A stretch of 64,000 nucleotides of DNA from assembly GCA_002698785.1 (NCBI GenBank), contig PAAG01000036.1:1-64000 (forward strand), given 5' to 3'. Numbering within the stretch: position 1 is the stretch's first letter; the number at the start of each line of letters is the position of its first letter. This document shows, one piece after another, positions 1 to 64,000 of this stretch. Both the position numbers and the translations under genes were made by a program. The stretch comes from Verrucomicrobiales bacterium (GTDB lineage Bacteria; Verrucomicrobiota; Verrucomicrobiia; Verrucomicrobiales; DEV007). Below the pieces are notes generated by a model. The model saw only the letters and a list, made by a program, of their open reading frames with translations. It had not been told where the DNA came from and ran no database searches.

Positions 1-770
1 CTTCCCCCACCCGGTAGAAAGGCTGAAACACGTGCTTCTGATTCCGGGGAGAAATCCCCACTCCATTGTCCGCCACCTCGATGACCACCTTGTCGTCCTC
101 ATCCCTGACAGAAACGCCAATCTCCTTCTCACGCCCCGTGTACTTGTATGCATTCGTCAACAGATTGATCATCACCGTTTCCACCGCGTGCTCGTCGAAA
201 TTCACAGTCGCCTTGCTGTCGATTTGGCTGGTGAGACTCACGGAGCCCGGCGGAATCATGCGACGAAAACGCTCGATCGTCTGGTTGATCGTCCCGGCCA
301 ACGGTCGACACTCAACCTGCAAAGGCACCTTCGCCTTCGGAGAAGTCCGCCAGGTCAACACACGATCGACCAGGAGTTCCAACCATTCGGTCTCGCGCAA
401 AATCGTTTCCACACACGTTGCCTGCTGTTCGGGATCATCGGCGAGCTTCCCGGACTGGAGAGTCTGGGCATACAGGCGAATCGCACTCAATGGCGTCTTG
501 AACTCGTGAGAGACACTCGCGACAAAATCGGCCTGCGCCCTCGCCAGTCGCACCTTTCGCTTCGCCAATACCAGCGCCACCAGCGCGCTGCCGGTCGCAG
601 CGAAAGTGAAAGAGATGATCAGCACGCCTGTCACGATTCCGCCCGTATCCTCAGCGATAATCAGCGCCACGATACCCACCGCAGTTGACAGGAGAACCGG
701 TAGCAACACCCCCACCACCAGGGTGATGATGACACCCGTCAAATCGAGGTTCAGATGCAGTCGCTTCATG
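1..770 (-). CDS. Sensor histidine kinase, 3' part cut off by window edge
   Basis: The minus strand is open from an ATG at 770 to the window edge (256 codons), so the C-terminus is missing. The N-terminus has two hydrophobic segments (about residues 11-38 and 45-68), giving an inner-membrane protein with almost no periplasmic sensor. A dimerisation/phosphoacceptor H-box follows (SVSHEFKTPLSAIRLYAQTL, His about residue 87), then an N-box (NLLTNAYKYTG) and a G1 box (VADNGVGISP) of the HATPase domain. The family autophosphorylates the His with ATP and passes phosphate to a response regulator, which is not visible here and could lie past the left edge. The two long plus-strand frames over this span are shadows. 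The input signal cannot be told. Confidence 0.93.
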
Positions 771-1293
771 TCGTTCTTTCGTTGGAGCAGCCGAAGGCGG
801 TGCGACAAAGACTCCCGAGAAGTCCCGATCACTTGCGACCAGGCGGTAAAATCTTCATCCCTACTGCCTTTTGGGCTACGGATTCGATGAATATTCGCAG
901 CAAGATGTCATGAACTTGTCACGGGCTCGAACTTTTCCCGTAAAAATGAGAGCCAGTGCTCGATTTCACCGAAAAAGCACACACAACCGACCTCGATGAA
1001 GAAGCGGCACCCCGGCCTCAGCACCGTGGAACGGGTTGGAAGAGGTCAGAAGAGAAATCGCAAACAAAAGAGAAGCCAGTCACCATGTCTCAACCCTCCT
1101 CAGCAAAATTACCACCCCCACAACGGTAGAGACCTGCGGCTCGCAGGTCTACTCCAGCGAGGTCATTGTTTCAATAGAACATAAGAGCGCCCCGGCTCGA
1201 TTCAGAGAGCGCTGAAAGAAAAGTAGGTCACTGTCCGTGTTCGGAAAAGAGTTCTCGGCTCGACGCAGATTCGGCTTGCCGTGCGCTGCCTTG
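771..1293. other. Intergenic region with one hairpin repeat, no gene
   Basis: About 520 bases separate the histidine kinase start from the next minus-strand gene end. I see no convincing coding frame on either strand. The only structure is the dyad at 1126-1152, described separately. The part next to 770 should hold the kinase promoter, but no clear -35/-10 pair stands out. Confidence 0.5.
1126..1152. repeat. REP-like hairpin element, copy 1
   Basis: Arms AGACCTGCG and CGCAGGTCT form a perfect 9-bp stem around the loop GCT, framed by GTAG and AC. The same element recurs at 13377-13403 (slightly changed) and 43246-43272, always between genes. Copies 1 and 2 also share the downstream bases ACTCCAG. 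It looks like a dispersed extragenic palindrome. A role as terminator or protein-binding site is not shown. Confidence 0.7.
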
Positions 1294-1674
1294 TTAGGGG
1301 CATTCCTGGAGTTCCCCAAGCGAGTACCGTAATCCGACCTCCTTGAGAGCTCGAAGCGTATGATGTCGAAATATGGAATCAAGCTCTTCCTCCTCCGATT
1401 GAACGGCCTGCAGCTCCGAAAGAGCCACCTGAACAGCCACAGGCAATTCCGAATGCCTCGTGTTGATTGCACCAATCTCAATTTCGTCAGTGGTATCCTC
1501 GCCATAACGCACGATTAGGCTGATTGTGTTGAATGGCGCCTCAGAAATCCAAGAAGCCACAGACCTCTCGAGCGAATCACAAACCCTTACCATAGACATC
1601 CCGCCATTGCGAAGGCGGCCTTTGATTAATGCAACACCACCAATAAGAATATGCCGCTTCTCGGGTACTTTCAT
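1294..1674 (-). CDS. Small hypothetical protein, possibly Imm39-type immunity protein
   Basis: This is a 126-residue cytosolic protein with no signal peptide or membrane segment. The N-terminus (HILIGGVALIKGRL) and the stretch FNTISLIVRYG with the later SELPVAVQVALSEL recall my memory of the Imm39 immunity family, but I cannot run a profile search, so this is tentative. Codon use is A/T-richer than the sulfatase block and resembles the neighbouring STAND gene. No toxin gene is adjacent, so if it is an immunity protein it is an orphan. The alternative is an unrelated conserved hypothetical. Confidence 0.5.
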   Translation of the reverse strand: MKVPEKRHILIGGVALIKGRLRNGGMSMVRVCDSLERSVASWISEAPFNTISLIVRYGEDTTDEIEIGAINTRHSELPVAVQVALSELQAVQSEEEELDSIFRHHTLRALKEVGLRYSLGELQECP

Positions 1675-2106
1675 ATTCTAAACCTAACGTCAAAAGTGAA
1701 GAAGGTGAAGAGGGGGGCGACAGACAATTCTCAATTCTTCTCCCACTACGAATTGAGCAATAGCCCGCCTTTCAAATATCTATTTGTCTGTCTCTTCATT
1801 CTCAAACGGAAAACAACAACCACCCCTGCCCAAATCGCTCCCTTCTTTCCCAGTCGTCCCAACATCAAAATATCCTCGCCCGTTTTTGACGTGCTGCAAT
1901 GGGAGTTCGGGGCTTGTGGTTGCTGGGATGCATGGTGAACAGGTCGATCATGCTTAATGGGCGGATGGACGGATTTCTCCAAGGCAGTTACAGAGTTCTT
2001 CCTGATCTCTTTGGTGAAGTTGGAGGCGGTGAGGTTTTGAAAGAAAAGAGCGTTGCTCTGGTGGCGACAAATTTCGATTTCTTGATTACCGCCTTTTACC
2101 AATAAA
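1675..2106. other. Intergenic region without recognised gene
   Basis: About 430 bases lie between two minus-strand genes. Overlapping short frames exist on both strands (for example 1746-2165 minus and 1899-2105 plus), but their translations have no domain-like pattern and conflict with each other. No hairpin or repeat stands out. Confidence 0.45.
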
Positions 2107-5100
2107 CTAGGCCAATGTTGCTCGTTGCACCGAGAATACCGTGTTGTCGACAATTGCATCCACATCCTTTATTTCGAAATCACGGAAACGTTGTAATTTT
2201 GCTAAGTCGCTCCTTAATCCTTTCACCGCCAGAATTTCGGAAAGTAGCTGAAGGGATTGAAGATCTTTACGTGATTCAGCCCAAGAGAAGAGCGAATCGA
2301 TGAATTGCTCCCGTGAAGGGACCGTAATATAAACCTCGTCGATCCGCTCGTTCCTGAAGAATCGAGGATCTTCTTCGGCCAGACCGTCAAACGCCTTCCA
2401 AAGATCACCAAGAGAGTCACTCGCAGGAAACTTTTCTGCTAGATCGTGCCACCCATTCTGATAAAACGACTCCATCAAGAAGTTTTTACTCTGATTCTTA
2501 AGGAACTCCCATACCGGAAGAAGTGCTTCGGCTTGGCATCGCCGAGTGAGACCAGGACGATTCTTTGTCTTGATTCCAAATCGTAACCAGAGGTGCGCCA
2601 CTATTTCCCCTGGATTCGTGTCCTTCGAAATTCGTTCGTGAGCGACCGTTACGAGCGGAGGTGTCGCCACATAGAGTGCAGCAAGAACATAGTGTGACTC
2701 CCGTTGCAACCCTTCCCAGTGCGCAATTAGCAGCTTCTCTGCTACGGAAATTTCAAGCGACATTAATATGTCAGCATAAAATTTATCCAACCAATGGCTC
2801 TTCTGCTCCCGTTTCAACTCGTCTGCTCGTTTCGTAATTGCCGCAGAGAAAAATGCTGTCAATTCAGGAGAACTGACATACTTCGCGCATTGCCACCACA
2901 TGAAATTATCCCCACTCTTAAGCTTTTCGATCAAAAATGGAATCGCTTCGGCGTCTCCTCTCAGGAGGCGTTCCCAGAATACCTTGTCTGAGATCTCTGA
3001 GTCGGGCTCTACCTCACTGAGTAGTTGCAAGTCCCCTAGGCGGTGCGAAGCCGCCCAAAATTTAAACGCCTCGATCCTGACAAACTTATTTTTCTCTTCG
3101 TCTTTCCAAATTTTACGAAGGAAAATCCGTGTAGACTCGCTCATAGGATTCCCCCCTTCGTCGGCCCGGCGCCAAACTTCCGGATAATGATCAAGTATCG
3201 GATTCCGAAGATCAGTGCCTTCGAGTTCTTCAATTCGCTTAGCAATGGATTCAATCACGAAGAACACTGCCTCAGGTGTATCCACTCCGTTGAGCAATTG
3301 CCGGATGCAACTCTCAAGTTCCGGCTTTTCATTAGCTTTCTCAATGAAATAGCCGAGAGCTTTTGATATAGGAAAATTTTGGAATGCAAAATTTAACTCG
3401 CCGTAGGAAACATGAGCTTTAGTCTGCGTTTTCGCTCCTTCCTCTTCTGAATCGGGAAGGGCCGACCATGCGTCGCAGAGATATTCAATCAACTCGCAGT
3501 TTTCCGGGTCAAAGCATCGAGCCGCAGCCCACATGTATGACTTAAGGTTCGACAATTGATCCGGGTCGGATTCCCAGCACTCGTTTATAGCAGATAGAAG
3601 TGCAGGATTCCCAATTACTCCGGCAAACCGAAGCGCACATACTCTCACTTCCCGTGGCAAGTGAGTCTCGGCAAGTAGATTTTCCAAACCTTTTGTATAC
3701 TCCGAAAAATGATCTTCCGCACCATCCAACAGCCGTTTCCTCATCCACCCACTAGCCATGCCCGGATCAAGGTATTGGAAGAGATCCAGCCCTCCCTCGA
3801 AGGAGCCGTTGATAAATTTAACAACCAGAATGCTCCATGAAGAGCCTCCTGCCGAATCTGCCAGAGTGGAAATCTCTGGCCCAATCGATTCACCTAACAT
3901 AGCTCTGGCCGCGGTGAGGACTGACTCATTCGCCTTGGAATGGGTGTTCTCGCTGTCTAGCCACGCTTTGACACGCCCGACCAACATTGAACGCAACGAG
4001 TGCTCTCGCCCTCTGAGAGACCGCAACGCGGATACGACTGCCAATGGAGTTTCTGCCATGACTACATCGAGAAAATCGGATGATTCTTTCTCAAGAATCA
4101 CCGAGCCCACAACTTCTGCAAAAAAAGGATCGTAGACGATTCTATCAGAAAGCCTATCGTCTTTATCAAGCGCAAGGCAGCACTCCACTAGGAGGGACTC
4201 CCTCACTCGGTCATGGCGAAATTCAATCCGCTGTTCTGCTGAGTGTCCTATGAGTCGAAACAGGAAACCTCTTCGGCCTACTATCGCGAGTAGCTCGCGA
4301 GATTTGCCAGAAATTAAATCCCACGATTCAATCTCGCGCCATCGAGGGCGAAGGTTCCGAAAAGACATCATGCCTTCCGCCAACTCGTTGATCGCAATCC
4401 TGAAGTCCGATGCTGGACTCACGGAGTCCAGCGCAGATCTCTGCAGTTCATGCTCGATAAAATCCCGTAAAACTCGTTCCGGAGTGGCTTGAGAATTCAA
4501 GTCGTGTAAAGCGATCAGAAGTGGATCATTGCCTAAAGCATCTGCAATCTCCGAGCACGACGTATTTGATAAATTCTTGTCTGTCCCTCCGATTTCGGAG
4601 CGCCTCTTTACGGCTCTCATTCCTTCGTCTGAATCAAATCTTCGGGCGACACTTGTGTGCGGACTGATTACCTTTTGAAGCTCCAAATCCATTCCCGAAA
4701 GAATTGCAGGCCAGACCGGACAAAGAATTTTGACCGTTGAGTTCGAATCGTGATGCGAGTCTCCTCGGTCATCACCAAAATTTGAAGTCAATTTGCGAAT
4801 TATGTGCGCAGGCCGGGCCGACTCGTTTACATCCTCGATCAATAATAAGAAAGGTTCGGTTGCGGATGCGAATGCACTGGCATTTGGGCCCTGTGGCGAG
4901 AGATGACGATGCAAAGCGCTCAGTGTAGAAAAGATCGCATGATCGAGTGTCGAGGCCGCCTCGAGAACGTCTTGCGCAATGACAAGCGAATATCCTCCTC
5001 GGGAAAGATTTTTCTCCAGTTGCCGGAAACATGCGATTGATTTTCCTGTTCCTGATTCACCGACCAAAAGCGTTAATTTTCGGCGCGAATTCTGTTCGAC

Positions 5101-5745
5101 TTCATCGTCTAGACTTCTCGAGATCCAACTGTCCGAAGAACTAATGGGCCGATTCGCGTCCAAGTTTCTTGCACACAAATCCCTCAGAAGCTCATTCGAA
5201 AGTAATTCCTGTTCGACACCGAGAAATTGCTTCCGAAGCCATTGCCCCCTCGCTGTCGAATCGAGAAAATGGGCCAGAGAGGAAGCGGCAACAATGACAA
5301 TCTCAAAACTAAGAGACTCGGTGATCTTTCCAACTTCCCTGACCAACTTTTCGTCCGGCTCTTTATTCGTCGTGAGATAAAGAGTCATCTTCAGGTCCGG
5401 AGACTGCTGTTTTTCTGGCTTGAAAATTTTGGCTGTTTTAGGAACATCGCCTTCCGCACCACCTCCTGAAGTATCACTGTCACCATCCAGACCATATAAC
5501 CATTTGCTCCGAAGATCCTCTTTTTTGGAGGTCGTGTGATGGATCGCAATCAGTTCACGCTTTCCATCAATCTTCACAGAAACAATGCCGTCTACTGGGG
5601 AACGAATAGTTTTCCCCTCCGCGTTTACCCCGGTTTGTATCGCCAGATTACATTCTGGAAACATTTCGCGGAGACAGGCAGTGGCCAGCTTTTCGAAATG
5701 GCCGGGATCGGTGATATCCTCGATCAATTCTCTGGTGTTCGGCAT
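2107..5745 (-). CDS. STAND-type P-loop ATPase with nuclease-like N-terminal domain (candidate defence protein)
   Basis: The protein has 1212 residues. Residues 1-170 look like a degenerate restriction-endonuclease fold: PVDGIV at about 50 and ELIAIHHT at about 64 sit where the D and (D/E)xK motifs of PD-(D/E)xK enzymes fall, but the lysine is replaced by His. A P-loop follows (VGESGTGKS, 228-236) with Walker B LLLIEDVNES (about 300), a GNDPLLIAL segment and an EFRHDRVRESL segment, both typical of STAND/NACHT ATPases. Residues 600-1212 are alpha-helical repeat-like with no clear TPR consensus. Effector-STAND-sensor order matches Avs-type antiphage proteins, which sense a phage protein through the C-terminal repeats. 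No partner gene is adjacent. The ATPase call is firm; nuclease activity and defence role are inferred. Confidence 0.8.
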   Translation of the reverse strand: MPNTRELIEDITDPGHFEKLATACLREMFPECNLAIQTGVNAEGKTIRSPVDGIVSVKIDGKRELIAIHHTTSKKEDLRSKWLYGLDGDSDTSGGGAEGDVPKTAKIFKPEKQQSPDLKMTLYLTTNKEPDEKLVREVGKITESLSFEIVIVAASSLAHFLDSTARGQWLRKQFLGVEQELLSNELLRDLCARNLDANRPISSSDSWISRSLDDEVEQNSRRKLTLLVGESGTGKSIACFRQLEKNLSRGGYSLVIAQDVLEAASTLDHAIFSTLSALHRHLSPQGPNASAFASATEPFLLLIEDVNESARPAHIIRKLTSNFGDDRGDSHHDSNSTVKILCPVWPAILSGMDLELQKVISPHTSVARRFDSDEGMRAVKRRSEIGGTDKNLSNTSCSEIADALGNDPLLIALHDLNSQATPERVLRDFIEHELQRSALDSVSPASDFRIAINELAEGMMSFRNLRPRWREIESWDLISGKSRELLAIVGRRGFLFRLIGHSAEQRIEFRHDRVRESLLVECCLALDKDDRLSDRIVYDPFFAEVVGSVILEKESSDFLDVVMAETPLAVVSALRSLRGREHSLRSMLVGRVKAWLDSENTHSKANESVLTAARAMLGESIGPEISTLADSAGGSSWSILVVKFINGSFEGGLDLFQYLDPGMASGWMRKRLLDGAEDHFSEYTKGLENLLAETHLPREVRVCALRFAGVIGNPALLSAINECWESDPDQLSNLKSYMWAAARCFDPENCELIEYLCDAWSALPDSEEEGAKTQTKAHVSYGELNFAFQNFPISKALGYFIEKANEKPELESCIRQLLNGVDTPEAVFFVIESIAKRIEELEGTDLRNPILDHYPEVWRRADEGGNPMSESTRIFLRKIWKDEEKNKFVRIEAFKFWAASHRLGDLQLLSEVEPDSEISDKVFWERLLRGDAEAIPFLIEKLKSGDNFMWWQCAKYVSSPELTAFFSAAITKRADELKREQKSHWLDKFYADILMSLEISVAEKLLIAHWEGLQRESHYVLAALYVATPPLVTVAHERISKDTNPGEIVAHLWLRFGIKTKNRPGLTRRCQAEALLPVWEFLKNQSKNFLMESFYQNGWHDLAEKFPASDSLGDLWKAFDGLAEEDPRFFRNERIDEVYITVPSREQFIDSLFSWAESRKDLQSLQLLSEILAVKGLRSDLAKLQRFRDFEIKDVDAIVDNTVFSVQRATLA

Positions 5746-6324
5746 AGGAAATCGATCTTCTCGGTAAATTATTGAAGCCTATTCTGCAATCTGTTTCGCA
5801 GATCCCGCCGCACAAAGCCGCCTTCTCTTAAAGAATCTTGTCAATTTGCGGGAGAGGGTCAGTTGTAGAATCTCGTTTCTCAATATTCCATCTTCCACAA
5901 ATCGAGGCACCATCCCCCCCCACTCTACACTGGAAATATCATTGTGTTTATGTTAGAATAAAGCCCCGCACTTACCGAATCCCAGCCCATAAAACACAAA
6001 TCCCCCACCCGTCTCACGCAGCATCACCCGAGACACTCCTCTCCCCCCGGAAACACACACCTTCCTCCACTCCCTCAATTCCCCCGCCAAAACCCCAGCA
6101 AATGATGGAAAAAAGACCGAAATGCATCCAAATGATAGCCTCCCATCATTTCCCCAACATCGCTAACTCACTGAATTACAGCCCACTCCACCAAAAACAC
6201 CCCTTTTTTCGCCCAAAAAACGAAAACCCCATCAAATCTTAACATTTTGCTCCCACCCCTCAGGGCATCTTCTCGTTCGCGACGAGACTGGACTTCGCCC
6301 CGATCCGGTCCCATCTTTCCCCCG
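5746..6324. other. Intergenic region carrying a dispersed repeat
   Basis: This spans the divergent gap between the STAND gene and the sulfatase. A plus-strand frame at 5838-6242 is proline-rich, low-complexity and not credible. The right half (6131-6247) is a repeat shared with 49723-49839, and weaker similarity reaches left to about 5929. Confidence 0.6.
6131..6247. repeat. 117-bp intergenic repeat, copy 1
   Basis: It begins with the dyad AAATGAT-N8-ATCATTT and ends in AAATCTTAACATTT. Compared with 49723-49839, the first 30 bases are nearly identical and the last 50 strongly similar, including the phased run around ACGAAAACCC. The other copy is over 43 kb away in a different gene context, so this is a dispersed element and not a gene remnant. 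It could be a MITE-like relic or a conserved regulatory RNA/DNA element. It ends 77 bases before the sulfatase start. Confidence 0.75.
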
Positions 6325-7962
6325 ATGAAACCCCGTCTACTTTTCTCGCTCCTCCTCTCCCTGCTCCTGCCGACGGCAGCCCTCGCCGCCGATCGCCCTA
6401 ACATTGTCTTTGTCTTTTCCGACGACCACGCCACCCAGGCACTCAGTGCCTACGGAGGTCCGCTCGCCGAAATCGCCCCTACGCCCAACCTCGACCGCAT
6501 CGCCGCAGAAGGCATGCTCTTCAAGCGCTGCATGGTCACCAACTCCATTTGCGGCCCCAGCCGCGCTACCATCCTCACCGGAAAATACAGCCACAAAAAC
6601 GGCTTCTTCAAAAACGAAGCCACCAGGTTCGACGGCTCCCAGCAGACCTTCCCCAAGCTCCTCCAGAAAGCAGGCTACCAGACCGCCATCATCGGAAAAT
6701 GGCACCTCGCCAGCGACCCCACCGGCTTCGACCACTGGGAGATCCTTCCCGGCCAGGGCAGCTACTACAACCCCGATTTCAAAAACCCCTCCGGCACCCA
6801 TCGCGAAACCGGCTACTGCACCGAGATCATCACCGAGAAAGCCAAGACCTGGCTCGACGACCAACGCGACCCTGACAAACCCTTCATCCTCATGGTCCAG
6901 CACAAGGCACCCCACCGAGCCTGGGATCCTGCGCCCAAATACCTCACCGCCTTCGACGATGTCACCATCCCCGAACCCGATACCCTCTTCGACGACTACA
7001 AAGGACGCGGCACCGCAGCAAGAGATCAGGACATGACCATCGAGAAGACCATGACCCTCGGACGCGACCTCAAAGTAAAAGAAAAAGACGACACCGGCGA
7101 ATTCATCAGGGGCGGATACGGTCGCCTCACCCCCGAGCAGGCCGCCCTCTGGGACGCCGCCTACCAGCCGAAAAACGACGCCTTCATCGCCGCCGATCCC
7201 CAGGGGAAAGACCTCGTCAGTTGGAAATACCAGCGCTACATCAAAGACTACCTGCGCTGCATCAAATCCGTCGACGACAGCGTCGGAGAACTCCAGGCCT
7301 ACCTCGAAGCCGAAGGACTCTCACAAAACACCGTCTTCATCTACTCCAGCGACCAGGGCTTCTACCTTGGCGAACACGGGTGGTTCGACAAGCGCTTCAT
7401 GTATGACGAGTCCTACCGCACACCCCTGCTCGTCTCCTGGCCCGGACAAGTCGAGCCCGGCAGCGTAAACAGCGACATCGTATCCAACCTCGACTTTGCC
7501 GAGACCTTTCTCGACATCGCCGGAGCCGACGTCCCCGACGACATGCAGGGAGCCAGCCTCGTCCCCATCCTCAAAGGCAACACACCCGACGACTGGCGCA
7601 CCACCCACTACTATCACTACTACGAATACCCCGGCTGGCACATGGTCCACCGCCACGAAGGAGTCTACGACGGACGCTACAAGCTCATGAACTTTTACGA
7701 GATCAAAGAGTGGGAACTCTACGACATGCAGACCGATCCCCACGAGATGGTCAACCAGTATGACAATCCCGAATACGCCGACGTCGTGAAGCGCCTCCAC
7801 AAAGAACTCGACGCCCTTCGCGAAAAATACGAAGTCCCCGAAAACGCCATCCAGGACCTCACCAACCTCGACATGCACTACCACTCCGACTCCATCCGAG
7901 CCCGAGGCCTCGCCCGCAAAGCAGCACTAGAGGCGAAGGCGAAAGGCAAGGCGAAGAAGTAG
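6325..7962 (+). CDS. Exported type I sulfatase (S1 family)
   Basis: I start at the ATG at 6325 because it gives a clean signal peptide ([22 protein letters not shown]) followed at once by the sulfatase start [13 protein letters not shown], whose Asp pair binds calcium. The product is about 545 residues, a usual family length. [15 protein letters not shown] carries the C-x-P-x-R signature, whose Cys is converted to formylglycine by a maturase. GKWHLA is the next conserved block, and [22 protein letters not shown] supplies the remaining metal and substrate residues. Such enzymes remove sulfate esters from polysaccharides in the periplasm or outside. The short basic C-terminus (KAKGKAKK) is reminiscent of the Lys-rich tails nearby but much shorter. 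The substrate is not predictable. Confidence 0.95.
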
Positions 7963-7995
7963 AGAAAGCCTCCTTTTCGACCCACTTCTCTACTT
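7957..7995 (+). terminator. Possible stem-loop at sulfatase stop codon
   Basis: AAGTAGAGAA and TTCTCTACTT form a perfect 10-bp inverted repeat with a 19-base loop. The left arm contains the sulfatase stop codon. No T-run follows, so intrinsic termination is doubtful; it may instead protect the mRNA 3' end. Confidence 0.35.
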
Positions 7996-8030
7996 GTCAG
8001 AAGGCATCGGATGAATTACCTCTTGGTTCC

Positions 8031-8768
8031 ATGAAAGAACCATTTGGAAGACTGGTCGGCAGCGTCTCATCCCGTTACTACAGCCGACTTCTACTGGCGA
8101 TCCTCTTCTCGCCTCTTCTTCCCGCGGCAAATGCCGGAGTGACCGTCACAGTGCAGGAAACGATCAACGGCGTCTCCATTTCTGCATCCGGATCGCTGAA
8201 CCTAAGCGGTCTGACAAGAGAGACTAATGTGTTTTACGCAGAACCCAGGATCAGGCCACTGGAACCGGACTTTACTCTCGGACCCGCTTCGGAAATGGTA
8301 GAGGACGTGGGAGATACTTATCGAGTGAGCGATGGCGACAGCATTATCACTCCTGGAACTTTTGGTACCGGCGCCCCGACGACCGCCACATCGGGAACAG
8401 GTTCAGTCTTCGGCCTCTCGTTGGGTGTGAATCCCAAGTTGATACAGGTGCCGGATGATTACACTTCAGGATCTCCTATCATCGCAACGGCTAGATTTGA
8501 CGGGGCGACCATAGCATCCCTTGGCATGACTCCCGGCACCTACGTCTGGTCGTGGGGTTCAGGTGGAACCGCGGAATCGATCACCATGTATATCGGGCAG
8601 AGCCCTCCCCCAGTCGTGGACAACACTGCGGCCAAAGCGAAGCTCCAGAAAAAGATCAAGAAGCTGAAGAAGCAGGTCAAAGTAGCCAAACGAAAGAAAC
8701 AAGTGGCCAAAGCGAAAAAGCTTCTCAAAAAAGCCAAGAAGCTCACCAAAAAGCTGCGCAAGTTATAG
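8031..8768 (+). CDS. Exported protein with Lys-rich C-terminal tail
   Basis: This 245-residue protein has an N-terminal signal region (hydrophobic LLLAILFSPLLPAANAG, cleavage near residue 35) and a middle part rich in Gly, Thr and Ser that looks like a beta-sandwich, with no family I recognise. The last 47 residues are extremely basic (KKIKKLKKQVKVAKRKKQ then VAKAKKLLKKAKKLTKKL) and predict as two amphipathic helices joined at the KRKKQ turn. The same tail design ends the proteins at 9496, 13598 and 23802, so it is a shared C-terminal module. The tail may anchor the protein to an anionic surface polymer or act as a sorting signal; neither is shown. Confidence 0.85.
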   Translation: MKEPFGRLVGSVSSRYYSRLLLAILFSPLLPAANAGVTVTVQETINGVSISASGSLNLSGLTRETNVFYAEPRIRPLEPDFTLGPASEMVEDVGDTYRVSDGDSIITPGTFGTGAPTTATSGTGSVFGLSLGVNPKLIQVPDDYTSGSPIIATARFDGATIASLGMTPGTYVWSWGSGGTAESITMYIGQSPPPVVDNTAAKAKLQKKIKKLKKQVKVAKRKKQVAKAKKLLKKAKKLTKKLRKL

Positions 8769-9051
8769 GGCACCGATATTCCCGGTAACCGATATTTGAG
8801 CAGGGAAGAGCGGGGACAGTTTGAACCCCGCCGCGACTTTCAGCTCGGATGATGTTGCTCGAAGAGTAGTCATTTTTTGTTCGAATGCGAAACTCAGAAC
8901 CGATCTGGGTGCCGCGTTCGGAACAACGGCGAACGCACCTGTGACGAGCGCAGTCCCAGTCGACTCGCGTCTTTGACGGTGGATTGCGATCTCGATTACC
9001 GCTTCTTTGAACGCTTTACGATCGGGACGGTCCGTTCTCTATCCCTCCCCA
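8769..9051. other. Intergenic region, nothing recognised
   Basis: The roughly 280 bases hold no convincing frame, hairpin or repeat. The frame at 8877-9137 overlaps the next gene out of phase and is not credible. Confidence 0.4.
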
Positions 9052-9327
9052 ATGCCCCGAAAACCGAAACTACTCCTGTGCCGCAAGTGCGAAAAGCCGA
9101 AGCGCTCGAAAGTAAAAGGAACGCCACTGAAAGGTAAGCACCTCTGTCGCGCCCTTGCCGAACGAGACGACCTCCCGGTCGAAATCATCCCGTGCAAGTG
9201 CCTCGGCAAATGCAAGAAAGGCCCTAACGGAAAACTCGTGCCCGATGGTGTTCGATTGCATCGCCTTACGGAAGAGACGATCGAAGAATTGTTCGCACCG
9301 CCGAAACGGTCCAAAGCCCGGAAATAG
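9052..9327 (+). CDS. Thioredoxin-like [2Fe-2S] ferredoxin domain protein
   Basis: A 91-residue cytosolic protein starting at the ATG at 9052 (MPRKPKLLLCRKCEKPKRSK). An in-frame upstream start at 9007 would add an implausible Ser/Arg extension. The cysteine layout (CRKC near residue 10, one Cys near 38, then CKCLGKCKKGPNG near 53) with the C-x3-C-x2-GP element matches thioredoxin-fold 2Fe-2S ferredoxins, which resemble the NuoE C-terminus. These small proteins carry a single 2Fe-2S cluster; the redox partner is unknown. It sits alone between two exported-protein genes. The C-terminus is basic (PPKRSKARK). Confidence 0.75.
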   Translation: MPRKPKLLLCRKCEKPKRSKVKGTPLKGKHLCRALAERDDLPVEIIPCKCLGKCKKGPNGKLVPDGVRLHRLTEETIEELFAPPKRSKARK

Positions 9328-9495
9328 CAACCTGGTCCCTTAAAGACGACCAACTGAAGATCAAACTGGTCCGGGACTGAACGCAGGAGAAAATAGAATT
9401 CTCGCACCTTCACAGACAGGACCTCTGCGCTGCGAAAACAGCTCCCCGATCCGGCCCGCCGTAAAGTATTGTGAAATCGACACCAATACGGCAGA

Positions 9496-10953
9496 ATGCG
9501 TTTCATGAAGGTCCCTATCCGCTTCGTTTTCGCTCTCGCCCTGATCTTTCACGCCCCGGCGATCTTCGCTATCGATGTATTTGTGAACGTCAATTCCGAT
9601 GCCTCTTTTCGGTCGGCCGTTACCGGCGCCGGTTTGGGTGATGTGGTTAAGTTCCATCCCGATCTCGACGGCGAAACAATTCTCATCACCGGTGGAGAAA
9701 TCGCTATCAACGAAACGATCGCCATCGACGCCTCAGACCTCACCGAGGGCGTCACCATTTCGGGCAACGACAACTCGCGTATTTTCAACATCAACGGAGC
9801 CATATCTGTCGTGTTCGATTCCTTCACTATCGCGGACGGAAAGTCCGGCACCAGCGCCGATGGAGGAGGCATTCTTGTCACGGGTGGAACGACCTATCTG
9901 ACCCTCAAGAACATGACCATCGCAAACAACCTGACCGGCAATGGCATCAACGGACTTGGGCCTGCCGATCGAGGGGGAGACGGCGGCGGCATCTTTAATG
10001 ACGGGGGCAACGTCACCATCATCAACTCCACCATCACCGGCAACCAGACCGGCATCGGAGGCACACCTTCCGACACCTTTACCTACTCCGGGGGAGCTGG
10101 CGGCAACGGTGCTGCGCTGGCAAATAGCGGCGGCACCGTCACCATCCACAACTCCACCATCGCCGATAACACCTGCGGCGCAGGAGTCAACGGAGCCACC
10201 GGCGGAGTCGGCGGATACGGCGGAGGCATCTGGAACTCCGACTCCGGCACGATGACGATTATCAATTCCACCATCACGGGAAACCAGACAGGCGACACCG
10301 GCGGCCCCGGCACACCCGCCGGCTTCGGTGGCGGTATCTTTGTAGACAGCGGCACCGTAACGATCACCAACACCATCGTTGCAGAAAATACCCGCGGTGA
10401 TGGCGGCTTCTCTCCCTCAGTTGACCGCTTTGACCTGGGCAAGACTTCGGGAACCATTCTACGCAACGGCGGAAATCTGATTGGGGAAAACTCCGGAGCT
10501 GAGGCAGAGTTCCCTGCGGGTATTCCCAACATATTTGGTGATCTCGTCGGAACCGTCGCTACACCCCTCTCCCCCGCCCTGGGGGCACTCGACGGCCCCA
10601 TAGGATCGCCGGCCGTCCGCATCCCCATACTCGGCTCGCCCGTGATTGACCGTGGCACAACCAGTGAACTCCCCGCAGACATCTGCGACATCGATGGCGA
10701 CACTGACGTTCTCGAAACTCTCCCCATCGATCAACGTGGAAAAGTCCGTGTCTCCAATGGCCGCGTCGACATCGGCGCTGTTGAGGACCAACTCACCTAC
10801 CCCATCATCCTGGCAAAGAAGGCGCAGCTGCGAAAGAAAATCAAAAAGCTGACCAAGAAGGCGAAAATCGCGAAACGCAAAAAGCAGCTGGCGAAATTCA
10901 AGCGACTCAAAAAGAAGAGCCGGAAGCTAAAAAAACAATTCCGCTCTCTCTAG
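9496..10953 (+). CDS. Exported beta-helix (choice-of-anchor Q type) protein with Lys-rich C-terminal tail
   Basis: This 485-residue protein has a signal peptide (MKVPIRFVFALALIFHAPAIFA when read from the ATG at 9505; an in-frame ATG lies at 9496). Residues 30-310 carry repeated turns of the type 'TIxNSTITGNQTG', a right-handed parallel beta-helix as in polymorphic outer-membrane proteins and pectate-lyase-like folds. Residues 370-430 hold the 'RG-x-DICDIDGD ... QRGKVR ... VDIGAVE' block that ends many PVC-group cell-surface proteins. The last 45 residues are the Lys-rich tail (KKIKKLTKKAKIAKRKKQ), nearly superposable on that of the protein at 8031. Surface display or adhesion is likely but inferred. 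Confidence 0.88.
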   Translation: MRFMKVPIRFVFALALIFHAPAIFAIDVFVNVNSDASFRSAVTGAGLGDVVKFHPDLDGETILITGGEIAINETIAIDASDLTEGVTISGNDNSRIFNINGAISVVFDSFTIADGKSGTSADGGGILVTGGTTYLTLKNMTIANNLTGNGINGLGPADRGGDGGGIFNDGGNVTIINSTITGNQTGIGGTPSDTFTYSGGAGGNGAALANSGGTVTIHNSTIADNTCGAGVNGATGGVGGYGGGIWNSDSGTMTIINSTITGNQTGDTGGPGTPAGFGGGIFVDSGTVTITNTIVAENTRGDGGFSPSVDRFDLGKTSGTILRNGGNLIGENSGAEAEFPAGIPNIFGDLVGTVATPLSPALGALDGPIGSPAVRIPILGSPVIDRGTTSELPADICDIDGDTDVLETLPIDQRGKVRVSNGRVDIGAVEDQLTYPIILAKKAQLRKKIKKLTKKAKIAKRKKQLAKFKRLKKKSRKLKKQFRSL

Positions 10954-10962
10954 AGTGAACCC

Positions 10963-12213
10963 TCACATATCCCCCAACTTCATCCCGATCCTCGCCAGTA
11001 CCTTCGCGGCGAAAGTCGCATGTGCCCGTGGATTTGGATGAAGCCCGCCCCAGTAGCCTTCCTTCACTTTCAGGGCACGAGCGGAGTCCGGGCCCAGGTC
11101 GGTGATTGTGATCTTATCATCATCTGGACGTGCTTCGCGAAACGCATCCACCGCCGTGCGCAGCTCCTCCGCTTTGTATTGCCCAAAGGGAATCAGCACA
11201 AAGATCTCAGCTTCGGGCGCCGCACCTCGCACGGCCAGCAAACCTTGTTTCATACTCGACTGCACGTCGCTGGGATTCTGTTTCCAGAGAGAATCGTTCG
11301 TCCCGTAGTTGATCAGGATCACCGATGGTTCCTCGCCGGTGGCACCCGTGGCGCTGATGTGTCCTTTCTCATCCAGCAGCGAAGTATTCGCATCGATCTT
11401 GTTCCAGCGGCTCTCTGCCTCGACATACTCACCGCCTGAACCGTCGGTAGAATCTTTGATCACATAGTAGCCCGGCACATCTCCCGGAGGCTTGTCGCCA
11501 CGATTCAGCCATCCGCTCCATCCACAGGCGCTGACACCATATTCGTATCCCCACTCCCTCAGTCCTTCGCCGACGAGATGAGAATAACATTCCAAGTCAT
11601 ATGCGCCCACGCCCTCGGTGATGCTGTCGCCTACGATCAACGCCCACTTTTTCGAAGGAGCCGACACCCCCGGTGTGCCGCTCGCCCCGATGCGAAGCCC
11701 CGTCACACGGAGAACATTTCTTCCACTAACACCTTCGGATCCCCATCGCTCCGTTTGCCGTGAGCTTTTCAGAAAAACCGTCAGCTCATGTGGGCCCGAA
11801 TCCCGAGCCCCCTCCAGCACGATCTCCTCCGCGCAGGGAACATCGCCCTGCCAGACGCCATCGAGCTGATAAGCGATCCGTGGCGCGTCGAATAACTCTT
11901 TATCAAAAGTCGACGTATCGAGCAGCAGCACCGGTGCAGAAGCCTCTTTCCCCGCCTCCCACGTCACCCGGAAATACGCACCCGGATTCCACGTCTGCCT
12001 GTAGCCGCTCCCCCCACGTCCTTCGTCACCCGCCCAATTGCCGGGCGAAAACGTAAACGCCGCAGAGTCCACCGAGAGAGTAGTCGTGGCGGGCTTCTTT
12101 TCTTCCCCACGACAGTCCGACACTGGCGTAGCCAAGGCAGAAACGAGAACGAAAATCGAAACAGGAAACAGAGATACGAAAGTCTTCACAGGTAAAGCAG
12201 TTGGGTTTCCCAA
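10963..12213 (-). CDS. Exported SGNH/GDSL hydrolase (esterase)
   Basis: This 416-residue protein starts with a signal peptide (hydrophobic VKTFVSLFPVSIFVLVSALA). An N-terminal beta-rich domain (about 45-180) precedes the hydrolase domain. Block I is VGDSITEG (nucleophile Ser), the Gly/Asn block is NYGTNDSLW, and the final block GGLHPNPRAHATFA supplies the catalytic His, so all SGNH residues are present. The layout resembles carbohydrate esterases that deacetylate polysaccharides. It converges with the beta-helix gene, whose stop lies 10 bases away, so the two share a terminator region. Confidence 0.88.
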   Translation of the reverse strand: MGNPTALPVKTFVSLFPVSIFVLVSALATPVSDCRGEEKKPATTTLSVDSAAFTFSPGNWAGDEGRGGSGYRQTWNPGAYFRVTWEAGKEASAPVLLLDTSTFDKELFDAPRIAYQLDGVWQGDVPCAEEIVLEGARDSGPHELTVFLKSSRQTERWGSEGVSGRNVLRVTGLRIGASGTPGVSAPSKKWALIVGDSITEGVGAYDLECYSHLVGEGLREWGYEYGVSACGWSGWLNRGDKPPGDVPGYYVIKDSTDGSGGEYVEAESRWNKIDANTSLLDEKGHISATGATGEEPSVILINYGTNDSLWKQNPSDVQSSMKQGLLAVRGAAPEAEIFVLIPFGQYKAEELRTAVDAFREARPDDDKITITDLGPDSARALKVKEGYWGGLHPNPRAHATFAAKVLARIGMKLGDM

Positions 12214-12330
12214 AACCTAACACGCCCTTTGCCCTCTTGGCAAAAACCTGATCAGGTCAAGTTCGCTCCACATACCATACCCGAGAAAGATCTTCCGTAT
12301 CGAATTGCTTTTCTTTAGTATCCGCTGCTA

Positions 12331-13362
12331 ATGAGGGCCCCACATACCATCCTCGCATTGACGGTCGCTGTGCTTGCCACCTCCTGCTCGCAACCGGATA
12401 CAGCCCCCTCACCGGAAGATGACCCAGCGCCTGAGGATGCTCCAGAAACGACCTCCAGCAGCCAAGAGCCCGTCTCCCCTTTTGCAGAGATTCTCGCCTC
12501 GCAAAATGATGGAGTCGTGGCTACCTCCCAGACGCTGGCCGATCCGAGCCTCGAAACCACCGGCCCCGTCCATGAGAGCCCCGGCATCGTCGACCACCGC
12601 GAGGCACAGGTCGCCCTCGACCTGCTGAAGATGGAAGACAGCGCAGCGAAATCCCTCGCCCTGACAGAACTCTTCGAACGATGGGCCAAAGACGACCTCG
12701 ATGCAGCGATGGAGTTTTTCCCCTACGTCGAAAACGACATCGAGCCCAAGCGCGCCTTTTGCCGAGGCGTCGCCCCGCAACTTCTCGAAGAAGACCCCGA
12801 ACGCCTACTCGAGATCACCAGGAAACACTGGTGGCAGGGACAGTGGGAAGCCTACATCAAGGCCATGAAAAAAGTCGCCGCCACTAACATCGACGTGGCC
12901 ATCGACCACTACACCACTACCGAAGGAGGAAAACAATATCCCTACCTTGCCGAAGAAATCGCGTCCCACCTCACCGACGACCGCTCCATCGCAGAAGCCG
13001 AGGCCTTTGCCTACTCCATCGAGCGCCCCGAATCTCGCGGCATGGCAATACGAGGGATGGTAAAGCGATGGACCAGAAAGGATCCCGCCGCTGCCTCAGC
13101 CTACGTGGACAGCCTCTCCGATCCCGACCTGAGAGACCACGCCATTCGCGGAATGATCCAGCAAACCGCAACAAAAGATCCTGACGCAACACTTGCGTGG
13201 GCCAAGACCATACAGCCAGGCAAAGTCCGGACCGACACCGTCAACTTCCTTTCCCGCCAATGGAGCAGTCCGAGCTACCGCGAAACCCTCGAAAAGCTCG
13301 CCAATATCCCAGGGCTTTCCACCGAGGAACGAGCGCTTATACAGTCGGCCTTGGAGAACTAA
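12331..13362 (+). CDS. Alpha-repeat lipoprotein
   Basis: This 343-residue product has a lipobox LATSC at residues 15-19, so it is a predicted lipoprotein. An acidic, Pro-rich linker (20-55) leads to helical repeats of the form 'R-x-x-x-x-W...DPxAAxxY...L-x-x-x-x-L-R' (about residues 95-330), a pattern common in uncharacterised Verrucomicrobiota proteins. No catalytic motif is seen. It runs divergently from the SGNH hydrolase with about 117 bases between starts. The product is probably a periplasmic or outer-membrane-associated scaffold. Confidence 0.82.
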   Translation: MRAPHTILALTVAVLATSCSQPDTAPSPEDDPAPEDAPETTSSSQEPVSPFAEILASQNDGVVATSQTLADPSLETTGPVHESPGIVDHREAQVALDLLKMEDSAAKSLALTELFERWAKDDLDAAMEFFPYVENDIEPKRAFCRGVAPQLLEEDPERLLEITRKHWWQGQWEAYIKAMKKVAATNIDVAIDHYTTTEGGKQYPYLAEEIASHLTDDRSIAEAEAFAYSIERPESRGMAIRGMVKRWTRKDPAAASAYVDSLSDPDLRDHAIRGMIQQTATKDPDATLAWAKTIQPGKVRTDTVNFLSRQWSSPSYRETLEKLANIPGLSTEERALIQSALEN

Positions 13363-13376
13363 CATTGCACAAGAAG

Positions 13377-13403
13377 GTAGAGACCTGCGGCTCGCGGGTC
13401 GAC
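13377..13403. repeat. REP-like hairpin element, copy 2
   Basis: It has the same left arm AGACCTGCG and loop GCT as copy 1; the right arm is CGCGGGTCG and keeps pairing only in part. The ACTCCAG that follows is also shared with copy 1. It lies 14 bases after the stop of the alpha-repeat lipoprotein. Confidence 0.65.
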
Positions 13404-13597
13404 TCCAGAGACTCCCGAAACGGAGAACACTCAGGAAGCTCCCGCATCCACGCAGACAGCGCGCACTGACTCGATGCAGTCAAGCGTTACTATACTTTTA
13501 GCGCTAAAATGTTCTGTATCGGACCTTCTTCCTAACATCCCCCACTATTTTCGAATCGGTTCTTGAAATAAACCAAAAGGCAGGGATCCTCGCGGCG

Positions 13598-14452
13598 ATG
13601 ATCAACCTTCCTATGAAATCATTTATTGCCACACTAGCCGTTACGATCCTGTCTTCGAACTATCTATTTTCTCAGATCACCGTCACCGGAGAAGTATCAG
13701 GCCCTGTTACTGAGTTTACCGCTACTCCTACTCCGTCCGAGTCTATCAACACCCTCGAGGTCATGAGCCCCGGCACATTCGACGTCGATTTCTCAAGCCA
13801 GGGTGAAGTCCCGCTGAAGTTCGTCTGGAAAGCACCCGCCGGGCAGTGCTTTCAAGTAGCGGCACCTGAGGATTTCGAGAATGTCTATCTCCAGTTTGTC
13901 TTCGAGCTGGATTCGATGGAAGAATTCGCTGATTTCCCCGATCTTGGCGATATCGGTTTTCGCAAAACAAAAGGAAGCTTCCCGATGGGTGCCAGCGTCA
14001 ACGCAAGCTTCACAGAGGGATCGACCAATACACTCAACGTCATGGTAGAGGCGAGATTCCAGCCCGGAGAAGTCGCGACTTTCGAGTCCTTCGAGATCAC
14101 CTTCGACGTCGCCACCGCTTACACGCATAATTTCGACAATGTGGCAGTAGAGACCTTTTCCGTTGTCGGACAAGCATACGGCCCAAATGGAGTTACTCTC
14201 ACAGACCCAGGAGCATGGCTGAAATTGATTACCGCTCCCGAGTCCAGAGCCGAAGCCCTTGCGCGGAAAGCTTCCCTCTTGCGTGACGCCAAGAAATTGA
14301 AAAAGAAATTCAAGAAGGCCAAGCGCAAAGGCCAAATCAAGAAAGCCCGCACGCTCAAAAAGAAATTCCGCCGTGCTAAAGTGAAGGCCAGGAAAGTCGT
14401 AATTCCAGCAGATCCAGAAGAATTCACAACGGTCACCCAGGAGTTTTCCTGA
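13598..14452 (+). CDS. Exported protein with internal Lys-rich C-terminal tail
   Basis: The 284-residue reading starts at 13598; an in-frame ATG at 13613 gives a tidier signal peptide (MKSFIATLAVTILSSNYLFS). The mature part to about residue 215 is beta-rich and without a family I know. Residues 222-265 form the Lys-rich module (RDAKKLKKKFKKAKRKGQ, then IKKARTLKKKFRRAKVKARK), but unlike its relatives it is followed by about 20 non-basic residues (IPADPEEFTTVTQEFS). The extension could be a natural variant or the effect of a lost stop. The downstream gap has strong hairpins. Confidence 0.82.
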   Translation: MINLPMKSFIATLAVTILSSNYLFSQITVTGEVSGPVTEFTATPTPSESINTLEVMSPGTFDVDFSSQGEVPLKFVWKAPAGQCFQVAAPEDFENVYLQFVFELDSMEEFADFPDLGDIGFRKTKGSFPMGASVNASFTEGSTNTLNVMVEARFQPGEVATFESFEITFDVATAYTHNFDNVAVETFSVVGQAYGPNGVTLTDPGAWLKLITAPESRAEALARKASLLRDAKKLKKKFKKAKRKGQIKKARTLKKKFRRAKVKARKVVIPADPEEFTTVTQEFS

Positions 14453-14523
14453 GCCTCACACCTGCAAAAGTAAACAGGACTGGACCACCGACTCACCCTG
14501 TTGAAAAGCAGGCAACATAACCG

Positions 14524-14545
14524 GGAGCAGGAACTGTCCTGCTCC
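14524..14545. terminator. Hairpin between convergent genes
   Basis: GGAGCAGGA and TCCTGCTCC form a perfect 9-bp stem with a 4-base loop (ACTG), placed between convergent genes ending at 14452 and 14589. No T-run is present. It probably acts as a bidirectional terminator or as an extragenic palindrome. Confidence 0.5.
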
Positions 14546-14566
14546 TAGGCATATTCCAAGCGAATC

Positions 14567-14585
14567 AGGCCGGGACTCCCGGCCT
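14567..14585. terminator. Second GC-rich hairpin between convergent genes
   Basis: AGGCCGGGA and TCCCGGCCT pair perfectly around a single C. On the plus strand it is followed by ACCTTATTTCC, a weak T-rich tract. With the hairpin at 14524 it makes a strong convergent-gene termination zone. Confidence 0.55.
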
Positions 14586-14588
14586 ACC

Positions 14589-15077
14589 TTATTTCCTCTT
14601 CGCTTTTGCCTCCTCGTAGAGCTTCGTGTACTCCTCATCCTTTTCGAGGATAGGAATGCCGAGCTCCTCGAGCAACCTCCGCAATGCCTTCCAATCCCAT
14701 TGAGTCTCTGGTAGCCCCTTGGGAGAACTCGCGACATTACCGCATTGGAAACACAGCTCGATGTGCCCCATCGCCTTCCCTTCTTTATCAAAGAAAACAA
14801 AACCGTGATGCGGCAAATAGCAGAACGCGCCAGGAACCCTCTCCTGATTCGAGCGAATCGCCTCCCTCAGACGGTCAATTTGCTCATCCGACAGTTGCGC
14901 TCCTCCATCATTGATCACTCCGCGGTGCAGCCTGCCATTCCTCAGTAAAGAGTCACTCTCCTCTTGCCGGTAGTCATAGACATAGGCACGAATCTCACCA
15001 ATCTCACGCGGAAGCCACCCCGCCTGCAACAGCAAGGGACTGGCGAGCAAAAGAATTCCTGTAAAATAGCGTTTCAA
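14589..15077 (-). CDS. Exported hypothetical protein with Cys pair motif
   Basis: A 162-residue protein with a signal peptide (MKRYFTGILLLASPLLLQAG). The core (CYLPHHGFVFFDKEGKAM, then HIELCFQCGN) has three cysteines and resembles hypothetical proteins I associate with PVC and Bacteroidota genomes that share a 'C-Y-x-P-x-H-x-x-x-F-x-D' pattern; no function is known to me. The C-terminus is charged (LYEEAKAKRK). It is the first member, at the 3' end, of a long minus-strand run. Confidence 0.7.
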   Translation of the reverse strand: MKRYFTGILLLASPLLLQAGWLPREIGEIRAYVYDYRQEESDSLLRNGRLHRGVINDGGAQLSDEQIDRLREAIRSNQERVPGAFCYLPHHGFVFFDKEGKAMGHIELCFQCGNVASSPKGLPETQWDWKALRRLLEELGIPILEKDEEYTKLYEEAKAKRK

Positions 15078-15104
15078 TCTTTTGGTAAGATGTGATGCCC
15101 CGCC

Positions 15105-15671
15105 TCACTCTCCATTGAGTGCCGCGTGCTGTCTGATCGCTTCGGGAGGCTCACTGGCGGAGACGTGCGCCGGACCGAGAACCTTGATCTGCCGTTCCTC
15201 TACAATATCCCACACCTCCCATGTTCGGAGGACCTTTGAGGGAGGAAGGCGCTTTTCAAAAGTAGCAATTTTTAAAATCGCCCTTCTGGGGTTCGAGGCA
15301 TCGTAAATAGAATCCACCCAGGCCCCCTTTCCAAATTTCAAATACAGATCTGCCGCAAATAATTTGTATTCGAGATCCCAGTCATCCCCCGTGCGTTGAC
15401 AGACTAACAATCCGTAAAAATCCTCGCCCAGTGTTTCTCGGGCATGAACCAGGAAAAATACGACAACATCCCCGTCGGATGAAACAAACTGATCGTCCAC
15501 GAAAACATTGTACGGAAACCCCACGGGCTCCTCACGCCCGGGGAAATAAATCCACTCTCCACCATTCTCTTGGACGATCAAAATCTCCGTATCGAGCTCC
15601 TCCCCACCAGCATAGCGAACTGGACTACTGCCAATCATCAGAAGCATCGAAGTGAGTAGGACGAATCTCAT
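15105..15671 (-). CDS. Exported hypothetical protein
   Basis: I start at the ATG at 15671, giving 188 residues with the signal peptide MRFVLLTSMLLMIGSSPVRY; the longer reading to 15734 adds a Ser/Arg stretch before a second Met. The mature part is mixed alpha/beta with acidic and aromatic residues (DDWDLEYKLFAADLYLKFGK) and no motif I know. It lies 27 bases upstream of the previous minus-strand gene and may be co-transcribed with it. Confidence 0.65.
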   Translation of the reverse strand: MRFVLLTSMLLMIGSSPVRYAGGEELDTEILIVQENGGEWIYFPGREEPVGFPYNVFVDDQFVSSDGDVVVFFLVHARETLGEDFYGLLVCQRTGDDWDLEYKLFAADLYLKFGKGAWVDSIYDASNPRRAILKIATFEKRLPPSKVLRTWEVWDIVEERQIKVLGPAHVSASEPPEAIRQHAALNGE

Positions 15672-15946
15672 GCGAGTAAGTTTGCGACAAGAGCTATCTG
15701 AAAGCATAGTAGCGAAACGACCAACCGGGGTCAATCCGAAGCGTCACACCCACGCTGTTGATATCCCTCGCTCACTGCCGATCTCTTCCGGAACTTTGCC
15801 CAAGCCCACATTCATCACGGAACGACTGAGATCATGTCGAAATCCTCCTCCGAATTATTCGAAATGTAATGGAGGACTTCCAACATACCCAACTCACGTC
15901 CCGCATGCAATACTTCCTGCCACTTCGACCCGCGTTCCACGCTGAA

Positions 15947-16600
15947 TTACCTTTTGTGGAGGTCTGCCATATTATTCGGCTGTGGTTTCTTCCCAGAGAT
16001 TACGTCATCGACAAGCGTCAGAACTGCCTGAGAAATCTTGTCCCCTGGAGCCATTTGGAGCGATCGACTGACTGCCTCCCTTGCTTCTGTGTGCTTTCCA
16101 TCGATAAGAAGCGCCAACGCGAGATTCGCATAGAGCCCGGCATCATCAGGCGTCAGCTTGATCGCGTGCTCAGTCGCACGGGCAGCTTCGCCTGCTTGAC
16201 CCAAATCCAAGCACGTGGAGGCATATTCTCTAGCCACGTCAGGATTCTCCTTCTGGATAGCAAAAGAGGCCTTGAACTCGGCGTTAGCAGCTTGCGCGTC
16301 CCCAAGGACTTGATACCCCTTGCCTTTGATCCAGTATGCTGCCCAGTTCTCTGGTTTGTATGCGGTTACCGCGTCCAAATCTGCGATGCCACGCGAAACC
16401 TGCTGTTTCACCTTCCTGTTCACTTTCGGAGCGCGGTCGAGTAGCTGCATGTGGGGATAGATCAACTTACAGCCCCTTTCATAGATCATGTTATGTTCAT
16501 CCTCGTTCGTCACAACGACGGGAGACAGCTCAGCTGAATCATCCTTATTGCACCCGAAAAGAGATGAGAAAATTCCCATGATAATAAATACGCGTAACAT
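15947..16600 (-). CDS. TPR lipoprotein
   Basis: Starting at the ATG at 16600 gives 217 residues with the lipoprotein signal MLRVFIIMGIFSSLFGC (lipobox LFGC). About three TPR units occupy residues 70-190 (AAYWIKGKGYQVLGDAQAAN, then VAREYASTCLDLGQAGEAA, then GLYANLALALLIDGKHTEA). It is probably a membrane-anchored scaffold for protein-protein contacts. The 275-base gap to the gene at 15671 holds nothing recognisable. Confidence 0.8.
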   Translation of the reverse strand: MLRVFIIMGIFSSLFGCNKDDSAELSPVVVTNEDEHNMIYERGCKLIYPHMQLLDRAPKVNRKVKQQVSRGIADLDAVTAYKPENWAAYWIKGKGYQVLGDAQAANAEFKASFAIQKENPDVAREYASTCLDLGQAGEAARATEHAIKLTPDDAGLYANLALALLIDGKHTEAREAVSRSLQMAPGDKISQAVLTLVDDVISGKKPQPNNMADLHKR

Positions 16601-16668
16601 TAGTTTCGAATCAAGATTGACACCAGTCGTACCGAGTAAACAACAAATAGAATCACGCCACCCTACAC

Positions 16669-17196
16669 CTAACTCGCATCCCACGTGCAATGCTTCCTCC
16701 CATTTCGAGTAAACAAGTAGATCGAAATGTCGTAATTCCAGTTTTGAATCGAAGTGATCGGCTTCTCCGGCAGATAATTGTCCCAGATGTCACTCAAATC
16801 AGAACTCTCCTGATCCTCTGAAGTAAAGCAGCGGATAAAATCCTCCTTGTCCGCGAAATCCCCCTTCGACGCAATCTTCTCAAACACACAATAGTCTCCC
16901 TCCCGAAAAGGCCAGCACCGATCCTGCCAGGTAGGCAGAGCTGGCGTCCGGAAAACAATTCCCTCCTTCTGTTCTTCAGTACCCTCGAATGCATCGTTCG
17001 TTTCGATTCCCAATTCCTTGAGCTTTCCATCACTCAGGCAAGCATCGCAGATGCAGTCGATATCCCTGGCCCCATAGAAGCCACCACCGTACAGCCAGAT
17101 CCCTTCCTTACCGCACACTGAACAGGGTTCGATCTCGTCGGTTCTATAAGCAAAATTCCTCGGGTTTCGAAAATATCGAAATTCTACGTTCTGCAT
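16669..17196 (-). CDS. CbrC (UPF0167)-like protein
   Basis: This 175-residue cytosolic protein begins with FRYFRNPRNFAYRTDEIEPC followed by CSVCGKEG, FYGARDIDCICDACLSDGK and RTPALPTWQDRCWPF. The order (N-terminal FxYxxxP, CxxC, second Cys group, then RTP...WQ...W) fits the CbrC/UPF0167 family linked to colicin E2 tolerance in E. coli and often found beside immunity genes. The cysteine pairs suggest zinc binding. The C-terminal half is less conserved. It neighbours a SUKH gene on the same strand, which supports an accessory-immunity context. Confidence 0.65.
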   Translation of the reverse strand: MQNVEFRYFRNPRNFAYRTDEIEPCSVCGKEGIWLYGGGFYGARDIDCICDACLSDGKLKELGIETNDAFEGTEEQKEGIVFRTPALPTWQDRCWPFREGDYCVFEKIASKGDFADKEDFIRCFTSEDQESSDLSDIWDNYLPEKPITSIQNWNYDISIYLFTRNGRKHCTWDAS

Positions 17197-17284
17197 AAAA
17201 CCCGAACATAGGCACTCTCGTCGAAAGAGACCAGTGCGAATCTAAGGTCGGCATTGGTAGAAAGAAATACTCGGCTAGCGTTTT

Positions 17285-17755
17285 TCATTCAGTCGGCGGC
17301 GGGTCATTGAAACGTGCCGGATCATATTCAATATCCTCCTCCTCAAGAGCAGCTCTCTCGACCTCAATCAGATGCTGCGAGTACAGTAAAAGCGAACGAA
17401 AGACGACATCGCCAAACAAATTTTCCGGCACATCGCCCCAGGACAAACCAACCACCTCCTCCTCCCCTGACGTGTTCAACAAAAATACGCCTCCGTCATC
17501 GTGATCATACAGGACAATCCATGAGTGAGGTAACGCAACATGGGTTCGCGCCGCCAGAGTCTTTTCAATCGTATCCTCAAGTGCACTCACACCAGTGGCA
17601 TGCCAGTATCCGTAAGTCATCAGGACCCACTTTAAGTCGAGAGGAAAAGTCACGCCCAGTGTAGATTCTGCCCCGGCGATTGACTCATCCGACTCGCGAA
17701 ACCGCCCTCGAAACCATCGCTCATTTTCGAGCACAAACTGCTGATAGGGCGTCAT
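17285..17755 (-). CDS. SMI1/KNR4 (SUKH) family immunity-like protein
   Basis: A 156-residue protein with the SUKH start (IAGAESTLGVTFPLDLKWVL), the aromatic YGYWHATGV turn, and the LPHSWIVLYDHDDGGVFLL strand pair typical of the SMI1/KNR4 fold. Family members are mostly immunity proteins of polymorphic toxin systems. No nuclease or ADP-ribosyltransferase toxin is nearby, so its cognate toxin may be foreign. The acidic C-terminus is common in the family. Confidence 0.8.
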   Translation of the reverse strand: MTPYQQFVLENERWFRGRFRESDESIAGAESTLGVTFPLDLKWVLMTYGYWHATGVSALEDTIEKTLAARTHVALPHSWIVLYDHDDGGVFLLNTSGEEEVVGLSWGDVPENLFGDVVFRSLLLYSQHLIEVERAALEEEDIEYDPARFNDPPPTE

Positions 17756-17796
17756 AATTCTTGCGAAAAATTAGCGGGTAAGTTGTCGACTATTCT

Positions 17797-18303
17797 TCAT
17801 TGTGGTTTCCCAATCTCCTGAGCCATCCGAATCCCAATCAAATCGCGATTCGCATCGACCTCCACCTTCTCACCGGTATCCTGGAAACCAAGCTTCTCGT
17901 AAAACCGAATGGCCCGCGCATTGGATTCCGAAACGACCGGGTTGACCTCTGCAAACTCAGACCCCTTCGCCCAACGTAGCAGCTCCTCTACCAGCATCGT
18001 AGCCGCGCTCGATCCACGATAACTCGGATCCACCCACATCATCAGAACCTCACCCGACGGAGCCGCCCCCTCGCGATACAACGCCGCAATGCCGATACAT
18101 TCCTCATCATCGAACGCGAACTGAGTATTCCGGTCACCACCACTCGTCGTCGCCCACAGTTGCTCCTCCCACGAGCGCACATCGCGTTGCAACGACGCCT
18201 CATACGTAGAACCAAACGCCTCAGGACTCTCCTTCAGCGCCTTCAACCGCACCTCCCGGAACAGCGCGACATCATTCTTCGTTGCACGACGACAAGTGAT
18301 CAT
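17797..18303 (-). CDS. GNAT-family N-acetyltransferase
   Basis: Starting at the ATG at 18303 gives 168 residues (MITCRRATKNDVALFREVRL, the canonical GNAT strand-helix start). The LMMWVDPSYRGSSAATMLVE segment holds the acetyl-CoA pyrophosphate-binding motif (R-G-S-S-A-A variant of RGxGxA), and SNARAIRFYEKLGF is the C-terminal motif. It transfers acetyl from acetyl-CoA to an amine; the substrate is unknown. The longer reading to 18414 overlaps the next gene and is rejected. Confidence 0.88.
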   Translation of the reverse strand: MITCRRATKNDVALFREVRLKALKESPEAFGSTYEASLQRDVRSWEEQLWATTSGGDRNTQFAFDDEECIGIAALYREGAAPSGEVLMMWVDPSYRGSSAATMLVEELLRWAKGSEFAEVNPVVSESNARAIRFYEKLGFQDTGEKVEVDANRDLIGIRMAQEIGKPQ

Positions 18304-18340
18304 TGTGGACAAGTAATATAAGAACACAGCCCTGCCACGA

Positions 18341-18784
18341 TTACTTCGAGAGCCTCTCCCATTTTCCTCCATCCTTGGACCCAAACCCCTTTTCCGGCAC
18401 CGGGATGACGACAATCAGGTTCTCATTGATCGAAAAATGACTCCCCGCCAAAGCGGTGACATACTGCAGCGCCTCCGTCCCACTAACATTCGTCAAACGT
18501 AAAGTGATGGACTTCGAGAGGCTCTCGATCGCTGAGAGTTTAATAGCGATCTCGAAAGGAACAGCACCTTGCCCGGACGCGGCGTTCAACATTTCCACGA
18601 CCTGACGAAATGCCTCCGGTGCCGCAACCTTTTCAAAATCGATCTGGGAAATTCGAATCTCGTCGAGTCGCTTCCCCTCCTCTCCAACAACCTTAATCGG
18701 AACCCGGTCCTGTGGATAATGAAATCCAGCAACCGCACTCTCGAAAACGAAGAGGAAAAGACAAAATAGAACGATGGCTTTCAT
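18341..18784 (-). CDS. Exported STN (secretin/TonB N-terminal)-like protein
   Basis: A 147-residue protein from the ATG at 18784 with signal MKAIVLFCLFLFVFESAVAG. The mature part (IRISQIDFEKVAAPEAFRQV ... ITLRLTNVSGTEALQYVTAL ... INENLIVVIP) matches the short beta-alpha-beta STN/secretin-like unit often seen as stand-alone exported proteins in Verrucomicrobiota. Its role is unknown. Confidence 0.75.
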   Translation of the reverse strand: MKAIVLFCLFLFVFESAVAGFHYPQDRVPIKVVGEEGKRLDEIRISQIDFEKVAAPEAFRQVVEMLNAASGQGAVPFEIAIKLSAIESLSKSITLRLTNVSGTEALQYVTALAGSHFSINENLIVVIPVPEKGFGSKDGGKWERLSK

Positions 18785-18798
18785 TTCCTTTCTTAACA

Positions 18799-19257
18799 TC
18801 AAGGCGACTCGCTGTCATCAGCCGTCAACTCCGCGGGCTCATTCGCTCCTGTCACCTCGTAAAGATCTCGGAACGTCTTCAGTTCGATCTCACTGGACGC
18901 CGTGACAGGGAAAACTTCCATACGCACCAAGGTCGCACGAGAGTAATTCACCGGTTTCTCGCTACGATCGAAATGGAACCTGATGAGGAAGACTTGCCCA
19001 TCACCTTCTCTCGATCGGGCCTTAAAATCCATGTAGGTATAGAGCCTTCCTCCATCAAATGGCACATCGCTCGGCCCCAATAATCCGCGATCCTCCACCG
19101 CGAAGTCATTCTCAAGAATGTCGGCCAATGCAGATGACTGCTTCAGCATAGGCAACCCATGACGCTTGAAATTGACCTCGCGACCTCCCGCGAAAGATGC
19201 CGCGCATCCGACAGTCACTGAAACAAGCGCTACACAGAAAATGATCGGCTTCTTCAT
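18799..19257 (-). CDS. Exported hypothetical protein, possible lipoprotein
   Basis: From the ATG at 19257 the product is 152 residues with signal MKKPIIFCVALVSVTVGC; the Cys at the end could be a lipobox residue (VTVGC). Other in-frame starts lie at 19266 and further upstream. The mature part is mixed beta with no known motif. It ends 15 bases before the start of the STN-like gene, suggesting one transcript. Confidence 0.65.
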   Translation of the reverse strand: MKKPIIFCVALVSVTVGCAASFAGGREVNFKRHGLPMLKQSSALADILENDFAVEDRGLLGPSDVPFDGGRLYTYMDFKARSREGDGQVFLIRFHFDRSEKPVNYSRATLVRMEVFPVTASSEIELKTFRDLYEVTGANEPAELTADDSESP

Positions 19258-19470
19258 GCAGTCCATTCTACCAGTTTTCAGAACGGATAATGTAAGAAGA
19301 GTGTAAAAAACGCCGAACAAACCCGAGGAGTTTTGTGCCCCGATCAAACGTCCTCCTCACAGAAGGATTCGAAAAACAGGACCATTTCATCACTTCAGCA
19401 GCAGAGAAAAGCTCAGCTGCAATCTATCATCTTTCCTTCTCCATACTTCCGGACACAGAAAACCACATCC

Positions 19471-20478
19471 CTACTCAGAATTCGGCCACTCGCAGATGAA
19501 GCCCTGCACTCGAAACCGCCCAGTGATTCCCGTTTCGGGCGCGTCGTTCCAGAACCCGCTTTCAATCATCACGAGGTAATGTTCGCGACCGCGCCAGTTA
19601 TCGGGGAGACGGCGGCCATCAGTTCGATCCCAGGCATAGAATGTGATAGGCGTCCCATCGAGCCACACCCAATCGCCTTCGAGACCTTTGTCCGTCGCAC
19701 CGAGCCAAACACGCCTTCCCTTCGCCAGTTCCAGCAGGAACTGGTGCGTCTCTTCGTCTGGCACCGACGCCAGGCGACCACCGAGCCGCTCACACTCGCG
19801 CCTGGCATATTCCCAGCCAACGCCCTGCATTTCGATGACTTTGTAGCGGCTTTGGCGGAACGGTATCGCATCGGCCGGCGGCGGCAGCAATTCGGAATGG
19901 GGAGAATCATTCCCCTGGACCAGCGCGGGACCTGCCTCCGGGGTAATACCACCCCACGCAAAGACACCTACCCCGATCAATATAGAGGCAGCGATCACCG
20001 TGGAGGCGAGAATCGTTCGATTTCGACCTCTCTTTCTCTTCCGCTTATCCGAGCTCGATTTCAAATCGCTCAATCCCCTCGCCGCTGCGACATTTCCGGG
20101 TTCGATCTGGAGACATTTTCCATACAGATCGAATGCCCTTTTCCGAGAAGTGTCATCGCCCGTTTCTTTCCAATACAATCGGTGGGCATCCGCACAATCA
20201 GCCAGGACATCGGCACGATACGGAGCCAGGGCTACTGCTGGATCCAATTCCCGAATCGCATCCTCAGGATTTCCGAATTGAAGAAAATTCCGTCCTCGTT
20301 CCAGGTGCGCATCCAGCTGCTCACAGATGCGGTTCCACTCCGCTTCCGAAACCCCGGCGCGCAAAGCGATTGATTTCAGTTTCTCCTCCGAAAGACCTTG
20401 CTCCGTATCTTCCAGTTGGATCTCGAGAGCTTTGCGGAGAAAATCTTCGATCTCAGCGCTTTCGATTATTCCACTCAT
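19471..20478 (-). CDS. TPR - transmembrane - C-type lectin-like protein
   Basis: A 335-residue protein. Residues 1-130 form helices with TPR-like units (LERGRNFLQFGNPEDAIREL, then AFDLYGKCLQIEPGN). A basic stop-transfer (SDKRKRKRGRN) precedes one membrane span (TILASTVIAASILIGVGVFA, about 150-170). Residues 210-333 carry a C-type lectin-like fold: WEYARRECERLGGRLASVPD, then VWLGATDKGLEGDWVWLDG, then HYLVMIESGFWNDAP and FICEW. The lectin domain faces the periplasm and the TPR the cytosol. WND, a calcium/ligand-site element, is present, but carbohydrate binding is not shown. Confidence 0.85.
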   Translation of the reverse strand: MSGIIESAEIEDFLRKALEIQLEDTEQGLSEEKLKSIALRAGVSEAEWNRICEQLDAHLERGRNFLQFGNPEDAIRELDPAVALAPYRADVLADCADAHRLYWKETGDDTSRKRAFDLYGKCLQIEPGNVAAARGLSDLKSSSDKRKRKRGRNRTILASTVIAASILIGVGVFAWGGITPEAGPALVQGNDSPHSELLPPPADAIPFRQSRYKVIEMQGVGWEYARRECERLGGRLASVPDEETHQFLLELAKGRRVWLGATDKGLEGDWVWLDGTPITFYAWDRTDGRRLPDNWRGREHYLVMIESGFWNDAPETGITGRFRVQGFICEWPNSE

Positions 20479-20637
20479 AGAAAAAACTTCTTTCGATCCG
20501 ATTACGGGGAAACCCGGTTCGGGACAAGCCCTACCCTTTCACTCAGCCTATCAAACACAAAGCCCCTTGAGAAGTCGATGTCTTCCTTCCGGCATCGGCA
20601 TTCCCATCATGGATCGAAGCCCCAAAGAAAAAGTCAC

Positions 20638-20844
20638 CTATACCATGTCCATCTTATTGGCCATCCAAATAATGACCGAGAGAACTGCCATCAAAGCGAT
20701 ATAGATATATCCGATTCCAATCGTAAACTGCACCGCCGTAGCGCCAATACCAATCAACAGAATCGCGATCGGGAGTTTTCTGTTTCCATAAATGAAGCTT
20801 ACGACAACTCCTACAAGCCAGGCCGAGATAACAATATAAAACAT
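20638..20844 (-). CDS. Small two-span membrane protein
   Basis: From the ATG at 20844 the product is 68 residues with two hydrophobic segments (MFYIVISAWLVGVVVSFIYG and a second after GNRKLP). The longer reading to 21054 overlaps the upstream gene and starts with an aromatic/Cys-rich stretch, so I reject it. It begins 11 bases after the stop of the gene at 20855 and is probably its operon partner. Confidence 0.55.
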   Translation of the reverse strand: MFYIVISAWLVGVVVSFIYGNRKLPIAILLIGIGATAVQFTIGIGYIYIALMAVLSVIIWMANKMDMV

Positions 20845-20854
20845 GATGGGTCGA

Positions 20855-21181
20855 TCAAGGCTCGTTCGTTCCGTCTTCTGGTGCAAGTTCCGTATCCACT
20901 TGCTGATCACACCGTTCGTCGAAAAGAAAAAGAACGGCACGGGCGAGTTCCAATTGCCTTTTCGCGTGTCTATCCATTGCCATGGCAAGACAGGTGGCAG
21001 CAAACAAAAACACCAACAGGAATTCCGATCCCAGAAAGAATGACGCCACACCATATAGCGCCATCACCAAATGCACTGGCCAATCTTGAAAATACCTTTG
21101 CCTGCCTTCGATTTGCAGAATCTTGAGCGCATCCTCACGAGTCAAGACCGCCCCTTTTTGATTGAGTATCTCCTGTAGCAT
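20855..21181 (-). CDS. Small membrane protein
   Basis: From the ATG at 21181 the product is 108 residues (MLQEILNQKGAVLTREDALK). A soluble helix comes first, then a hydrophobic hairpin around residues 42-68 (WPVHLVMALYGVASFF, LVFLFAATCLAMAM) and an acidic C-terminus. No family is recognised. Confidence 0.6.
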   Translation of the reverse strand: MLQEILNQKGAVLTREDALKILQIEGRQRYFQDWPVHLVMALYGVASFFLGSEFLLVFLFAATCLAMAMDRHAKRQLELARAVLFLFDERCDQQVDTELAPEDGTNEP

Positions 21182-21222
21182 TATTCGATTATCCTGACAC
21201 AATATTAAAACCTCAAGTCCCT

Positions 21223-21906
21223 CTACTTCGTATCCCCCTCCACTGGCGGTTTCGAAAATGAATTATTCTCGCGCTGCGTCGCCGAGGAAGGAAAAGATTG
21301 CCCAGCACCGTTTTGCCCCGGCTTCCGCGTTTTGAGCCAAGCCTCAATCTTTGCGATATCCTTATTAAAGCGCCTGCCAGCGATCCGCTCAAAGGCCTGA
21401 TTGGCATGGTAAATGTGCCCGTCCAGCTTGGATGTTTTCATCATCTCCAGCAGTTCATCGAGACGGCTCATGTCACCGCATTCTACCAGTGTGATGAGCA
21501 GCCTGCCTCTCGATCTGGAATCGCTGTGCGATGCGAGTTCATCCTCCAGCTTGGGGATTGCCTTCGGACTTCGCGTATAGCTCAGCGCGATCCAGATTGT
21601 GTTTTCAATCTCGTCATCATCCGCCATTTCGAGCAGCCGTTTCACGGCTTTGTCGCCGCCTATATGCCCCAGGCATCTGGCTACCGATTCCCGCATTTGC
21701 GCATCGTGATCCCAGGAAGCGGCAATCAATTCAGGAACGATCTCCTCACCCCTCGAAACCACTCGATCCTTATAGCGCCCAAATTTAAACCCACCCGGAT
21801 ACAATTCGCGCAGACCTTCCACAACGACAGCGTCCGGCCTGCTATCCCCGCACGCACTCAACGAGAGACTCAGCCCGATAAGAATTGTGTAGCCGATAAA
21901 TTTCAT
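21223..21906 (-). CDS. HEAT-repeat lipoprotein
   Basis: I start at the ATG at 21906, giving 227 residues with the signal MKFIGYTILIGLSLSLSAC and lipobox LSAC. Residues 45-185 show HEAT/PBS-like repeats (IVPELIAASWDHDAQMRESV, then ARCLGHIGGDKAVKRLLEMA). It is probably an envelope scaffold. The longer reading to 21975 would bury the signal peptide. Confidence 0.8.
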   Translation of the reverse strand: MKFIGYTILIGLSLSLSACGDSRPDAVVVEGLRELYPGGFKFGRYKDRVVSRGEEIVPELIAASWDHDAQMRESVARCLGHIGGDKAVKRLLEMADDDEIENTIWIALSYTRSPKAIPKLEDELASHSDSRSRGRLLITLVECGDMSRLDELLEMMKTSKLDGHIYHANQAFERIAGRRFNKDIAKIEAWLKTRKPGQNGAGQSFPSSATQRENNSFSKPPVEGDTK

Positions 21907-21971
21907 TACTCGAACAGTGTGAGCCCCACTACGCAAACTGCTCGGGACCAATGCTCCCATACTGCCCCGTT

Positions 21972-22211
21972 TCAATCCTCACCGTCAAGGAGATAGACTT
22001 CGGTCGCGATGGGGATATCCAATAGGTGAAAATCCTTCGGTAGTAAAATTGGAGTCGAGCGCTTCTCCGAGGGCACTTCGGGGCGGAATCGAATCAACTC
22101 GACAGCCTCTATGATGGTAGGGCAATTCATACCGATCCGCCTGCAAATAACCAGCAAACTGCTCCGGCTCCTCAACGAAGAGCAAACTATTATTTCGAGA
22201 GAACTCCCCCT
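21972..22211 (-). pseudogene. Possible frameshifted gene remnant
   Basis: Two minus-strand frames each look protein-like over half of this gap. One gives SRNNSLLFVEEPEQFAGYL and the other gives EAVELIRFRPEVPSEKRSTP followed by LLDIPIATEVYLLDGED to a stop at 21972. Joined by a frameshift near 22125 they would make one small protein, but no ATG begins the first half. It may be a decayed gene or simply chance; support is weak. Confidence 0.3.
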
Positions 22212-23312
22212 CTACCTTCGCGCCGCTGTAGCACGTACACGACGGAAGTGCAGCGTCAAGGTCACCACAAACGTCAGGGCAGTAATGGGAAAAACGAACC
22301 ACAGGAATGCCGCACCAAACGTTCCCGCAAACGCATTCCCTTTCGCATGGAGCACAAGAAAGACGACGTAGGAAATGTAGTAAGCGAGAAAGACTCCACC
22401 TTCCCAGCGACGTATCTCTCCCCCAGTCAGGAACACAGGCAGGCACGCGACCGCTGTCGCCACCACGATGGGTAGGTCAAACCGTATCGCCGCTTCTGTC
22501 ACCGCCAGCCCCTCTGGCGCGACGAGGCCACCAAGCCCGAGAACGGCAAGAAGGTTGAAAAGGTTACTGCCCACCACATTCCCCACCGCGATATCACGCT
22601 CTCCCTTGAGGCTGGCCAGGATTGATGTAGCGAGCTCCGGCAGCGACGTTCCCACCGCGATCACCGTCAGCCCGATTACCAGTTCGCTGATCGCAAGGGA
22701 ACGCGCCAGCGCCACCGCACCCTTCACCAGAAAGTCCGCACCAAACACCAGCAGCAAAAGCCCGACTAACACCAGGACAATACTCATCGGGATCGCGAGA
22801 CGGCTCTTTCCCGGCACACCAGACACCGGCTCCTTCGATTTCTCCGGAGCTGTCGCAGAAGAACGACGGACCAGATAGATGGCAGCCGCACAATAGAGCA
22901 GGATACCAGCGAAAAGAACCGCTCCGTCAATTCGCCCAATCCGCCCATCCAGAGACAAACTCAGGACAAGAAGAGAAGCCCCAATCATCAGAGGCACCTC
23001 AACCTTTACCAATCGCGAATTCACAAGCAACGGAGCGATCAATGCAGATGCCCCCAGTATCAGCAGGACGTTTGCGATATTGCTCCCCAACACATTTCCC
23101 AAAGCTACCGCTGCGCCGGCATCACCCGACAAAGAAGATCTCACACTCACGGCCATCTCTGGAGCACTTGTTCCGAAAGCGACCACAGTCAGCCCTACAA
23201 CGAGCGGGGTGATCCCAAGCAGAAGGGCAATCCGGGAAGCTCCCCGAACGAGGACTTCGGCACCACCGATAAGCAGGATAAACCCGCCAACAATTTGAAG
23301 GAAAACAAGCAT
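22212..23312 (-). CDS. CaCA-family sodium/calcium exchanger (YrbG-like)
   Basis: A 366-residue polytopic membrane protein from the ATG at 23312 (MLVFLQIVGGFILLIGGAEV). Two homologous alpha-repeats are present, each with the signature blocks: GLTVVAFGTSAPEMAVSV with GNVLGSNIANVLLILG in the first half, and GLTVIAVGTSLPELATSI with GNVVGSNLFNLLAVLG in the second. These carry the ion-binding Glu residues. The family exchanges Ca2+ for Na+, K+ or H+ across the inner membrane. About ten spans are visible. The upstream extension to 23381 is not needed. Confidence 0.93.
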   Translation of the reverse strand: MLVFLQIVGGFILLIGGAEVLVRGASRIALLLGITPLVVGLTVVAFGTSAPEMAVSVRSSLSGDAGAAVALGNVLGSNIANVLLILGASALIAPLLVNSRLVKVEVPLMIGASLLVLSLSLDGRIGRIDGAVLFAGILLYCAAAIYLVRRSSATAPEKSKEPVSGVPGKSRLAIPMSIVLVLVGLLLLVFGADFLVKGAVALARSLAISELVIGLTVIAVGTSLPELATSILASLKGERDIAVGNVVGSNLFNLLAVLGLGGLVAPEGLAVTEAAIRFDLPIVVATAVACLPVFLTGGEIRRWEGGVFLAYYISYVVFLVLHAKGNAFAGTFGAAFLWFVFPITALTFVVTLTLHFRRVRATAARR

Positions 23313-23801
23313 ACAGAATGAGCTACTTGACTGAGAGAGGGGAGGTTTGGAGACCGGCGAACAAGACGCAACCGAAAGCACTTGCCGCTCGTCCCGCCAC
23401 CCACGTGCAATCTCGATGCGGCGGAGAATTTAGAAAGCAGAATTTCTCTCCCCCGACCTGCCAGAATGGCCACGTCCTCAGCTCCTTCCCCACTCCAGCC
23501 CGCTCTCCATCCTACCTCGGCTGGACTCTTTTTGTATTCATGTCAGTGTATACACATTCGCTGGAAGCAATCTCAAGAATATCCGCCCATCTTCAAACAG
23601 TCCTTACTCTCGTTCATGCAGCAGCCCTGGCCTCAGACTCCTCGCGCACGAGTTCCTTCCTACGACCACTCCTATTTTCACTTGCCATCGAAATTCGAGG
23701 TGATTATTTGATAGCAGAAAAAAGAACCTCGTCACACTCGACCGACTTTTTCTTACCTACCTCCCAGGAATCACCGAAGTCGGTTTACTCCATCCTTACC
23801 C
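23313..23801. other. Intergenic region with one conserved dyad
   Basis: About 490 bases lie between divergent genes. The long plus-strand frames here have no domain pattern. The only notable structure is the dyad TGTAT-N12-ATACA at 23531-23552. Confidence 0.45.
23531..23552. promoter_or_regulatory. Dyad TGTAT-N12-ATACA, copy 1
   Basis: This 22-base site matches the one at 49554-49575 in 18 of 22 positions by eye, with the same 12-base spacing and the same inner ATGT and AG elements. A degenerate version is at about 5943 (TGTGTTTATGTTAGAATAAA). It could be an operator for a dimeric regulator or a promoter element; distance to the next start is about 250 bases. Confidence 0.4.
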
Positions 23802-24563
23802 ATGAAGCATCTGACGTCCCTCCTTCTCCTATCAGGAATCTTCGCTCTCGGCTCCCCATCGTCGTTACATGCCGCCCCCGTATCGGTGGACAGCTTCAGC
23901 TACCAGGTCATCCCGAGCGGTACCTTCTCGGCACCCTCGGGTAACATGGTCGGGGGAGAGGCAGACATCACCGTCAGCAGTGAGCTCATCGGAGACGTCT
24001 CCATAGGAGGCGGAGAACTCGAACTCAACGACGCCGGGGGAAACTCCACCCTAATCCGCCTGACCTACGATGGCGTCGATGGCGCAAATTCCGACAACCA
24101 CGGCCTCAGCGTCGACCTCACCGGCGGAGGAATGAACGATCGCATTCGCCTGAATTTCCTCAGCGTGACCGGCTCGGTCAGCTACATCCTCACCATCCAC
24201 ACCAACGCCGGAAACTTCATTACCAAACCCTCCACCGTGGTCAGCAGCGCAGGCACGAGCGAAGCCATATTCGCCCAGATGGGAGCGACCGGAAACGGAG
24301 CCGACCTCACAAACGTGACCCAGATCGAGATCCTCTTTCACAACATCCACATGGGCGAAGGATTTCGCCTCGGCCCGATTGCAGCAACCGGCGAAGCAAT
24401 CGTTTCACCCGACGACAACCTCGTCGCACTGCAGAAGATCAGTCGAAAAATCAAAAAGCTTCGTCGGAAAATGAAGAAGGCCCGCAAGAAAGGACAACGC
24501 GAAAAAGTCCAGCGGCTCCGGAAAAAGCTACGGAAGCTCAAGAAAAGAAAGCGCCGACTCTAG
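23802..24563 (+). CDS. Exported protein with Lys/Arg-rich C-terminal tail
   Basis: This 253-residue protein has a signal peptide (MKHLTSLLLLSGIFALGSPS, cleavage near SLHAA). The mature part is a Gly/Ser-rich beta domain (LIRLTYDGVDGANSDNHGLS, then LTGGGMNDRIRLNFLSVTGS) of the 'choice-of-anchor' style. The last 45 residues are the shared tail (RKIKKLRRKMKKARKKGQ, then REKVQRLRKKLRKLKKRK), with Arg replacing many Lys. It is the fourth and most distant member of the tail group, about 9 kb from the others. Confidence 0.86.
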   Translation: MKHLTSLLLLSGIFALGSPSSLHAAPVSVDSFSYQVIPSGTFSAPSGNMVGGEADITVSSELIGDVSIGGGELELNDAGGNSTLIRLTYDGVDGANSDNHGLSVDLTGGGMNDRIRLNFLSVTGSVSYILTIHTNAGNFITKPSTVVSSAGTSEAIFAQMGATGNGADLTNVTQIEILFHNIHMGEGFRLGPIAATGEAIVSPDDNLVALQKISRKIKKLRRKMKKARKKGQREKVQRLRKKLRKLKKRKRRL

Positions 24564-24734
24564 AGCGCGCTCCGTGCAGGAAAAGAAGGGCCATCGTCAT
24601 CTGCTTGAGAGCGGCATACCCCACTGTCATCCAAAGCACTAGGCGTAGCTCAAGCTTGCCTTCAACGAGAAGAACGTAAGTCAGGGAAAGAGAACACACC
24701 GAGGCCGAAAGATAAGAGGACCAATCGCATCTCA

Positions 24735-24990
24735 CTTTTACCAACGGAATACCCGCTCCAGACCAGGACATGTCTCGCGCCTGGAGCCACCTCGCATCAC
24801 CCCCAGGCTCGAAGAATCCGCTCCGGGGACACCGATTGAGAATCAATGCCATCACATCTCTCAACGGTCGGCCCTTTCAACTCATGATCGATCCCGAACT
24901 CGACCTCACCAAAGCCGATTACGGCTTCTTAGAAGTCCCCGGGTGGATCATACCACTTCAGGAAGACCGCCGCGATCGCTGGCACAAACC
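24735..24990 (+). pseudogene. Possible gene fragment
   Basis: The plus frame through the ATG at 24770 gives a protein-like stretch (INAITSLNGRPFQLMIDPEL, then LTKADYGFLEVPGWIIPLQ) with good codon use, which recalls the C-terminal end of HTTM-type membrane proteins. The frame has no proper N-terminus, and it runs on into the TIM-barrel gene out of phase, so it lacks its own stop. I read it as a decayed 3' fragment. A chance frame cannot be excluded. Confidence 0.3.
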
Positions 24991-25038
24991 AGTCGAGAAT
25001 CCGTTTGATTCGCGCCTACCGAAAATTCATCGTTGCAT

Positions 25039-25860
25039 ATGCTTCGCTGGCTCTGCACCCTACTTGCGTTCTCCCTCGTCACCACACACGCCGCCGACTA
25101 CCCATTCTTCGCCTTTCAAAATGGAGTCCGCCTCCCGACTGACGAGCTCCGCGCAGACCTCTTGAAAAAGATCGGGTTCGACGGTATCGGCTCCGCGAAC
25201 CTGCCAGAAGACGGCGACCTCGATCGCTTGTTCACCATATACAAAGAGTGGGACCTCCGCGTCTTCAGCTTCTACACCGGCGCAAACCTCACCGAGGATG
25301 GAGCAACCGTTCCCGATGCCCTCATCGAAGCCATTCCGAAGATGAAAGGCACCAACGTAGTCATCGAATTCTTCATCAAAGGCCGGAAAAGCGCACCCCG
25401 AAAAGAAGCCGTCGACATCGTCAGAAAAATCGCCGACCTGGCGGCACAGTCCGAAGTGCAGATCGTCCTCTATCCTCACGCAGGCATGTATGTCGAGACA
25501 CTAACAGATGCCACAACCCTTGCCCGCGAAGTCGATCGCGACAACGTCGGCGTCATGTTCAACCTCTGCCACTTCCTCCGGATCGAGCCCAAAGCCGATC
25601 TCAAGGAAACCCTCACTAGTGCAGGCGACCTGCTGCGCCAGGTCAGCATCTCCGGCGCAGACGTAGGCGGACAGGACTGGTCAGAACTGATCCAGCCCCT
25701 CGGCAAAGGCACCTACGACGTCTCCCAACTATTCGACATTTTGGAAGAGATCGATTTCAAAGGCCCCATCGGCCTCCAGTGCTACAACATCCCCGGCAAA
25801 TCAGAAGACTTCCTCACCCGGTCCTTCGCAGCGTGGCGATCGCTAAAAAACGCAAAGTGA
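25039..25860 (+). CDS. Exported sugar phosphate isomerase/epimerase-like TIM barrel
   Basis: From the ATG at 25039 the product is 273 residues with signal MLRWLCTLLAFSLVTTHAAD. The remainder is a xylose-isomerase-like TIM barrel: LLKKIGFDGIGSANLPEDGD, then VQIVLYPHAGMYVETLTDAT (metal-binding His), VGVMFNLCHFLRIEP (second His), VSISGADVGGQDW and IGLQCYNIPG. Metal-ligand positions look largely kept. Exported members are common in Planctomycetota and Verrucomicrobiota and act on sugars or inositols; the substrate is unknown. Confidence 0.85.
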   Translation: MLRWLCTLLAFSLVTTHAADYPFFAFQNGVRLPTDELRADLLKKIGFDGIGSANLPEDGDLDRLFTIYKEWDLRVFSFYTGANLTEDGATVPDALIEAIPKMKGTNVVIEFFIKGRKSAPRKEAVDIVRKIADLAAQSEVQIVLYPHAGMYVETLTDATTLAREVDRDNVGVMFNLCHFLRIEPKADLKETLTSAGDLLRQVSISGADVGGQDWSELIQPLGKGTYDVSQLFDILEEIDFKGPIGLQCYNIPGKSEDFLTRSFAAWRSLKNAK

Positions 25861-25876
25861 GTTGCCTTCAGGCATC

Positions 25877-26485
25877 CTAACGAAGATACTCAATCTTCTC
25901 ATTTTTCCCGATTTTAAATACGCCGCGATTTTCCAACTCGCGGACTAGCCTACGGATCACCGACTCGGGCTTCTTGAAATGATGCCGCAGATAATTCGTA
26001 AGCTTTACAAGATTCGACGGCCTATTTTTGCTCAGCACCCTCTTAGCATCTGGAACCAGTTCATGGTGAGCATTCATCTCCTTCTCCGCAATCACCTTCC
26101 AGCACTTCTTCAGCGCATCAAAGCTATCGTGTCGTCGAATCTGTACGTTGAGCTCACGCATATGCTCGACCATCGCATCGTAGCCTTTGTCCTTAGAAAT
26201 GATGTGATAATAAGCTGTTGGATATGTCACAGCAGCACGCCCCACATAGTAAGCTAGAGCAAAATCAAGTGCATTATCCCCTGTCCGGGCCAGCTTCACC
26301 AAATTCACCGCCGCGCTCTTTTGAGCAAGTCGTGCCAATATTGAAAAATCAGGTCCCGCCTGCTGCGCCCCGACCAACAGCGTAAAGTGCACCGTTTTCT
26401 CATCGAAGGTCGAAAGATCAATTTCATGCACATTTTCAAAATCCAGAAAGATGTGATTTATCGGGCGCAGCGGGTCCGTCAGCAT
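25877..26485 (-). CDS. PIN/NYN-like nuclease with C-terminal winged-helix-like domain
   Basis: A 202-residue cytosolic protein. IFLDFENVHEIDL at the N-terminus, DNALDFALAYYVG near residue 70 and YHIISKDKGYDAMVEHMREL near 95 are the three acidic PIN-like/NYN motifs expected to bind metal, so RNA cleavage is plausible. Residues 135-202 (PSNLVKLTNYLRHHFKKPES, then LVRELENRGVFKIG) look like a LOTUS-type winged helix. It stands alone with no antitoxin beside it. Roles in RNA decay or phage defence are known for relatives, but which applies here is unclear. Confidence 0.78.
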   Translation of the reverse strand: MLTDPLRPINHIFLDFENVHEIDLSTFDEKTVHFTLLVGAQQAGPDFSILARLAQKSAAVNLVKLARTGDNALDFALAYYVGRAAVTYPTAYYHIISKDKGYDAMVEHMRELNVQIRRHDSFDALKKCWKVIAEKEMNAHHELVPDAKRVLSKNRPSNLVKLTNYLRHHFKKPESVIRRLVRELENRGVFKIGKNEKIEYLR

Positions 26486-26683
26486 ATTCTAGTAATTATA
26501 AGCCTACCTTTCTTATGGTCAACAGTCAGGTATACCTGGAACCAGGTGGTGCCTGTCTCGATTGGTGATGCAATCACACTCTCCCACTTATCGCGCCCGC
26601 CTATACCGCAAGAGCCCATACACTGAGGAATTTCTATGCTATAATTTGCATAATTTCCGTGCCCAATTCGTCTTCCCTGCCCC

Positions 26684-28339
26684 ATGAACTGCCTTTTCGT
26701 ATCTGACTATATACCTCCGTTTCGCCGTGCACTGACCACAGTGCTCTCTTCCGTCATTATTTTACTAACACTTTCTGCTCTCCCTGCAACGGCAGTCGAA
26801 AGTCTGGTCGCGTTAGGCAGTGTTGATGAAGACGGAACCCTGTTGAACCATCAGTTACTCCCGGAAGGCATGCTTACCTGCGAGCGGGAACAAGAAGGAC
26901 AGTATAAGATCACAATCCAATCGGACGAAATCAACCGACTACTGGGGGCCTATACGATCTCCGCGACGCCAAAAGACAATCTTCTGGGAGATACGATCGC
27001 GATGGGGTTGAACAGCTCCTCGGGACTCGGTGGATTAGCATTCACCATTTTTACACGCGAAGCAGAGACAGCGGCCTCGCCAGACAGCTCCGTGGCAGCA
27101 GACCAGGCATTTTATTTCGTCATTCGCCAGTTACCGACCCGTACCCAGACACTGGATCGAGACACCCCATTCCTGGCAGCCATCGGTGAGACGAACACGG
27201 GCAGCAACTCAGTGAACGCCTTCGGGGTAAACGGCATCGTCGTGGAAGGCCAGAACCTCAATGGCGGCGTCCAGGCGCTGACATTGACGAAACCAGGAGC
27301 ATTTACCAATGATACCGTCGACAACTTCGTCTTCGAAGCAACGATTCGAAATGAGTTCGTTAACGATGAGACCGTGCGCGGCATAGTCTCCACCGTGACA
27401 GACAATGCAGTGACAATTCTCGTGTCCACCGACGATGTGCAGGACGATGCCAACTCGGAACTGCCTACCACCACTGCCCGTGACTACTCATTTGCCGTCT
27501 ATCACATCAGCGACAGCGAGCGAAACCGCCCCGCCGCTTCCAAACTACTACTGTCCAGTCTCACGGCCTCTTCCAACGGATCTGTCTCTTCCGACTATTC
27601 CGCTCATGTCGACGCCAACTTTGCGATCAACGCAGCACGCACTTCAACTGGGAGATATGTAATCTTTTACACCCGCGCGGGCTTTTTCCAGGGTCGGACC
27701 GAAGATCAGTTTCTCCCCCTCGCATTCGTTCAGGGATTTCCTTCAGACAGTGTCCTATCTTACGACAAATCCATCACAAGTGATCACACCCTGAGGCTCG
27801 AAATTCAGGTGCAGGATGTCGAGGTTACCGGCGATGGATTTGGCGAAAGGAGCAACCAGGATTTCTCGGTCAACCTGTTTGATCTCGCGCCGACTTTTCA
27901 GCCCGACACTCGAGTCGGCAAACGGAGAAATCTTTTCTCTATGCGCGGAAACAATATTTACAACGGATCGGGAGCGGGCCAGACACAGCGGGTGCGGGTA
28001 AAGGGTAAGAAGAGCGCGCGAGTCTACTTCGCAGTGGAGAATGACAGCCAGTCAACAGACACCTCGGCGCTGCGAGGCATTGCGAGAAGGCGATTTATCA
28101 AACAGAAACACTTCCAACTCACAGGCGGCCGAACGAACGTGACAGGCGCCCTGCGAATAGGCGTGCTGCGCACTCCCGCCTTGCGCCCCGGTCAGGCATA
28201 CCTGTTAGAATCGCAGATCAAGGCGAAGAGAAAATCACAATCCCGGCGCATCCGTCCCCAGCGACTCACATTCATCAGCACCTCCACAGAAACCGCTGCA
28301 ACGGACGTAGCCACAGCCCGTATCGTAGTGAAGCCATAG
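26684..28339 (+). CDS. Exported protein with RPDxR-type C-terminal domain
   Basis: This 551-residue protein has a signal region (hydrophobic TVLSSVIILLTLSALPATAV). Residues 45-400 are beta-rich, with no family I recognise. Residues 405-520 share a domain with the end of the adhesin-like protein at 50358: QPDTRVGKRRN, GNNIYNGSGAGQ, VYFAVENDSQSTDTSALRG, then NVTGAL. This 'PDxR...GN..Y..G.GQ...ENDG...R' pattern recurs in secreted proteins as a beta-sandwich repeat. Cell-surface location is inferred. Confidence 0.8.
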   Translation: MNCLFVSDYIPPFRRALTTVLSSVIILLTLSALPATAVESLVALGSVDEDGTLLNHQLLPEGMLTCEREQEGQYKITIQSDEINRLLGAYTISATPKDNLLGDTIAMGLNSSSGLGGLAFTIFTREAETAASPDSSVAADQAFYFVIRQLPTRTQTLDRDTPFLAAIGETNTGSNSVNAFGVNGIVVEGQNLNGGVQALTLTKPGAFTNDTVDNFVFEATIRNEFVNDETVRGIVSTVTDNAVTILVSTDDVQDDANSELPTTTARDYSFAVYHISDSERNRPAASKLLLSSLTASSNGSVSSDYSAHVDANFAINAARTSTGRYVIFYTRAGFFQGRTEDQFLPLAFVQGFPSDSVLSYDKSITSDHTLRLEIQVQDVEVTGDGFGERSNQDFSVNLFDLAPTFQPDTRVGKRRNLFSMRGNNIYNGSGAGQTQRVRVKGKKSARVYFAVENDSQSTDTSALRGIARRRFIKQKHFQLTGGRTNVTGALRIGVLRTPALRPGQAYLLESQIKAKRKSQSRRIRPQRLTFISTSTETAATDVATARIVVKP

Positions 28340-28545
28340 CACCTCCGCCCCTGTGGGCAATACGCACGGTGAAAAGTGTCAGAGCCTACCTTTTCTACCA
28401 AGATGATAGAAAAAGAAAGCCGGGAATAGAGACCACGCAGAGTGGGTGTTGTAGTAAACCATCCCACCAGGAGCCGTAATGCTGTCGAGATTTCAGGAAA
28501 TCAGCCCCTTAATAGTAATCTCTTCGCCAACACCTGTTTCGCCCG

Positions 28546-28887
28546 ATGAAGCAACTCGCTGTAAAAATTGCTCCTTTCGCACTGGCGCTCATTCTCTCTG
28601 CCTCTTCTTTCTTACTTCCCTTTCGTGAAGACCTGTCGAGACTCGTGGTTAGCGAGATATGGTCGAACATATTGATCGCCCTACACTTTGTGCCGTTGCA
28701 GATAGTATCGCTCATCGGAGCCGGGACAGTGGTGAGTATGTATTTATTTCTCGCACTCCGAATCGCATTCTGGACCTACATTTCAATCAGGAAAAACGCT
28801 TTTACCTTCGTGGTAGTCGACATTTGCATCAGCATAGTAAACTTTGTGCCCGCCATACTCTTCTTCTCATTTCTGGTTCGAGTGTAA
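28546..28887 (+). CDS. Small polytopic membrane protein
   Basis: A 113-residue protein with about three hydrophobic segments (IAPFALALILSASSFLLPF, VPLQIVSLIGAGTVVSMYLF and VVVDICISIVNFVPAILFFS). No family is recognised. The 206-base gap before it holds nothing clear. Confidence 0.65.
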   Translation: MKQLAVKIAPFALALILSASSFLLPFREDLSRLVVSEIWSNILIALHFVPLQIVSLIGAGTVVSMYLFLALRIAFWTYISIRKNAFTFVVVDICISIVNFVPAILFFSFLVRV

Positions 28888-28904
28888 GCAGCAGCAAAAT
28901 AGCC

Positions 28905-29099
28905 CTACACCGCCACACGCTCCCGGCATCCGCCCCCATTCGCTGCCATCTCCATTACCTCTTCGTCTTCACCTCCAAATTGCTTCTTCAAATTCTCCGC
29001 CACCCACTTTCGTAGGTCGCTATTCGCAGAATCGGCGGTGGCCGACGTATCACGGCGTTCAATGCGAAACTCCTCCAACAGTATCGAATCGATGTTCAT
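28905..29099 (-). CDS. Small hypothetical cytosolic protein
   Basis: A 64-residue charged protein (MNIDSILLEEFRIERRDTSA, then LRKWVAENLKKQFGGEDEEV) that predicts as helical. An AAAGGA sequence 7 bases before the ATG is one of the few good Shine-Dalgarno sites in the window and supports this start. Function is unknown. Confidence 0.55.
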   Translation of the reverse strand: MNIDSILLEEFRIERRDTSATADSANSDLRKWVAENLKKQFGGEDEEVMEMAANGGGCRERVAV

Positions 29100-29294
29100 A
29101 ATGCAGTCCTTTGTTTTGTGGTCGACTGCATCCTGCCTGAAAAACCTGTCAGAAAAGGGGGTAAAAAAATGACAAAACTGTAATTCGGCCGGCCCAAATC
29201 GAGTCTCAACAGACCGTCTTTTCAGCTTTTCAAAAACCCCAGATGCACATTTCCATCCCGAGTGTATACTCCGCGCAACACACTCATCAGATCC

Positions 29295-29396
29295 ATGAAT
29301 CCTGACCTCGTTTACATCCTCCTTCTCTTCGGCTCCATTACCACACTCGGCCTCCTCATCCTTGGGTTCGGCGACAAGTGGAAGCAGAAGCTGTAG
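29295..29396 (+). CDS. Single-span membrane microprotein
   Basis: A 33-residue frame encodes a short N-terminus, one hydrophobic helix (VYILLLFGSITTLGLLILGF) and a basic end (DKWKQKL), the classic form of a bacterial membrane microprotein. Codon use is C-ending like nearby genes. The upstream gap is free of other genes. No Shine-Dalgarno is evident. Confidence 0.45.
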   Translation: MNPDLVYILLLFGSITTLGLLILGFGDKWKQKL

Positions 29397-29478
29397 TCCA
29401 CACTACGCCCCACCCTGCATCACTCGCGGGAACCAATTCCTCCACCGGGGGAAACCAGCACACAGGTTCAGTAGGTAG

Positions 29479-29498
29479 CAGAAGATGCCAATCTTCTG
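29479..29498. repeat. Short perfect inverted repeat
   Basis: CAGAAGAT and ATCTTCTG pair perfectly around the loop GCCA. It lies between the microprotein and the next gene, flanked by GTAG on the left and CTGTAG on the right, like the frame of the hairpin elements at 1126 and 43246 but with a different stem. Confidence 0.45.
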
Positions 29499-29693
29499 TC
29501 TGTAGGCGCATCCATTCCGTGTGGCAAATAGACTGCACGACCATCCCGGCGCGCACTCGAATTCGAAGACCGGGGATTCGTCAGACTGACCGACGGCGTA
29601 ATGGTGAGCCAGCGATAAGGTGCCCCCACCAGAAACTCGTCACAAAAATCCCGCAGCCAGACAACAATCATTCGGAATAGCAACATTTCGAAA

Positions 29694-30329
29694 GTGCGCA
29701 TCGCGGAAGAAAATACACCGACCACAAAAGCCTGTGCGCCCCGCCCCGTCAGACGCATAATAGTCTCTTTTCTCTCCCTTTCCGGGCTGGTCGCCACTGG
29801 GTTTTCGCAGGAAATTGCACACCACACCAGCCGAGAACTCGAAGCGATCATCGAGAAGATCGAAGCCATCGAGATCGAATCCACCGAGGTCACATCAGAG
29901 ACAGTTGGATGGCTGATGGAGATTATTTCTTCAAAAAACACAGATCTTCATCGCCCATTTGTCGTGACTCACGAACAAAGCGGAACCTCCTACCATCCCA
30001 CATCGAGCTACGCTATCTGGGCTCTCAGTTCACTCATCAAAGACACTCCGTACACTTACACAGATCCTGGCTGGGAAACTGGCGCGCACATGATCGGAGA
30101 GCGAAAACGATGGGTCGAGTGGTGGAAGAAAAACAAGAGCCGCTTACAGATTCGAGAAAGCCGAGGTCACCAACAAGAGACTCAAAAAACAATCGAATCA
30201 GAAAAGCAACGGCAGGCAGAAAACCTAGAGATGTACCGTAACATTTCGCGCATCCAGTCTCGCGGAGGCAAACGAGATTTCTTCGAACTCGAGCATGAGG
30301 TGCTATTTGGAAAATCAGACGGTAAATAG
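29694..30329 (+). CDS. Hypothetical exported or membrane-anchored protein
   Basis: A 211-residue protein with a late hydrophobic segment (IIVSFLSLSGLVATGFSQ, about 22-40) after a basic N-terminus, so a signal peptide is likely. The mature part is helical and charged, with a WVEWWKKNKSRL segment that recalls short HEAT-type exported proteins ending in 'W-x-x-W-x-x-x-N'. No catalytic motif is visible. It converges with the kinase gene, 24 bases away. Confidence 0.65.
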   Translation: MRIAEENTPTTKACAPRPVRRIIVSFLSLSGLVATGFSQEIAHHTSRELEAIIEKIEAIEIESTEVTSETVGWLMEIISSKNTDLHRPFVVTHEQSGTSYHPTSSYAIWALSSLIKDTPYTYTDPGWETGAHMIGERKRWVEWWKKNKSRLQIRESRGHQQETQKTIESEKQRQAENLEMYRNISRIQSRGGKRDFFELEHEVLFGKSDGK

Positions 30330-30353
30330 ATCCCCCTGTATTTGGGGCCTCTC

Positions 30354-32987
30354 TCACCGCTTCTCGATCACATGCTCTACCGGCTCTTGGCTGGTCGCCG
30401 AAATCGAGCTCACCACAACAGACTCCTCGTTCACTTTCTCCACCCGAAGAGTCTCCCCCGGGGCTGACGGAAGCGAAAAACTATCTCCCTCTTTCACAAA
30501 AATGATATCCTCATCCTTCGTCGAAAATTCGGCGAAATACGTCGGGATAACAGTCTCAGTCTGGCGGAGCAGTTCATACGTCTCTTGGGTAGGTAGATAG
30601 ACAATCGTGATGACAGAAGCATCCAAATTGATTCCATTTCTGACCATTTCCTTCTCCTCAAACGACTCGATTCGAAATTGCCCGTCCTCAGAAGTATCTC
30701 CGACTCTCAAATAGAAATTTTCCGGCTGTGGCCATTTCGCCGTTGGCAATCGGCGAATTTGAAATCTCTCAGCATCCGGTCGAGCAGCATACTCGAGTTT
30801 GTATTCCTGCTGCTTTCGATCGACAAAAACCAGCCCTTCGATACCTGGGCTCTCCTTACCCGGCGGGGCATTCCCGATATCCGTAAACCAGCCCTCGGTT
30901 ACATATTCCTTGATCACCAGATGCTCGGTTCCATGAGGAAAGGAAACACGCTCCAGCGTCAGGATAACCGCAAGTGGTTCATCATTTAACCCCACAACCG
31001 CGTCCAGATCGCTAGCCATGGGAGAATCCCTCCTCACAAAAGCAGCATCAGAAAATTCGTTCAACTCCCCGTAAGGCGCATTAATCCCAAAAACATAATA
31101 ATCGTCCAGATCAGAAAAAGAATCACGATCAAGACCGTAATAGTCAGACTTACGTTCGAGTACGACACGATATGTCCCCGGATTCGACATTTCGCCTTCC
31201 AGGAATTTCGCCAAATGCCGGTCGTGAAATTCGACGAAAATCTCCCAGTCGACTTTCAGGTTTCCATCCTCGACCCTCACAATGACAGGAAATCCCTGAT
31301 CCCCTTCCTTAGTCGAAATGAGATACACCCAGTAAGGACCTCCCATTTCCTCATCCATCTCCATCTGGAAAAGCTGATTGGAAAATCGCGAAATCTTCAC
31401 ATATGGCCACTTCTCATAGTATGCCTCAATCGCAGGGCGTAGGCGTTCCACTTGGTAGCAGTATTTCAGTCGATCCTCCCAACTGGGAGCGTAGACGAAC
31501 GCGTCGATTATCTCTTTCACTCGGGTCAGAGGCCCCTCGTCCGGCCCCGGTGCAGCAAACGTGTCAGGATAGTCCGAGGTCTCTTCTTTCTCTCTCGCAT
31601 CTGCATCGTCAACCGAACCTGCTTGCGTAGGCTCTCCAACAATTTCAGCAACACGTTCGGCAAAATCCTTCTCCTCTTCTTTCGGCTCCGGCGCCGCACC
31701 GTTACTGTCGACGATCAACACCGGCTCGTCAGTATCGCCCGGCAAAGCTGTCGTGCTCCCGTTTTCTGAAGAAGGTTCAGCATCCCCCTCTTCACCCGAG
31801 CCGTCATCCCCACCTGACACATCCACCACATTTTCACCATCAACACCAGCATCCTTCGCCGTCCCGGAAAAACCACCAGACTTGAACTTCATGACAACAA
31901 TCACCGAAACCGACACCACGATTACCGCCACAAAAATACCCATCAAAATCTTCTCCCATCCCACGGATGTCCTCCTACCCTCCGGTCGAGGTTTCGGCCA
32001 TGGGCTTGGCGGATCTGGGTCAGGCTCAGCATCAGAAACCGGCTCAGTATCGGCACCCTCCTTACCTATGAAAAGCGATCTCATCTCAAGCCACGCATCC
32101 CTCATCTCCGACGCCGAGGCAAAACGCTCATCAGGCTCTTCCTCCAGAGCTTTTCCTACCCAATCGTCAACCTCGTCCGAGAGATCATCTCTCAGCTTGC
32201 TTGGCTTACTCGAAAAACTGGGCCGATTCTTACCCGTCAACAATTGGAATGCGATCAGGCCGATCGAATACAGATCACTCCGTTCAGAATGATCCTCAAG
32301 AAGCGGCGGCAACAACTCCGGAGCCATATACTGAATCGTGCCAATCATCGCTTCCGCACGACTACTCTTCTCCGCCGGAATCGTGTCCCCTATCTCGGAC
32401 AGGTCCGGGGGATCACCAGAATTGTCTACCTGGACCTTCGTTTCGATCCAGGTCGTCTTCAGTTGCTGCTTATACTCCTCCGGATCGATCGCCTGCGCCA
32501 AACCGAAATCGGCGACAACGATCCCATCCTCATCGAGTAAGATATTCGCCGGTTTAATATCCCTATGCAGCACCTTCGTATCGTGAGCATAAGAAACCGC
32601 ATCCAGAATCTGATCGACTATCTCAAACACATCCACCAGCGGGAACTGCGCTTCATCGTCCATTCGGTCCCGCAGCGTCACCCACCGACTCTCCCCATCC
32701 GTCGCAGGAATCCCCTTGATCAAAGGCATCTGCATCCACGTCACACCATTTTCATCAGGATGAAACCCATTCACCTCAAGAATATGAGGGTGAGCAGCAC
32801 CCAAATTCTTCATCACCCGGGCCTCGTTCAGAAAACGCGCCCGAAAACTTTCATCCCCACTGTATTCCTGATGGAGAACCTTCAAGGCAAACTCATTCCC
32901 CAATAGATCGCGAACCGAGTATACAGTCCCCATACCACCCCTCCCGATGGTATCTTGCTTAATGTATTGACCGATCGTTTCAGGCAT
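30354..32987 (-). CDS. Transmembrane Ser/Thr protein kinase (PknB-like)
   Basis: An 877-residue protein. Residues 1-300 are a complete Hanks-type kinase domain: GRGGMGTVY glycine loop, FALKV with the ATP lysine, HRDIKPANILL catalytic loop, DFGLA metal site and MAPEL activation-segment end. An insert of about 30 residues sits between DFG and APE. A membrane span follows (ILMGIFVAVIVVSVSVIVVM, about 343-365), then an acidic, low-complexity linker and an extracytoplasmic beta-rich region (about 490-877) with no PASTA repeat. It should phosphorylate cytosolic proteins in response to an envelope signal. The starts of kinase and preceding genes are well separated. Confidence 0.93.
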   Translation of the reverse strand: MPETIGQYIKQDTIGRGGMGTVYSVRDLLGNEFALKVLHQEYSGDESFRARFLNEARVMKNLGAAHPHILEVNGFHPDENGVTWMQMPLIKGIPATDGESRWVTLRDRMDDEAQFPLVDVFEIVDQILDAVSYAHDTKVLHRDIKPANILLDEDGIVVADFGLAQAIDPEEYKQQLKTTWIETKVQVDNSGDPPDLSEIGDTIPAEKSSRAEAMIGTIQYMAPELLPPLLEDHSERSDLYSIGLIAFQLLTGKNRPSFSSKPSKLRDDLSDEVDDWVGKALEEEPDERFASASEMRDAWLEMRSLFIGKEGADTEPVSDAEPDPDPPSPWPKPRPEGRRTSVGWEKILMGIFVAVIVVSVSVIVVMKFKSGGFSGTAKDAGVDGENVVDVSGGDDGSGEEGDAEPSSENGSTTALPGDTDEPVLIVDSNGAAPEPKEEEKDFAERVAEIVGEPTQAGSVDDADAREKEETSDYPDTFAAPGPDEGPLTRVKEIIDAFVYAPSWEDRLKYCYQVERLRPAIEAYYEKWPYVKISRFSNQLFQMEMDEEMGGPYWVYLISTKEGDQGFPVIVRVEDGNLKVDWEIFVEFHDRHLAKFLEGEMSNPGTYRVVLERKSDYYGLDRDSFSDLDDYYVFGINAPYGELNEFSDAAFVRRDSPMASDLDAVVGLNDEPLAVILTLERVSFPHGTEHLVIKEYVTEGWFTDIGNAPPGKESPGIEGLVFVDRKQQEYKLEYAARPDAERFQIRRLPTAKWPQPENFYLRVGDTSEDGQFRIESFEEKEMVRNGINLDASVITIVYLPTQETYELLRQTETVIPTYFAEFSTKDEDIIFVKEGDSFSLPSAPGETLRVEKVNEESVVVSSISATSQEPVEHVIEKR

Positions 32988-33118
32988 ATCTCTCCAGCAA
33001 CACTAGACCAAATGAGGAGCCAGAATAGCGCATTATTTCTCTCGATAAAGGGCAATCGCCCCTGCAATTTTTCAAAGACCACACCCCATTCATTCAACTC
33101 AGATCAAGTTCGTAAAAT

Positions 33119-33219
33119 AGAGGGGACACAAACGCAGAAAATTGCAACAATCCCCCATCCAAAGGTCCCCATGAAAACCATCACCCCCACCGCTGCAAAC
33201 GAGTCCAGCGACGCCACCG
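33119..33219 (+). repeat. Copy of the 5' end of the rhodanese-YceI gene
   Basis: Bases 33137-33219 align without gaps to 37110-37192, with about six differences by eye (near 93 percent). The match covers both the region before the start codon and the first 16 codons of the intact gene, and weaker similarity goes on to the left. It therefore is a duplicated gene end, not a conserved protein motif. It bounds one side of the 33.4-37.0 kb cassette. Confidence 0.85.
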
Positions 33220-33299
33220 CACCTGGTATCTCCAGCCCGGCAGCTCCCACGAACCCACCGGAAACGAAATCATCGGAACCGGCCGGGGGGAATAAGTAG
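33171..33299 (+). pseudogene. Truncated rhodanese-YceI start, 42-codon frame
   Basis: The frame begins MKTITPTAANESSDAT, identical to the intact gene at 37144, then leaves the homology and continues as Pro/Ser-rich codons (APGISSPAAPTNPPETKS) to a stop at 33299. It is most simply a broken gene start that gained a new end. Whether it is translated is unknown. Confidence 0.6.
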
Positions 33300-33332
33300 A
33301 AGCAAACAGGAATTGGATCCGTACAATAAAAC

Positions 33333-33357
33333 CCGGCCGCCATGACTGGGCGGTCGG
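33333..33357. terminator. GC-rich hairpin downstream of the truncated gene start
   Basis: CCGGCCGCC and GGCGGTCGG pair over 9 bases with one G-T wobble and a 7-base loop, flanked by AAAAC on the left and ATTTC on the right. It lies between the truncated frame and the convergent gene ending at 33449, so it could terminate transcription from both sides. Confidence 0.5.
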
Positions 33358-33448
33358 ATTTCACACAACACCGAGAACAGGTGCATTCCTCGAAATAAGT
33401 GCTCTCACCTTGCGGCGAGAACCCATATTCCAGCATCACTCCCCGAGC

Positions 33449-34939
33449 CTACTCTTGAGTATCAGGGCCTTTCGAATTGTCGTCACCAGAACTTGCTCCA
33501 ATAAATTCATTTGGATAGAACTTGTTCAACCACGCCTCGGCCAGTTGCCTTGCCGTGATAGGCTTAAGAAAATAATTAATGGGAACCCCACATTTACCAG
33601 CGATTGCTTTTTGAACATAGTCATCAAACGCAGTCATCATGGAGTTCGTGTCGATCACTTGATTATTCGCCGTGTCGTACGATCCGAGCGAAGACACTAC
33701 GTTCGTCACATAACTGTTGTTCAATTGCATAAAGCTCTCCCCCGTCTTGGCCTTTTCAGCGGCCGCCCCCATGGAATTCACTTCCGTATCGGTTGCTCCC
33801 TGGATGGCAGCAAGCTGCTCCATCACCGCTTTAGGGTCTGGATTCAGGTTCTGAACAGACGTCGCCACCTCATTCGACTTGATGGAAGGAATCAGCCCCA
33901 TCGTAATGACACTCGCATGAGACTGTAGATTAGAGGTGCTCAGCAGACTTTTGAGACTATCAGCAAAGGAAGCATCCAGCCCGAATTTTCCACTCGAATT
34001 GGAAAGAAATAGATTCTCACTAATCGATGCACTCATCGAGGTCGCAAAGGTAGAAGACTTCTGTGACGACTCCGATTTCTCCTCCTTCAGCAGGTGAACC
34101 ATTCCCACGAAGCTGGAACCATAAGTCGCCCCGGACAGCAGATTCATTTCAGCCTCGTCGGAACCTTTGCCTGAAATCGCCTTTTCCATCGATTTTCGGT
34201 CTGATGTATCGATTTTCTTGCCTTTACCCGTCTTCTCCACATAGAAATTCCATGCTCGAATCGCTTTCTCAGGGTCGAGCACAAACGGAGCGAAGACATC
34301 AGCCATCTTATGAGTACAGTTTGCAGTAATGACCAGTGTACCTTGAAGAGAATGCTTCGCATGCTGCGCCGCCAAGGTATCCTTCGTCGAAGTTCCCACC
34401 TTCGCCGCATAAGTAGGCGATAAGAACCCTGACGTCTGTCCGGAAACATACGTCGCAATTGCGTTCGCATGCGCCTCCTGTCCTTGTTCATTATCCTCCA
34501 CCCTGAAATACTGGGCATCCATTTTCATCGAGTCAGCAGACAGCTGAAACTGTTTGATGGCCGACTTATTATAATCCATCGGACTCTCGACCTGCCCCTC
34601 AATCTTAATGTTTCCGGCCTTGTTTCTCGCTTCCGTTATCTTTGGCTGAGCTTCGTTGTGCTTCTTGGCAAGGTTCACGGCGGCCGTAGACATCTGGGTC
34701 GTAAGTGTGTGAATTTCAGCGGCCATGGAATCGAGATCCTCTTTTTTCACATTCATGTTCATCATCTCTTGAAGAGTCATGTCCATACTTCGCTTGGCTA
34801 GAATTAGGGAGTTCAACTCAAGCTGTGCATCATCGATTGGCTTCTGCGCTTTGGCGATGTCTTTGAGAGCGTCAATCTTACTTGGATTGACGATATTCCC
34901 GAGCACCAGGCTGGGATCATAAGGGATAGTAGTAGGCAT
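33449..34939 (-). CDS. Uncharacterised 496-residue protein of the 33-37 kb cassette
   Basis: There is no signal peptide. Residues 20-115 are helical and probably coiled coil (IDALKDIAKAQKPIDDAQLE, then KKEDLDSMAAEIHTLTTQMS). Residues 190-360 are Ser/Thr/Gly-rich beta pattern (LLSGATYGSSFVGMVHLL, then SSTFATSMSASISENLFL, SHASVITMGLIPSIKS), a texture seen in some membrane-inserting proteins, but I recognise no family and claim no function. Codon use is A/T-richer than the 37-43 kb block. It is divergent from the PD-(D/E)xK-like gene with 124 bases between starts, so the two are probably co-regulated. Confidence 0.75.
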   Translation of the reverse strand: MPTTIPYDPSLVLGNIVNPSKIDALKDIAKAQKPIDDAQLELNSLILAKRSMDMTLQEMMNMNVKKEDLDSMAAEIHTLTTQMSTAAVNLAKKHNEAQPKITEARNKAGNIKIEGQVESPMDYNKSAIKQFQLSADSMKMDAQYFRVEDNEQGQEAHANAIATYVSGQTSGFLSPTYAAKVGTSTKDTLAAQHAKHSLQGTLVITANCTHKMADVFAPFVLDPEKAIRAWNFYVEKTGKGKKIDTSDRKSMEKAISGKGSDEAEMNLLSGATYGSSFVGMVHLLKEEKSESSQKSSTFATSMSASISENLFLSNSSGKFGLDASFADSLKSLLSTSNLQSHASVITMGLIPSIKSNEVATSVQNLNPDPKAVMEQLAAIQGATDTEVNSMGAAAEKAKTGESFMQLNNSYVTNVVSSLGSYDTANNQVIDTNSMMTAFDDYVQKAIAGKCGVPINYFLKPITARQLAEAWLNKFYPNEFIGASSGDDNSKGPDTQE

Positions 34940-34959
34940 TTTATTAAGCGGTTAATACA

Positions 34960-34976
34960 TTCAATTTCACATTGAA
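34960..34976. promoter_or_regulatory. Dyad in divergent promoter
   Basis: TTCAAT and ATTGAA flank TTCAC in the A/T-rich space between the divergent cassette genes. It sits 21 bases before the start of the minus gene and could be an operator for both. Confidence 0.35.
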
Positions 34977-35063
34977 CTTCCCACACAAAATTAAATCCCC
35001 TATACAAAGTCAACAAATATACACACAAAACCCCCTGCACCCTACTGCACCACCACATATCCC

Positions 35064-36608
35064 ATGCCTGACTTTCACTACGAGTTCCATCAAGAGGGCT
35101 GCGCAGGAGGAATATCTGCCCCTCTAATCGATCCCCACTCCGTCAACGGAAACCCTGGCGTGATTCGGCTTGGATATGCAGAACTAATGAATGCGCAACT
35201 TAGGCTGGGGGTCTACCCAGGAATTCAATGGAACCACGATGAAATTGCCTGGCGTGTCTATGCCTTCATGATTGGATTTGATCGGGTCGCTTCTGCAGGT
35301 GGACTCCCCGGGGGCCCACCTCCTATACATGCAGCCCCCCAGGCTCCGACATTTCTACCCAACGCCGCGTTTGCCCAGTTCCTGCCACCAAGCGAAGTCG
35401 CAAGGAAACTAGACTCAACCGAAAAGGGACAGATCGGCTATCATGTTGGAACAGCCGTGGGCGGAGCGCTCGCGACTTACCTGAATCCGATGCTCTCTCC
35501 AACTACCTGCTGGTTTGCTTTTCACCTGTCGCGATCAATTAAGGAAAACGGCCGCTTCACTTTCCTCAATACGCGTCGGCCCGATATAGCAGCATTCGCC
35601 ATAGATACGTTGCCCCCGCATAGAATTGGGCCACTCATTGTCTGGGAGAACAAGGGACACTGCTCATCAGCCGCCGGAAGCATTGCAGCAATGCGGAGAA
35701 ACCTCGATCAGACACGAGCACTGGTGGAATGTTTACAGCTACCTAACTTGCCAGTTGGCGGAGTCATGTATCCAGCAATGCAAATGAATCCTCCCTTACC
35801 CGTCGCAGCGAGATTTGCTTCTATGGTAGACGTATACAATGGAAATTATCGTGTGCAGGTGATCGATCCACCCGGAGAAGAAAAGCCACAGAGATTTCTC
35901 GACGGAAACCAGATGACTGGATTCTTGAACGCTTACTACCACTCCTTTGCAGAAATAATCCACTCACACAACGCTCGCCAGCAACGCTACGGGAAGAGAA
36001 CCTTCCACGTCGTCGCACTCCCCAGAGGAGTTACACTTGGAATGGACTCCCGCATTATAGAGTCACTGGAAGGTACCAACAATATGGCATCGATTGGTAA
36101 ATTTCTCGCAGAAGGATACCAGGAATTGAATAATGAGAAAGATGCGCTCTACGTCGATCCCACAGGAATTCTCGTGGAGTTGCAACCAAATTGGGGGCAC
36201 CCACCAAAGAAGCCGTCAGTCCCCGTTCGTCGCAAACGTGCCCGGAGCGATCCAGAAAAAGAAAATCAGCAATACAACGAGAACCCGGAAATTCCCGAAT
36301 TACTTTGGAAGCGAGTGCTGATGGCTGATCGAGTAGAAATATGGAATCCAGAAAATAACTCACTCGAAGAAATTCTTTTTGATCGATCAGACGATTACGA
36401 AATCCCTGAACAAGAGAACTCTCACGAAGACAAAGATCCGGAGGAGACATCTCAAAAACTTATCGTATCAAAATTCCAGACAGGCCAATCTGCACCCCGC
36501 GTTTCAACAGACCTCGTGTCACCCGAAATCTACTATAAAATCCGCGCCCTGTGCAGTTCCCGGGTCGCAAAGAAGAGGAGACTACTCGGAGGTGGTCCGG
36601 AACCATAA
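35064..36608 (+). CDS. Uncharacterised protein with PD-(D/E)xK-like motif
   Basis: A 514-residue cytosolic protein. Near residues 173-200, RRPDIAAF followed by IGPLIVWENKGH has the spacing and strand pattern of PD-(D/E)xK nucleases (Asp, then Glu-x-Lys). Upstream helices (about 115-170) and the downstream SIAAMRRNLDQTRALVE helix fit the fold. The C-terminal 130 residues are acidic, low-complexity (RARSDPEKENQQYNENPEIP) and end in a basic patch (VAKKRRLLGGG). No other family is recognised. Nuclease activity is inferred from the motif only. It is divergent from the 496-residue gene. Confidence 0.72.
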   Translation: MPDFHYEFHQEGCAGGISAPLIDPHSVNGNPGVIRLGYAELMNAQLRLGVYPGIQWNHDEIAWRVYAFMIGFDRVASAGGLPGGPPPIHAAPQAPTFLPNAAFAQFLPPSEVARKLDSTEKGQIGYHVGTAVGGALATYLNPMLSPTTCWFAFHLSRSIKENGRFTFLNTRRPDIAAFAIDTLPPHRIGPLIVWENKGHCSSAAGSIAAMRRNLDQTRALVECLQLPNLPVGGVMYPAMQMNPPLPVAARFASMVDVYNGNYRVQVIDPPGEEKPQRFLDGNQMTGFLNAYYHSFAEIIHSHNARQQRYGKRTFHVVALPRGVTLGMDSRIIESLEGTNNMASIGKFLAEGYQELNNEKDALYVDPTGILVELQPNWGHPPKKPSVPVRRKRARSDPEKENQQYNENPEIPELLWKRVLMADRVEIWNPENNSLEEILFDRSDDYEIPEQENSHEDKDPEETSQKLIVSKFQTGQSAPRVSTDLVSPEIYYKIRALCSSRVAKKRRLLGGGPEP

Positions 36609-36980
36609 TTAAGTCATCTCCCCGATGATCCCTTCAACCCTTTCCCTTGTTGCAGAGAAAACGGTCGTCGACACGAAAATCTCCCCGTCGCGAAACCAGT
36701 AGCCTTCTGCACTTCCGCCAATCCAAACTTCGTGCTTCGCGAGTTCAGAAATCAAATCTCCGCCACCATCTATATCGAGTACGCAGAACCGAAAGCCATC
36801 TGGCAGATCCAGTCTCTGCAAAGATTCGCATATCCGCTGAAAACCCATTACAGCCGGACATGACCAGAACGCCATCAAGAGGAGAACACCTACCTCGATA
36901 TCGAGCGTGCCGGCGTTCTCATCAGATTGATATTCATACGAGGAATACAGCCCCTTGCTGTATTCTCTTAATATCTTCAT
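36609..36980 (-). CDS. Small protein with thioredoxin-fold-like pattern
   Basis: From the ATG at 36980 the product is 123 residues; a longer reading to 37040 exists. VGVLLLMAFWSCPAVMGFQR followed by FRFCVLDIDGGGDLISELAK resembles the first half of a thioredoxin fold, where the WCxxC site is reduced to WSCPAV. Redox activity is therefore doubtful. Its stop abuts the stop of the convergent PD-(D/E)xK-like gene. It could be a binding or immunity-type partner of the cassette. Confidence 0.55.
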   Translation of the reverse strand: MKILREYSKGLYSSYEYQSDENAGTLDIEVGVLLLMAFWSCPAVMGFQRICESLQRLDLPDGFRFCVLDIDGGGDLISELAKHEVWIGGSAEGYWFRDGEIFVSTTVFSATRERVEGIIGEMT

Positions 36981-37143
36981 TCCATCAGTCCTGCCTGGCA
37001 TTCTGCTCTCACCACAATATATCAATATAAATAAATTCAAGGCTACCGAGAGTCATACCGGAAAAAAGGACACAAACCGGCGCTCGAAAAAAAGCAGGAC
37101 ACAACGGGAGAAAATTGCAATAATCCCCCATCCCAAGGTCCTC

Positions 37144-38037
37144 ATGAAAACCATCACTCCCACCGCAGCAAACGAGTCCAGCGATGCCACCTATCTCGAT
37201 GTTCGCTTGCTCGACGATTACCAGCATTCCCACATCGCCGGAGCCGTCAGCAACTGCGTGTTCGAAGTCGCCTTCACCGATCGCCTCGAAGGAGCCACCC
37301 CTGACAAAGACGCCATCTACATCGTCTACGGCGCAAACGAGAAAAGCAAAGAAGCCGAAATGGCCATCGAGAAAATGGAGCGACTCGGCTACACCAACCT
37401 CACCCTGCTCGAAGGAGGCTACACCGCCTGGACCGCTGCCGACCTCCCCACCGAAGGCACCGGCGATCCCCCTGCCGAACCCAACATTCCCGAAGGCACC
37501 CACCAGCTCGACCTCGGCCAGAGCTACCTCATGTGGACCGGACGCAACCTTCTCAATAACCACAACGGTCGCGTCGGCATCAAATCCGGCGAAGTAGAAA
37601 TCAAAGACGGCAAACTCACTGGCGGCCGCTTCGTAATCGACATGACCAACATCTGGTGCAACGACCTCCAGGGCGACGCCCACGATGGACTCATCTCCCA
37701 CCTCAAGAGCCACGACTTCTTCGACGTCGAGCACCACCCCGAAGCCGTCCTCGAAATCCGCAGCGCAAAAGCCATCGAAGACGCCCCTCCCGGCACCCAG
37801 AACCTCATCATCACCGGCGACCTCACCCTTAAAGGTAAAACCGCCCCCGTCGAGCTCGCCGCCGTCGCAGGAGTGACACCCGAGAAACAACTCGCCGCCC
37901 AGAGTTCCTTTCTCATCGACCGCACCGTCTGGAACGTCCTCTACGGCTCCGGCAAACTCTTCAGCCGAGTCGGCATGCACCTCGTCAACGACCTCGTCGA
38001 TATAGAAGTGAAGGCCGTCACGCTACCGCCTTCTTAA
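37144..38037 (+). CDS. Rhodanese-like / YceI-like fusion protein
   Basis: A 297-residue protein from the ATG at 37144. Residues 17-105 are rhodanese-like (YLDVRLLDDYQHSHIAGAVS, then LTLLEGGYTAWTAADLP), but the active-site loop reads IVYGANEKS, with Gly where the catalytic Cys of a sulfurtransferase belongs, so this half is probably binding only. Residues 118-297 are a YceI-type lipocalin-like barrel (VDMTNIW-type segment FVIDMTNIWCNDLQGDAH, then LTLKGKTAPVEL, VWNVLYGSGKLFS), whose family binds isoprenoids such as polyprenyl quinones. There is no signal peptide, unlike typical YceI. Fragments of this gene lie at 33.2 kb (5') and 43.05 kb (3'). Confidence 0.88.
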   Translation: MKTITPTAANESSDATYLDVRLLDDYQHSHIAGAVSNCVFEVAFTDRLEGATPDKDAIYIVYGANEKSKEAEMAIEKMERLGYTNLTLLEGGYTAWTAADLPTEGTGDPPAEPNIPEGTHQLDLGQSYLMWTGRNLLNNHNGRVGIKSGEVEIKDGKLTGGRFVIDMTNIWCNDLQGDAHDGLISHLKSHDFFDVEHHPEAVLEIRSAKAIEDAPPGTQNLIITGDLTLKGKTAPVELAAVAGVTPEKQLAAQSSFLIDRTVWNVLYGSGKLFSRVGMHLVNDLVDIEVKAVTLPPS

Positions 38038-38124
38038 GAGGCGTTCCCCTCTCTTACACCGCCCCACTCCGCATACCCACATGCGGGAGTTGTCCGCATC
38101 GGCACGGTAGCTTACAACACCGGG

Positions 38125-39972
38125 ATGCCCCCCAGACTCTCCCTTTCCGTTGGTGTGTGTTTGCTAGTCATCCTGCTCACCGGTCGCGCTTCCGGTGATA
38201 CCGCTACCTACGAAGTCCAGAGCAATGTCATGATCCCCATGCGGGATGGAGTTCAGCTGGCAGCAGACATCTACCTCCCCAGAAAAGACGGAAAAGTGCT
38301 CGGCGGCCCATTACCCGTCGTACTGACCCGCACTCCCTACGGAAAAGGCACGAGCGAAGCGAGAGCCTACACACCCCACGGATTCGCCGTTGTCGCACAG
38401 GACACCAGAGGAAGAGGCAAGTCAGAAGGAACGTGGACCTGGATGACCACCGACCGAGAAGATGGCTACGACACCCTCGAATGGATCGCAAAGCAGCCAT
38501 GGTCGAACGGAAAAATCGGCATGACGGGCAACTCCTACGTCGGCGCTACCCAGCATCTCGCGGCGATGTCGCAATCCCCTCACCTCACCACCGTCATTCC
38601 CTCAAACCCATCCATCAATCATGGTATCGGGAGCGTCATCTACGGCGGTGCCTTTCGTCTCCGTGTCGTGAACTGGGTCGTAGGCAATGCCGCCAACAGC
38701 AGCCTCTCCCGAGACCCCGCCTACAAAGAAGCACTGCAACGCCAGGCCGGACAGAAAGAATACTACCTCACCCACATGCCCCTTCGAAGGGGAACGACTC
38801 CGCTACGCATCATCCCGGAGTATGAAAACATGATCGTCGATATGCTGGAACACCGCCGAAACGACGAATTCTGGCGTTTCAGTAACATCATCGACTATGT
38901 CGACGAGCACAAAGATATCCCCGTCTTCATGGTCGGTGGCTGGTACGACCTCTTCAGCACCAGCACGACTGAGACCTACATGGCGCTGAAGGAAACTAAC
39001 AAAGCCCCCACCCATCTCATCATGGGACCATGGCCCCACAGCCCCGGTGGACGTTCTCACGCCCAGGTCGACTTCGGCCCCGACGCCGCCGTAAACATGG
39101 GTTCCGTAAACCGCGTCTGGTTCGATCGCTGGTTGAACAACGACGAAACCGAGTTCGGGAAAAACGTCCCTTTCCGCACCCCCGTCCGCCTCTTTGTCAT
39201 GGGAACCGGAGACGGCCACAAGACAGAAGACGGAAAGCTCTATCACGGAGGCTACTGGCGAGACGCCCCCGACTACCCCTTGCCCGAGGCAGTCGAGACA
39301 AACTACTACCTCCACACCGGTGGCGAACTCACCCCTGACAAACCAGCAGCCCCTACCGCATCCACCACCTACCAGTTCGATCCCAGCGATCCCGTGCCCA
39401 CCGTAGGCGGCTGCATCGTGGGTGGAGTCTCCGGCGCCTGGAACCAGTGGGGCGGCAAACATGTCTGGAATGCAAAAGAACCCATGCCTCTCTCCATGCG
39501 GAACGACGTGCTAGTCTTCACCACCCCTCCCCTCGAGAAAGACACCACCATCGTAGGCCCCATCACCGTCAAACTGTGGGCCACCTCTTCCGCCATCGAT
39601 ACCGACTTCACCGCCAAACTTCTCGACGTCTATCCCTCCACCAAAGAGTTCCCCGATGGATTCGACCTCATCATGGGCGACGGCATCATTCGCGCCCGCT
39701 ATCGCGAATCCGACAAGGAAGAGACCTTCATGACACCCGGCGAGACCTACGAATTCGAAATCAAGCTCGACCCGTGCAGCAACGTTTTCAAAAAAGGCCA
39801 CCGCATCCGCGTCGACATCTCCAGCAGCAACTTCCCCCGCTTCGATGTGAACCCGAACAGCGGCGAACCCGCCAACGACTACCGGCAAAAGATCATCGCC
39901 ACCAACACGATCTTCCACAACAGCGAACACCCCTCACACATCATCCTCCCCCTCGTCCCCGCAGGCGAATAG
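38125..39972 (+). CDS. Exported CocE/NonD-family hydrolase (X-Pro dipeptidyl-peptidase type)
   Basis: A 615-residue protein with signal peptide (LSLSVGVCLLVILLTGRASG). The N-terminal alpha/beta hydrolase (VMIPMRDGVQLAADIYLP, then IGMTGNSYVGATQHLAA with nucleophile Ser near residue 136) and the later MGPWPHSPGG with a catalytic His are present. The C-terminal jelly-roll (about 420-610: DVLVFTTPPLEKDTTIVGPI, then GHRIRVDISSSNFPRFDVNP) is typical of the CocE family. Members hydrolyse esters or N-acyl bonds such as Xaa-Pro or beta-lactam side chains; the substrate is unknown. Codons are strongly C-ending. Confidence 0.92.
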   Translation: MPPRLSLSVGVCLLVILLTGRASGDTATYEVQSNVMIPMRDGVQLAADIYLPRKDGKVLGGPLPVVLTRTPYGKGTSEARAYTPHGFAVVAQDTRGRGKSEGTWTWMTTDREDGYDTLEWIAKQPWSNGKIGMTGNSYVGATQHLAAMSQSPHLTTVIPSNPSINHGIGSVIYGGAFRLRVVNWVVGNAANSSLSRDPAYKEALQRQAGQKEYYLTHMPLRRGTTPLRIIPEYENMIVDMLEHRRNDEFWRFSNIIDYVDEHKDIPVFMVGGWYDLFSTSTTETYMALKETNKAPTHLIMGPWPHSPGGRSHAQVDFGPDAAVNMGSVNRVWFDRWLNNDETEFGKNVPFRTPVRLFVMGTGDGHKTEDGKLYHGGYWRDAPDYPLPEAVETNYYLHTGGELTPDKPAAPTASTTYQFDPSDPVPTVGGCIVGGVSGAWNQWGGKHVWNAKEPMPLSMRNDVLVFTTPPLEKDTTIVGPITVKLWATSSAIDTDFTAKLLDVYPSTKEFPDGFDLIMGDGIIRARYRESDKEETFMTPGETYEFEIKLDPCSNVFKKGHRIRVDISSSNFPRFDVNPNSGEPANDYRQKIIATNTIFHNSEHPSHIILPLVPAGE

Positions 39973-40005
39973 GCCTACCCTGCCACTCCCACAAAGCTTC
40001 CCCCG

Positions 40006-41217
40006 ATGAACACCACCCGACGACAATTTCTGAAAAACACCGGCGCCGCCAGTCTCGGCCTCGGCATGGCTACCCCATCATTCGCACAGTCCGCCTCAAA
40101 AAAGATCGCTCCCCCCGAAGCCTGGACCCTTCACGGCGAACAATTCCGCTACACTGGAGAACACGAAAACGGATGGATCCAGAATTTCACCTCCACCGTC
40201 GAACCCCTCCCCGACAATCGCTGGCGCGTCTGGACCAGCACCTCCGTCCCCAAGAGCGAAATCAAAAACATCGGCTACCACGAAGGAACCATCGGCGGAA
40301 AATGGAAAGCCGTCCACGCCGTGTGCACCACCGGAGAGCCAGATCCCGATGCCGAGCTGGCCATCGGAGGAATGCCCGAGGGCTCCCACCCCGTCCAGGT
40401 CGTCACCCTTCGCCTGCAGGGCGGGCGCACCCGCCTTTACTTCTGGGCCCACGGCGGAGGAGTCGTCCGCTACGTCGCCGCCGATAGCATCGACGAATCC
40501 GCACGACGCTTCCGAGTTATAAATCCTCTCACCCCCTGCCTCTACCACCCTGGCGACCGAGCCGTCAGCGGAGCCATAACCAGCGAAGCCGGCCTCACAC
40601 GACGCGCCAAGCAGGAAGCCCACCCCATCGCCGGAGAAGAACTCGCCACCGCTGCCCTTCTCTCTAACGATGCCACCAACGTCTACCAACTTCCCGACGG
40701 CACCTTCGAGATGTACTCCGTCGCCCTCGTGCAGGTAGAAAAAGACGATCCACGCTACGCCCCGCAGGACAACCTCAAAGGCTACATGCGCGTCATCGAT
40801 CGCTACACCAGTGCCGACGGACTCACTTGGGGAAACCGGAAACGCGTCATCACACCCGACGCCGACGACCCCATCGACCAGCAGTTCTACTACCTGTCCG
40901 TTACCTACACCGACCAGGGTCGCCTCGGACTTCTCGGCAGCTACAGCCTCGATGCCCAGGCCATCGACATCGAGCCATGCTACTCCGACGACGGCATCAC
41001 GTGGCACCGCCCCGCCCGCACCCCGTGGATTCCTCGCGATAAGCCCGGCAAAGGCGTCGCCACCTACCTCCTTCACGCCCCGCACAACCTCGTGCAGAGA
41101 GATGGAAAATGGTGGCTCTTCTACACCGGCGGCAACTTCGCCCACAACCACAAGCACTCCCACGGAGAACCCGACCGAGCCATCCTCGCCGCCTCCTGCG
41201 ATTCCCTCTGGGTATAA
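40006..41217 (+). CDS. Tat-exported protein, probable beta-propeller
   Basis: This 403-residue product has a twin-arginine signal (TTRRQFLKNTGAASLGLGMA). The mature part has recurring strands with 'YSDDGITWHRP', 'LTWGNRKRVITP' and 'WWLFYTGGNFAH', the style of five-bladed GH43/GH32-like or exo-acting beta-propellers. I cannot place catalytic acids with confidence. It starts 33 bases after the CocE-type gene and is probably co-transcribed. Confidence 0.8.
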   Translation: MNTTRRQFLKNTGAASLGLGMATPSFAQSASKKIAPPEAWTLHGEQFRYTGEHENGWIQNFTSTVEPLPDNRWRVWTSTSVPKSEIKNIGYHEGTIGGKWKAVHAVCTTGEPDPDAELAIGGMPEGSHPVQVVTLRLQGGRTRLYFWAHGGGVVRYVAADSIDESARRFRVINPLTPCLYHPGDRAVSGAITSEAGLTRRAKQEAHPIAGEELATAALLSNDATNVYQLPDGTFEMYSVALVQVEKDDPRYAPQDNLKGYMRVIDRYTSADGLTWGNRKRVITPDADDPIDQQFYYLSVTYTDQGRLGLLGSYSLDAQAIDIEPCYSDDGITWHRPARTPWIPRDKPGKGVATYLLHAPHNLVQRDGKWWLFYTGGNFAHNHKHSHGEPDRAILAASCDSLWV

Positions 41218-41299
41218 AGGCAGTCTGCAACAGGCCCGCCCCACAGTCCGCACTTCAGTCTCTGGCGTTGCCGACAACAGCGATCATACTGAGCAGCTT

Positions 41300-43018
41300 A
41301 TGAGAAAAGAGCTGCCCAGTCCTCACCCATTTCTCGCCATCGTGGCAGCGGCCGTCGCCTCGCTCATTCTCACGCACACCGCATTCCCCTGGGGAGGCGG
41401 ACACGATCCCCTCAACGAGATCGCCGTAGAGCACCTTCCCGCCCCCATCAGGCAAATGCTCACCCCCGAACTCCAGCACAAAATCGTCGAATGGTCCCAC
41501 GCCCCCGACGATTTCACACCGTGGGAAGAACAGACAAAAATCACACTCCACCCCGACGACCTCGCCTTTCTCCACAGCCTCGGGATGAACCACCCCTACG
41601 CCCTCCACGCACCACGTGGCCAGGCCGCAAACTTCATCCTCCTCACAAATGCCTTTCGCGAAAACGCTCCCGAGCGCATCGCCTACTGGTCCGCCTGTCT
41701 CCTCCACACCTTCGCCGACGAAGCCGCCGCCAACCACGATCCCCTCGTCCACTTCATCACCTACGGATTCAAAGGCGGCTACCAGATCGACCTTAGCGAA
41801 AGCGGCGTCCTCGACTTCGTCGAAGTCACCCGCACCACCGAAGACCGCGCCACCATCGACAACCTCCTCAAAGACTACGCCCCCAACCCACTCGGAACCG
41901 ATCCCGACGACGTCCTCGTAAAAATCATGCTCCACGGCCTCGAAGCCAACGTCTACCTCACCGAGCGCGGCGCCCGCGTCGCACACACCTTTTCCCAAGA
42001 CGCCTCCGAAGCCGAAATCACCGACGGGCGCAAAGCACTCGCCGAACTCGGCTGCTACGGCATCCGCACCGGAGTCGACGCCATCCTCACCGCCTACCAG
42101 TTCGCCACCTCCGGCGCCACCACCCTCACACTGACAAAAACCATCCAGCAGACCTACGAAGAACAGCGAACCACCTTCCTCGCCAATCGCCCCCTCTCCC
42201 ACGACGCAGCCTACCACGGACTGCTCGACACACCCGCCCATCACGACAGCCCCGCCATCGGAGTCATCCTCGAGCCATCGCAGACCATGAACAAATCCGA
42301 CCTCAGCTTCACGTCGAAATGGCTCACCTCCGCCACCATGCGCCTGCTGAGAGATACCGATACCCCCTACCGTCCCCTCGACCTCCGCACCCTGACACCT
42401 GCACACACACAAGATCCCGCCGACCTGCCAGTCATCATCATCTGCGCCGGCGCCCTTCGCCCCGCCCCCGCGCGACAATGGCTCCAGGCATACGCCGAAA
42501 AAGGCGGCCACATACTCCTCATCGGAGGCGAACACGCCGACCTCCTCGGTCCCCTGTCCGAAGCCCTCATCGACGTATCCGAAAACACCCACCTCCCCGT
42601 CACCTCCAGATACGGGCAGAACAACACCACCTACATCGACAACCTCAGCATTCGATTCCTCAACGAATTCGCCGACGAAAAACCAGACCGAACATTCCCC
42701 TTCCTTCACAACCCCGACACCAAAAGCGGATGGCAAAAGCCCAAGTGCAACTACGCCCTGCCCGCCACCACACCGAACGTCCGCCCCCTCGCCCAACTCA
42801 TAGAAGGCACCGACACCATCGACATCGCCGGAGTCGCCCTCGACCAAGACGGACGTCCCATGCACATCTTCATCCCCGAATACCTCATCTCCCCCTACCT
42901 ACTGACCGAGCCAACCACCCCATTCGATCCCTCCCGCCCCACCTTCGATCCCATCGCCACCCGACTTATGAAAGCAGCCATCAAGCTGCTCCGTTCAGAA
43001 CAATCGCCCGCAAAATAA
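41300..43018 (+). CDS. Zinc-dependent phospholipase C-like protein with C-terminal Rossmann-like domain
   Basis: The start at 41300 gives 572 residues with a signal-like start (LAIVAAAVASLILTHTAFPW). The mature end WGGGHDPLNEIAVEHL, the HAPDDF segment and LLHTFADEAAANHDPLVH carry Trp/His/Asp residues arranged as in the zinc-dependent phospholipase C / S1-P1 fold, where a mature N-terminal Trp and several His/Asp bind three zincs. Residues 310-560 (DLPVIIICAGALRPAPARQW, then GHILLIGGEHADLLGPLSEA) look like a class I glutamine amidotransferase-type Rossmann fold without an obvious Cys nucleophile. The fusion is unusual. Phosphoesterase activity is inferred. Confidence 0.75.
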   Translation: MRKELPSPHPFLAIVAAAVASLILTHTAFPWGGGHDPLNEIAVEHLPAPIRQMLTPELQHKIVEWSHAPDDFTPWEEQTKITLHPDDLAFLHSLGMNHPYALHAPRGQAANFILLTNAFRENAPERIAYWSACLLHTFADEAAANHDPLVHFITYGFKGGYQIDLSESGVLDFVEVTRTTEDRATIDNLLKDYAPNPLGTDPDDVLVKIMLHGLEANVYLTERGARVAHTFSQDASEAEITDGRKALAELGCYGIRTGVDAILTAYQFATSGATTLTLTKTIQQTYEEQRTTFLANRPLSHDAAYHGLLDTPAHHDSPAIGVILEPSQTMNKSDLSFTSKWLTSATMRLLRDTDTPYRPLDLRTLTPAHTQDPADLPVIIICAGALRPAPARQWLQAYAEKGGHILLIGGEHADLLGPLSEALIDVSENTHLPVTSRYGQNNTTYIDNLSIRFLNEFADEKPDRTFPFLHNPDTKSGWQKPKCNYALPATTPNVRPLAQLIEGTDTIDIAGVALDQDGRPMHIFIPEYLISPYLLTEPTTPFDPSRPTFDPIATRLMKAAIKLLRSEQSPAK

Positions 43019-43034
43019 ACCCCTCGACCGCACC

Positions 43035-43127
43035 CTCTACAGCCCAGAAAAACACATCAGCCGAGTTCGGCATGCACCTGTCAACGACCTCGGTAGATAT
43101 TGAGGTGAAATCGGTCACGCTACCGGC
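43035..43127 (+). pseudogene. Fragment of the 3' end of a rhodanese-YceI gene
   Basis: Aligned with 37938-38030, the segment keeps long identical runs (TCAGCCGAG, CGGCATGCACCT, GTCAACGACCTCG, GTCACGCTACCG) but has small indels that break the frame. In one frame it still reads GMHLSTTSVDIEVKSVTLP against GMHLVNDLVDIEVKAVTLP. It is a decayed relic of the last 30 or so codons of a YceI domain. Confidence 0.8.
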
Positions 43128-43245
43128 GAAGGGATCATCGAGAGACCAACTGCTTTGCTTCCCCCCCACTGGCTTCACCGGAGAAGAAAGCAATGCTCAC
43201 GGGGTTGGCGTGAACGAACCGACACCGCGGCCCGAAATCAATAAG

Positions 43246-43272
43246 GTAGAGACCTGCGGCTCGCAGGTCTAC
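43246..43272. repeat. REP-like hairpin element, copy 3
   Basis: It is identical to copy 1 across GTAGAGACCTGCG, the loop, and CGCAGGTCTAC. Neighbouring bases differ, so the element itself is the conserved unit. Confidence 0.7.
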
Positions 43273-43468
43273 GTCACAGCCCCGGCCTCCCATCCCGTGC
43301 ATCGCGAAACCGGCCTCACGCGCGTTTTCAGGGAGAGAAAAACCAATCGGCTACGGCCCGATTCAAATCTACCGAATCCCGAGTCGAACACGTGATTTTC
43401 GAGGAGAAGCGACAGATCTAGTAGAGTGCCATACTTATCAATAACTACCTCTGTCATTACATACAATC

Positions 43469-43480
43469 GAACACGTGTTC
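43469..43480. promoter_or_regulatory. Perfect palindrome upstream of the TIR-like operon
   Basis: GAACACGTGTTC is a perfect 12-base palindrome 88 bases before the GTG start at 43568. A half-match (CGAACACGTG) is at about 43384. It could be the operator of the downstream pair. Confidence 0.4.
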
Positions 43481-43567
43481 AACGGTTTACCCTTTATTTA
43501 GTTGCTCCCTCAAATGCAATAGCACACCTTCCATCGAACCCCGCGTTTCCAGCCTCCCACTCTCACA

Positions 43568-46501
43568 GTGAACTCATCCCAAAAAATCTTCCTCTCCTGC
43601 GTCACCGCCGAGTTCGCTCGTGAGAAGGCTCCGTTTGGTAAGACAAGGCAGGATCTCGCCGCCAAACTCCGCCGCGGCGGTCGCGAAGTAAAATCCGAAG
43701 AAGACTTTCGCCAGGCAGGCAAGGAAGCCATCCTCGAAACCCTCGACGACTTCATCCGCGACAGCGCCATCGTAGTGCAGTTCATCGGCGATCAGCTCGG
43801 AGAGAAGCCCAGCAAAAACGCCCGCGAGCGCCTCCTCGCCCGCATTGAGAAAGACGGCAACACCTTTCTCAACAACCAGACCGAAGCCTTCCTCACCGCC
43901 CTGCCTGCCTACGAGGATCTTACATACATCCAGTGGGAAGCCCTCCTCGCCCTCCACCACAATCGCCCCCTCTTCCTCTACCGCAGCAAAGACAGCAAAG
44001 CGAGCGCCGAGTTCCCGGCCTACGAAGCCCTCCTCAAACAAGCCCACACCGAGCGACACTTCACGCCCTTCGAGGACAAAGCCGACCTTATCACCCTCGT
44101 CGTCGTCGATACCCATCCCTACCTCCTTGCCGTCCCTGCCCCGCTCAACAACCTTCCCGGCTCCATCGGCTACCGCTTCAAAGGGCGAGCCACCGAGCTA
44201 CGCGAAGTCCACGAGGCCCTGCAACACGGGACCAGCGCCATCACCCAGGCCATTACCGGACTCGGTGGCATTGGCAAAACCCGGCTCGCCCTCGAGTATG
44301 CCTACCTCTACGCCGACGAATACACCGCCACCTTCCTCCTCTCCGGCGATGGCGAAAGCACCCTCATCACCAGCCTCACCGAGCTAACCAGTCCCCTCTA
44401 CCTCGACCTTGAGGCCGTCCACCACCGTGACACCGAGACCCGCCTCGCCGCCGTCCTCCACTGGCTGAGCAAAAACGAAAACTGGCTCCTCATCGTCGAC
44501 AACGTCGATTCAGAAGACGCCCGCGAAGCCATCCAATCCCGGCTCGGCCTGCTCCAGCACGGCAAAGTCCTCATTACCTCCCGCCGCAACGACTTCGACG
44601 GCCAGGTCAACGCCATGCCCCTCGGCTTCCTCAGCGCCGAAGCCGCCCGCGATTTTCTCCTCGACCGCACCCAGCGAGAACTCGCCGAAGACGATCCCGA
44701 ATCCGCCGCCCTCGATCTGCTCGTCGAAAACCTCGACGGACTCGCCCTCGCCATCGAGCAAGCCGCAGCCTACATCGCCGTCCACAAAATCACTTTTACC
44801 AATTACAACCAATACTTCGAGACCAACCGCCAGCAAGTCCTCGCCTGGAAAAACGCCAACCTGACCAACTACGACAAAACCGTCGCCACCACCTGGCTCA
44901 CCACCTTCGCTGAGTTGAGCGAAGACGCCAAAGATCTCCTCAACCAAATCTCCTTCCTCGCCCCCGAGCCGATTCCCCGAGCGATTTTTGAGGGAGAAGA
45001 CGTGCTGCCGCATGAAAGTGCGATTAATGACCTCGCCCGTTATTCTTTGGTGGAGATTCTGGATGAACCCGCCGAAACCTTTCAAGTGCATCGGTTAGTG
45101 CAGGATGTGGTTCAGGGGCGATTGGGTGAGGCAAAGGTGGATGTGTGGAGTCTACTACTCAACAAACTTGCCACGTGGGCACCGAATTCTGGCCAAGATA
45201 TTGCCAATTGGCCGAAGTGGGAGCAATTCGAGTTTCACGCAACAGAGCTTTTTCAGCGAGGAAAGGAATTCAAGGATATTCTTGATTTTGGTTACTTGAT
45301 ATCAGGATTTGCGGGGTACGAGCATTTCCGGAACGGTAATTATCCAGTTGGCGAAGCTCTGACACGTCGAGCTTTAAGCGTGCATCAAGAACTGCTCGGC
45401 GTTGAACACCCTGCCACGCTGGCGCGTTCGAACGATTTGGCAGTGATGCTTCTCTCTAACGGTGAATACGAGAAGGCCGAGACGCTTTTCCGACAATCGC
45501 TTTATGTAAGCGAACGAATTTTGGGAGTTGAGCACTCATCAACTTTGACGAACGCAAGTAATTTGGGGTTATCGCTACACAAAAGATCTGATTATGATGG
45601 AGCAGAATCGCTATTTCGGAGAACGTTGGAGATAAGAGAACGAGAACTCGGAGAAGAGCATCCAGACACATTAACAAGCTTGAATAACCTAGCTTCCTTG
45701 TTGGATTCAAAAGGCGAATTTGAAGAGGCAGAACTACTTTTTCTGCGCGCACACAATGCGTCCAATAAAACATTGGGCCCCGAACACCCTAACACATTAG
45801 TTACCTTAGGAAATCTCGCCTGTCTACTGCGAGGAAGAGGCGCATATGAAGAAGCGGAACCGCTTTATGTGCGGGTATTGAGGGGGCTTGAGCACACCCT
45901 CGGAAAAGAACACCCAGACACTTTGCTATGGCTGAGCAATTTCGCCGGACTTCTCGCTGGAAAAGGGGAACATGAAAGAGCATCTGAGATTCTTCGTCGA
46001 TCCCTTGAAGGCCTAGAACGAGTTCTCGGCAAGGACCATCCTACTACATTGACGAGCGTAAATAATTTAGGACTTTCATTGAAAAAACAAGGCGTATATA
46101 GAGAAGCTGAGTTATTTTACAGACGAGCTTGGGAAGGAAGAGCGCGAGCGCTTGGTTCGGAGCATCCCAAGACGCTGTCCAGTATAAACAATCTTGCCGT
46201 GTTGTTATTCGAAATCGGCGATTTTGGAGAAGCGAAGCCTCTGTTTCGACAAGTTATATCTGGAAACGAGCGAATCCTAGGAACGGAGCATCCAGATACC
46301 TTGTCGAGTATTAATAACCTAGCATGCCTGCTCGAAACGCAAAAAGAGCTTTTGGAAGCAGAGGTTCTTTATAAACGAGTAGCCAACGCAGCGGAAGCAA
46401 CGCTCGGAGAAGAGCATCCACATACACGGATTTACAAAATGAACTTACAGGACTGCCAAACCGCCCTTGAGAAATCCAAAGATCCTCCTTCCGACACCTG
46501 A
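43568..46501 (+). CDS. TIR-like / NB-ARC / TPR protein, paralogue 1
   Basis: A 977-residue protein starting at GTG. Residues 1-80 (KIFLSCVTAEFAREK, then REVKSEEDFRQAGKE and AIVVQFIGDQLG) are a TIR/DUF4062-like domain. NB-ARC motifs follow: GLGGIGKTR (P-loop, about 231), WLLIVDNVD (Walker B, about 305), KVLITSR, GLALAIEQA and FQVHRLVQD. Nine 42-residue kinesin-light-chain-type TPRs end it (about 590-965). The architecture is that of NLR-like STAND proteins that act in antiphage defence or signalling. Codon use is C-ending up to about base 44980, then becomes A/T-richer to the end, which suggests a recombinant gene. It has the same length as its neighbour and is 57 bases upstream of it. Confidence 0.9.
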   Translation: MNSSQKIFLSCVTAEFAREKAPFGKTRQDLAAKLRRGGREVKSEEDFRQAGKEAILETLDDFIRDSAIVVQFIGDQLGEKPSKNARERLLARIEKDGNTFLNNQTEAFLTALPAYEDLTYIQWEALLALHHNRPLFLYRSKDSKASAEFPAYEALLKQAHTERHFTPFEDKADLITLVVVDTHPYLLAVPAPLNNLPGSIGYRFKGRATELREVHEALQHGTSAITQAITGLGGIGKTRLALEYAYLYADEYTATFLLSGDGESTLITSLTELTSPLYLDLEAVHHRDTETRLAAVLHWLSKNENWLLIVDNVDSEDAREAIQSRLGLLQHGKVLITSRRNDFDGQVNAMPLGFLSAEAARDFLLDRTQRELAEDDPESAALDLLVENLDGLALAIEQAAAYIAVHKITFTNYNQYFETNRQQVLAWKNANLTNYDKTVATTWLTTFAELSEDAKDLLNQISFLAPEPIPRAIFEGEDVLPHESAINDLARYSLVEILDEPAETFQVHRLVQDVVQGRLGEAKVDVWSLLLNKLATWAPNSGQDIANWPKWEQFEFHATELFQRGKEFKDILDFGYLISGFAGYEHFRNGNYPVGEALTRRALSVHQELLGVEHPATLARSNDLAVMLLSNGEYEKAETLFRQSLYVSERILGVEHSSTLTNASNLGLSLHKRSDYDGAESLFRRTLEIRERELGEEHPDTLTSLNNLASLLDSKGEFEEAELLFLRAHNASNKTLGPEHPNTLVTLGNLACLLRGRGAYEEAEPLYVRVLRGLEHTLGKEHPDTLLWLSNFAGLLAGKGEHERASEILRRSLEGLERVLGKDHPTTLTSVNNLGLSLKKQGVYREAELFYRRAWEGRARALGSEHPKTLSSINNLAVLLFEIGDFGEAKPLFRQVISGNERILGTEHPDTLSSINNLACLLETQKELLEAEVLYKRVANAAEATLGEEHPHTRIYKMNLQDCQTALEKSKDPPSDT

Positions 46502-46558
46502 TTCACTCTATACCTCCTCGCCAATTTATGCAGCCCCCCTGCTCCCACAACCCCACCC

Positions 46559-49492
46559 ATGCCTCCCGAACGCATCACAGAAAAAATCTTCCTTTCCTGC
46601 GTAACCGCCGAGTTTGCTCGCGATCATCCGGATTTCGGCGAGACCCGGCAAGCTTTGGCACATGGTCTTCGGCGACGAGGGCGGGACGTTCGGTCCGAGG
46701 AGGATTTCCCTCAACCACCCGGCGACATCCTCGAAGCCCTCGACGACTTCATCCGCCAGTGCAGCGTCGTCGTCCAGCTCGTGGGCGATAGCTTGGGTGA
46801 CTTACCGACCGTTCAAGCGATCGAGCGGCTGCATGCGAAGTTTGCCGGAGAAGAACGCAGCTTTCTCGACAAGCAGGCCGAGGCGCTTCGCACGGCCTTT
46901 GTAAAGGGCGGACCGCTCACCTACATCCAGTGGGAGGCGCTCCTCGCCCTTCACCACCGCATTCCCCTCTTTCTCTATTGCGACGAGAAGGCACTCGACC
47001 GCCATCAGGCCTACGGCGACCTGCTCGCCCTGGGGAATCCGAGTCGCTATCTCTGGACTTTCTCCAGCTTGCCCGATCTCTACGCCAAAGTCATTGCCGA
47101 TACCCACGAGCATCTCAAGGCGGTGGCGGCGACGCTGAACAATTTACCCGGCTCCATCGGTCGGCGATTCAAAGGGCGGGCCGACGTCTTACGCGAGGTC
47201 CACACCGGCCTGCACGACGGAGCCGGGGCCATCACCCAGGCGATTGCCGGACTGGGCGGGATCGGAAAAACCCGCCTCGCCATCGAGTATGCCTACGCCT
47301 TCGCCAGCGAATACCGCGCCACCTTTCTTCTCTCCGGCGACAGCGAGGCCACCCTCACGACCAGCTTCACCGACCTGACCAATCCGCGCTACCTCAACCT
47401 GAAGGACGTCCACGCCCAGGATTCCGAGACTCGATACCACGCCGTCCTGAAATGGCTCGCGGAGAACGAAAAATGGCTCCTCATCGTCGACAACGTCGAT
47501 ACCCCCGAGGCCCGCTCCGCGATCCAGAATCGCTTCGGCGAGTTGGACCGAGGCAAGGTTCTCATCACCTCGCGGCTGAAGAGTTTCAATACCAAGGTCC
47601 GCACCATTCCCCTCGATCTCCTCACCCCCGAAGCCGCCCGTGACTTTTTCCTCGATCGCACCCAGCGCGACCTTGCCGATGACGATCCCGAATCGCAGGA
47701 ACTCGATAAGCTGGTCGAAACTCTCGACGGCCTTGCCCTCGCCATCGAACAGGCCGGTGCCTACATCGCCGAATTCAACGTTACCTTCGCCAAATACATC
47801 CTACTCCTCGCCGAGAACGAAAAACGAGTCCTCGAATGGGACGACGCCGATCTGACCGACTACGAAGAAACCGTCGCCACCACTTGGCTCACCACCTTCG
47901 AGCGACTCAGCGAAGAGGCCCGCGACATCCTCAACCAGACTTCCTTCCTCGCTCCCGAGCCGATCCCCCGCACCATCTTCGAGCCCGAAGACACCCGCCC
48001 CGACCAGAGCGTCATCCACGAACTCGCTCGTTACTCCCTCGCAGAAATCCTCACCGATCCCGCCGATACCTTTCAGGTACATCGGCTGGTGCAGGGCATT
48101 GTGCAGTCACAGCTCGGCGAGAAAAGGGAAGAGATATGGCATCGATTGATCGCCAAGGTAAAAGAGTGGGCACCGAACGGAGGACAGGATATCTCGACCT
48201 GGTCGAAGTGGGAGCAGTTTGCGTTTCACGCACCAGCGGTTTTCGGACGCGAAAAAGAATACGAAGACACCATAGATCTCTGCTCGCTGCTGAGTGGATT
48301 CGCTGGCTTCGAGCTTTTTCGAAATGCGAACTACGAAGCCGCCGAAAGATACGTCCGGCGAAACTTGGAGGCGGACGAGCGATTACTCGGGCCGGAACAT
48401 CCCAACACCCTATCGAGCATCAACAACCTCGCCCTCTTGCTCAAATCAAAAGGCGACAACAGCGAAGCGGAGCCTCTCTACCGCAGAGCCTTGGAGGCGA
48501 CCAAGCGAGTCCTCGGGCCGGAACATCGAGATACCCTATGTAGCCTCAACAACCTCGCCGCATTGCTCGAATCAAAAGGCGAGTATGAAGAAGCGGAGCC
48601 GCTCCATCGCAGAGCCTTGGAAGCGAGAGAGCGAGTCTTCGGGCCGGAGCATCCCGATACCCTATGTAGCCTCAATAACCTCGCCGCATTGCTCGAATCA
48701 AAAGGCGAGTATGAAGAAGCGGAGCCTCTCTATCGCAGAACGTGGGAGGTGTACGAGCGAGTCCTCGGACCGAAGCATCCCGATGCTTTAAAAAGCGTCA
48801 ACAACCTCGCCGGATTGCTCAAATCAAAAGGCGAGTATGAAGAAGCCGAACCTCTCTATCGCAGAGCGTGGGAGGCATACGAGCGAGTCCTCGGCCCGGA
48901 GCATCCGGATACCTTAACCAGCCTCAACAACCTCGCAGCATTGCTCGATTCAAAGGGCGACTATGAACAAGCCGAGCCTCTCTATCGCAGAGCCTTGGAG
49001 GCGAGGGAGCGTGTCCTCGGGCCGGAGCATCCCGACACCCTATCCAGCCTCAACAACCTCGCCCTCTTGCTCCAATCAAAAGGCAACTATGACGAAGCCG
49101 AGCCTCTCTATCGCAGAGCCTTGGAGGCGTACGAGCGAGTCCTCGGGCCGGAGCATCCCAATACCATGCAGAGCCTCAACAACCTCGCCGCATTGCTCAG
49201 ATCAAAAGGCAACTATAACGAAGCCGAGCCTCTCTATCGCAGAGCCTTGGAATCGAGAGAGCGAGTCCTCGGGCCGGAGCATCCGGATACCTTAACCAGC
49301 CTCAACAACCTCGCAGCATTGCTCGAATCAAAAGGCCACTATGGGCAGGCCGAGCCTCTCTATCAGCAGGCCACGGAAGGGGCCGAGAAGATTCTCGGCA
49401 AAGACCACCCGACCACAGAAATCGTTCGAGCCAACTGGCAACGCTGCCTCGCAGCAATGGAGCAAAAGGACGAGCCACCCGAAGACGACTGA
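46559..49492 (+). CDS. TIR-like / NB-ARC / TPR protein, paralogue 2
   Basis: It is also 977 residues, with the same motif order: KIFLSCVTAEFARDH, DVRSEEDFPQ, GLGGIGKTR, WLLIVDNVD, KVLITSR, GLALAIEQAGAYIAE, FQVHRLVQG, then nine TPRs. Its TPRs are close to identical to one another (consensus EAEPLYRRALEARERVLGPE, then HPDTLSSLNNLALLL), and the DNA is nearly repetitive with a 126-base period from about 48338 to 49470. Paralogue 1 has strongly diverged TPRs. A TIR-like domain could make NAD-depleting activity or a signal nucleotide, but I cannot confirm the catalytic Glu. It is likely co-transcribed with paralogue 1. Confidence 0.9.
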   Translation: MPPERITEKIFLSCVTAEFARDHPDFGETRQALAHGLRRRGRDVRSEEDFPQPPGDILEALDDFIRQCSVVVQLVGDSLGDLPTVQAIERLHAKFAGEERSFLDKQAEALRTAFVKGGPLTYIQWEALLALHHRIPLFLYCDEKALDRHQAYGDLLALGNPSRYLWTFSSLPDLYAKVIADTHEHLKAVAATLNNLPGSIGRRFKGRADVLREVHTGLHDGAGAITQAIAGLGGIGKTRLAIEYAYAFASEYRATFLLSGDSEATLTTSFTDLTNPRYLNLKDVHAQDSETRYHAVLKWLAENEKWLLIVDNVDTPEARSAIQNRFGELDRGKVLITSRLKSFNTKVRTIPLDLLTPEAARDFFLDRTQRDLADDDPESQELDKLVETLDGLALAIEQAGAYIAEFNVTFAKYILLLAENEKRVLEWDDADLTDYEETVATTWLTTFERLSEEARDILNQTSFLAPEPIPRTIFEPEDTRPDQSVIHELARYSLAEILTDPADTFQVHRLVQGIVQSQLGEKREEIWHRLIAKVKEWAPNGGQDISTWSKWEQFAFHAPAVFGREKEYEDTIDLCSLLSGFAGFELFRNANYEAAERYVRRNLEADERLLGPEHPNTLSSINNLALLLKSKGDNSEAEPLYRRALEATKRVLGPEHRDTLCSLNNLAALLESKGEYEEAEPLHRRALEARERVFGPEHPDTLCSLNNLAALLESKGEYEEAEPLYRRTWEVYERVLGPKHPDALKSVNNLAGLLKSKGEYEEAEPLYRRAWEAYERVLGPEHPDTLTSLNNLAALLDSKGDYEQAEPLYRRALEARERVLGPEHPDTLSSLNNLALLLQSKGNYDEAEPLYRRALEAYERVLGPEHPNTMQSLNNLAALLRSKGNYNEAEPLYRRALESRERVLGPEHPDTLTSLNNLAALLESKGHYGQAEPLYQQATEGAEKILGKDHPTTEIVRANWQRCLAAMEQKDEPPEDD
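48338..49470 (+). repeat. 126-bp tandem repeat array inside paralogue 2
   Basis: Nine units of 126 bases (42 codons) each begin near GAAGCCGAGCCTCTCTATCG; clear starts are at about 48464, 48590, 48716, 48842, 48968, 49094, 49220 and 49346. Inner units differ by few bases, showing recent duplication or gene conversion. Confidence 0.9.
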
Positions 49493-49553
49493 TTTATCCC
49501 TGTGTCTCCTACGACCTCTCAGCACCCGCGCCACCTCTCTACTGGATTTTTCT

Positions 49554-49575
49554 TGTATCTATGTTAGAGTATACA
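49554..49575. promoter_or_regulatory. Dyad TGTAT-N12-ATACA, copy 2
   Basis: It pairs with the site at 23531-23552 (18 of 22 bases by eye) and extends by one base on each side to TTGTAT / ATACAA here. It stands 62 bases after the paralogue 2 stop codon. Confidence 0.4.
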
Positions 49576-49722
49576 AACCCGACCGCGAAAGACTGGTTGA
49601 AATATTTTGCTCTATCCTCTCCCTCCTCGATGGAGTCACCGAAGCGCCAGAAGCCCTCAGGCAAATTCACAGAAATGCCCTATAAGTCGGGTAAAAGACC
49701 CAAAATGAGGGGAAATGCAGGA

Positions 49723-49839
49723 AAATGATAGCCACCCATCATTTCCCCAACATCGCCAAAACACTAACAAACAACCACTTACACCAAAAGAACCCCGTTT
49801 TTCACCCAAAAACGAAAACCCTGTAAAATCTTAACATTT
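49723..49839. repeat. 117-bp intergenic repeat, copy 2
   Basis: It starts with AAATGAT-N8-ATCATTT followed by CCCCAACATCGC, and ends with AAATCTTAACATTT, as at 6131-6247. Weaker similarity reaches left to about 49535. It abuts the 3' end of the minus gene at 49852. Confidence 0.75.
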
Positions 49840-49851
49840 CAATCCGGCCGC

Positions 49852-50313
49852 CTACCCCAGATTCTCCCCCATCCATTTCCGGATCAGCTTGGCAATCCTC
49901 TTCCGCCTCCGCCGCTTCGCGAAAAACCCTTCTCCTTCCAGCTCTCGATTTACCTTTCCCATCGCCCGCTGGAAGAGCATCTCGTGAAACTCGGATGACT
50001 GATCTCCCGGAGCCGAAAACTCCATCACCGCCAGATCGAGGATCTCCTCATCGCTCGGTTTGGGCACCACCGGCTTCGGAGCCTCCGGGGCCAAGGGAAT
50101 AGGATCCACCATAGGCGGAAACCGCTCGTCCATCGCCGCATTGAACCTTGCCCACAGTCGGTTCCGCTCACGCTCCGGAAGATGCGCGATACAATCCGTG
50201 TAGCTGCGAAACGCCATGATCTGCCCCATGCTGAGACGGTGCTCCTCCGGAACATTCTCCATCAAGTCATCGATCCAGGGGCCTGGGTCTTCAATATCCA
50301 CCTCGCGGTCCAT
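49852..50313 (-). CDS. Hypothetical cytosolic protein with basic C-terminus
   Basis: A 153-residue protein with an acidic N-terminus (MDREVDIEDPGPWIDDLMEN), a Pro-rich linker near residue 75 and a strongly basic helix near the end (FFAKRRRRKRIAKLIRKWMG). No family is recognised. Codons fit the genomic background, and it is the 3' neighbour of the 1796-residue adhesin-like gene on the same strand. Confidence 0.7.
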   Translation of the reverse strand: MDREVDIEDPGPWIDDLMENVPEEHRLSMGQIMAFRSYTDCIAHLPERERNRLWARFNAAMDERFPPMVDPIPLAPEAPKPVVPKPSDEEILDLAVMEFSAPGDQSSEFHEMLFQRAMGKVNRELEGEGFFAKRRRRKRIAKLIRKWMGENLG

Positions 50314-50357
50314 TCTTTACCGAATCATCGAAAACCAACACCACCTATAAATCCCCA

Positions 50358-53300
50358 CTATAGACTCTCCGGTCTCTCGAAGGGACTCTTGTACTGGATC
50401 AAAACTCGGTTCTTGTCACGCGCCGACCGAGAAGACTCTGAACTACAGATCCATCGCGAAGCGAAGTTCCTAGAACGGATACGATCTTTAATCTTCATGA
50501 TCACTTTGTATCGGGTAAATGCTCCACCCCTGAGTTCACTGACATGACCACCTCGGAGGAAGGCGCCAGTCACGTTTCCATCCCCACCCTTTTCGACGAT
50601 TCGGACGTTTAGATCACGCTTTGCTATTCCCCTCGCCTTCGTTCGAAGAGAGTCCGGAACATTGCCGTCATTCTCCGCGGAAAGGAAGAAAACGTTTCTC
50701 GGCTGCCTCGTCTCTATGTTAAGAGATTGACCACCGCCATACCGGTTGTCGCCATCGTGCCTTCTCGCATTGCCGCGCAGCCCGTAACGAAGATCAGGAC
50801 GATAACTCCCGCGGAACAGTTCGATCGTAAACGAATTCACATTCTTCACCCCGAACTCATCCGTGATCGTGTACGAGATCACATACTGCCCGGGAGCCAG
50901 GCTCGAAGGATCGAATGTCGAACCAGAAACACCGGGACCGAAAAACATTCCATCATCCGGAGTCGCCCCTGTAAGATCGAGTAGATCTATCGGCCCCGCA
51001 GTCGAAGCGACCGAAAACAGCCCTGCATCGAAGGTCGGCGGAGCAAAAAGTTCGAATGCTCCCATGTCGACTGTAGCCACACCAGATGCCGGATCTCCCA
51101 TAATCACACGCTCAAATCCGACTCCCCGTTGATCAAAGGGCTGCGGCTCGAGAGTGTCCATATCACCATCAAGATCGAGTACGTCATCGACCAGGTCAGC
51201 GTCCAGACCAGCATCGATTGCCGGAGACCCCGGGACGAGAGCGTGAGTCCTCGTAGGCCCACCATTGTCAGATAGAGTCGGATCGAGAACATCGCCGATC
51301 ACCGTTCCGGTAGAGGCAAAACTCGCATCACTCGAGAAGTCAGGTTCTCCCTGAGGATCGCCAATGAAGTTCGCTCCGTTCGACACTACTGTTGCGGTTG
51401 CAGCTCCATCGATGTCCCCACTGTTGTTGCCTGCTACAATCGAGTTGTCGATCGTGAGCGAAACACCCGAGGTAAGAACTACCGCCGAGCTTCCTGTGTT
51501 TCCTGTGATCGTTGTATTCGAAAGCAACATTGTGCTGGTATCAGCCAGTCCAACACCTATCCCCGAATTACCTGACAAGGTAGAGTTCACGATGGTGAGG
51601 TTTTCGGTCCCCGCCTGAAAGATTCCACCGTAGTCCAGACCGGAGTTGTTGGCGAGGAGGCTGTTGAAAATGGAAAGCGGACCGGTCGAATAGATACCGG
51701 CAATCGCAGCCGAAGATGTACAATCGGAAATTTCCACCCCGATCAGTATCAGGTCCTCAACATTCGTAATGGCTCCGCCATCGGATCGCGAAGCCCCTTC
51801 CCCATTTTGAATGGCAATGCTTGACAGGACTACCTTCTGGACCGTGCCCGTGCTGTCATCGACAGCAAAAACGTTACTAACAGAACCACCATCAAAGATA
51901 GCCAGATCTGCACCCGGTCCAGTGATCGTCACGGAACTCGTGATCTGCAGCTCCGTTGCGATCGGGAACGTCGCCGCCCCACCAGCAAAGAGCGCAGGAT
52001 CAAATGTCACTTCCTGCCCTCCCATCAAAGTGGCCGCATACTCGAGGGCTTCACGCACACTTGTCTCTTCGTCGAAAGCGTTCACCACATCGCCAGTGGT
52101 CGTCACCTCCAGGCTCGGCATCTCAGGAAGAGAGAACGCAAAGTCGATCGTATCGTCCTGCTCACCTGCGAACAGGCTCACCACCTGAGGATTAGCCCCA
52201 CTCGTCAAGACGAAGCCCGCCGGGAGCGTTGTGACATCGACCCGGACGTAATAGGTCCCAGCTGCCAGATCAGTAAACTCATAACCACCAGTGGAGTTGG
52301 TAGCGGCGAACGGCTCTCCCCCGTCGAGAGTATCATTCTGGTTTTGATCGAGGAACACGGTAACTCCGGCTAGCCCCGGCTCTCCTGCGTCCCGCATTCC
52401 ATCACCATCCATGTCGTCCCAGACGAGATCTCCGATCGATCCCCGGAGAGTTACGGAACTCGGATCATCTTCACTGGCATCGGTAGGATCACCATTCCCG
52501 TTCGGGTCCGGGTCACTGCCCGAGTCCGACAGGTCACTCGTCATGGTGCCATCTGGCGATTGGGCCGCAGCAGTAACCTGACAATCATATATCCCAAGAC
52601 CGGACCCCTGATCCGTTACCGTGGTCACCTCCACCACGACTCGAATCTGGGCCGTATCGGCAAACGCAAGAGTGCTCGAACCCGGAACAAAGATATCCGT
52701 CATTCCACCACCATTGAAAGAACCATTCAGCATCAAGGTGCCCGGGTCGTCGATCAGGGAAGGCGGAGAGGTGATCGAATAGTTCCCCGCACCAAAGGTA
52801 GCATCGAGATCCACCGGCAGCGACACCTGCGAAAGCGTCACGTTTCCGAAGTTCTCCAGGTAAAAGTCGATCGTTGCCGTGCGCCCGGTGATCGAGACAT
52901 CTTTGGCTACACCGATGACAGGTTGCTCAGCAACGGTAATGGAAGTGGCGTCATTCTCTCCCGCTTCGTCGGGATTTCCGTCTCCGTCTGGATCTGGATC
53001 GGTCCCACTATCCGACAAGTCACTATCCGGCGGGATACCTGGGCCCTGTCCCGAAGCAGTTACCTGGTTACTGTAAATGCCGAGCCCGCTTCCAGTATCC
53101 TGCAAAGCAGCTGTCTCCACGACAATTCGTATCTGCGCCGTCTCGTTTACCGAAAGAGTTCCTGACGTGATGAGCTGGGTTGTCCCAGAACCGTCGAAGC
53201 CTCCGTTCAGCGTGATTGTCCCCGGATCATCGATCAGCGACGGCCCAGAGGTGACCGTGTAGTTTCCTGCACCAAATACAGAGTCAAGATCGTCGACGAG

Positions 53301-55748
53301 CGAAAGTGACTGGAGTTCCACATTACCAAAATTCTCCAGGTAAAAGTCGATGGTTACCGTCTGCCCGCTCACCGAAGCATCTTTGGCAACACCGATCACC
53401 GGATCTGCAACCACCGTGAACATAGTGGCATCATTCTCCCCGGCTTCATTGGCATCACCATTGCCATTCGGATCGGGATCAGTGCCATTATCCGAAGGAT
53501 CGGTGACAGTCGTGTTCTCGGGAGAATCTCCGGAAAACGTGACCTGACTGCTGTAGCTGCCGAATCCGGTTCCTACATCCTCCACATTCTCCACCGTGAC
53601 CACCAAACGAATCTGTGCCGTATCGCCGGCAGCAAGAGTGCCGCTGGAAAGAAGCTGAGTCGTGTCGCTTCCATTAAATCCCGCGTTCAGAGTAATCGTG
53701 CCCGGATCGTCGATGAAAGAAGGCACACTGGTAACGGAATAATTTCCACTGCCCAGGACAACATCCAGATTCAGCGGAAGGGAGAGAGTATCCAGTTCCA
53801 CATCTCCGAGGTTCTCCAGGTAGATATCAAAAGTAGCCTGAGAACCAGATACGTTCACCGACAGCGCAGCACCGGCCGCGGGCATTTCAGGAGTGACGCT
53901 GAGTGCATCGGGAACGCCGGTCGCAAACTGAAGTTGTCCCGAATTGAACGCATCATTTCGTGTGCCCTGGAGAATTGTGACAGTATTATCGTCCTCCAGA
54001 GCCATACAATGGTCAGTAAAGAAGTTCCCCTGAGACGAATTTCCTACCAGCGCGTTCTCCGCCACAAAAGTCCCTGGCGTCGTTTCTGAAAAGACGACTA
54101 CCGCCTCTTCCAGGCGATTAGCCATATCGTCGAAGGCACTATACTGTCCCGACACTACTCTTTGGTCCGAGGCGTTAATTGCAATGTTGACCACAATGAC
54201 CTGTTCAAAAAAATCAGTTCCTGACGGAGCGGAAATCGAGCCCACCATAGAATTTGCGAAACTACCACCAGCGTCAGAAGTAATTCGCACCGTCGACTGC
54301 TCGAATGGGATGGTCTGCTGTGCATAGGCAATGTGAACCTTATCATTACTGTCGACAGCAAGAGAGGTGACGTAGACGTCGTTGGTATCGGCCACTTCTG
54401 TCGGCGCGCCCCAGGTTGTACCCGTTCTCTTCACATACCAGACATCGCCGCTGATCAGGTCGGGATCTTCCTTGACGTATGACACGTGGACATTTCCGGC
54501 ACTGTCGACAGCCCCGTCAATTCCGGAAATGCTGGACCCGCCGGATATGGTATCGACTGTCGTTCCATCAAACGCATTGGTTGTCCCTGATACGTTCCAG
54601 CCCATACCATTGTCGAATGCGTGGACGATATTGTAACTGTCCGGGTCCGTAGCATCGGACCACACGAAGATCATATGCGGATTCTCCGAGCTATCGAGCA
54701 GCATTACCGATTCACCATTTGCGACGGCCAGGAATCCATTTGGATGGGTAAAAATATAGATTCGGCGAAAGCTCCACGTTTCGGCAGAGGCGTCGAAAAA
54801 CCCGTAGGCTATCCCCCGTTCCGAACTGGAGCCTCCAGCCGTTTCTGCAACATGAATTGCCAAATGAATGTCTCCATTGGTGTCGAACTGAACGCCATTC
54901 ACGCCGATCTGATTGATTTTTCCGAGATTGGACAGCTGCATCGCTACAATCGACCCAGTCAGTCCAGAACCGGGAATCTCCGTCCAGGAAGATCCATTCC
55001 ACGTAGCGAATAACATATTTCCGCTATCTGACCCAGCGCTGTACTCCCACACTCCGTAAACGGTCCCGTCAGGGGCGATCGTAATGGAAGCATTATTGTT
55101 TGTGTCTGCTGTTCCAGTGAGAAACTGCCCATCTATAAAACCGAGAGTGTCTACAACATACGCAGCACGTGCACCCTCGTTGAAGGCGAGCTCGGCTTCC
55201 ACCTTTCCAACCGCAGTCTCAAGGTCCCAATCACCACCCAGGAGTTCCACACCCGTTGCATCGTTCGAAGCAGCTACATCTGCGGCGACACGCTCCGCGA
55301 ATGAAAGGATAAACTCCTGCCCCACGGTCCCAGCCGCCAGATCACAGCCGTAAAGAAGCACATCGCCACCCGGTGAAAGCGCTTCGCGAATCATCGACAA
55401 CTCCATGGCATAATCAGCCAGGCCAGCTTCCGTAATCGCAGCATTCCCCAAGTGCAGTTGCCCCCCTTCCGCATGGGAGAGAAGGTGAATCGCCGCATAG
55501 CCAGATTGATCTTGTAGCGTATCGGCTATCTGCGAAATCCCATCCCGATCCTTATTGAGAACTACGACTTCAACATCCTCACGCACTCCTGACAGCAAGA
55601 TCTCTGGATCCTTCACTCCAGCATCCACGAACAGGATCTCTTTCGACAAGCGAGTTTCTGAAGTATCTGCGGCAGAGGCAGTTGTATAAAAGGCAAAAAG
55701 TGTGAGTACATAGCAGTACCCGGCAAAACAGCGGAGCAGGTCTTTCAT
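50358..55748 (-). CDS. Giant exported adhesin-like protein (DUF4347, SdrD-B, beta-helix)
   Basis: From the ATG at 55748 the product is 1796 residues with signal MKDLLRCFAGYCYVLTLFAF. Domains in order: DUF4347 (about 35-190, IHLLSHAEGGQLHLGN, then LLYGCDLAAGTVGQEF); a propeller-like sialidase-style region (about 215-600); three repeats of about 150 residues of DUF11-like type (VIGVAKDxSxxGxTxTIDFY), each ending in an Asp-rich DPDPDGDGNPDEAGEND-type loop; an SdrD-B-like domain (IGDLVWDDMDGDGMRDAGEP, about 1105); a parallel beta-helix with anchor-Q block (about 1220-1560); and the RPDxR domain (about 1650-1760) shared with the protein at 26684. The family is displayed on the surface and binds calcium. 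A longer start at 55835 buries the signal. Confidence 0.9.
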   Translation of the reverse strand: MKDLLRCFAGYCYVLTLFAFYTTASAADTSETRLSKEILFVDAGVKDPEILLSGVREDVEVVVLNKDRDGISQIADTLQDQSGYAAIHLLSHAEGGQLHLGNAAITEAGLADYAMELSMIREALSPGGDVLLYGCDLAAGTVGQEFILSFAERVAADVAASNDATGVELLGGDWDLETAVGKVEAELAFNEGARAAYVVDTLGFIDGQFLTGTADTNNNASITIAPDGTVYGVWEYSAGSDSGNMLFATWNGSSWTEIPGSGLTGSIVAMQLSNLGKINQIGVNGVQFDTNGDIHLAIHVAETAGGSSSERGIAYGFFDASAETWSFRRIYIFTHPNGFLAVANGESVMLLDSSENPHMIFVWSDATDPDSYNIVHAFDNGMGWNVSGTTNAFDGTTVDTISGGSSISGIDGAVDSAGNVHVSYVKEDPDLISGDVWYVKRTGTTWGAPTEVADTNDVYVTSLAVDSNDKVHIAYAQQTIPFEQSTVRITSDAGGSFANSMVGSISAPSGTDFFEQVIVVNIAINASDQRVVSGQYSAFDDMANRLEEAVVVFSETTPGTFVAENALVGNSSQGNFFTDHCMALEDDNTVTILQGTRNDAFNSGQLQFATGVPDALSVTPEMPAAGAALSVNVSGSQATFDIYLENLGDVELDTLSLPLNLDVVLGSGNYSVTSVPSFIDDPGTITLNAGFNGSDTTQLLSSGTLAAGDTAQIRLVVTVENVEDVGTGFGSYSSQVTFSGDSPENTTVTDPSDNGTDPDPNGNGDANEAGENDATMFTVVADPVIGVAKDASVSGQTVTIDFYLENFGNVELQSLSLVDDLDSVFGAGNYTVTSGPSLIDDPGTITLNGGFDGSGTTQLITSGTLSVNETAQIRIVVETAALQDTGSGLGIYSNQVTASGQGPGIPPDSDLSDSGTDPDPDGDGNPDEAGENDATSITVAEQPVIGVAKDVSITGRTATIDFYLENFGNVTLSQVSLPVDLDATFGAGNYSITSPPSLIDDPGTLMLNGSFNGGGMTDIFVPGSSTLAFADTAQIRVVVEVTTVTDQGSGLGIYDCQVTAAAQSPDGTMTSDLSDSGSDPDPNGNGDPTDASEDDPSSVTLRGSIGDLVWDDMDGDGMRDAGEPGLAGVTVFLDQNQNDTLDGGEPFAATNSTGGYEFTDLAAGTYYVRVDVTTLPAGFVLTSGANPQVVSLFAGEQDDTIDFAFSLPEMPSLEVTTTGDVVNAFDEETSVREALEYAATLMGGQEVTFDPALFAGGAATFPIATELQITSSVTITGPGADLAIFDGGSVSNVFAVDDSTGTVQKVVLSSIAIQNGEGASRSDGGAITNVEDLILIGVEISDCTSSAAIAGIYSTGPLSIFNSLLANNSGLDYGGIFQAGTENLTIVNSTLSGNSGIGVGLADTSTMLLSNTTITGNTGSSAVVLTSGVSLTIDNSIVAGNNSGDIDGAATATVVSNGANFIGDPQGEPDFSSDASFASTGTVIGDVLDPTLSDNGGPTRTHALVPGSPAIDAGLDADLVDDVLDLDGDMDTLEPQPFDQRGVGFERVIMGDPASGVATVDMGAFELFAPPTFDAGLFSVASTAGPIDLLDLTGATPDDGMFFGPGVSGSTFDPSSLAPGQYVISYTITDEFGVKNVNSFTIELFRGSYRPDLRYGLRGNARRHDGDNRYGGGQSLNIETRQPRNVFFLSAENDGNVPDSLRTKARGIAKRDLNVRIVEKGGDGNVTGAFLRGGHVSELRGGAFTRYKVIMKIKDRIRSRNFASRWICSSESSRSARDKNRVLIQYKSPFERPESL

Positions 55749-56000
55749 GGCAGGACGTTTTTCAGGCGGAGAATTAGGTGAGTATGAGGTCAGAATACAG
55801 AAACATCCAACCATTATTGAACGCGAAGTCGTCACCTCGTAAAAACTGCGTGTCCATCCGAACCACGCCTTTTTGCCATATTTTTCCCCATATCTATGTC
55901 CTTCTCGTGAACTTCCCTCTGACCACCAGGTTGATCACTTCCCGGAGTGTATTTTGAGAAAAGTTGACGGACCTCCCCTTCTCGTATACTCCATTCGATC

Positions 56001-56480
56001 ATGGCATCTGAACCGATTATCGATCTCGCGACTCTCGACACCTCCTCCGTAGCTTTTTCCAAGGAGCAAGTGCTCGGGCTGAACCGTCAGCGTTACGAAT
56101 TCGAGCAGCTCGACAAACTGATCCACCTCGATGTCGAAGGCGGGTTCGCCGTTGGTTTCAAACACCAGAGCCCCGAAGAATTCTGGACTCGCGGTCACAT
56201 CCCCGGTCGTCCTCTCATGCCTGGCGTGCTCATGATTGAGATGGCCGCCCAGGTCAGCTCCCTCATTTTCCACCTGAAATTCGATCCCGAAGGCGAAAAG
56301 TTCTTCGGTTTCGCCGGTGTCGACAAAGTGAAATTCCGTGGCGGCGTCGAGCCCGGAGACGACCTCGTCATGGTCGTAAAGGCGACTCGCCTGAGATCTC
56401 GGATGGCCAGCTTCCAGGCCCAAGGATTCGTAGGCGACAACTTCGTGTTCGAAGGAGAAATCACCGGCATCGTCCTGTAG
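56001..56480 (+). CDS. FabZ-like 3-hydroxyacyl-[ACP] dehydratase
   Basis: A 159-residue hot-dog-fold protein. EFWTRGHIPGRPLMPGVLMI contains the FabZ/FabA active-site pattern with catalytic His and the downstream MIEMAAQ helix bearing the Glu. FAGVDKVKFRGGVEPGDDLV is the second conserved strand pair. FabZ removes water from 3-hydroxyacyl-ACP in fatty-acid elongation. It stands apart from fatty-acid genes, between large exported-protein genes, so it may serve a special acyl chain instead of the housekeeping cycle. Confidence 0.88.
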   Translation: MASEPIIDLATLDTSSVAFSKEQVLGLNRQRYEFEQLDKLIHLDVEGGFAVGFKHQSPEEFWTRGHIPGRPLMPGVLMIEMAAQVSSLIFHLKFDPEGEKFFGFAGVDKVKFRGGVEPGDDLVMVVKATRLRSRMASFQAQGFVGDNFVFEGEITGIVL

Positions 56481-56504
56481 CGGACAATTTCCAGATCGGC
56501 GACA

Positions 56505-59500
56505 CTACTCCCCTACCTTCGCCTTCGGAAACCCGGAACTGGTGCAGAGAAACGGGGCGAGAAATGCGATGGCATTGACCTCGCCATACTCTTCTTCCCA
56601 CTTGGGATACAATTTCTTTTGTGCTTCCGTTAGAGATTGGAAGGCCGGAGTGTCATTGAGGAACATGTCGTAGAAGGAGGACATGATCTCCACCGTCGCC
56701 TGGTCTCCCACCGGCCACAGGGTCAAAATGATATTCCGCGCCCCTGCCGTGTTGAGTGCCTGACGAATTCCGAGAACACCCTCATCACCGAACGCGGTCC
56801 CCGCACCCGTGTCACAAGCACTCAGGACAACGAGCTCGGTAGCAGAGAGATCCAGCTCTGCCATTTCCGCCGCAAGCACCACCCCGTCATTTACCGGGTC
56901 CGGAACTTTACCTTCGGCCCAGACAGAAAAGGTATCCTGCGCACTTGTCAGGGCGAGACCCGACACGTACATGGGATGGCGAATGGATTGCCGCGGCGAA
57001 AGCGTCTCAGTTTCCGAATCCCCCTCCTTCTCAGTTCCCACCACCAACTCATCCAAGATGAATCCGTGGGTAGCTAGATGGACAATCGACGCGCCCTGAC
57101 ATTGTTCATCGAGGGCCGACTCCGTTGCCTTCTCCCCAGTCAAACGAACCACCTCGAAATCCTTTTCAGCCAGCTTCCCCTCGATCCCTTCGACTTCCTT
57201 GCGCGTCCCGGGAAGAGGAACGAACGAAATCGCCGGAGTGGCGGATACCAGATTCTCCTCTACTCCACTTCTAATCTCAGTAGCCGCATCTGAGTTCTCC
57301 GCAAGTAGGACCTCAGCTTCGCCACCATTCTCAAAGACAGCATCACCTAACAAGAGCGCACGTCGGGATGGGGCTTCAGTTGAAGTTGAACCGGTAACCA
57401 GGTCGCGCCCACTCGTCACATAGCGAACGTCATACTTCGAGAGGAGAGTGTTCTTTTCCCCGTCACGCAGAAATGCGAGGGGGATAAAGTGAAGCTGGTC
57501 CCCGGGACTCAGGATCACGGTTTTCATACCTCCCAGATGCTCCTCGATCGGGGCAATGACCGCGTCGTAAAGAGCCGTTTCCGCTTCGCGAAATTTCTGC
57601 ACACGTTCTTCGTCTTTCACCAGCTCCGCCGTCGCCACGGTGATGATCTCGCGATAGGTCTCGATGGCTTCCTCAATAGGTGCTGCCGGACCGTGAGGAA
57701 TGAAAACTGCCTCGCCCTCTTTCTTCAAAAGCACAGAAGCATAATGGAGTTCCTTGTTTTCCTCCTTCGTGATCGGCTCATAGCGGAACATCTCCACAAG
57801 AGCTGCGTCGGCGGGAAGTACGCTGCGAACCTCATCCGGCCCGATGGAACAGGGAGCTACTCCTGCCTTCTCCGTTTCTAACATGTCCGCAATCTGCTTC
57901 TCAGTGCTTTCCAGCTCCGCTCTCAAAGCAGCCGCCTCCTTGCTATGCTGTCCCTTTTCAAGGATCGCTCGGTGAAACCGGTTCGCCAGGTTCTCGCGCT
58001 TCGCCATCATCTCTACGGCTTGCTCATTTTCCGCCAGCTTACCTGCTGCACGACGACGCTCACTTAGCATATCGAGGACGGCACCTTTCAGCCGAATCTG
58101 CTCCTCGACCATCAAATCGGCATCACCCAGTGTCCCCGGTAGATTCACCGTATTATCACCCGCTCGAGCCACCAGACACTCCCGCTCCGAGAAATAGGTC
58201 AGAATACGGCGCCACCTTTCGTAATCCAGTTCGAGAGCCTGCTTTCCGAGCTCCAGCGCCTTTTCTCTCTCTCCTGATAAATGATAGGTTAATGCAAGGT
58301 CGGCTTTGGCAGTGCGAATCGAATAACCAGCGTCTCCGTTCTCTTTTTCATAAATGGCCACAGCTTGCTCGAATAAATCCGCAGCTTTTGCAAAATCTCG
58401 CATGGCATAGTAATGCCCCGACGATAAAAGAGCATGGGCCGTCCGTTCGTGTTCCGGCCCGTGTATTTCTTTCGCAAGCTCGATGGCGAGTTCAAAGGTC
58501 TTCTCGGCCTCTTCCTCTTTGCTTTGATCGGCAAGCACTTGTGCTCGCGACGCCGCTATGAGCGGTCGCAGAGACTGGTCGACTTCCTGATCTTCCAGTA
58601 GCTCCATCGCTCGTACGAAAGCTTTGTTCGCCTGCTCAAGCTTACCCTGGTCAGACAATATCAGTCCCAGGCCGTAAAGGTTCGCAGCGAGTTTGTAATG
58701 ATCCTCCCCAAAGATTGATTCATTAATTTCGAGAGCCTTTGCATACATGCGTTGGGCTTCTTCGTTCTGTCCGAGTCGGACGAAAAGCGATGCTCGATTC
58801 ACGCAAACTGCCGCCAAGTCAGGATGATTCGGACCGTACGCGCCCTCCATCAATTCCATGCAGCGCAAGAGCGCCCGGTCCTGATCTGCATAGTCGCCGA
58901 GGTAGTTGTAAATAGTCGAAAGATTGAACAATGCAGTGATCGCAAGCGGGGTCTCTTTTCCGTAGGAGTCTTGCGCGGTATCAACAGCTTTCTGGTAGAT
59001 CCTCTTTGCTTCCTTGTAGCCCCCCCGGCTCGTCGCAATGTTTCCTTGAGTAATCAGGATCGACACATACTTGTCTGGATCCTGCTTTTCTGAGCGTTCC
59101 AAATCTGTCACTGCCGAAGCGAGTAGTTCATCCGCTTTATCGAATTCACCTACGGCAGAATAGAGACTGGCGAGGTTCGTATACAGATTCAGCGAAGCAT
59201 CTACTGGTTCCCCACTGGACACCTCCCCTGCATTTGTCAGGGCCTCTTCATAAGTCTTCCTCGCCTTTTCGATTTCCCCCATAGCATGGTAGAGAGAGCC
59301 GAGATTTCCTGCCGCAACGAGCAATTCTGAGTCGTCGGGTTCAAAACTGGAAAGGCAATAGTCATGATAATCCGTCAGGAATCCCTCGGCAGCTTCGAAC
59401 TTTCCGAGGTCTGCCAGATTGTTCCCGTAGTCCGACATCGCATTATAAATCTCGGGATGACCAGGCGCATAGCAAGCCGCTTTTGCGTCGAGCGCTTTGA

Positions 59501-60674
59501 TCAGGAGTTTCTCCGAATCCTCATATTTACTCTGCTCCTGCATCAGTGTCCCATACAAATGATACACGTGCGCAGTACGACGATGACCGGTGCCCAGCTT
59601 CTTTTCAAACACATCGAGTGCATAGATAAAGCACTCCTCAGCCTCTGCTGCTCTATTGTTCTCCCGGTGAACACTGCCCAGGACATAGTTTGCTATTCCA
59701 TCTCCCAGCGAAGATTCATCGTCAATGGCCACGATTACCTTGATCGCTTTCTCGGCTAAAAACTGAGCCTGCTCAAGATCTTCCATATCGAGATAAAGCT
59801 CCGCCAAGATGGCCAGGGCATAGGCCGTCTTCGTATGGTTCTTCCCCACCTCGGATGCGCAGGCGTTCGCCAGATCAGTCAGAATAAGCTCGGCTTTTTC
59901 ATACTCTCTGATTTCGAGATAGAGCGACCCAAGGTTGTCCGTCATCCTCAGGTTCTCTAAGTGCGTCATGCCGAACTCCTTGTGGCACACATCCATTCCG
60001 GCCTGGAAGGATTTCTCCGCTTCTTCAAACATCCCCCAGAATTGCTGGAGCAAGCCTCGATTCTCGTATAGAACGACAAAATCGAGTGGTTTGGCCTCTG
60101 GATCTTGCTTCAGGTTCTCCAGCACTTTCTCGTAGATGACCTCCGCTTCTTCCGGTCGGTCGTTTCTCCCATAGAATTCGGCCAGATTGCTCATATCGAC
60201 ACCCGTCCTGCGAGCCTTCGCGCCGAGAGCTTCCGAGGACAGTTCGACTGCCATCTTGTAGTACTTTTCGGCCTCCTCCACTTTTTCCAGCGCATCGTAA
60301 GACTCCGCCAGCCAGTTGACGATCAGACTGAGTGTCTTCGGCTTCTCTTTCCCATCGTCGTAATAGTTCACCGCCTCCAGGAGCGCAGGGACTGCCCTTT
60401 CATACTCGCCCCCCATGTAATAGCACTGGCCCAGAGACATATTGCACTGGGCGACCATGTTATGATCCGCGCCGAACATTTCGATCGCCTGGTCGCGGAA
60501 TCTCTCTGCATAAGGCGCAGCCTCGAGATACTTCCCCTGCTCTTTGAGTGACGTCATTTTCGTCGCCACCTCGCGGACCTCCTCTTCCGTAACCGCTGAG
60601 GCTTCACTTGGTAAAAAATGAGCCAACAGAAGCACGGCACAGAGAAAGGAGAATAAAAAGCGGGCAGGCATCAA
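56505..60674 (-). CDS. Secreted TPR - CHAT domain protein
   Basis: A 1389-residue protein with a signal peptide (FLFSFLCAVLLLAHFLPSEA). About 20 TPR-type units of the 42-residue class fill residues 35-830. The C-terminal CHAT peptidase domain (about 1010-1385) keeps both catalytic elements: VHLATHGF (His, about 1199) and VVLSACDTGAG (Cys, about 1286). CHAT is a caspase-like cysteine protease fold. In gram-negative bacteria TPR-CHAT proteins are mostly cytosolic (for example with type III-E CRISPR effectors), so an exported one is unusual. No CRISPR or gasdermin gene is near. It runs divergently from the pseudopilin-vWA gene. Confidence 0.9.
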   Translation of the reverse strand: MMPARFLFSFLCAVLLLAHFLPSEASAVTEEEVREVATKMTSLKEQGKYLEAAPYAERFRDQAIEMFGADHNMVAQCNMSLGQCYYMGGEYERAVPALLEAVNYYDDGKEKPKTLSLIVNWLAESYDALEKVEEAEKYYKMAVELSSEALGAKARRTGVDMSNLAEFYGRNDRPEEAEVIYEKVLENLKQDPEAKPLDFVVLYENRGLLQQFWGMFEEAEKSFQAGMDVCHKEFGMTHLENLRMTDNLGSLYLEIREYEKAELILTDLANACASEVGKNHTKTAYALAILAELYLDMEDLEQAQFLAEKAIKVIVAIDDESSLGDGIANYVLGSVHRENNRAAEAEECFIYALDVFEKKLGTGHRRTAHVYHLYGTLMQEQSKYEDSEKLLIKALDAKAACYAPGHPEIYNAMSDYGNNLADLGKFEAAEGFLTDYHDYCLSSFEPDDSELLVAAGNLGSLYHAMGEIEKARKTYEEALTNAGEVSSGEPVDASLNLYTNLASLYSAVGEFDKADELLASAVTDLERSEKQDPDKYVSILITQGNIATSRGGYKEAKRIYQKAVDTAQDSYGKETPLAITALFNLSTIYNYLGDYADQDRALLRCMELMEGAYGPNHPDLAAVCVNRASLFVRLGQNEEAQRMYAKALEINESIFGEDHYKLAANLYGLGLILSDQGKLEQANKAFVRAMELLEDQEVDQSLRPLIAASRAQVLADQSKEEEAEKTFELAIELAKEIHGPEHERTAHALLSSGHYYAMRDFAKAADLFEQAVAIYEKENGDAGYSIRTAKADLALTYHLSGEREKALELGKQALELDYERWRRILTYFSERECLVARAGDNTVNLPGTLGDADLMVEEQIRLKGAVLDMLSERRRAAGKLAENEQAVEMMAKRENLANRFHRAILEKGQHSKEAAALRAELESTEKQIADMLETEKAGVAPCSIGPDEVRSVLPADAALVEMFRYEPITKEENKELHYASVLLKKEGEAVFIPHGPAAPIEEAIETYREIITVATAELVKDEERVQKFREAETALYDAVIAPIEEHLGGMKTVILSPGDQLHFIPLAFLRDGEKNTLLSKYDVRYVTSGRDLVTGSTSTEAPSRRALLLGDAVFENGGEAEVLLAENSDAATEIRSGVEENLVSATPAISFVPLPGTRKEVEGIEGKLAEKDFEVVRLTGEKATESALDEQCQGASIVHLATHGFILDELVVGTEKEGDSETETLSPRQSIRHPMYVSGLALTSAQDTFSVWAEGKVPDPVNDGVVLAAEMAELDLSATELVVLSACDTGAGTAFGDEGVLGIRQALNTAGARNIILTLWPVGDQATVEIMSSFYDMFLNDTPAFQSLTEAQKKLYPKWEEEYGEVNAIAFLAPFLCTSSGFPKAKVGE

Positions 60675-60967
60675 GACCCGTGCACTACAAACAACTAATG
60701 ATCAAGCCAACGAAGGAAAAACAATTTCTCACCTATCGACTCACTAACACAACTACTCATGTATTTTTCCACCGCAAAACGTATAGGAGCACCCTGCTTT
60801 GAATATAAAGATCTATTAATAAACTAAGTGCCCCAATCTACAAAATCTCCCGAAAAAACGTCGCAATAAGTGCCAAAACAGCGTTTTCGCCCATCCTGAG
60901 GGCAAAAATGTGAAAATTCTTGTTTTTATTGTTTTTTATATTTGCAAAGTGCAATACAACTTTCTCT
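60675..60967. promoter_or_regulatory. Divergent promoter region, A/T-rich
   Basis: The 293 bases between the CHAT gene and the pseudopilin-vWA gene are unusually A/T-rich with long T-tracts near 60920-60950, the likely site of both promoters. No distinct operator stands out. Confidence 0.4.
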
Positions 60968-62680
60968 ATGAATTCATGCGGAGGGAGGAAAAAGCATGGG
61001 TTCACTTTAATTGAGGTGCTCGCCGTAGTGTCTGCAGTTGGGGTGATCTCTGCGATCGCGTTTTCATCATTCGGAAACATTCGAGACAACGCGAAACACG
61101 CGAAGCTCAATACCGATGTCACCACCGTGAACTCTGCGGTGAAGCAATTCCTGACGAGTGGAGGTTCGCTGGATAAACTAACGAAGCCTCAGGACATCAT
61201 CGATGCCCTCAAGGCGGACACAGCAGAAGACGTTCGCAGCACTGTGACCGGTTTCTCCGGTTCTTCCATCGACCCGCGTCTGAAGGTGGTGACAGGGAAA
61301 GCTGGAAACGACCAGCCCGTCGTGACCTGGAGTGCCACGGATACAAAGTTTGTCATCAACCCTAATGGAGGATCCGGTATTCTGGAGTTTGTGTTAGACG
61401 AGAACCTCGCTGATGTGGACTACGGAAAGAGGATAAGCACCCCGACCGTTTCGTATAATAAGGATCCCGGCTGGATCTGGGCCTATCAAGATTCTCCGGC
61501 AACAGCACCGATCGGACCATCCGAGATCCCCGTCACGAATGTTCCAAATGCGGAGATTCCCCCTCCGATGACAAAGCTGTCTCCTCCGCAGATATCCATC
61601 GCGAGCGGCACCTTCACAGAAGATCAAATGCCACTGACCGTTTACTTGTCGAATCCCAATGATCCTTCGACATGGATCATGTTTTCGATCAACGATGGCC
61701 CCTTTTCTGAATACTCGGGGCCAATCACAGTCACTGAGGCTACCTCTGTAACGGCGTATGCTGAGGGTGTTTCGAATTTGTGGATCACAAGCGACGATGT
61801 CCACGCCTCTTATCAGGTCAGTCCTCCACCTCCTCCGGAGAATCTTTCACCACCTGAGATCTTTCTGACGGCCACCACTTTTACTGACACCATATCTGAG
61901 ATCACTCTTTCGATAACGAATCCCAACGTCGCGGGCTCTTCCGATCTGTATTATTCCATTGTTGCCCCCGCGGTTGCGCATCCACAGCGGACGAACTGGA
62001 CACGCTACAGCGGCCCCCTTCTTACCTCGATCGTCGATTTCCCCGATGGATACGAGATCGCCACCTACGCGAGATCCACCGATACAGCCAAATACATTGA
62101 TAGCGCCACCTCCACCGCAGCAACTACCGTAGAGTTCCTCGGCATCTCCGTTACCGGAGACGTCTTGTTTGTCGTCGATGGCTCCGGGTCCATGCGGACA
62201 GATTTTGGCAGTTCGACTCGTTTCGAATTCACCATTAACAAACTCATCGAGGTGATTGAGCTCCTGCCGGCATCCATACGATACAACGTCGCTTTCTTTG
62301 CAGATGGAGTTCACTGGACCGACGGCTCGGATCAACTCAAGAAAGCGACAAGTCCAAATAAGAATGCGACGATCAATAGTGTGGGTAACATCGTGGCTGA
62401 TGGCAGGGGGACTTTTTACACTGCTGCTCTTTCGCTACCGGAACAGTTTACCCCTCTGCCCAAACAGGTAATCATGCTATCCGACGGCCTGCCGACCGAC
62501 ACCGGGTTTCTCTCCAAGGCGGAAGAACTCGCAGCACTCGGCATCCGCGTCGATACGGTCGGGCTTGCCCTGTCTTCGACCGATGCCGGCGAAGGAACTT
62601 CTACCGAATACTCGACAAATCCCCTCTCCGAAATCGCCCGCTTGACCGGGGGTAGTTACATCCTGCTCGACAAGCCGTAG
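60968..62680 (+). CDS. Type IV pseudopilin / von Willebrand A fusion
   Basis: From the ATG at 60968 the product is 570 residues with a short basic leader MNSCGGRKKHG, cleaved before FTLIEVLAVVSAVGVIS, the class III prepilin motif with Glu at +5. Residues 200-385 hold two chitobiase-C-like repeats (ISIASGTFTEDQMPLTVYLS, then IFLTATTFTDTISEITLSIT). Residues 398-570 are a vWA domain with DGSGS (MIDAS) and the downstream LSDG Asp. A pilin-vWA fusion would display an adhesive, metal-dependent head on a pilus or type II-like pseudopilus. In-frame TTG at 60920 gives a longer start that would spoil the leader. Confidence 0.88.
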   Translation: MNSCGGRKKHGFTLIEVLAVVSAVGVISAIAFSSFGNIRDNAKHAKLNTDVTTVNSAVKQFLTSGGSLDKLTKPQDIIDALKADTAEDVRSTVTGFSGSSIDPRLKVVTGKAGNDQPVVTWSATDTKFVINPNGGSGILEFVLDENLADVDYGKRISTPTVSYNKDPGWIWAYQDSPATAPIGPSEIPVTNVPNAEIPPPMTKLSPPQISIASGTFTEDQMPLTVYLSNPNDPSTWIMFSINDGPFSEYSGPITVTEATSVTAYAEGVSNLWITSDDVHASYQVSPPPPPENLSPPEIFLTATTFTDTISEITLSITNPNVAGSSDLYYSIVAPAVAHPQRTNWTRYSGPLLTSIVDFPDGYEIATYARSTDTAKYIDSATSTAATTVEFLGISVTGDVLFVVDGSGSMRTDFGSSTRFEFTINKLIEVIELLPASIRYNVAFFADGVHWTDGSDQLKKATSPNKNATINSVGNIVADGRGTFYTAALSLPEQFTPLPKQVIMLSDGLPTDTGFLSKAEELAALGIRVDTVGLALSSTDAGEGTSTEYSTNPLSEIARLTGGSYILLDKP

Positions 62681-62741
62681 CTTCTCATGCGTCAGTGTGA
62701 ACCTGGTAAATCATCCATCCAGGCGAACTCGGTGCCGTGCG

Positions 62742-63368
62742 CTAGATCTCCCAAACTCTCGGATCGAGCAGGCGAAGTTCTTCGATGGTGAGGTTGGGAT
62801 TGTCCCGGCAGAAGTCGCGCATTTTCTCTGCCGTTTCTTCGTTCACAGATTGAACACCTCTTCGGAGGTCCCCCTCGATATCCCAGATGGGGCCATAGTG
62901 GAAAACGGCGAGATACATGAGGTTGGCCTTCCAGGGACCTAAACCAGCTTCTCGGCAGGCATCATGAAATACCCAGTGCGTCTCTTCCCACGAACGCTCA
63001 CGGTTGTCACAATAGACATCATGAATGACAGAGGCGTCGCGGTATAGGCCGGTGGTGGGAGCCCCAACGAGAGTCCAGAAGATTCTCGGAATGGATGCAC
63101 CATCGATCTCCGACCCGGAGTCGGCTTTCCAGAGCGAGCCGTTGGAGGCGGTGTATTCGACCGTGTCGAGGAGCTTGAATTTCTTTGCCTCTTTTGGGTC
63201 GTTGGTCCGGATCCATTCGGCTTTTACAGTGCCACGAAACTCTGCAAGATCGGGGTTGTAATCGACCGGATCAAACTGCCCTGTAGGAGAGCGAAGCTGC
63301 AGAGCGAACGCAGCGACGGAAACCGTCGAAACGGCGAGCATTACTACTGTTCTTTTCTTTAAACTCAT
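62742..63368 (-). CDS. DUF1353-family exported protein
   Basis: From the ATG at 63368 the product is 208 residues with a signal-like start (MSLKKRTVVMLAVSTVSVAA). SLWKADSGSEIDGASIPRIF followed by GLYRDASVIHDVYCDN matches the DUF1353 'DGASIPR ... HD' pattern. The family is found in phages and bacteria and has no assigned role. Its 3' end faces the pseudopilin gene across 61 bases. Confidence 0.8.
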   Translation of the reverse strand: MSLKKRTVVMLAVSTVSVAAFALQLRSPTGQFDPVDYNPDLAEFRGTVKAEWIRTNDPKEAKKFKLLDTVEYTASNGSLWKADSGSEIDGASIPRIFWTLVGAPTTGLYRDASVIHDVYCDNRERSWEETHWVFHDACREAGLGPWKANLMYLAVFHYGPIWDIEGDLRRGVQSVNEETAEKMRDFCRDNPNLTIEELRLLDPRVWEI

Positions 63369-63547
63369 GTTGGACCGACGAATCAAGATGGGATCTCAGT
63401 CGAACTGATTGGGCTTTTTATCGATGCCGATTTCGTGCGTGCGGAGAAAATTGAAGTAAGACGTTGGGGCTGTGATGATCTCGATGGATTCAAGTGGTCG
63501 CTGAATGTGTCGTGATCGATATTTGAATTGTTAGCCATTGACTGGTC

Positions 63548-64000
63548 ATGAGCTCCAAGTCTTTTATTCTTTCAATGAAAACGACTACATCGAAGGGAGC
63601 GCGGATCTTTTTCGCTGCGCACTTGATCCTCTTGTCCCTGTTTCTCACCCAATGCAATCCTCTACCGGATGGTTCGGGAGATCAGTCTTTCGGTTCGGAA
63701 GGAAAATTCACTCTACAGGGAGACTACGGATCTCTTGCCTACGAGGGGTCTGCCACTTTCATTGAAAAGGATGAGAAGTATGTTCTACACATACCTAGTT
63801 TGCGTCTAACATTCCTACCCAAAGCCCTTACGAATCGCACGGAACGAATCGATGCGAAACAGCTGAGACTCGTCGCCACGGTTCGTCCGCCATCCGGGAG
63901 TGGACCTTCGGATATTATCGCGAAGGCGATTCACCCTCTGTCAGTCAGTCTCACAGCCGAGTCTCCGACGTTTACGCTAACAGACGTTGTTTTGGAAATA
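63548..64000 (+). CDS. Lipoprotein, 3' end cut off by window edge
   Basis: The frame opens at the ATG at 63548 (another in-frame ATG is at 63575) and runs to the window end, 151 codons. The signal (FFAAHLILLSLFLTQC) ends in a lipobox LTQC near residue 37, then a Gly/Ser linker and beta-rich segments (FTLQGDYGSLAYEGSATFIE). No family is recognised; the rest of the gene lies to the right. Confidence 0.7.
   Translation, partial: MSSKSFILSMKTTTSKGARIFFAAHLILLSLFLTQCNPLPDGSGDQSFGSEGKFTLQGDYGSLAYEGSATFIEKDEKYVLHIPSLRLTFLPKALTNRTERIDAKQLRLVATVRPPSGSGPSDIIAKAIHPLSVSLTAESPTFTLTDVVLEI

Follow-up and report, generated by a model that had tools for sequence, protein, structure and literature searches.

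In integrative elements of the icd/e14 type, the attachment site is the end of a gene; the element carries a replacement for this end, and the original 3' end is displaced. Foreign DNA is joined in a manner similar to that considered below by homology-facilitated illegitimate recombination, which has been described for natural transformation in Acinetobacter, Streptococcus pneumoniae and Pseudomonas stutzeri (PMC3240628, PMC2884548). Such recombination has also been invoked, tentatively, to explain the displaced gene 3' ends in the immunity-gene arrays of Vibrio (PMC5361080). Here, we analyze a bacterial locus in which fragments matching the two opposite ends of a gene are found on either side of the intact gene.

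The locus is located in the window, that is, the whole stretch of DNA that was analyzed, which comprises the first 64 kb of the 73-kb contig C39 from a 7.0-Mb genome represented by 60 contigs. The intact gene, hereafter RY, encodes a fusion of rhodanese (residues 13-99) and YceI (residues 122-291) domains, both identified with Pfam (Table 1). Those relatives of RY that carry names belong to Verrucomicrobiota, one among them to Verrucomicrobiales. The orthologs in the related genomes G006 and G004 are 57% identical to RY, and no closer relative was found among 387 genomes of the phylum.

Table 1. Features of the RY locus and its flanks, in window coordinates
Feature	Coordinates	Strand	Basis
Left-flank gene for a Ser/Thr protein kinase, oriented divergently to the 5' fragment	30354-32987	-	Pfam PF00069
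Displaced RY 5' end (5' fragment): 47 nt of leader and 16 codons	33124-33218	+	91% identity to 37097-37191
ORF opened by the 5' fragment, 42 codons	33171-33299	+	ORF listing, sequence
Gene A, phage-type, 496 aa	33449-34939	-	Relatives in IMG/VR contigs
Gene B, orphan, 514 aa	35064-36608	+	No relatives in searches
Gene C, orphan ORF, at most 143 aa	36609-37040	-	ORF
RY 5' end matched by the 5' fragment	37097-37191	+	Alignment to 33124-33218
RY, intact rhodanese-YceI fusion gene, 297 aa	37144-38037	+	Pfam domains, orthologs
RY 3' end matched by the 3' fragment	37938-38028	+	83% identity to 43034-43125
S15 family peptidase/hydrolase gene (cargo)	38125-39972	+	Pfam PF02129, PF08530; RY-like codon usage
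Gene D, predicted Tat-signal exported protein (cargo)	40006-41217	+	NCBIfam Tat signal; codon usage
Gene E (cargo), 572 aa; its stop codon immediately precedes the 3' fragment	41300-43018	+	Relatives; codon usage
Displaced, frame-broken RY 3' end (3' fragment)	43023-43125	+	83% identity over 43034-43125
REP-like hairpin repeat, about 115 nt past the 3' fragment	43239-43279	+	Repeat copies elsewhere
NB-ARC/TPR gene, right flank	43568-46501	+	Pfam

The 5' fragment aligns with RY without gaps over 95 nt, from 47 nt before the RY start codon (ATG) through codon 16. An earlier note on this DNA had placed a near-identical copy at 33137-33219 with about 93% identity, and over that range 76 of the 83 positions are the same (92%). 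The decayed copy of the 3' end that it also reported was confirmed at 43034-43125; the alignment reaches about 43023 when a 12-nt gap is permitted, so that the fragment begins directly past the stop codon of gene E, and it ends two codons short of the RY stop. The reading frame of this fragment is destroyed by +1/-1/+1 indels, as expected once function is lost. The spacings, previously given as 4 kb upstream and 5 kb downstream, measured about 4.0 and 5.1 kb. On both sides the homology to RY breaks off abruptly, at 33218 and about 43023, respectively, and the longest runs of identity with RY are 17 nt in the 5' fragment and 13 nt in the 3' fragment.

Gapped local alignments yielded scores of 161 (5') and 131 (3'), compared to maxima of 50 and 51 among 300 codon-block shuffles per fragment, which excludes chance similarity. 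Neither fragment has a further match in the 7.0-Mb genome, and a dispersed repeat family was accordingly excluded. An insertion sequence or transposon was not indicated either: the 30-46 kb region contains no inverted repeat pair of at least 30 nt, and no transposase family was detected between the repeats. The ORF opened by the 5' fragment is in the same frame as a 114-aa ORF (32955-33299), and its last 26 codons bear no relation to RY. The conserved 47 nt of upstream sequence and the open frame are what would be seen if the 5' copy were a retained functional leader providing this ORF with a promoter, a ribosome-binding region and its first codons. However, the tail of the ORF has no homologue in the own-genome sample (stretches adding up to about 1.3 Mb, compared with themselves), the 3' fragment is plainly broken and the pair of fragments is explicable without function, so that a functional leader appears highly improbable.

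When the fragments are aligned with RY in the RY frame, nine coding substitutions are found, 8 of which fall at third codon positions and 8 of which, taken as single changes, are synonymous. The third-position excess has P = 0.0008 against an even spread. Under models of free decay, for which we estimate an expected third-position share of about 0.47-0.58, the probability of 8 out of 9 is 0.01-0.06, and it is still about 0.06 if half of the changes accumulated in the decaying fragment. The pattern resembles that between two working alleles, the older of which was broken only after it had diverged, and with moderate, though not strong, confidence we prefer such a history to simple decay. Decay is what a tandem duplication of RY would entail, with three copies in direct order, later insertion of the cargo and erosion of the two outer ones until short ends were left. 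The three RY pieces are all in direct order, and tandem pairs are found both on C39, where the NB-ARC/TPR genes at 43568-46501 and 46559-49492 (977 aa each) share about 70% nucleotide identity across the first 1.7 kb, and on contig C29, which carries a tandem pair of kinase genes. However, decay should affect all codon positions, the outer copies are represented by opposite ends only, with no middle and no complete or near-complete second copy, and the codon usage of RY and the genes downstream of it is unlike the rest. Duplication is thus rather unlikely.

The codon usage in question is shared by RY (GC3 of 0.76), S15 (0.73), D (0.75) and E (0.76), compared to a mean of 0.588 (SD 0.068) for a sample of 771 ORFs of this genome. 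The four values are about 2.0-2.6 SD over the mean, at about the 96th-99th percentile, and their codon-usage distances reach the 98th-100th percentile when genes of comparable length are taken as the reference. By contrast, codon usage is ordinary in genes A and B, which are on the low-GC side of the ordinary range, in the kinase gene on the left and in the first NB-ARC gene of the right flank, and the edges of the atypical block are the RY start and the 3' fragment. Because this atypical usage is common to the four genes and unlike both the flanks and the A-B-C cassette, RY-S15-D-E looks like a co-acquired block. The earlier view of the 33.4-37.0 kb segment as the mobile cassette was not borne out, since its codon usage is ordinary and the compositionally foreign part is RY-S15-D-E. 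In other species of the genus, S15, D and E are found at separate loci without RY (relatives of D, 53-74% identical, at other loci of the genus; relatives of E, 67% in G024 and 44% in G025, with no RY nearby), and RY, for its part, is found in other species unaccompanied by S15, D or E. The cluster was therefore assembled in this lineage or in its donor. No donor genome for the block was found among the genus genomes examined or, for RY, among the 387 genomes of the phylum.

We see an even prospect that a single, older RY gene (RY*) once resided here, that both fragments are what is left of its ends, and that its middle was replaced by an incoming intact RY together with cargo. Replacement is favored because the fragments complement each other as the two ends of a gene whose middle is found nowhere else; because nearly all substitutions (8/9) are synonymous third-position changes, of the kind that separates functional alleles; because the distinct codon usage of RY-S15-D-E has its edges at the RY start and the 3' fragment; and because S15, D and E lie apart in relatives, without RY. 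The choice between replacement and duplication is made solely on composition and on codon positions. The incoming DNA, from a related source of higher GC content, would have had S15, D and E behind an intact RY of its own and would have paired through this RY with RY*, and joining to the chromosome inside RY* would have caused the loss of its middle, leaving the leader and 16 codons on the left and the last ~100 nt on the right, straight after gene E. The A-B-C cassette would have been added at the left edge, either together with the block or independently of it, to give the present order: leader and 16 codons, A-B-C, RY-S15-D-E, 3' end. One complete RY would be kept in this way and the cargo gained. 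Homology-facilitated illegitimate recombination would be the simplest joining route; alternatively, single-crossover integration of a circle followed by one or more deletions could give the same product. Several points speak against replacement. An illegitimate origin is required for both junctions, and such a pair is less common than an illegitimate junction combined with a homologous one; the number of substitutions, nine, is small; the A-B-C cassette requires an additional step; and the two fragments could derive from two separate events. The earlier proposal that integration copied the gene ends agrees with replacement in the layout and in integration leaving gene ends behind, but the ends would be those of an older, diverged RY, judging from the third-position changes, and not copies of the present gene.

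The A-B-C cassette separates the 5' fragment from RY. Nine full-length relatives of gene A (43-60% identity) were identified in IMG/VR contigs, whereas the gene is absent from 55 relatives of the genome and has no PHROG or Pfam match. In one of the viral contigs (L201), the gene A relative is located within a run of genes nearly devoid of database matches, which, judged by eye only, resembles phage structural genes. The structure model of gene A, built from a two-row alignment, was uninformative (pLDDT of 35), and this poor model at most suggests long N-terminal helices. For gene B, no match was obtained in plasmids, viral contigs, PDB, PHROGs, NCBIfam or the 55 relatives, and its model, built without an alignment, was equally uninformative (pLDDT of 32); a PD-(D/E)xK-like motif (RPDI...VWENKG) was noticed by eye only. 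Gene C has no Pfam, PHROG or NCBIfam match. The 5' fragment and RY act as direct repeats around this cassette, as the earlier note put it, in their geometry only, and because the runs of identity reach at most 17 and 13 nt, excision at present, including the formation of circles across the repeats, is unlikely. Neither a syntenic relative nor an empty site was found when RY, D, E and S15 were sought in the genus and RY in the 387 genomes of the phylum. Likewise, among the relatives examined, none of which is syntenic at the locus, there was no occupied site lacking the fragments.

Self-comparison of the ~1.3 Mb of the own genome revealed two more displaced gene ends. On contig C41 (L130), the order is a Ham1/RdgB-family gene on the minus strand (14871-15476), a kinase-sulfatase-modifying-factor gene (15758-17830) and a second, decayed copy of the Ham1 gene, and the locus extends to 18357; the 5' end of this copy is 92% identical over 183 nt and the remainder 73-82%. 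On contig C51 (L191, 8830-12861), a LysM gene, ending at 9375, has a second copy of its 3' end at 12749-12860 (83%), separated from the gene by a BCCT transporter gene and one other gene. Both loci show the same form as the RY locus and for this reason also favor replacement. Because the C41 locus suggested a connection with Ser/Thr kinases, 29 kinase-region stretches were inspected; gene-end repeats were present only in the window and on C41, and a general link was rejected.

The gene ends also bring to mind site-specific integration of the icd/e14 type, in which the RY fragments would be the ends displaced by elements that carried a replacement end. Each insert is bounded by direct repeats of a gene end, and gene A has viral relatives. 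However, no integrase or recombinase family match was obtained for A, B, C, S15, D or E, and different genes were hit (RY, Ham1 and LysM), at both 5' and 3' ends; the longest identities (17 and 13 nt) are also short, although still compatible with a short core. Such integration is distinctly unlikely. It is a longer shot still that RY, Ham1 and LysM reflect one process in a lineage with recurrent, possibly machinery-assisted gene gain, whereby cargo would enter precisely at either end of a gene already present, the incoming DNA would restore this gene, and its old end would come to lie beyond the cargo. In 318 kb of sequence from relatives, only matches resembling repetitive elements were detected, a sample too small for a comparison of rates.

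The assembly is of the metagenome type, and an artefact of assembly or binning, in which strain variants of RY were joined in one contig, has to be considered. The number of contigs, an estimated contamination of 5% and the rarity of the repeats of C39 and contig C6 in the remaining sample are in line with an artefact. However, chimeric joins arise in shared identical sequence, whereas the junctions here are in unshared sequence, and the RY repeats differ by 9-17%, with indels, which makes an artefact very doubtful. C39 and C6 have two repeat families in common that are rare elsewhere in the genome sample, and C39 might for this reason not come from the same genome as every other contig. RY-S15-D-E differs from its neighbors within C39, a contrast that is independent of whether C39 belongs.

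The REP-like hairpin GGTAGAGACCTGCGGCTCGCAGGTCTAC is present in the window at 1119-1159, 13370-13410 and 43239-43279 and in 6 copies on C6 (L089/L090; 8552, 10776, 19115, 23423, 24580 and 25032); the 10 matches in the genome are all in the same orientation and clustered on C6. This contig also carries a gene similar to REP-associated tyrosine transposases (RAYT) at 169-1227 (Y1_Tnp; NCBIfam REP_Tyr_transpos below the cut-off), the 5' and 3' ends of which recur separately along C6 without the middle, at 77-90% identity (L089, 111-331 versus 15795-16015, and 1037-1230 versus 7315-7508, 8761-8924 and 11047-11246). These copies might be derivatives that are non-autonomous or have lost internal sequence. 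An intergenic repeat of 129 nt (81-90%) is located in the window at 6119-6247 and 49712-49839 and on C6 (L089) at 16856-16984, and among the sampled contigs it was found on C39 and C6 only.

Other duplicated or composite sequences were observed. The kinase gene on the left flank (30354-32987) is a mosaic, with a kinase domain 51% identical to a sequence on C41, a middle part (residues 458-716) 66% identical to C24 and a C-terminal part (residues 706-870) 52% identical to C21. At the right end of C39 (L035), 63001-63403 and 72299-72702 form a direct repeat of 404 nt with 85% identity, 9.3 kb apart. On contig C1 (L092), 1-2114 matches 15647-17633, with ends that are identical (808 and 873 nt, 100%), the pattern expected of a circular element of about 15.6 kb.

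Most likely, DNA exchange of known kinds left its scar in the RY locus, and no new system is involved. Taken alone, the scar is a routine outcome of recombination, yet it is a readable record of the gain of accessory genes while the resident gene was kept. Species of this bacterial group have little gene order in common, and the same scar, counted across genomes, would offer a direct measure of homology-anchored gene capture. As in icd/e14-type elements, the intact gene is on one side of the insert and a displaced gene end on the other; unlike in these elements, there is no recombinase gene and no long identical core, and the target genes differ. The locus also resembles Rhs loci and the type VI secretion system (T6SS) arrays of Vibrio, with their displaced effector 3' ends and orphan immunity genes (PMC5361080), in that a new module displaces a gene and the old 3' end is left downstream, but no toxin/immunity system is involved here; a rhodanese-YceI fusion is affected, and both of its ends are left. 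Finally, although both edges look illegitimate and the anchor is central, as read from the sequence, the locus has in common with homology-facilitated illegitimate recombination what look like homology-free junctions, a recipient gene partly lost or duplicated, and foreign DNA beside a homologous anchor gene, the anchor being RY, 83-91% identical to the two fragments, and the foreign origin of the insert being supported by the GC3 of RY-S15-D-E and the kinship of gene A to genes of viral contigs.

What the first reader, a model, noticed from the sequence alone, without database searches (positions are those of the whole stretch)
43568..49492. Tandem, equal-length TIR-like / NB-ARC / TPR proteins
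Two adjacent 977-residue NLR-like proteins share the switch and effector parts but differ strongly in TPR sequence. This is what one expects if the pair recognises different ligands or works as a sensor-helper pair, as paired plant NLRs do.
Basis: partly seen in the sequence, partly recalled or inferred. Interest (0 to 1): 0.72.

Follow-up and report, generated by a model that had tools for sequence, protein, structure and literature searches.

The report
Twin bacterial NLR-like immune receptors
Two neighbouring genes in a Verrucomicrobiales bacterium encode sister NLR-like receptors, each with a predicted NAD-destroying TIR-like domain, a molecular switch and a repeat-built sensor; the sensors have evolved in very different ways, so they probably watch for different invaders, and this is a good new example of a known kind of immune protein rather than a new kind.

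Summary
The two genes are real: 43568-46501 and 46559-49492, same strand, 57 bp apart, 977 aa each, 57% identical, and a tandem duplication (sisters with 100/99 support in both effector and switch trees). Each is a DUF4062-type TIR-like domain, an NB-ARC/DUF7779 STAND switch, and nine 42-residue TPRs. The switch is the conserved part (65%); the effector (51%) is as diverged as the TPRs (51%). The real asymmetry is that gene 2's TPR array is recently homogenised (eight 126-bp units, 84% matches; dS 0.35 between repeats), while gene 1's is old (dS saturated) and differs in codon composition (GC3 0.78 to 0.43 at codon 468). The effector matches bona fide DUF4062 domains (hhalign 99.6%, E 1e-24), models as a TIR/NDT fold, and keeps the candidate catalytic Glu in both proteins; DUF4062 domains are reported TIR-like NADases (PMC13174449). 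The same switch carries TIR, SMEK or DUF4062 effectors in relatives; in Methylobacterium indicum, TIR and DUF4062 sit on essentially identical switches. Best reading: two independent receptors with different ligands, triggering NAD loss. A sensor-helper pair is not supported but not excluded. No defence activity was shown.

The parts
43568..46501 (+). Gene 1 (P1), 977 aa, GTG start: DUF4062-type TIR-like / NB-ARC-DUF7779 / 9 x 42-aa TPR receptor
   Evidence: ORF; Pfam TPR_12, NB-ARC and DUF7779 over cut-off
43577..44122 (+). Gene 1 effector: TIR-like (DUF4062-type) domain, residues 4-185
   Evidence: A3 profile alignment and hmmsearch; DUF4062 relationship by hhalign with clade profile; model of the sister domain
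43937..43939 (+). Gene 1 candidate catalytic Glu, E124 (TYIQWE motif)
   Evidence: Motif Glu present in 18 of 18 aligned effectors
44135..44887 (+). Gene 1 NB-ARC switch, residues 190-440 (Walker A GLGGIGKT 231-238, LLIVDN, LITSR)
   Evidence: Pfam NB-ARC 26.8 bits, cut-off 23.5; motifs
44903..45133 (+). Gene 1 DUF7779 domain (helical part of the switch)
   Evidence: Pfam
45302..46435 (+). Gene 1 TPR array, 9 x 42 aa, mutually diverged repeats, GC3 about 0.41
46502..46558 (+). 57-bp gap between the genes, same strand; co-transcription plausible
   Evidence: no promoter-like or terminator-like site in the gap
46559..49492 (+). Gene 2 (P2), 977 aa, ATG start: same architecture
   Evidence: ORF; Pfam
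46580..47113 (+). Gene 2 effector: TIR-like (DUF4062-type) domain, residues 8-185
   Evidence: AlphaFold2 pLDDT 80, pTM 0.80; best Foldseek hit PdTIR 3h16; VIA-align Z 11-12 to DNPH1/MilB, RPS4/RRS1 TIR, SPARTA TIR
46934..46936 (+). Gene 2 candidate catalytic Glu, E126 (TYIQWE motif)
   Evidence: Invariant in A4; at the start of helix 122-132
47126..47878 (+). Gene 2 NB-ARC switch (Walker A 231-238)
   Evidence: Pfam NB-ARC 25.6 bits, cut-off 23.5
47894..48127 (+). Gene 2 DUF7779 domain
   Evidence: Pfam
48293..49426 (+). Gene 2 TPR array, 9 x 42 aa; homogenised 126-bp units at 48364-49369 (8.0 copies, 84% matches)

Best explanation
A tandem pair of paralogous bacterial NLR-like (STAND) receptors. 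Each holds a DUF4062-type TIR-like domain (predicted NAD+ hydrolase), an NB-ARC/DUF7779 nucleotide switch and a 42-residue TPR superhelix that binds a ligand, most likely a phage or other foreign protein. Ligand binding to the TPRs would release the switch, the protein would oligomerise, and the clustered TIR-like domains would cleave NAD+ and stop or kill the infected cell. The pair arose by whole-gene tandem duplication. Afterwards the sensors diverged by different routes (gene 2's array homogenised by repeat exchange, gene 1's left to diverge), so the two most likely recognise different ligands and act in parallel with the same output. Shown here: architecture, duplication, motif conservation, fold, effector-slot swapping among relatives, array asymmetry. 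Inferred: NADase activity, defence role, oligomerisation, ligand identity, independence of the two proteins.
For: Architecture. Effector: profile match to bona fide DUF4062 members at hhalign 99.6%, E 1.1e-24 over 180 columns with the Glu aligned; 9 of 9 A4 members hit PF13271; homologue L088/L030 with the same architecture is over the Pfam cut-off; TIR/NDT fold. DUF4062 NADase activity and antiphage function with an essential Glu: PMC13174449. Effector slot: in the order the same chassis carries DUF4062, TIR, SEFIR-like TIR or SMEK, mixed within one 100/100-supported switch clade. In M. indicum pVL1_5 a TIR gene and a DUF4062 gene share a switch of about 300 residues at 99-100% nucleotide identity, with a SLATT gene between them. 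Duplication: sisters at 100/99 in both trees. Sensor asymmetry.
Against: No activity, expression or phage data exist for this genome. No PADLOC model names either protein and the neighbourhood is not a recognisable defence island. Human NPHP3, with a similar DUF4062-NTPase-TPR layout, did not cleave NAD+ in vitro (PMC13174449), so a conserved Glu does not guarantee activity. P2's own DUF4062 score (20.5 bits) is under the Pfam cut-off of 24.7, and membership rests on relatives and profile comparison.
Confidence: 0.57

Rival explanations
1. Obligate sensor-helper pair: one protein (for example gene 2 with the homogenised array) senses, and the other executes as a hetero-oligomer, like paired plant NLRs.
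For: 57-bp spacing on one strand; strong sensor asymmetry; adjacent chassis pairs also in G037 and on M. indicum pVL1_5.
Against: Identical architecture, no integrated extra domain, P-loop and catalytic Glu intact in both. Nearest same-architecture homologues found (G025, G045, L059) are single genes. 18 of 24 chassis-bearing genomes in the order have one detected copy.
Confidence: 0.12
2. Not an immune executioner: a regulatory or scaffold STAND-TPR protein whose TIR-like domain is catalytically inert, as reported for human NPHP3, or part of an FxSxx-type peptide system as the NCBIfam name suggests.
For: NF040586 FxSxx_TPR scores 510 and 461 bits against a cut-off of 300; NPHP3 lacked NADase activity; no defence neighbourhood.
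Against: No FxsB maturase over cut-off in the genome. The TYIQWE Glu is conserved in both copies. The effector slot is interchangeable with TIR and SMEK domains, and in M. indicum with TIR on the same switch beside a SLATT gene.
Confidence: 0.2
3. Functionally redundant duplicates kept for dosage, with TPR differences neutral.
For: Both copies intact, with equal branch lengths in the switch tree (0.30 and 0.29).
Against: The duplication is old (synonymous sites near saturation), yet both copies stay intact and the sensor arrays evolve in different modes.
Confidence: 0.12
4. The TIR-like domain makes a nucleotide signal for a separate effector instead of depleting NAD+ itself.
For: Some bacterial TIR systems work this way (established for Thoeris-type TIRs, own knowledge; second messengers from TIRs are also stated in PMC13174449).
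Against: TEP1's DUF4062 domain gave no further ADP-ribose derivatives (PMC13174449); no candidate signal-binding effector was identified beside the pair.
Confidence: 0.1

Closest known systems
Swarozyc (KpSwz) DUF4062 TIR-like NADase, PMC13174449
   Same: DUF4062-type TIR-like domain with conserved Glu
   Different: Swarozyc has a portal-binding auxiliary domain; here the domain is followed by NB-ARC-DUF7779-TPR
Human NPHP3 (and TEP1, NWD1/2): DUF4062 next to a NACHT ATPase (PMC13174449)
   Same: DUF4062 + STAND NTPase + (as in NPHP3) TPR order; TPR_NPHP3 model over cut-off for both proteins
   Different: NB-ARC with DUF7779 here; human NPHP3 is inactive in vitro; bacterial and duplicated
Methylobacterium indicum pVL1_5 divergent pair (L122)
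   Same: Two adjacent receptors of the same chassis; one bears the same kind of effector
   Different: Head-to-head; the two effectors differ (TIR vs DUF4062-type), the switches are essentially identical, and a SLATT gene lies between them
Fungal NB-ARC/TPR NLRs with highly conserved 42-residue repeats (Podospora, PMC4986451)
   Same: 42-residue TPRs with high internal identity, NB-ARC switch, swappable N-terminal effectors
   Different: Fungal effectors are sesB-like, HET, PNP_UDP and the like; the fungal cut-off of 85% over 100 aa is narrowly missed by gene 2 (best 83%); no population data here
TIR-NB-ARC-TPR proteins of the same order (e.g. L094/L034)
   Same: Same switch and TPR chassis
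   Different: Canonical TIR_2/TIR over cut-off

Membership tests
DUF4062 / TIR-like NADase domain family | Profile similarity to DUF4062 | tested here: met
   hhalign 99.6%, E 1.1e-24 to members over the Pfam cut-off; 9 of 9 homologues hit PF13271. P2 alone is below the curated cut-off (20.5 vs 24.7 bits)
DUF4062 / TIR-like NADase domain family | TIR/flavodoxin-like fold | tested here: met
   Five strands alternating with helices, pLDDT 80; PdTIR and TcpB by Foldseek; NDT and TIR at Z 10.5-12
DUF4062 / TIR-like NADase domain family | Catalytic Glu in the (S/T)xxQxE motif | tested here: met
   E124 in P1, E126 in P2; present in 18 of 18 sequences
DUF4062 / TIR-like NADase domain family | NAD+ hydrolysis | not testable with these tools
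   Needs an enzyme assay
STAND / NB-ARC NTPases | Walker A, Walker B and TSR sensor motif | tested here: met
   GLGGIGKT, LLIVDN, LITSR in both; NB-ARC over cut-off in both
STAND / NB-ARC NTPases | Ligand-triggered oligomerisation | not testable with these tools
   Needs purified protein and ligand
Swarozyc | DUF4062 followed by the portal-binding auxiliary domain | tested here: not met
   Residues 190-956 are assigned to NB-ARC, DUF7779 and TPR. The KpSwz sequence itself was not compared
FxSxx-COOH (RiPP) system TPR protein, NF040586 | TPR protein model over cut-off | tested here: met
   509.8 and 460.5 bits, cut-off 300
FxSxx-COOH (RiPP) system TPR protein, NF040586 | FxsB radical SAM maturase in the genome | tested here: not met
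   Best 90.8 bits, cut-off 370
Canonical TIR-NLR | Pfam TIR/TIR_2 over cut-off | tested here: not met
   TIR_2 12.9 bits, cut-off 28
Paired (sensor-helper) NLRs | Divergent orientation, integrated decoy, or degenerate motif in one partner | tested here: not met
   Head-to-tail, same architecture, motifs intact in both
Paired (sensor-helper) NLRs | Mutual functional dependence | not testable with these tools
   Needs single and double expression
Fungal-type high internal repeat conservation | At least 85% identity over 100 aa | tested here: not met
   Gene 2 reaches 83%, gene 1 52%

The most novel reading that the evidence does not exclude
A bacterial NLR pair with a division of labour: gene 2's homogenised array is a fast-evolving, repeat-shuffled sensor (as in fungal NLRs), gene 1's old array is a fixed co-receptor or executioner, and the two assemble into one hetero-oligomeric NADase.
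Probability: 0.1. Interest if true: 0.75.

Novelty: new member of a known kind. Interest (0 to 1): 0.45.

Why it matters
It is a clean bacterial counterpart of the NPHP3-like layout (TIR-like NADase + STAND switch + 42-residue TPRs). The tandem copies hold effector and switch type constant while their sensors evolve in opposite ways, so the role of repeat turnover in ligand recognition could be tested inside one locus. The M. indicum pair is a natural effector swap (TIR for DUF4062) on essentially the same switch. That argues that DUF4062-type domains do the same job as TIR domains, and it comes from a named species.

Tried and rejected
Recent gene conversion of the switch as the reason for its higher identity: synonymous identity in the switch is only slightly above the composition-matched expectation (z about 2.3 and 2.0) and saturated elsewhere, so this is weak. 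Independent acquisition of the two genes: rejected by sister placement in both trees. Phage or viral origin: no relatives in phage records or viral contigs. The first genome-contig scan with A1 found nothing; the second with A3 found seven loci. Profile search against PDB sequences gave only chance matches, and hhalign against one canonical TIR sequence was not significant, so the TIR link rests on fold and on DUF4062 profiles. The full-length model is poor at 420-557 and was not interpreted there. No PADLOC defence family fits the pair. No Rfam family was found in the window.

Full report
Observation. Two ORFs lie at 43568-46501 (GTG start) and 46559-49492 (ATG), both on the + strand, 57 bp apart, 977 codons each. 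They align end to end at 57% identity. By region the identity is 51% (residues 1-190), 65% (NB-ARC), 63% (DUF7779/winged region) and 51% (TPR).

Anatomy. Pfam finds NB-ARC, DUF7779 and a TPR_12/TPR_10 array in both. The N-terminal 190 residues match no Pfam family over threshold in P2 (DUF4062 20.5 bits against 24.7). Nine homologues all hit DUF4062, and a same-architecture homologue in G045 is over the cut-off. A profile of the window's clade matches a profile of mostly bona fide DUF4062 domains at 99.6% probability, E 1.1e-24, over 180 columns. The AlphaFold2 model (pLDDT 80) has five strands alternating with helices. Foldseek ranks the bacterial TIR PdTIR first (E 3.6e-4), and VIA-align gives Z 11-12 to nucleoside deoxyribosyltransferase-like hydrolases and Z 10.5-11 to TIR domains of RPS4/RRS1, SPARTA and TIR-STING. 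The motif TYIQWE puts a Glu at E124 (P1) and E126 (P2), at the start of a helix; it is present in all 18 sequences compared. The switch motifs GLGGIGKT, LLIVDN and LITSR are intact in both.

What such domains do. A 2026 preprint (PMC13174449) reports that DUF4062 is a family of TIR-like NADases. Bacterial Swarozyc protects against phages by NAD+ depletion and needs E97, human TEP1 is active, and human NPHP3 was inactive in vitro. I therefore predict NAD+ hydrolysis but do not treat it as shown.

The effector slot. In the window's order (Verrucomicrobiales, judged from the record titles of G025 and G007), 24 of 240 genomes carry this NB-ARC-DUF7779 chassis. Its N-terminal domains are DUF4062-type, canonical TIR, SEFIR-like TIR, SMEK (a nuclease-like fold by my own reading), a further unclassified domain, or none of these. 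Within one 100/100-supported switch clade all of DUF4062-type, TIR and SMEK occur, so effectors are swapped. The strongest case is Methylobacterium indicum plasmid pVL1_5. Two divergent genes have switches of about 300 residues that are 99-100% identical in nucleotides, one with a TIR_2 domain (E 3.6e-19) and one with a DUF4062-type domain. Identity starts abruptly at the linker before the switch, and a SLATT/DUF4231 gene lies between them. This places DUF4062-type and TIR domains in the same functional slot. Sinorhizobium meliloti plasmids carry a single gene of the window's architecture.

Origin of the pair. P1 and P2 are sisters with 100/99 support in both the switch tree and the effector tree, and no third copy exists in the genome. 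It is a whole-gene tandem duplication, and an old one (synonymous sites near saturation). The closest same-genus homologue (G025) is a single gene. Six genomes of the order have two chassis genes, and only two of these (this genome and G037) have them adjacent.

Sensor asymmetry. Gene 2's repeats 2-8 are 64-86% identical in protein and 75-88% in DNA, with mean dN 0.15 and dS 0.35. Gene 1's are 36-55% identical in protein with dS saturated. Tandem Repeats Finder detects only gene 2's array (48364-49369, period 126). Apart from repeat 1 there is no register correspondence between the arrays. Gene 2's array has thus been homogenised long after the duplication, like many other members of the chassis and like fungal NLR TPRs, where concerted evolution and selection on the concave face were shown (PMC4986451). 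Gene 1 also shows a sharp composition break at codon 468 (GC3 0.78 to 0.43, log-likelihood gain 64), against 0.76 to 0.64 in gene 2. This may mean that its sensor half has a different history, and I cannot tell which.

Interpretation. The most likely reading is two independent receptors with the same kind of output and different ligands. The sensor-helper reading lacks the expected marks: divergent orientation, an integrated domain, or a degenerate switch or effector in one partner. Most chassis genes occur singly. It stays possible because hetero-oligomerisation cannot be read from sequence.

Limits. The genome is a draft assembly (60 contigs, 96% complete, 5% contamination). The neighbourhood is metabolic and secreted genes plus a TPR-CHAT protein and a protein kinase, not a recognised defence island. 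Nothing here demonstrates activity.

Noticed in passing
L122 (NZ_AP024150.1, M. indicum pVL1_5), 4472-10799: Head-to-head receptor genes with essentially identical switches but different effectors (TIR_2 vs DUF4062-type), with a SLATT_1/DUF4231 gene between them; a recent natural effector swap at the effector-switch linker.
   Followed up: partly
window 44972 (codon 468 of gene 1): Abrupt drop of third-position GC from 0.78 to 0.43 inside gene 1, near the end of the switch; unexplained. A similar drop before the TPRs is seen in L114 and L119.
   Followed up: partly
window 56505-60674 (-): A 1389-aa TPR-CHAT protein, about 7 kb from the pair; possibly another conflict or cell-death protein.
   Followed up: no
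window 43060-43135: By eye, a remnant resembling the C-terminus of the YceI/rhodanese protein encoded at 36955-38037, suggesting that the genes between were inserted or rearranged.
   Followed up: no
window 30354-32987 (-): Ser/Thr protein kinase (877 aa) matching PADLOC PD-T4-6 and other kinase models; the match is to the kinase domain and may be generic.
   Followed up: no
L031 9085-9981 (G007): The same TIR-like domain fused to two predicted membrane helices (by eye) instead of a STAND switch.
   Followed up: no
NCBIfam NF040586: The model 'FxSxx-COOH system TPR protein' recognises the general NB-ARC-TPR chassis and likely misnames these receptors where no FxsB is present.
   Followed up: partly
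L073 6661-8451 (G045): The same TIR-like domain fused to what looks like a formylglycine-generating-enzyme (sulfatase-modifying) domain, recognised by eye.
   Followed up: no
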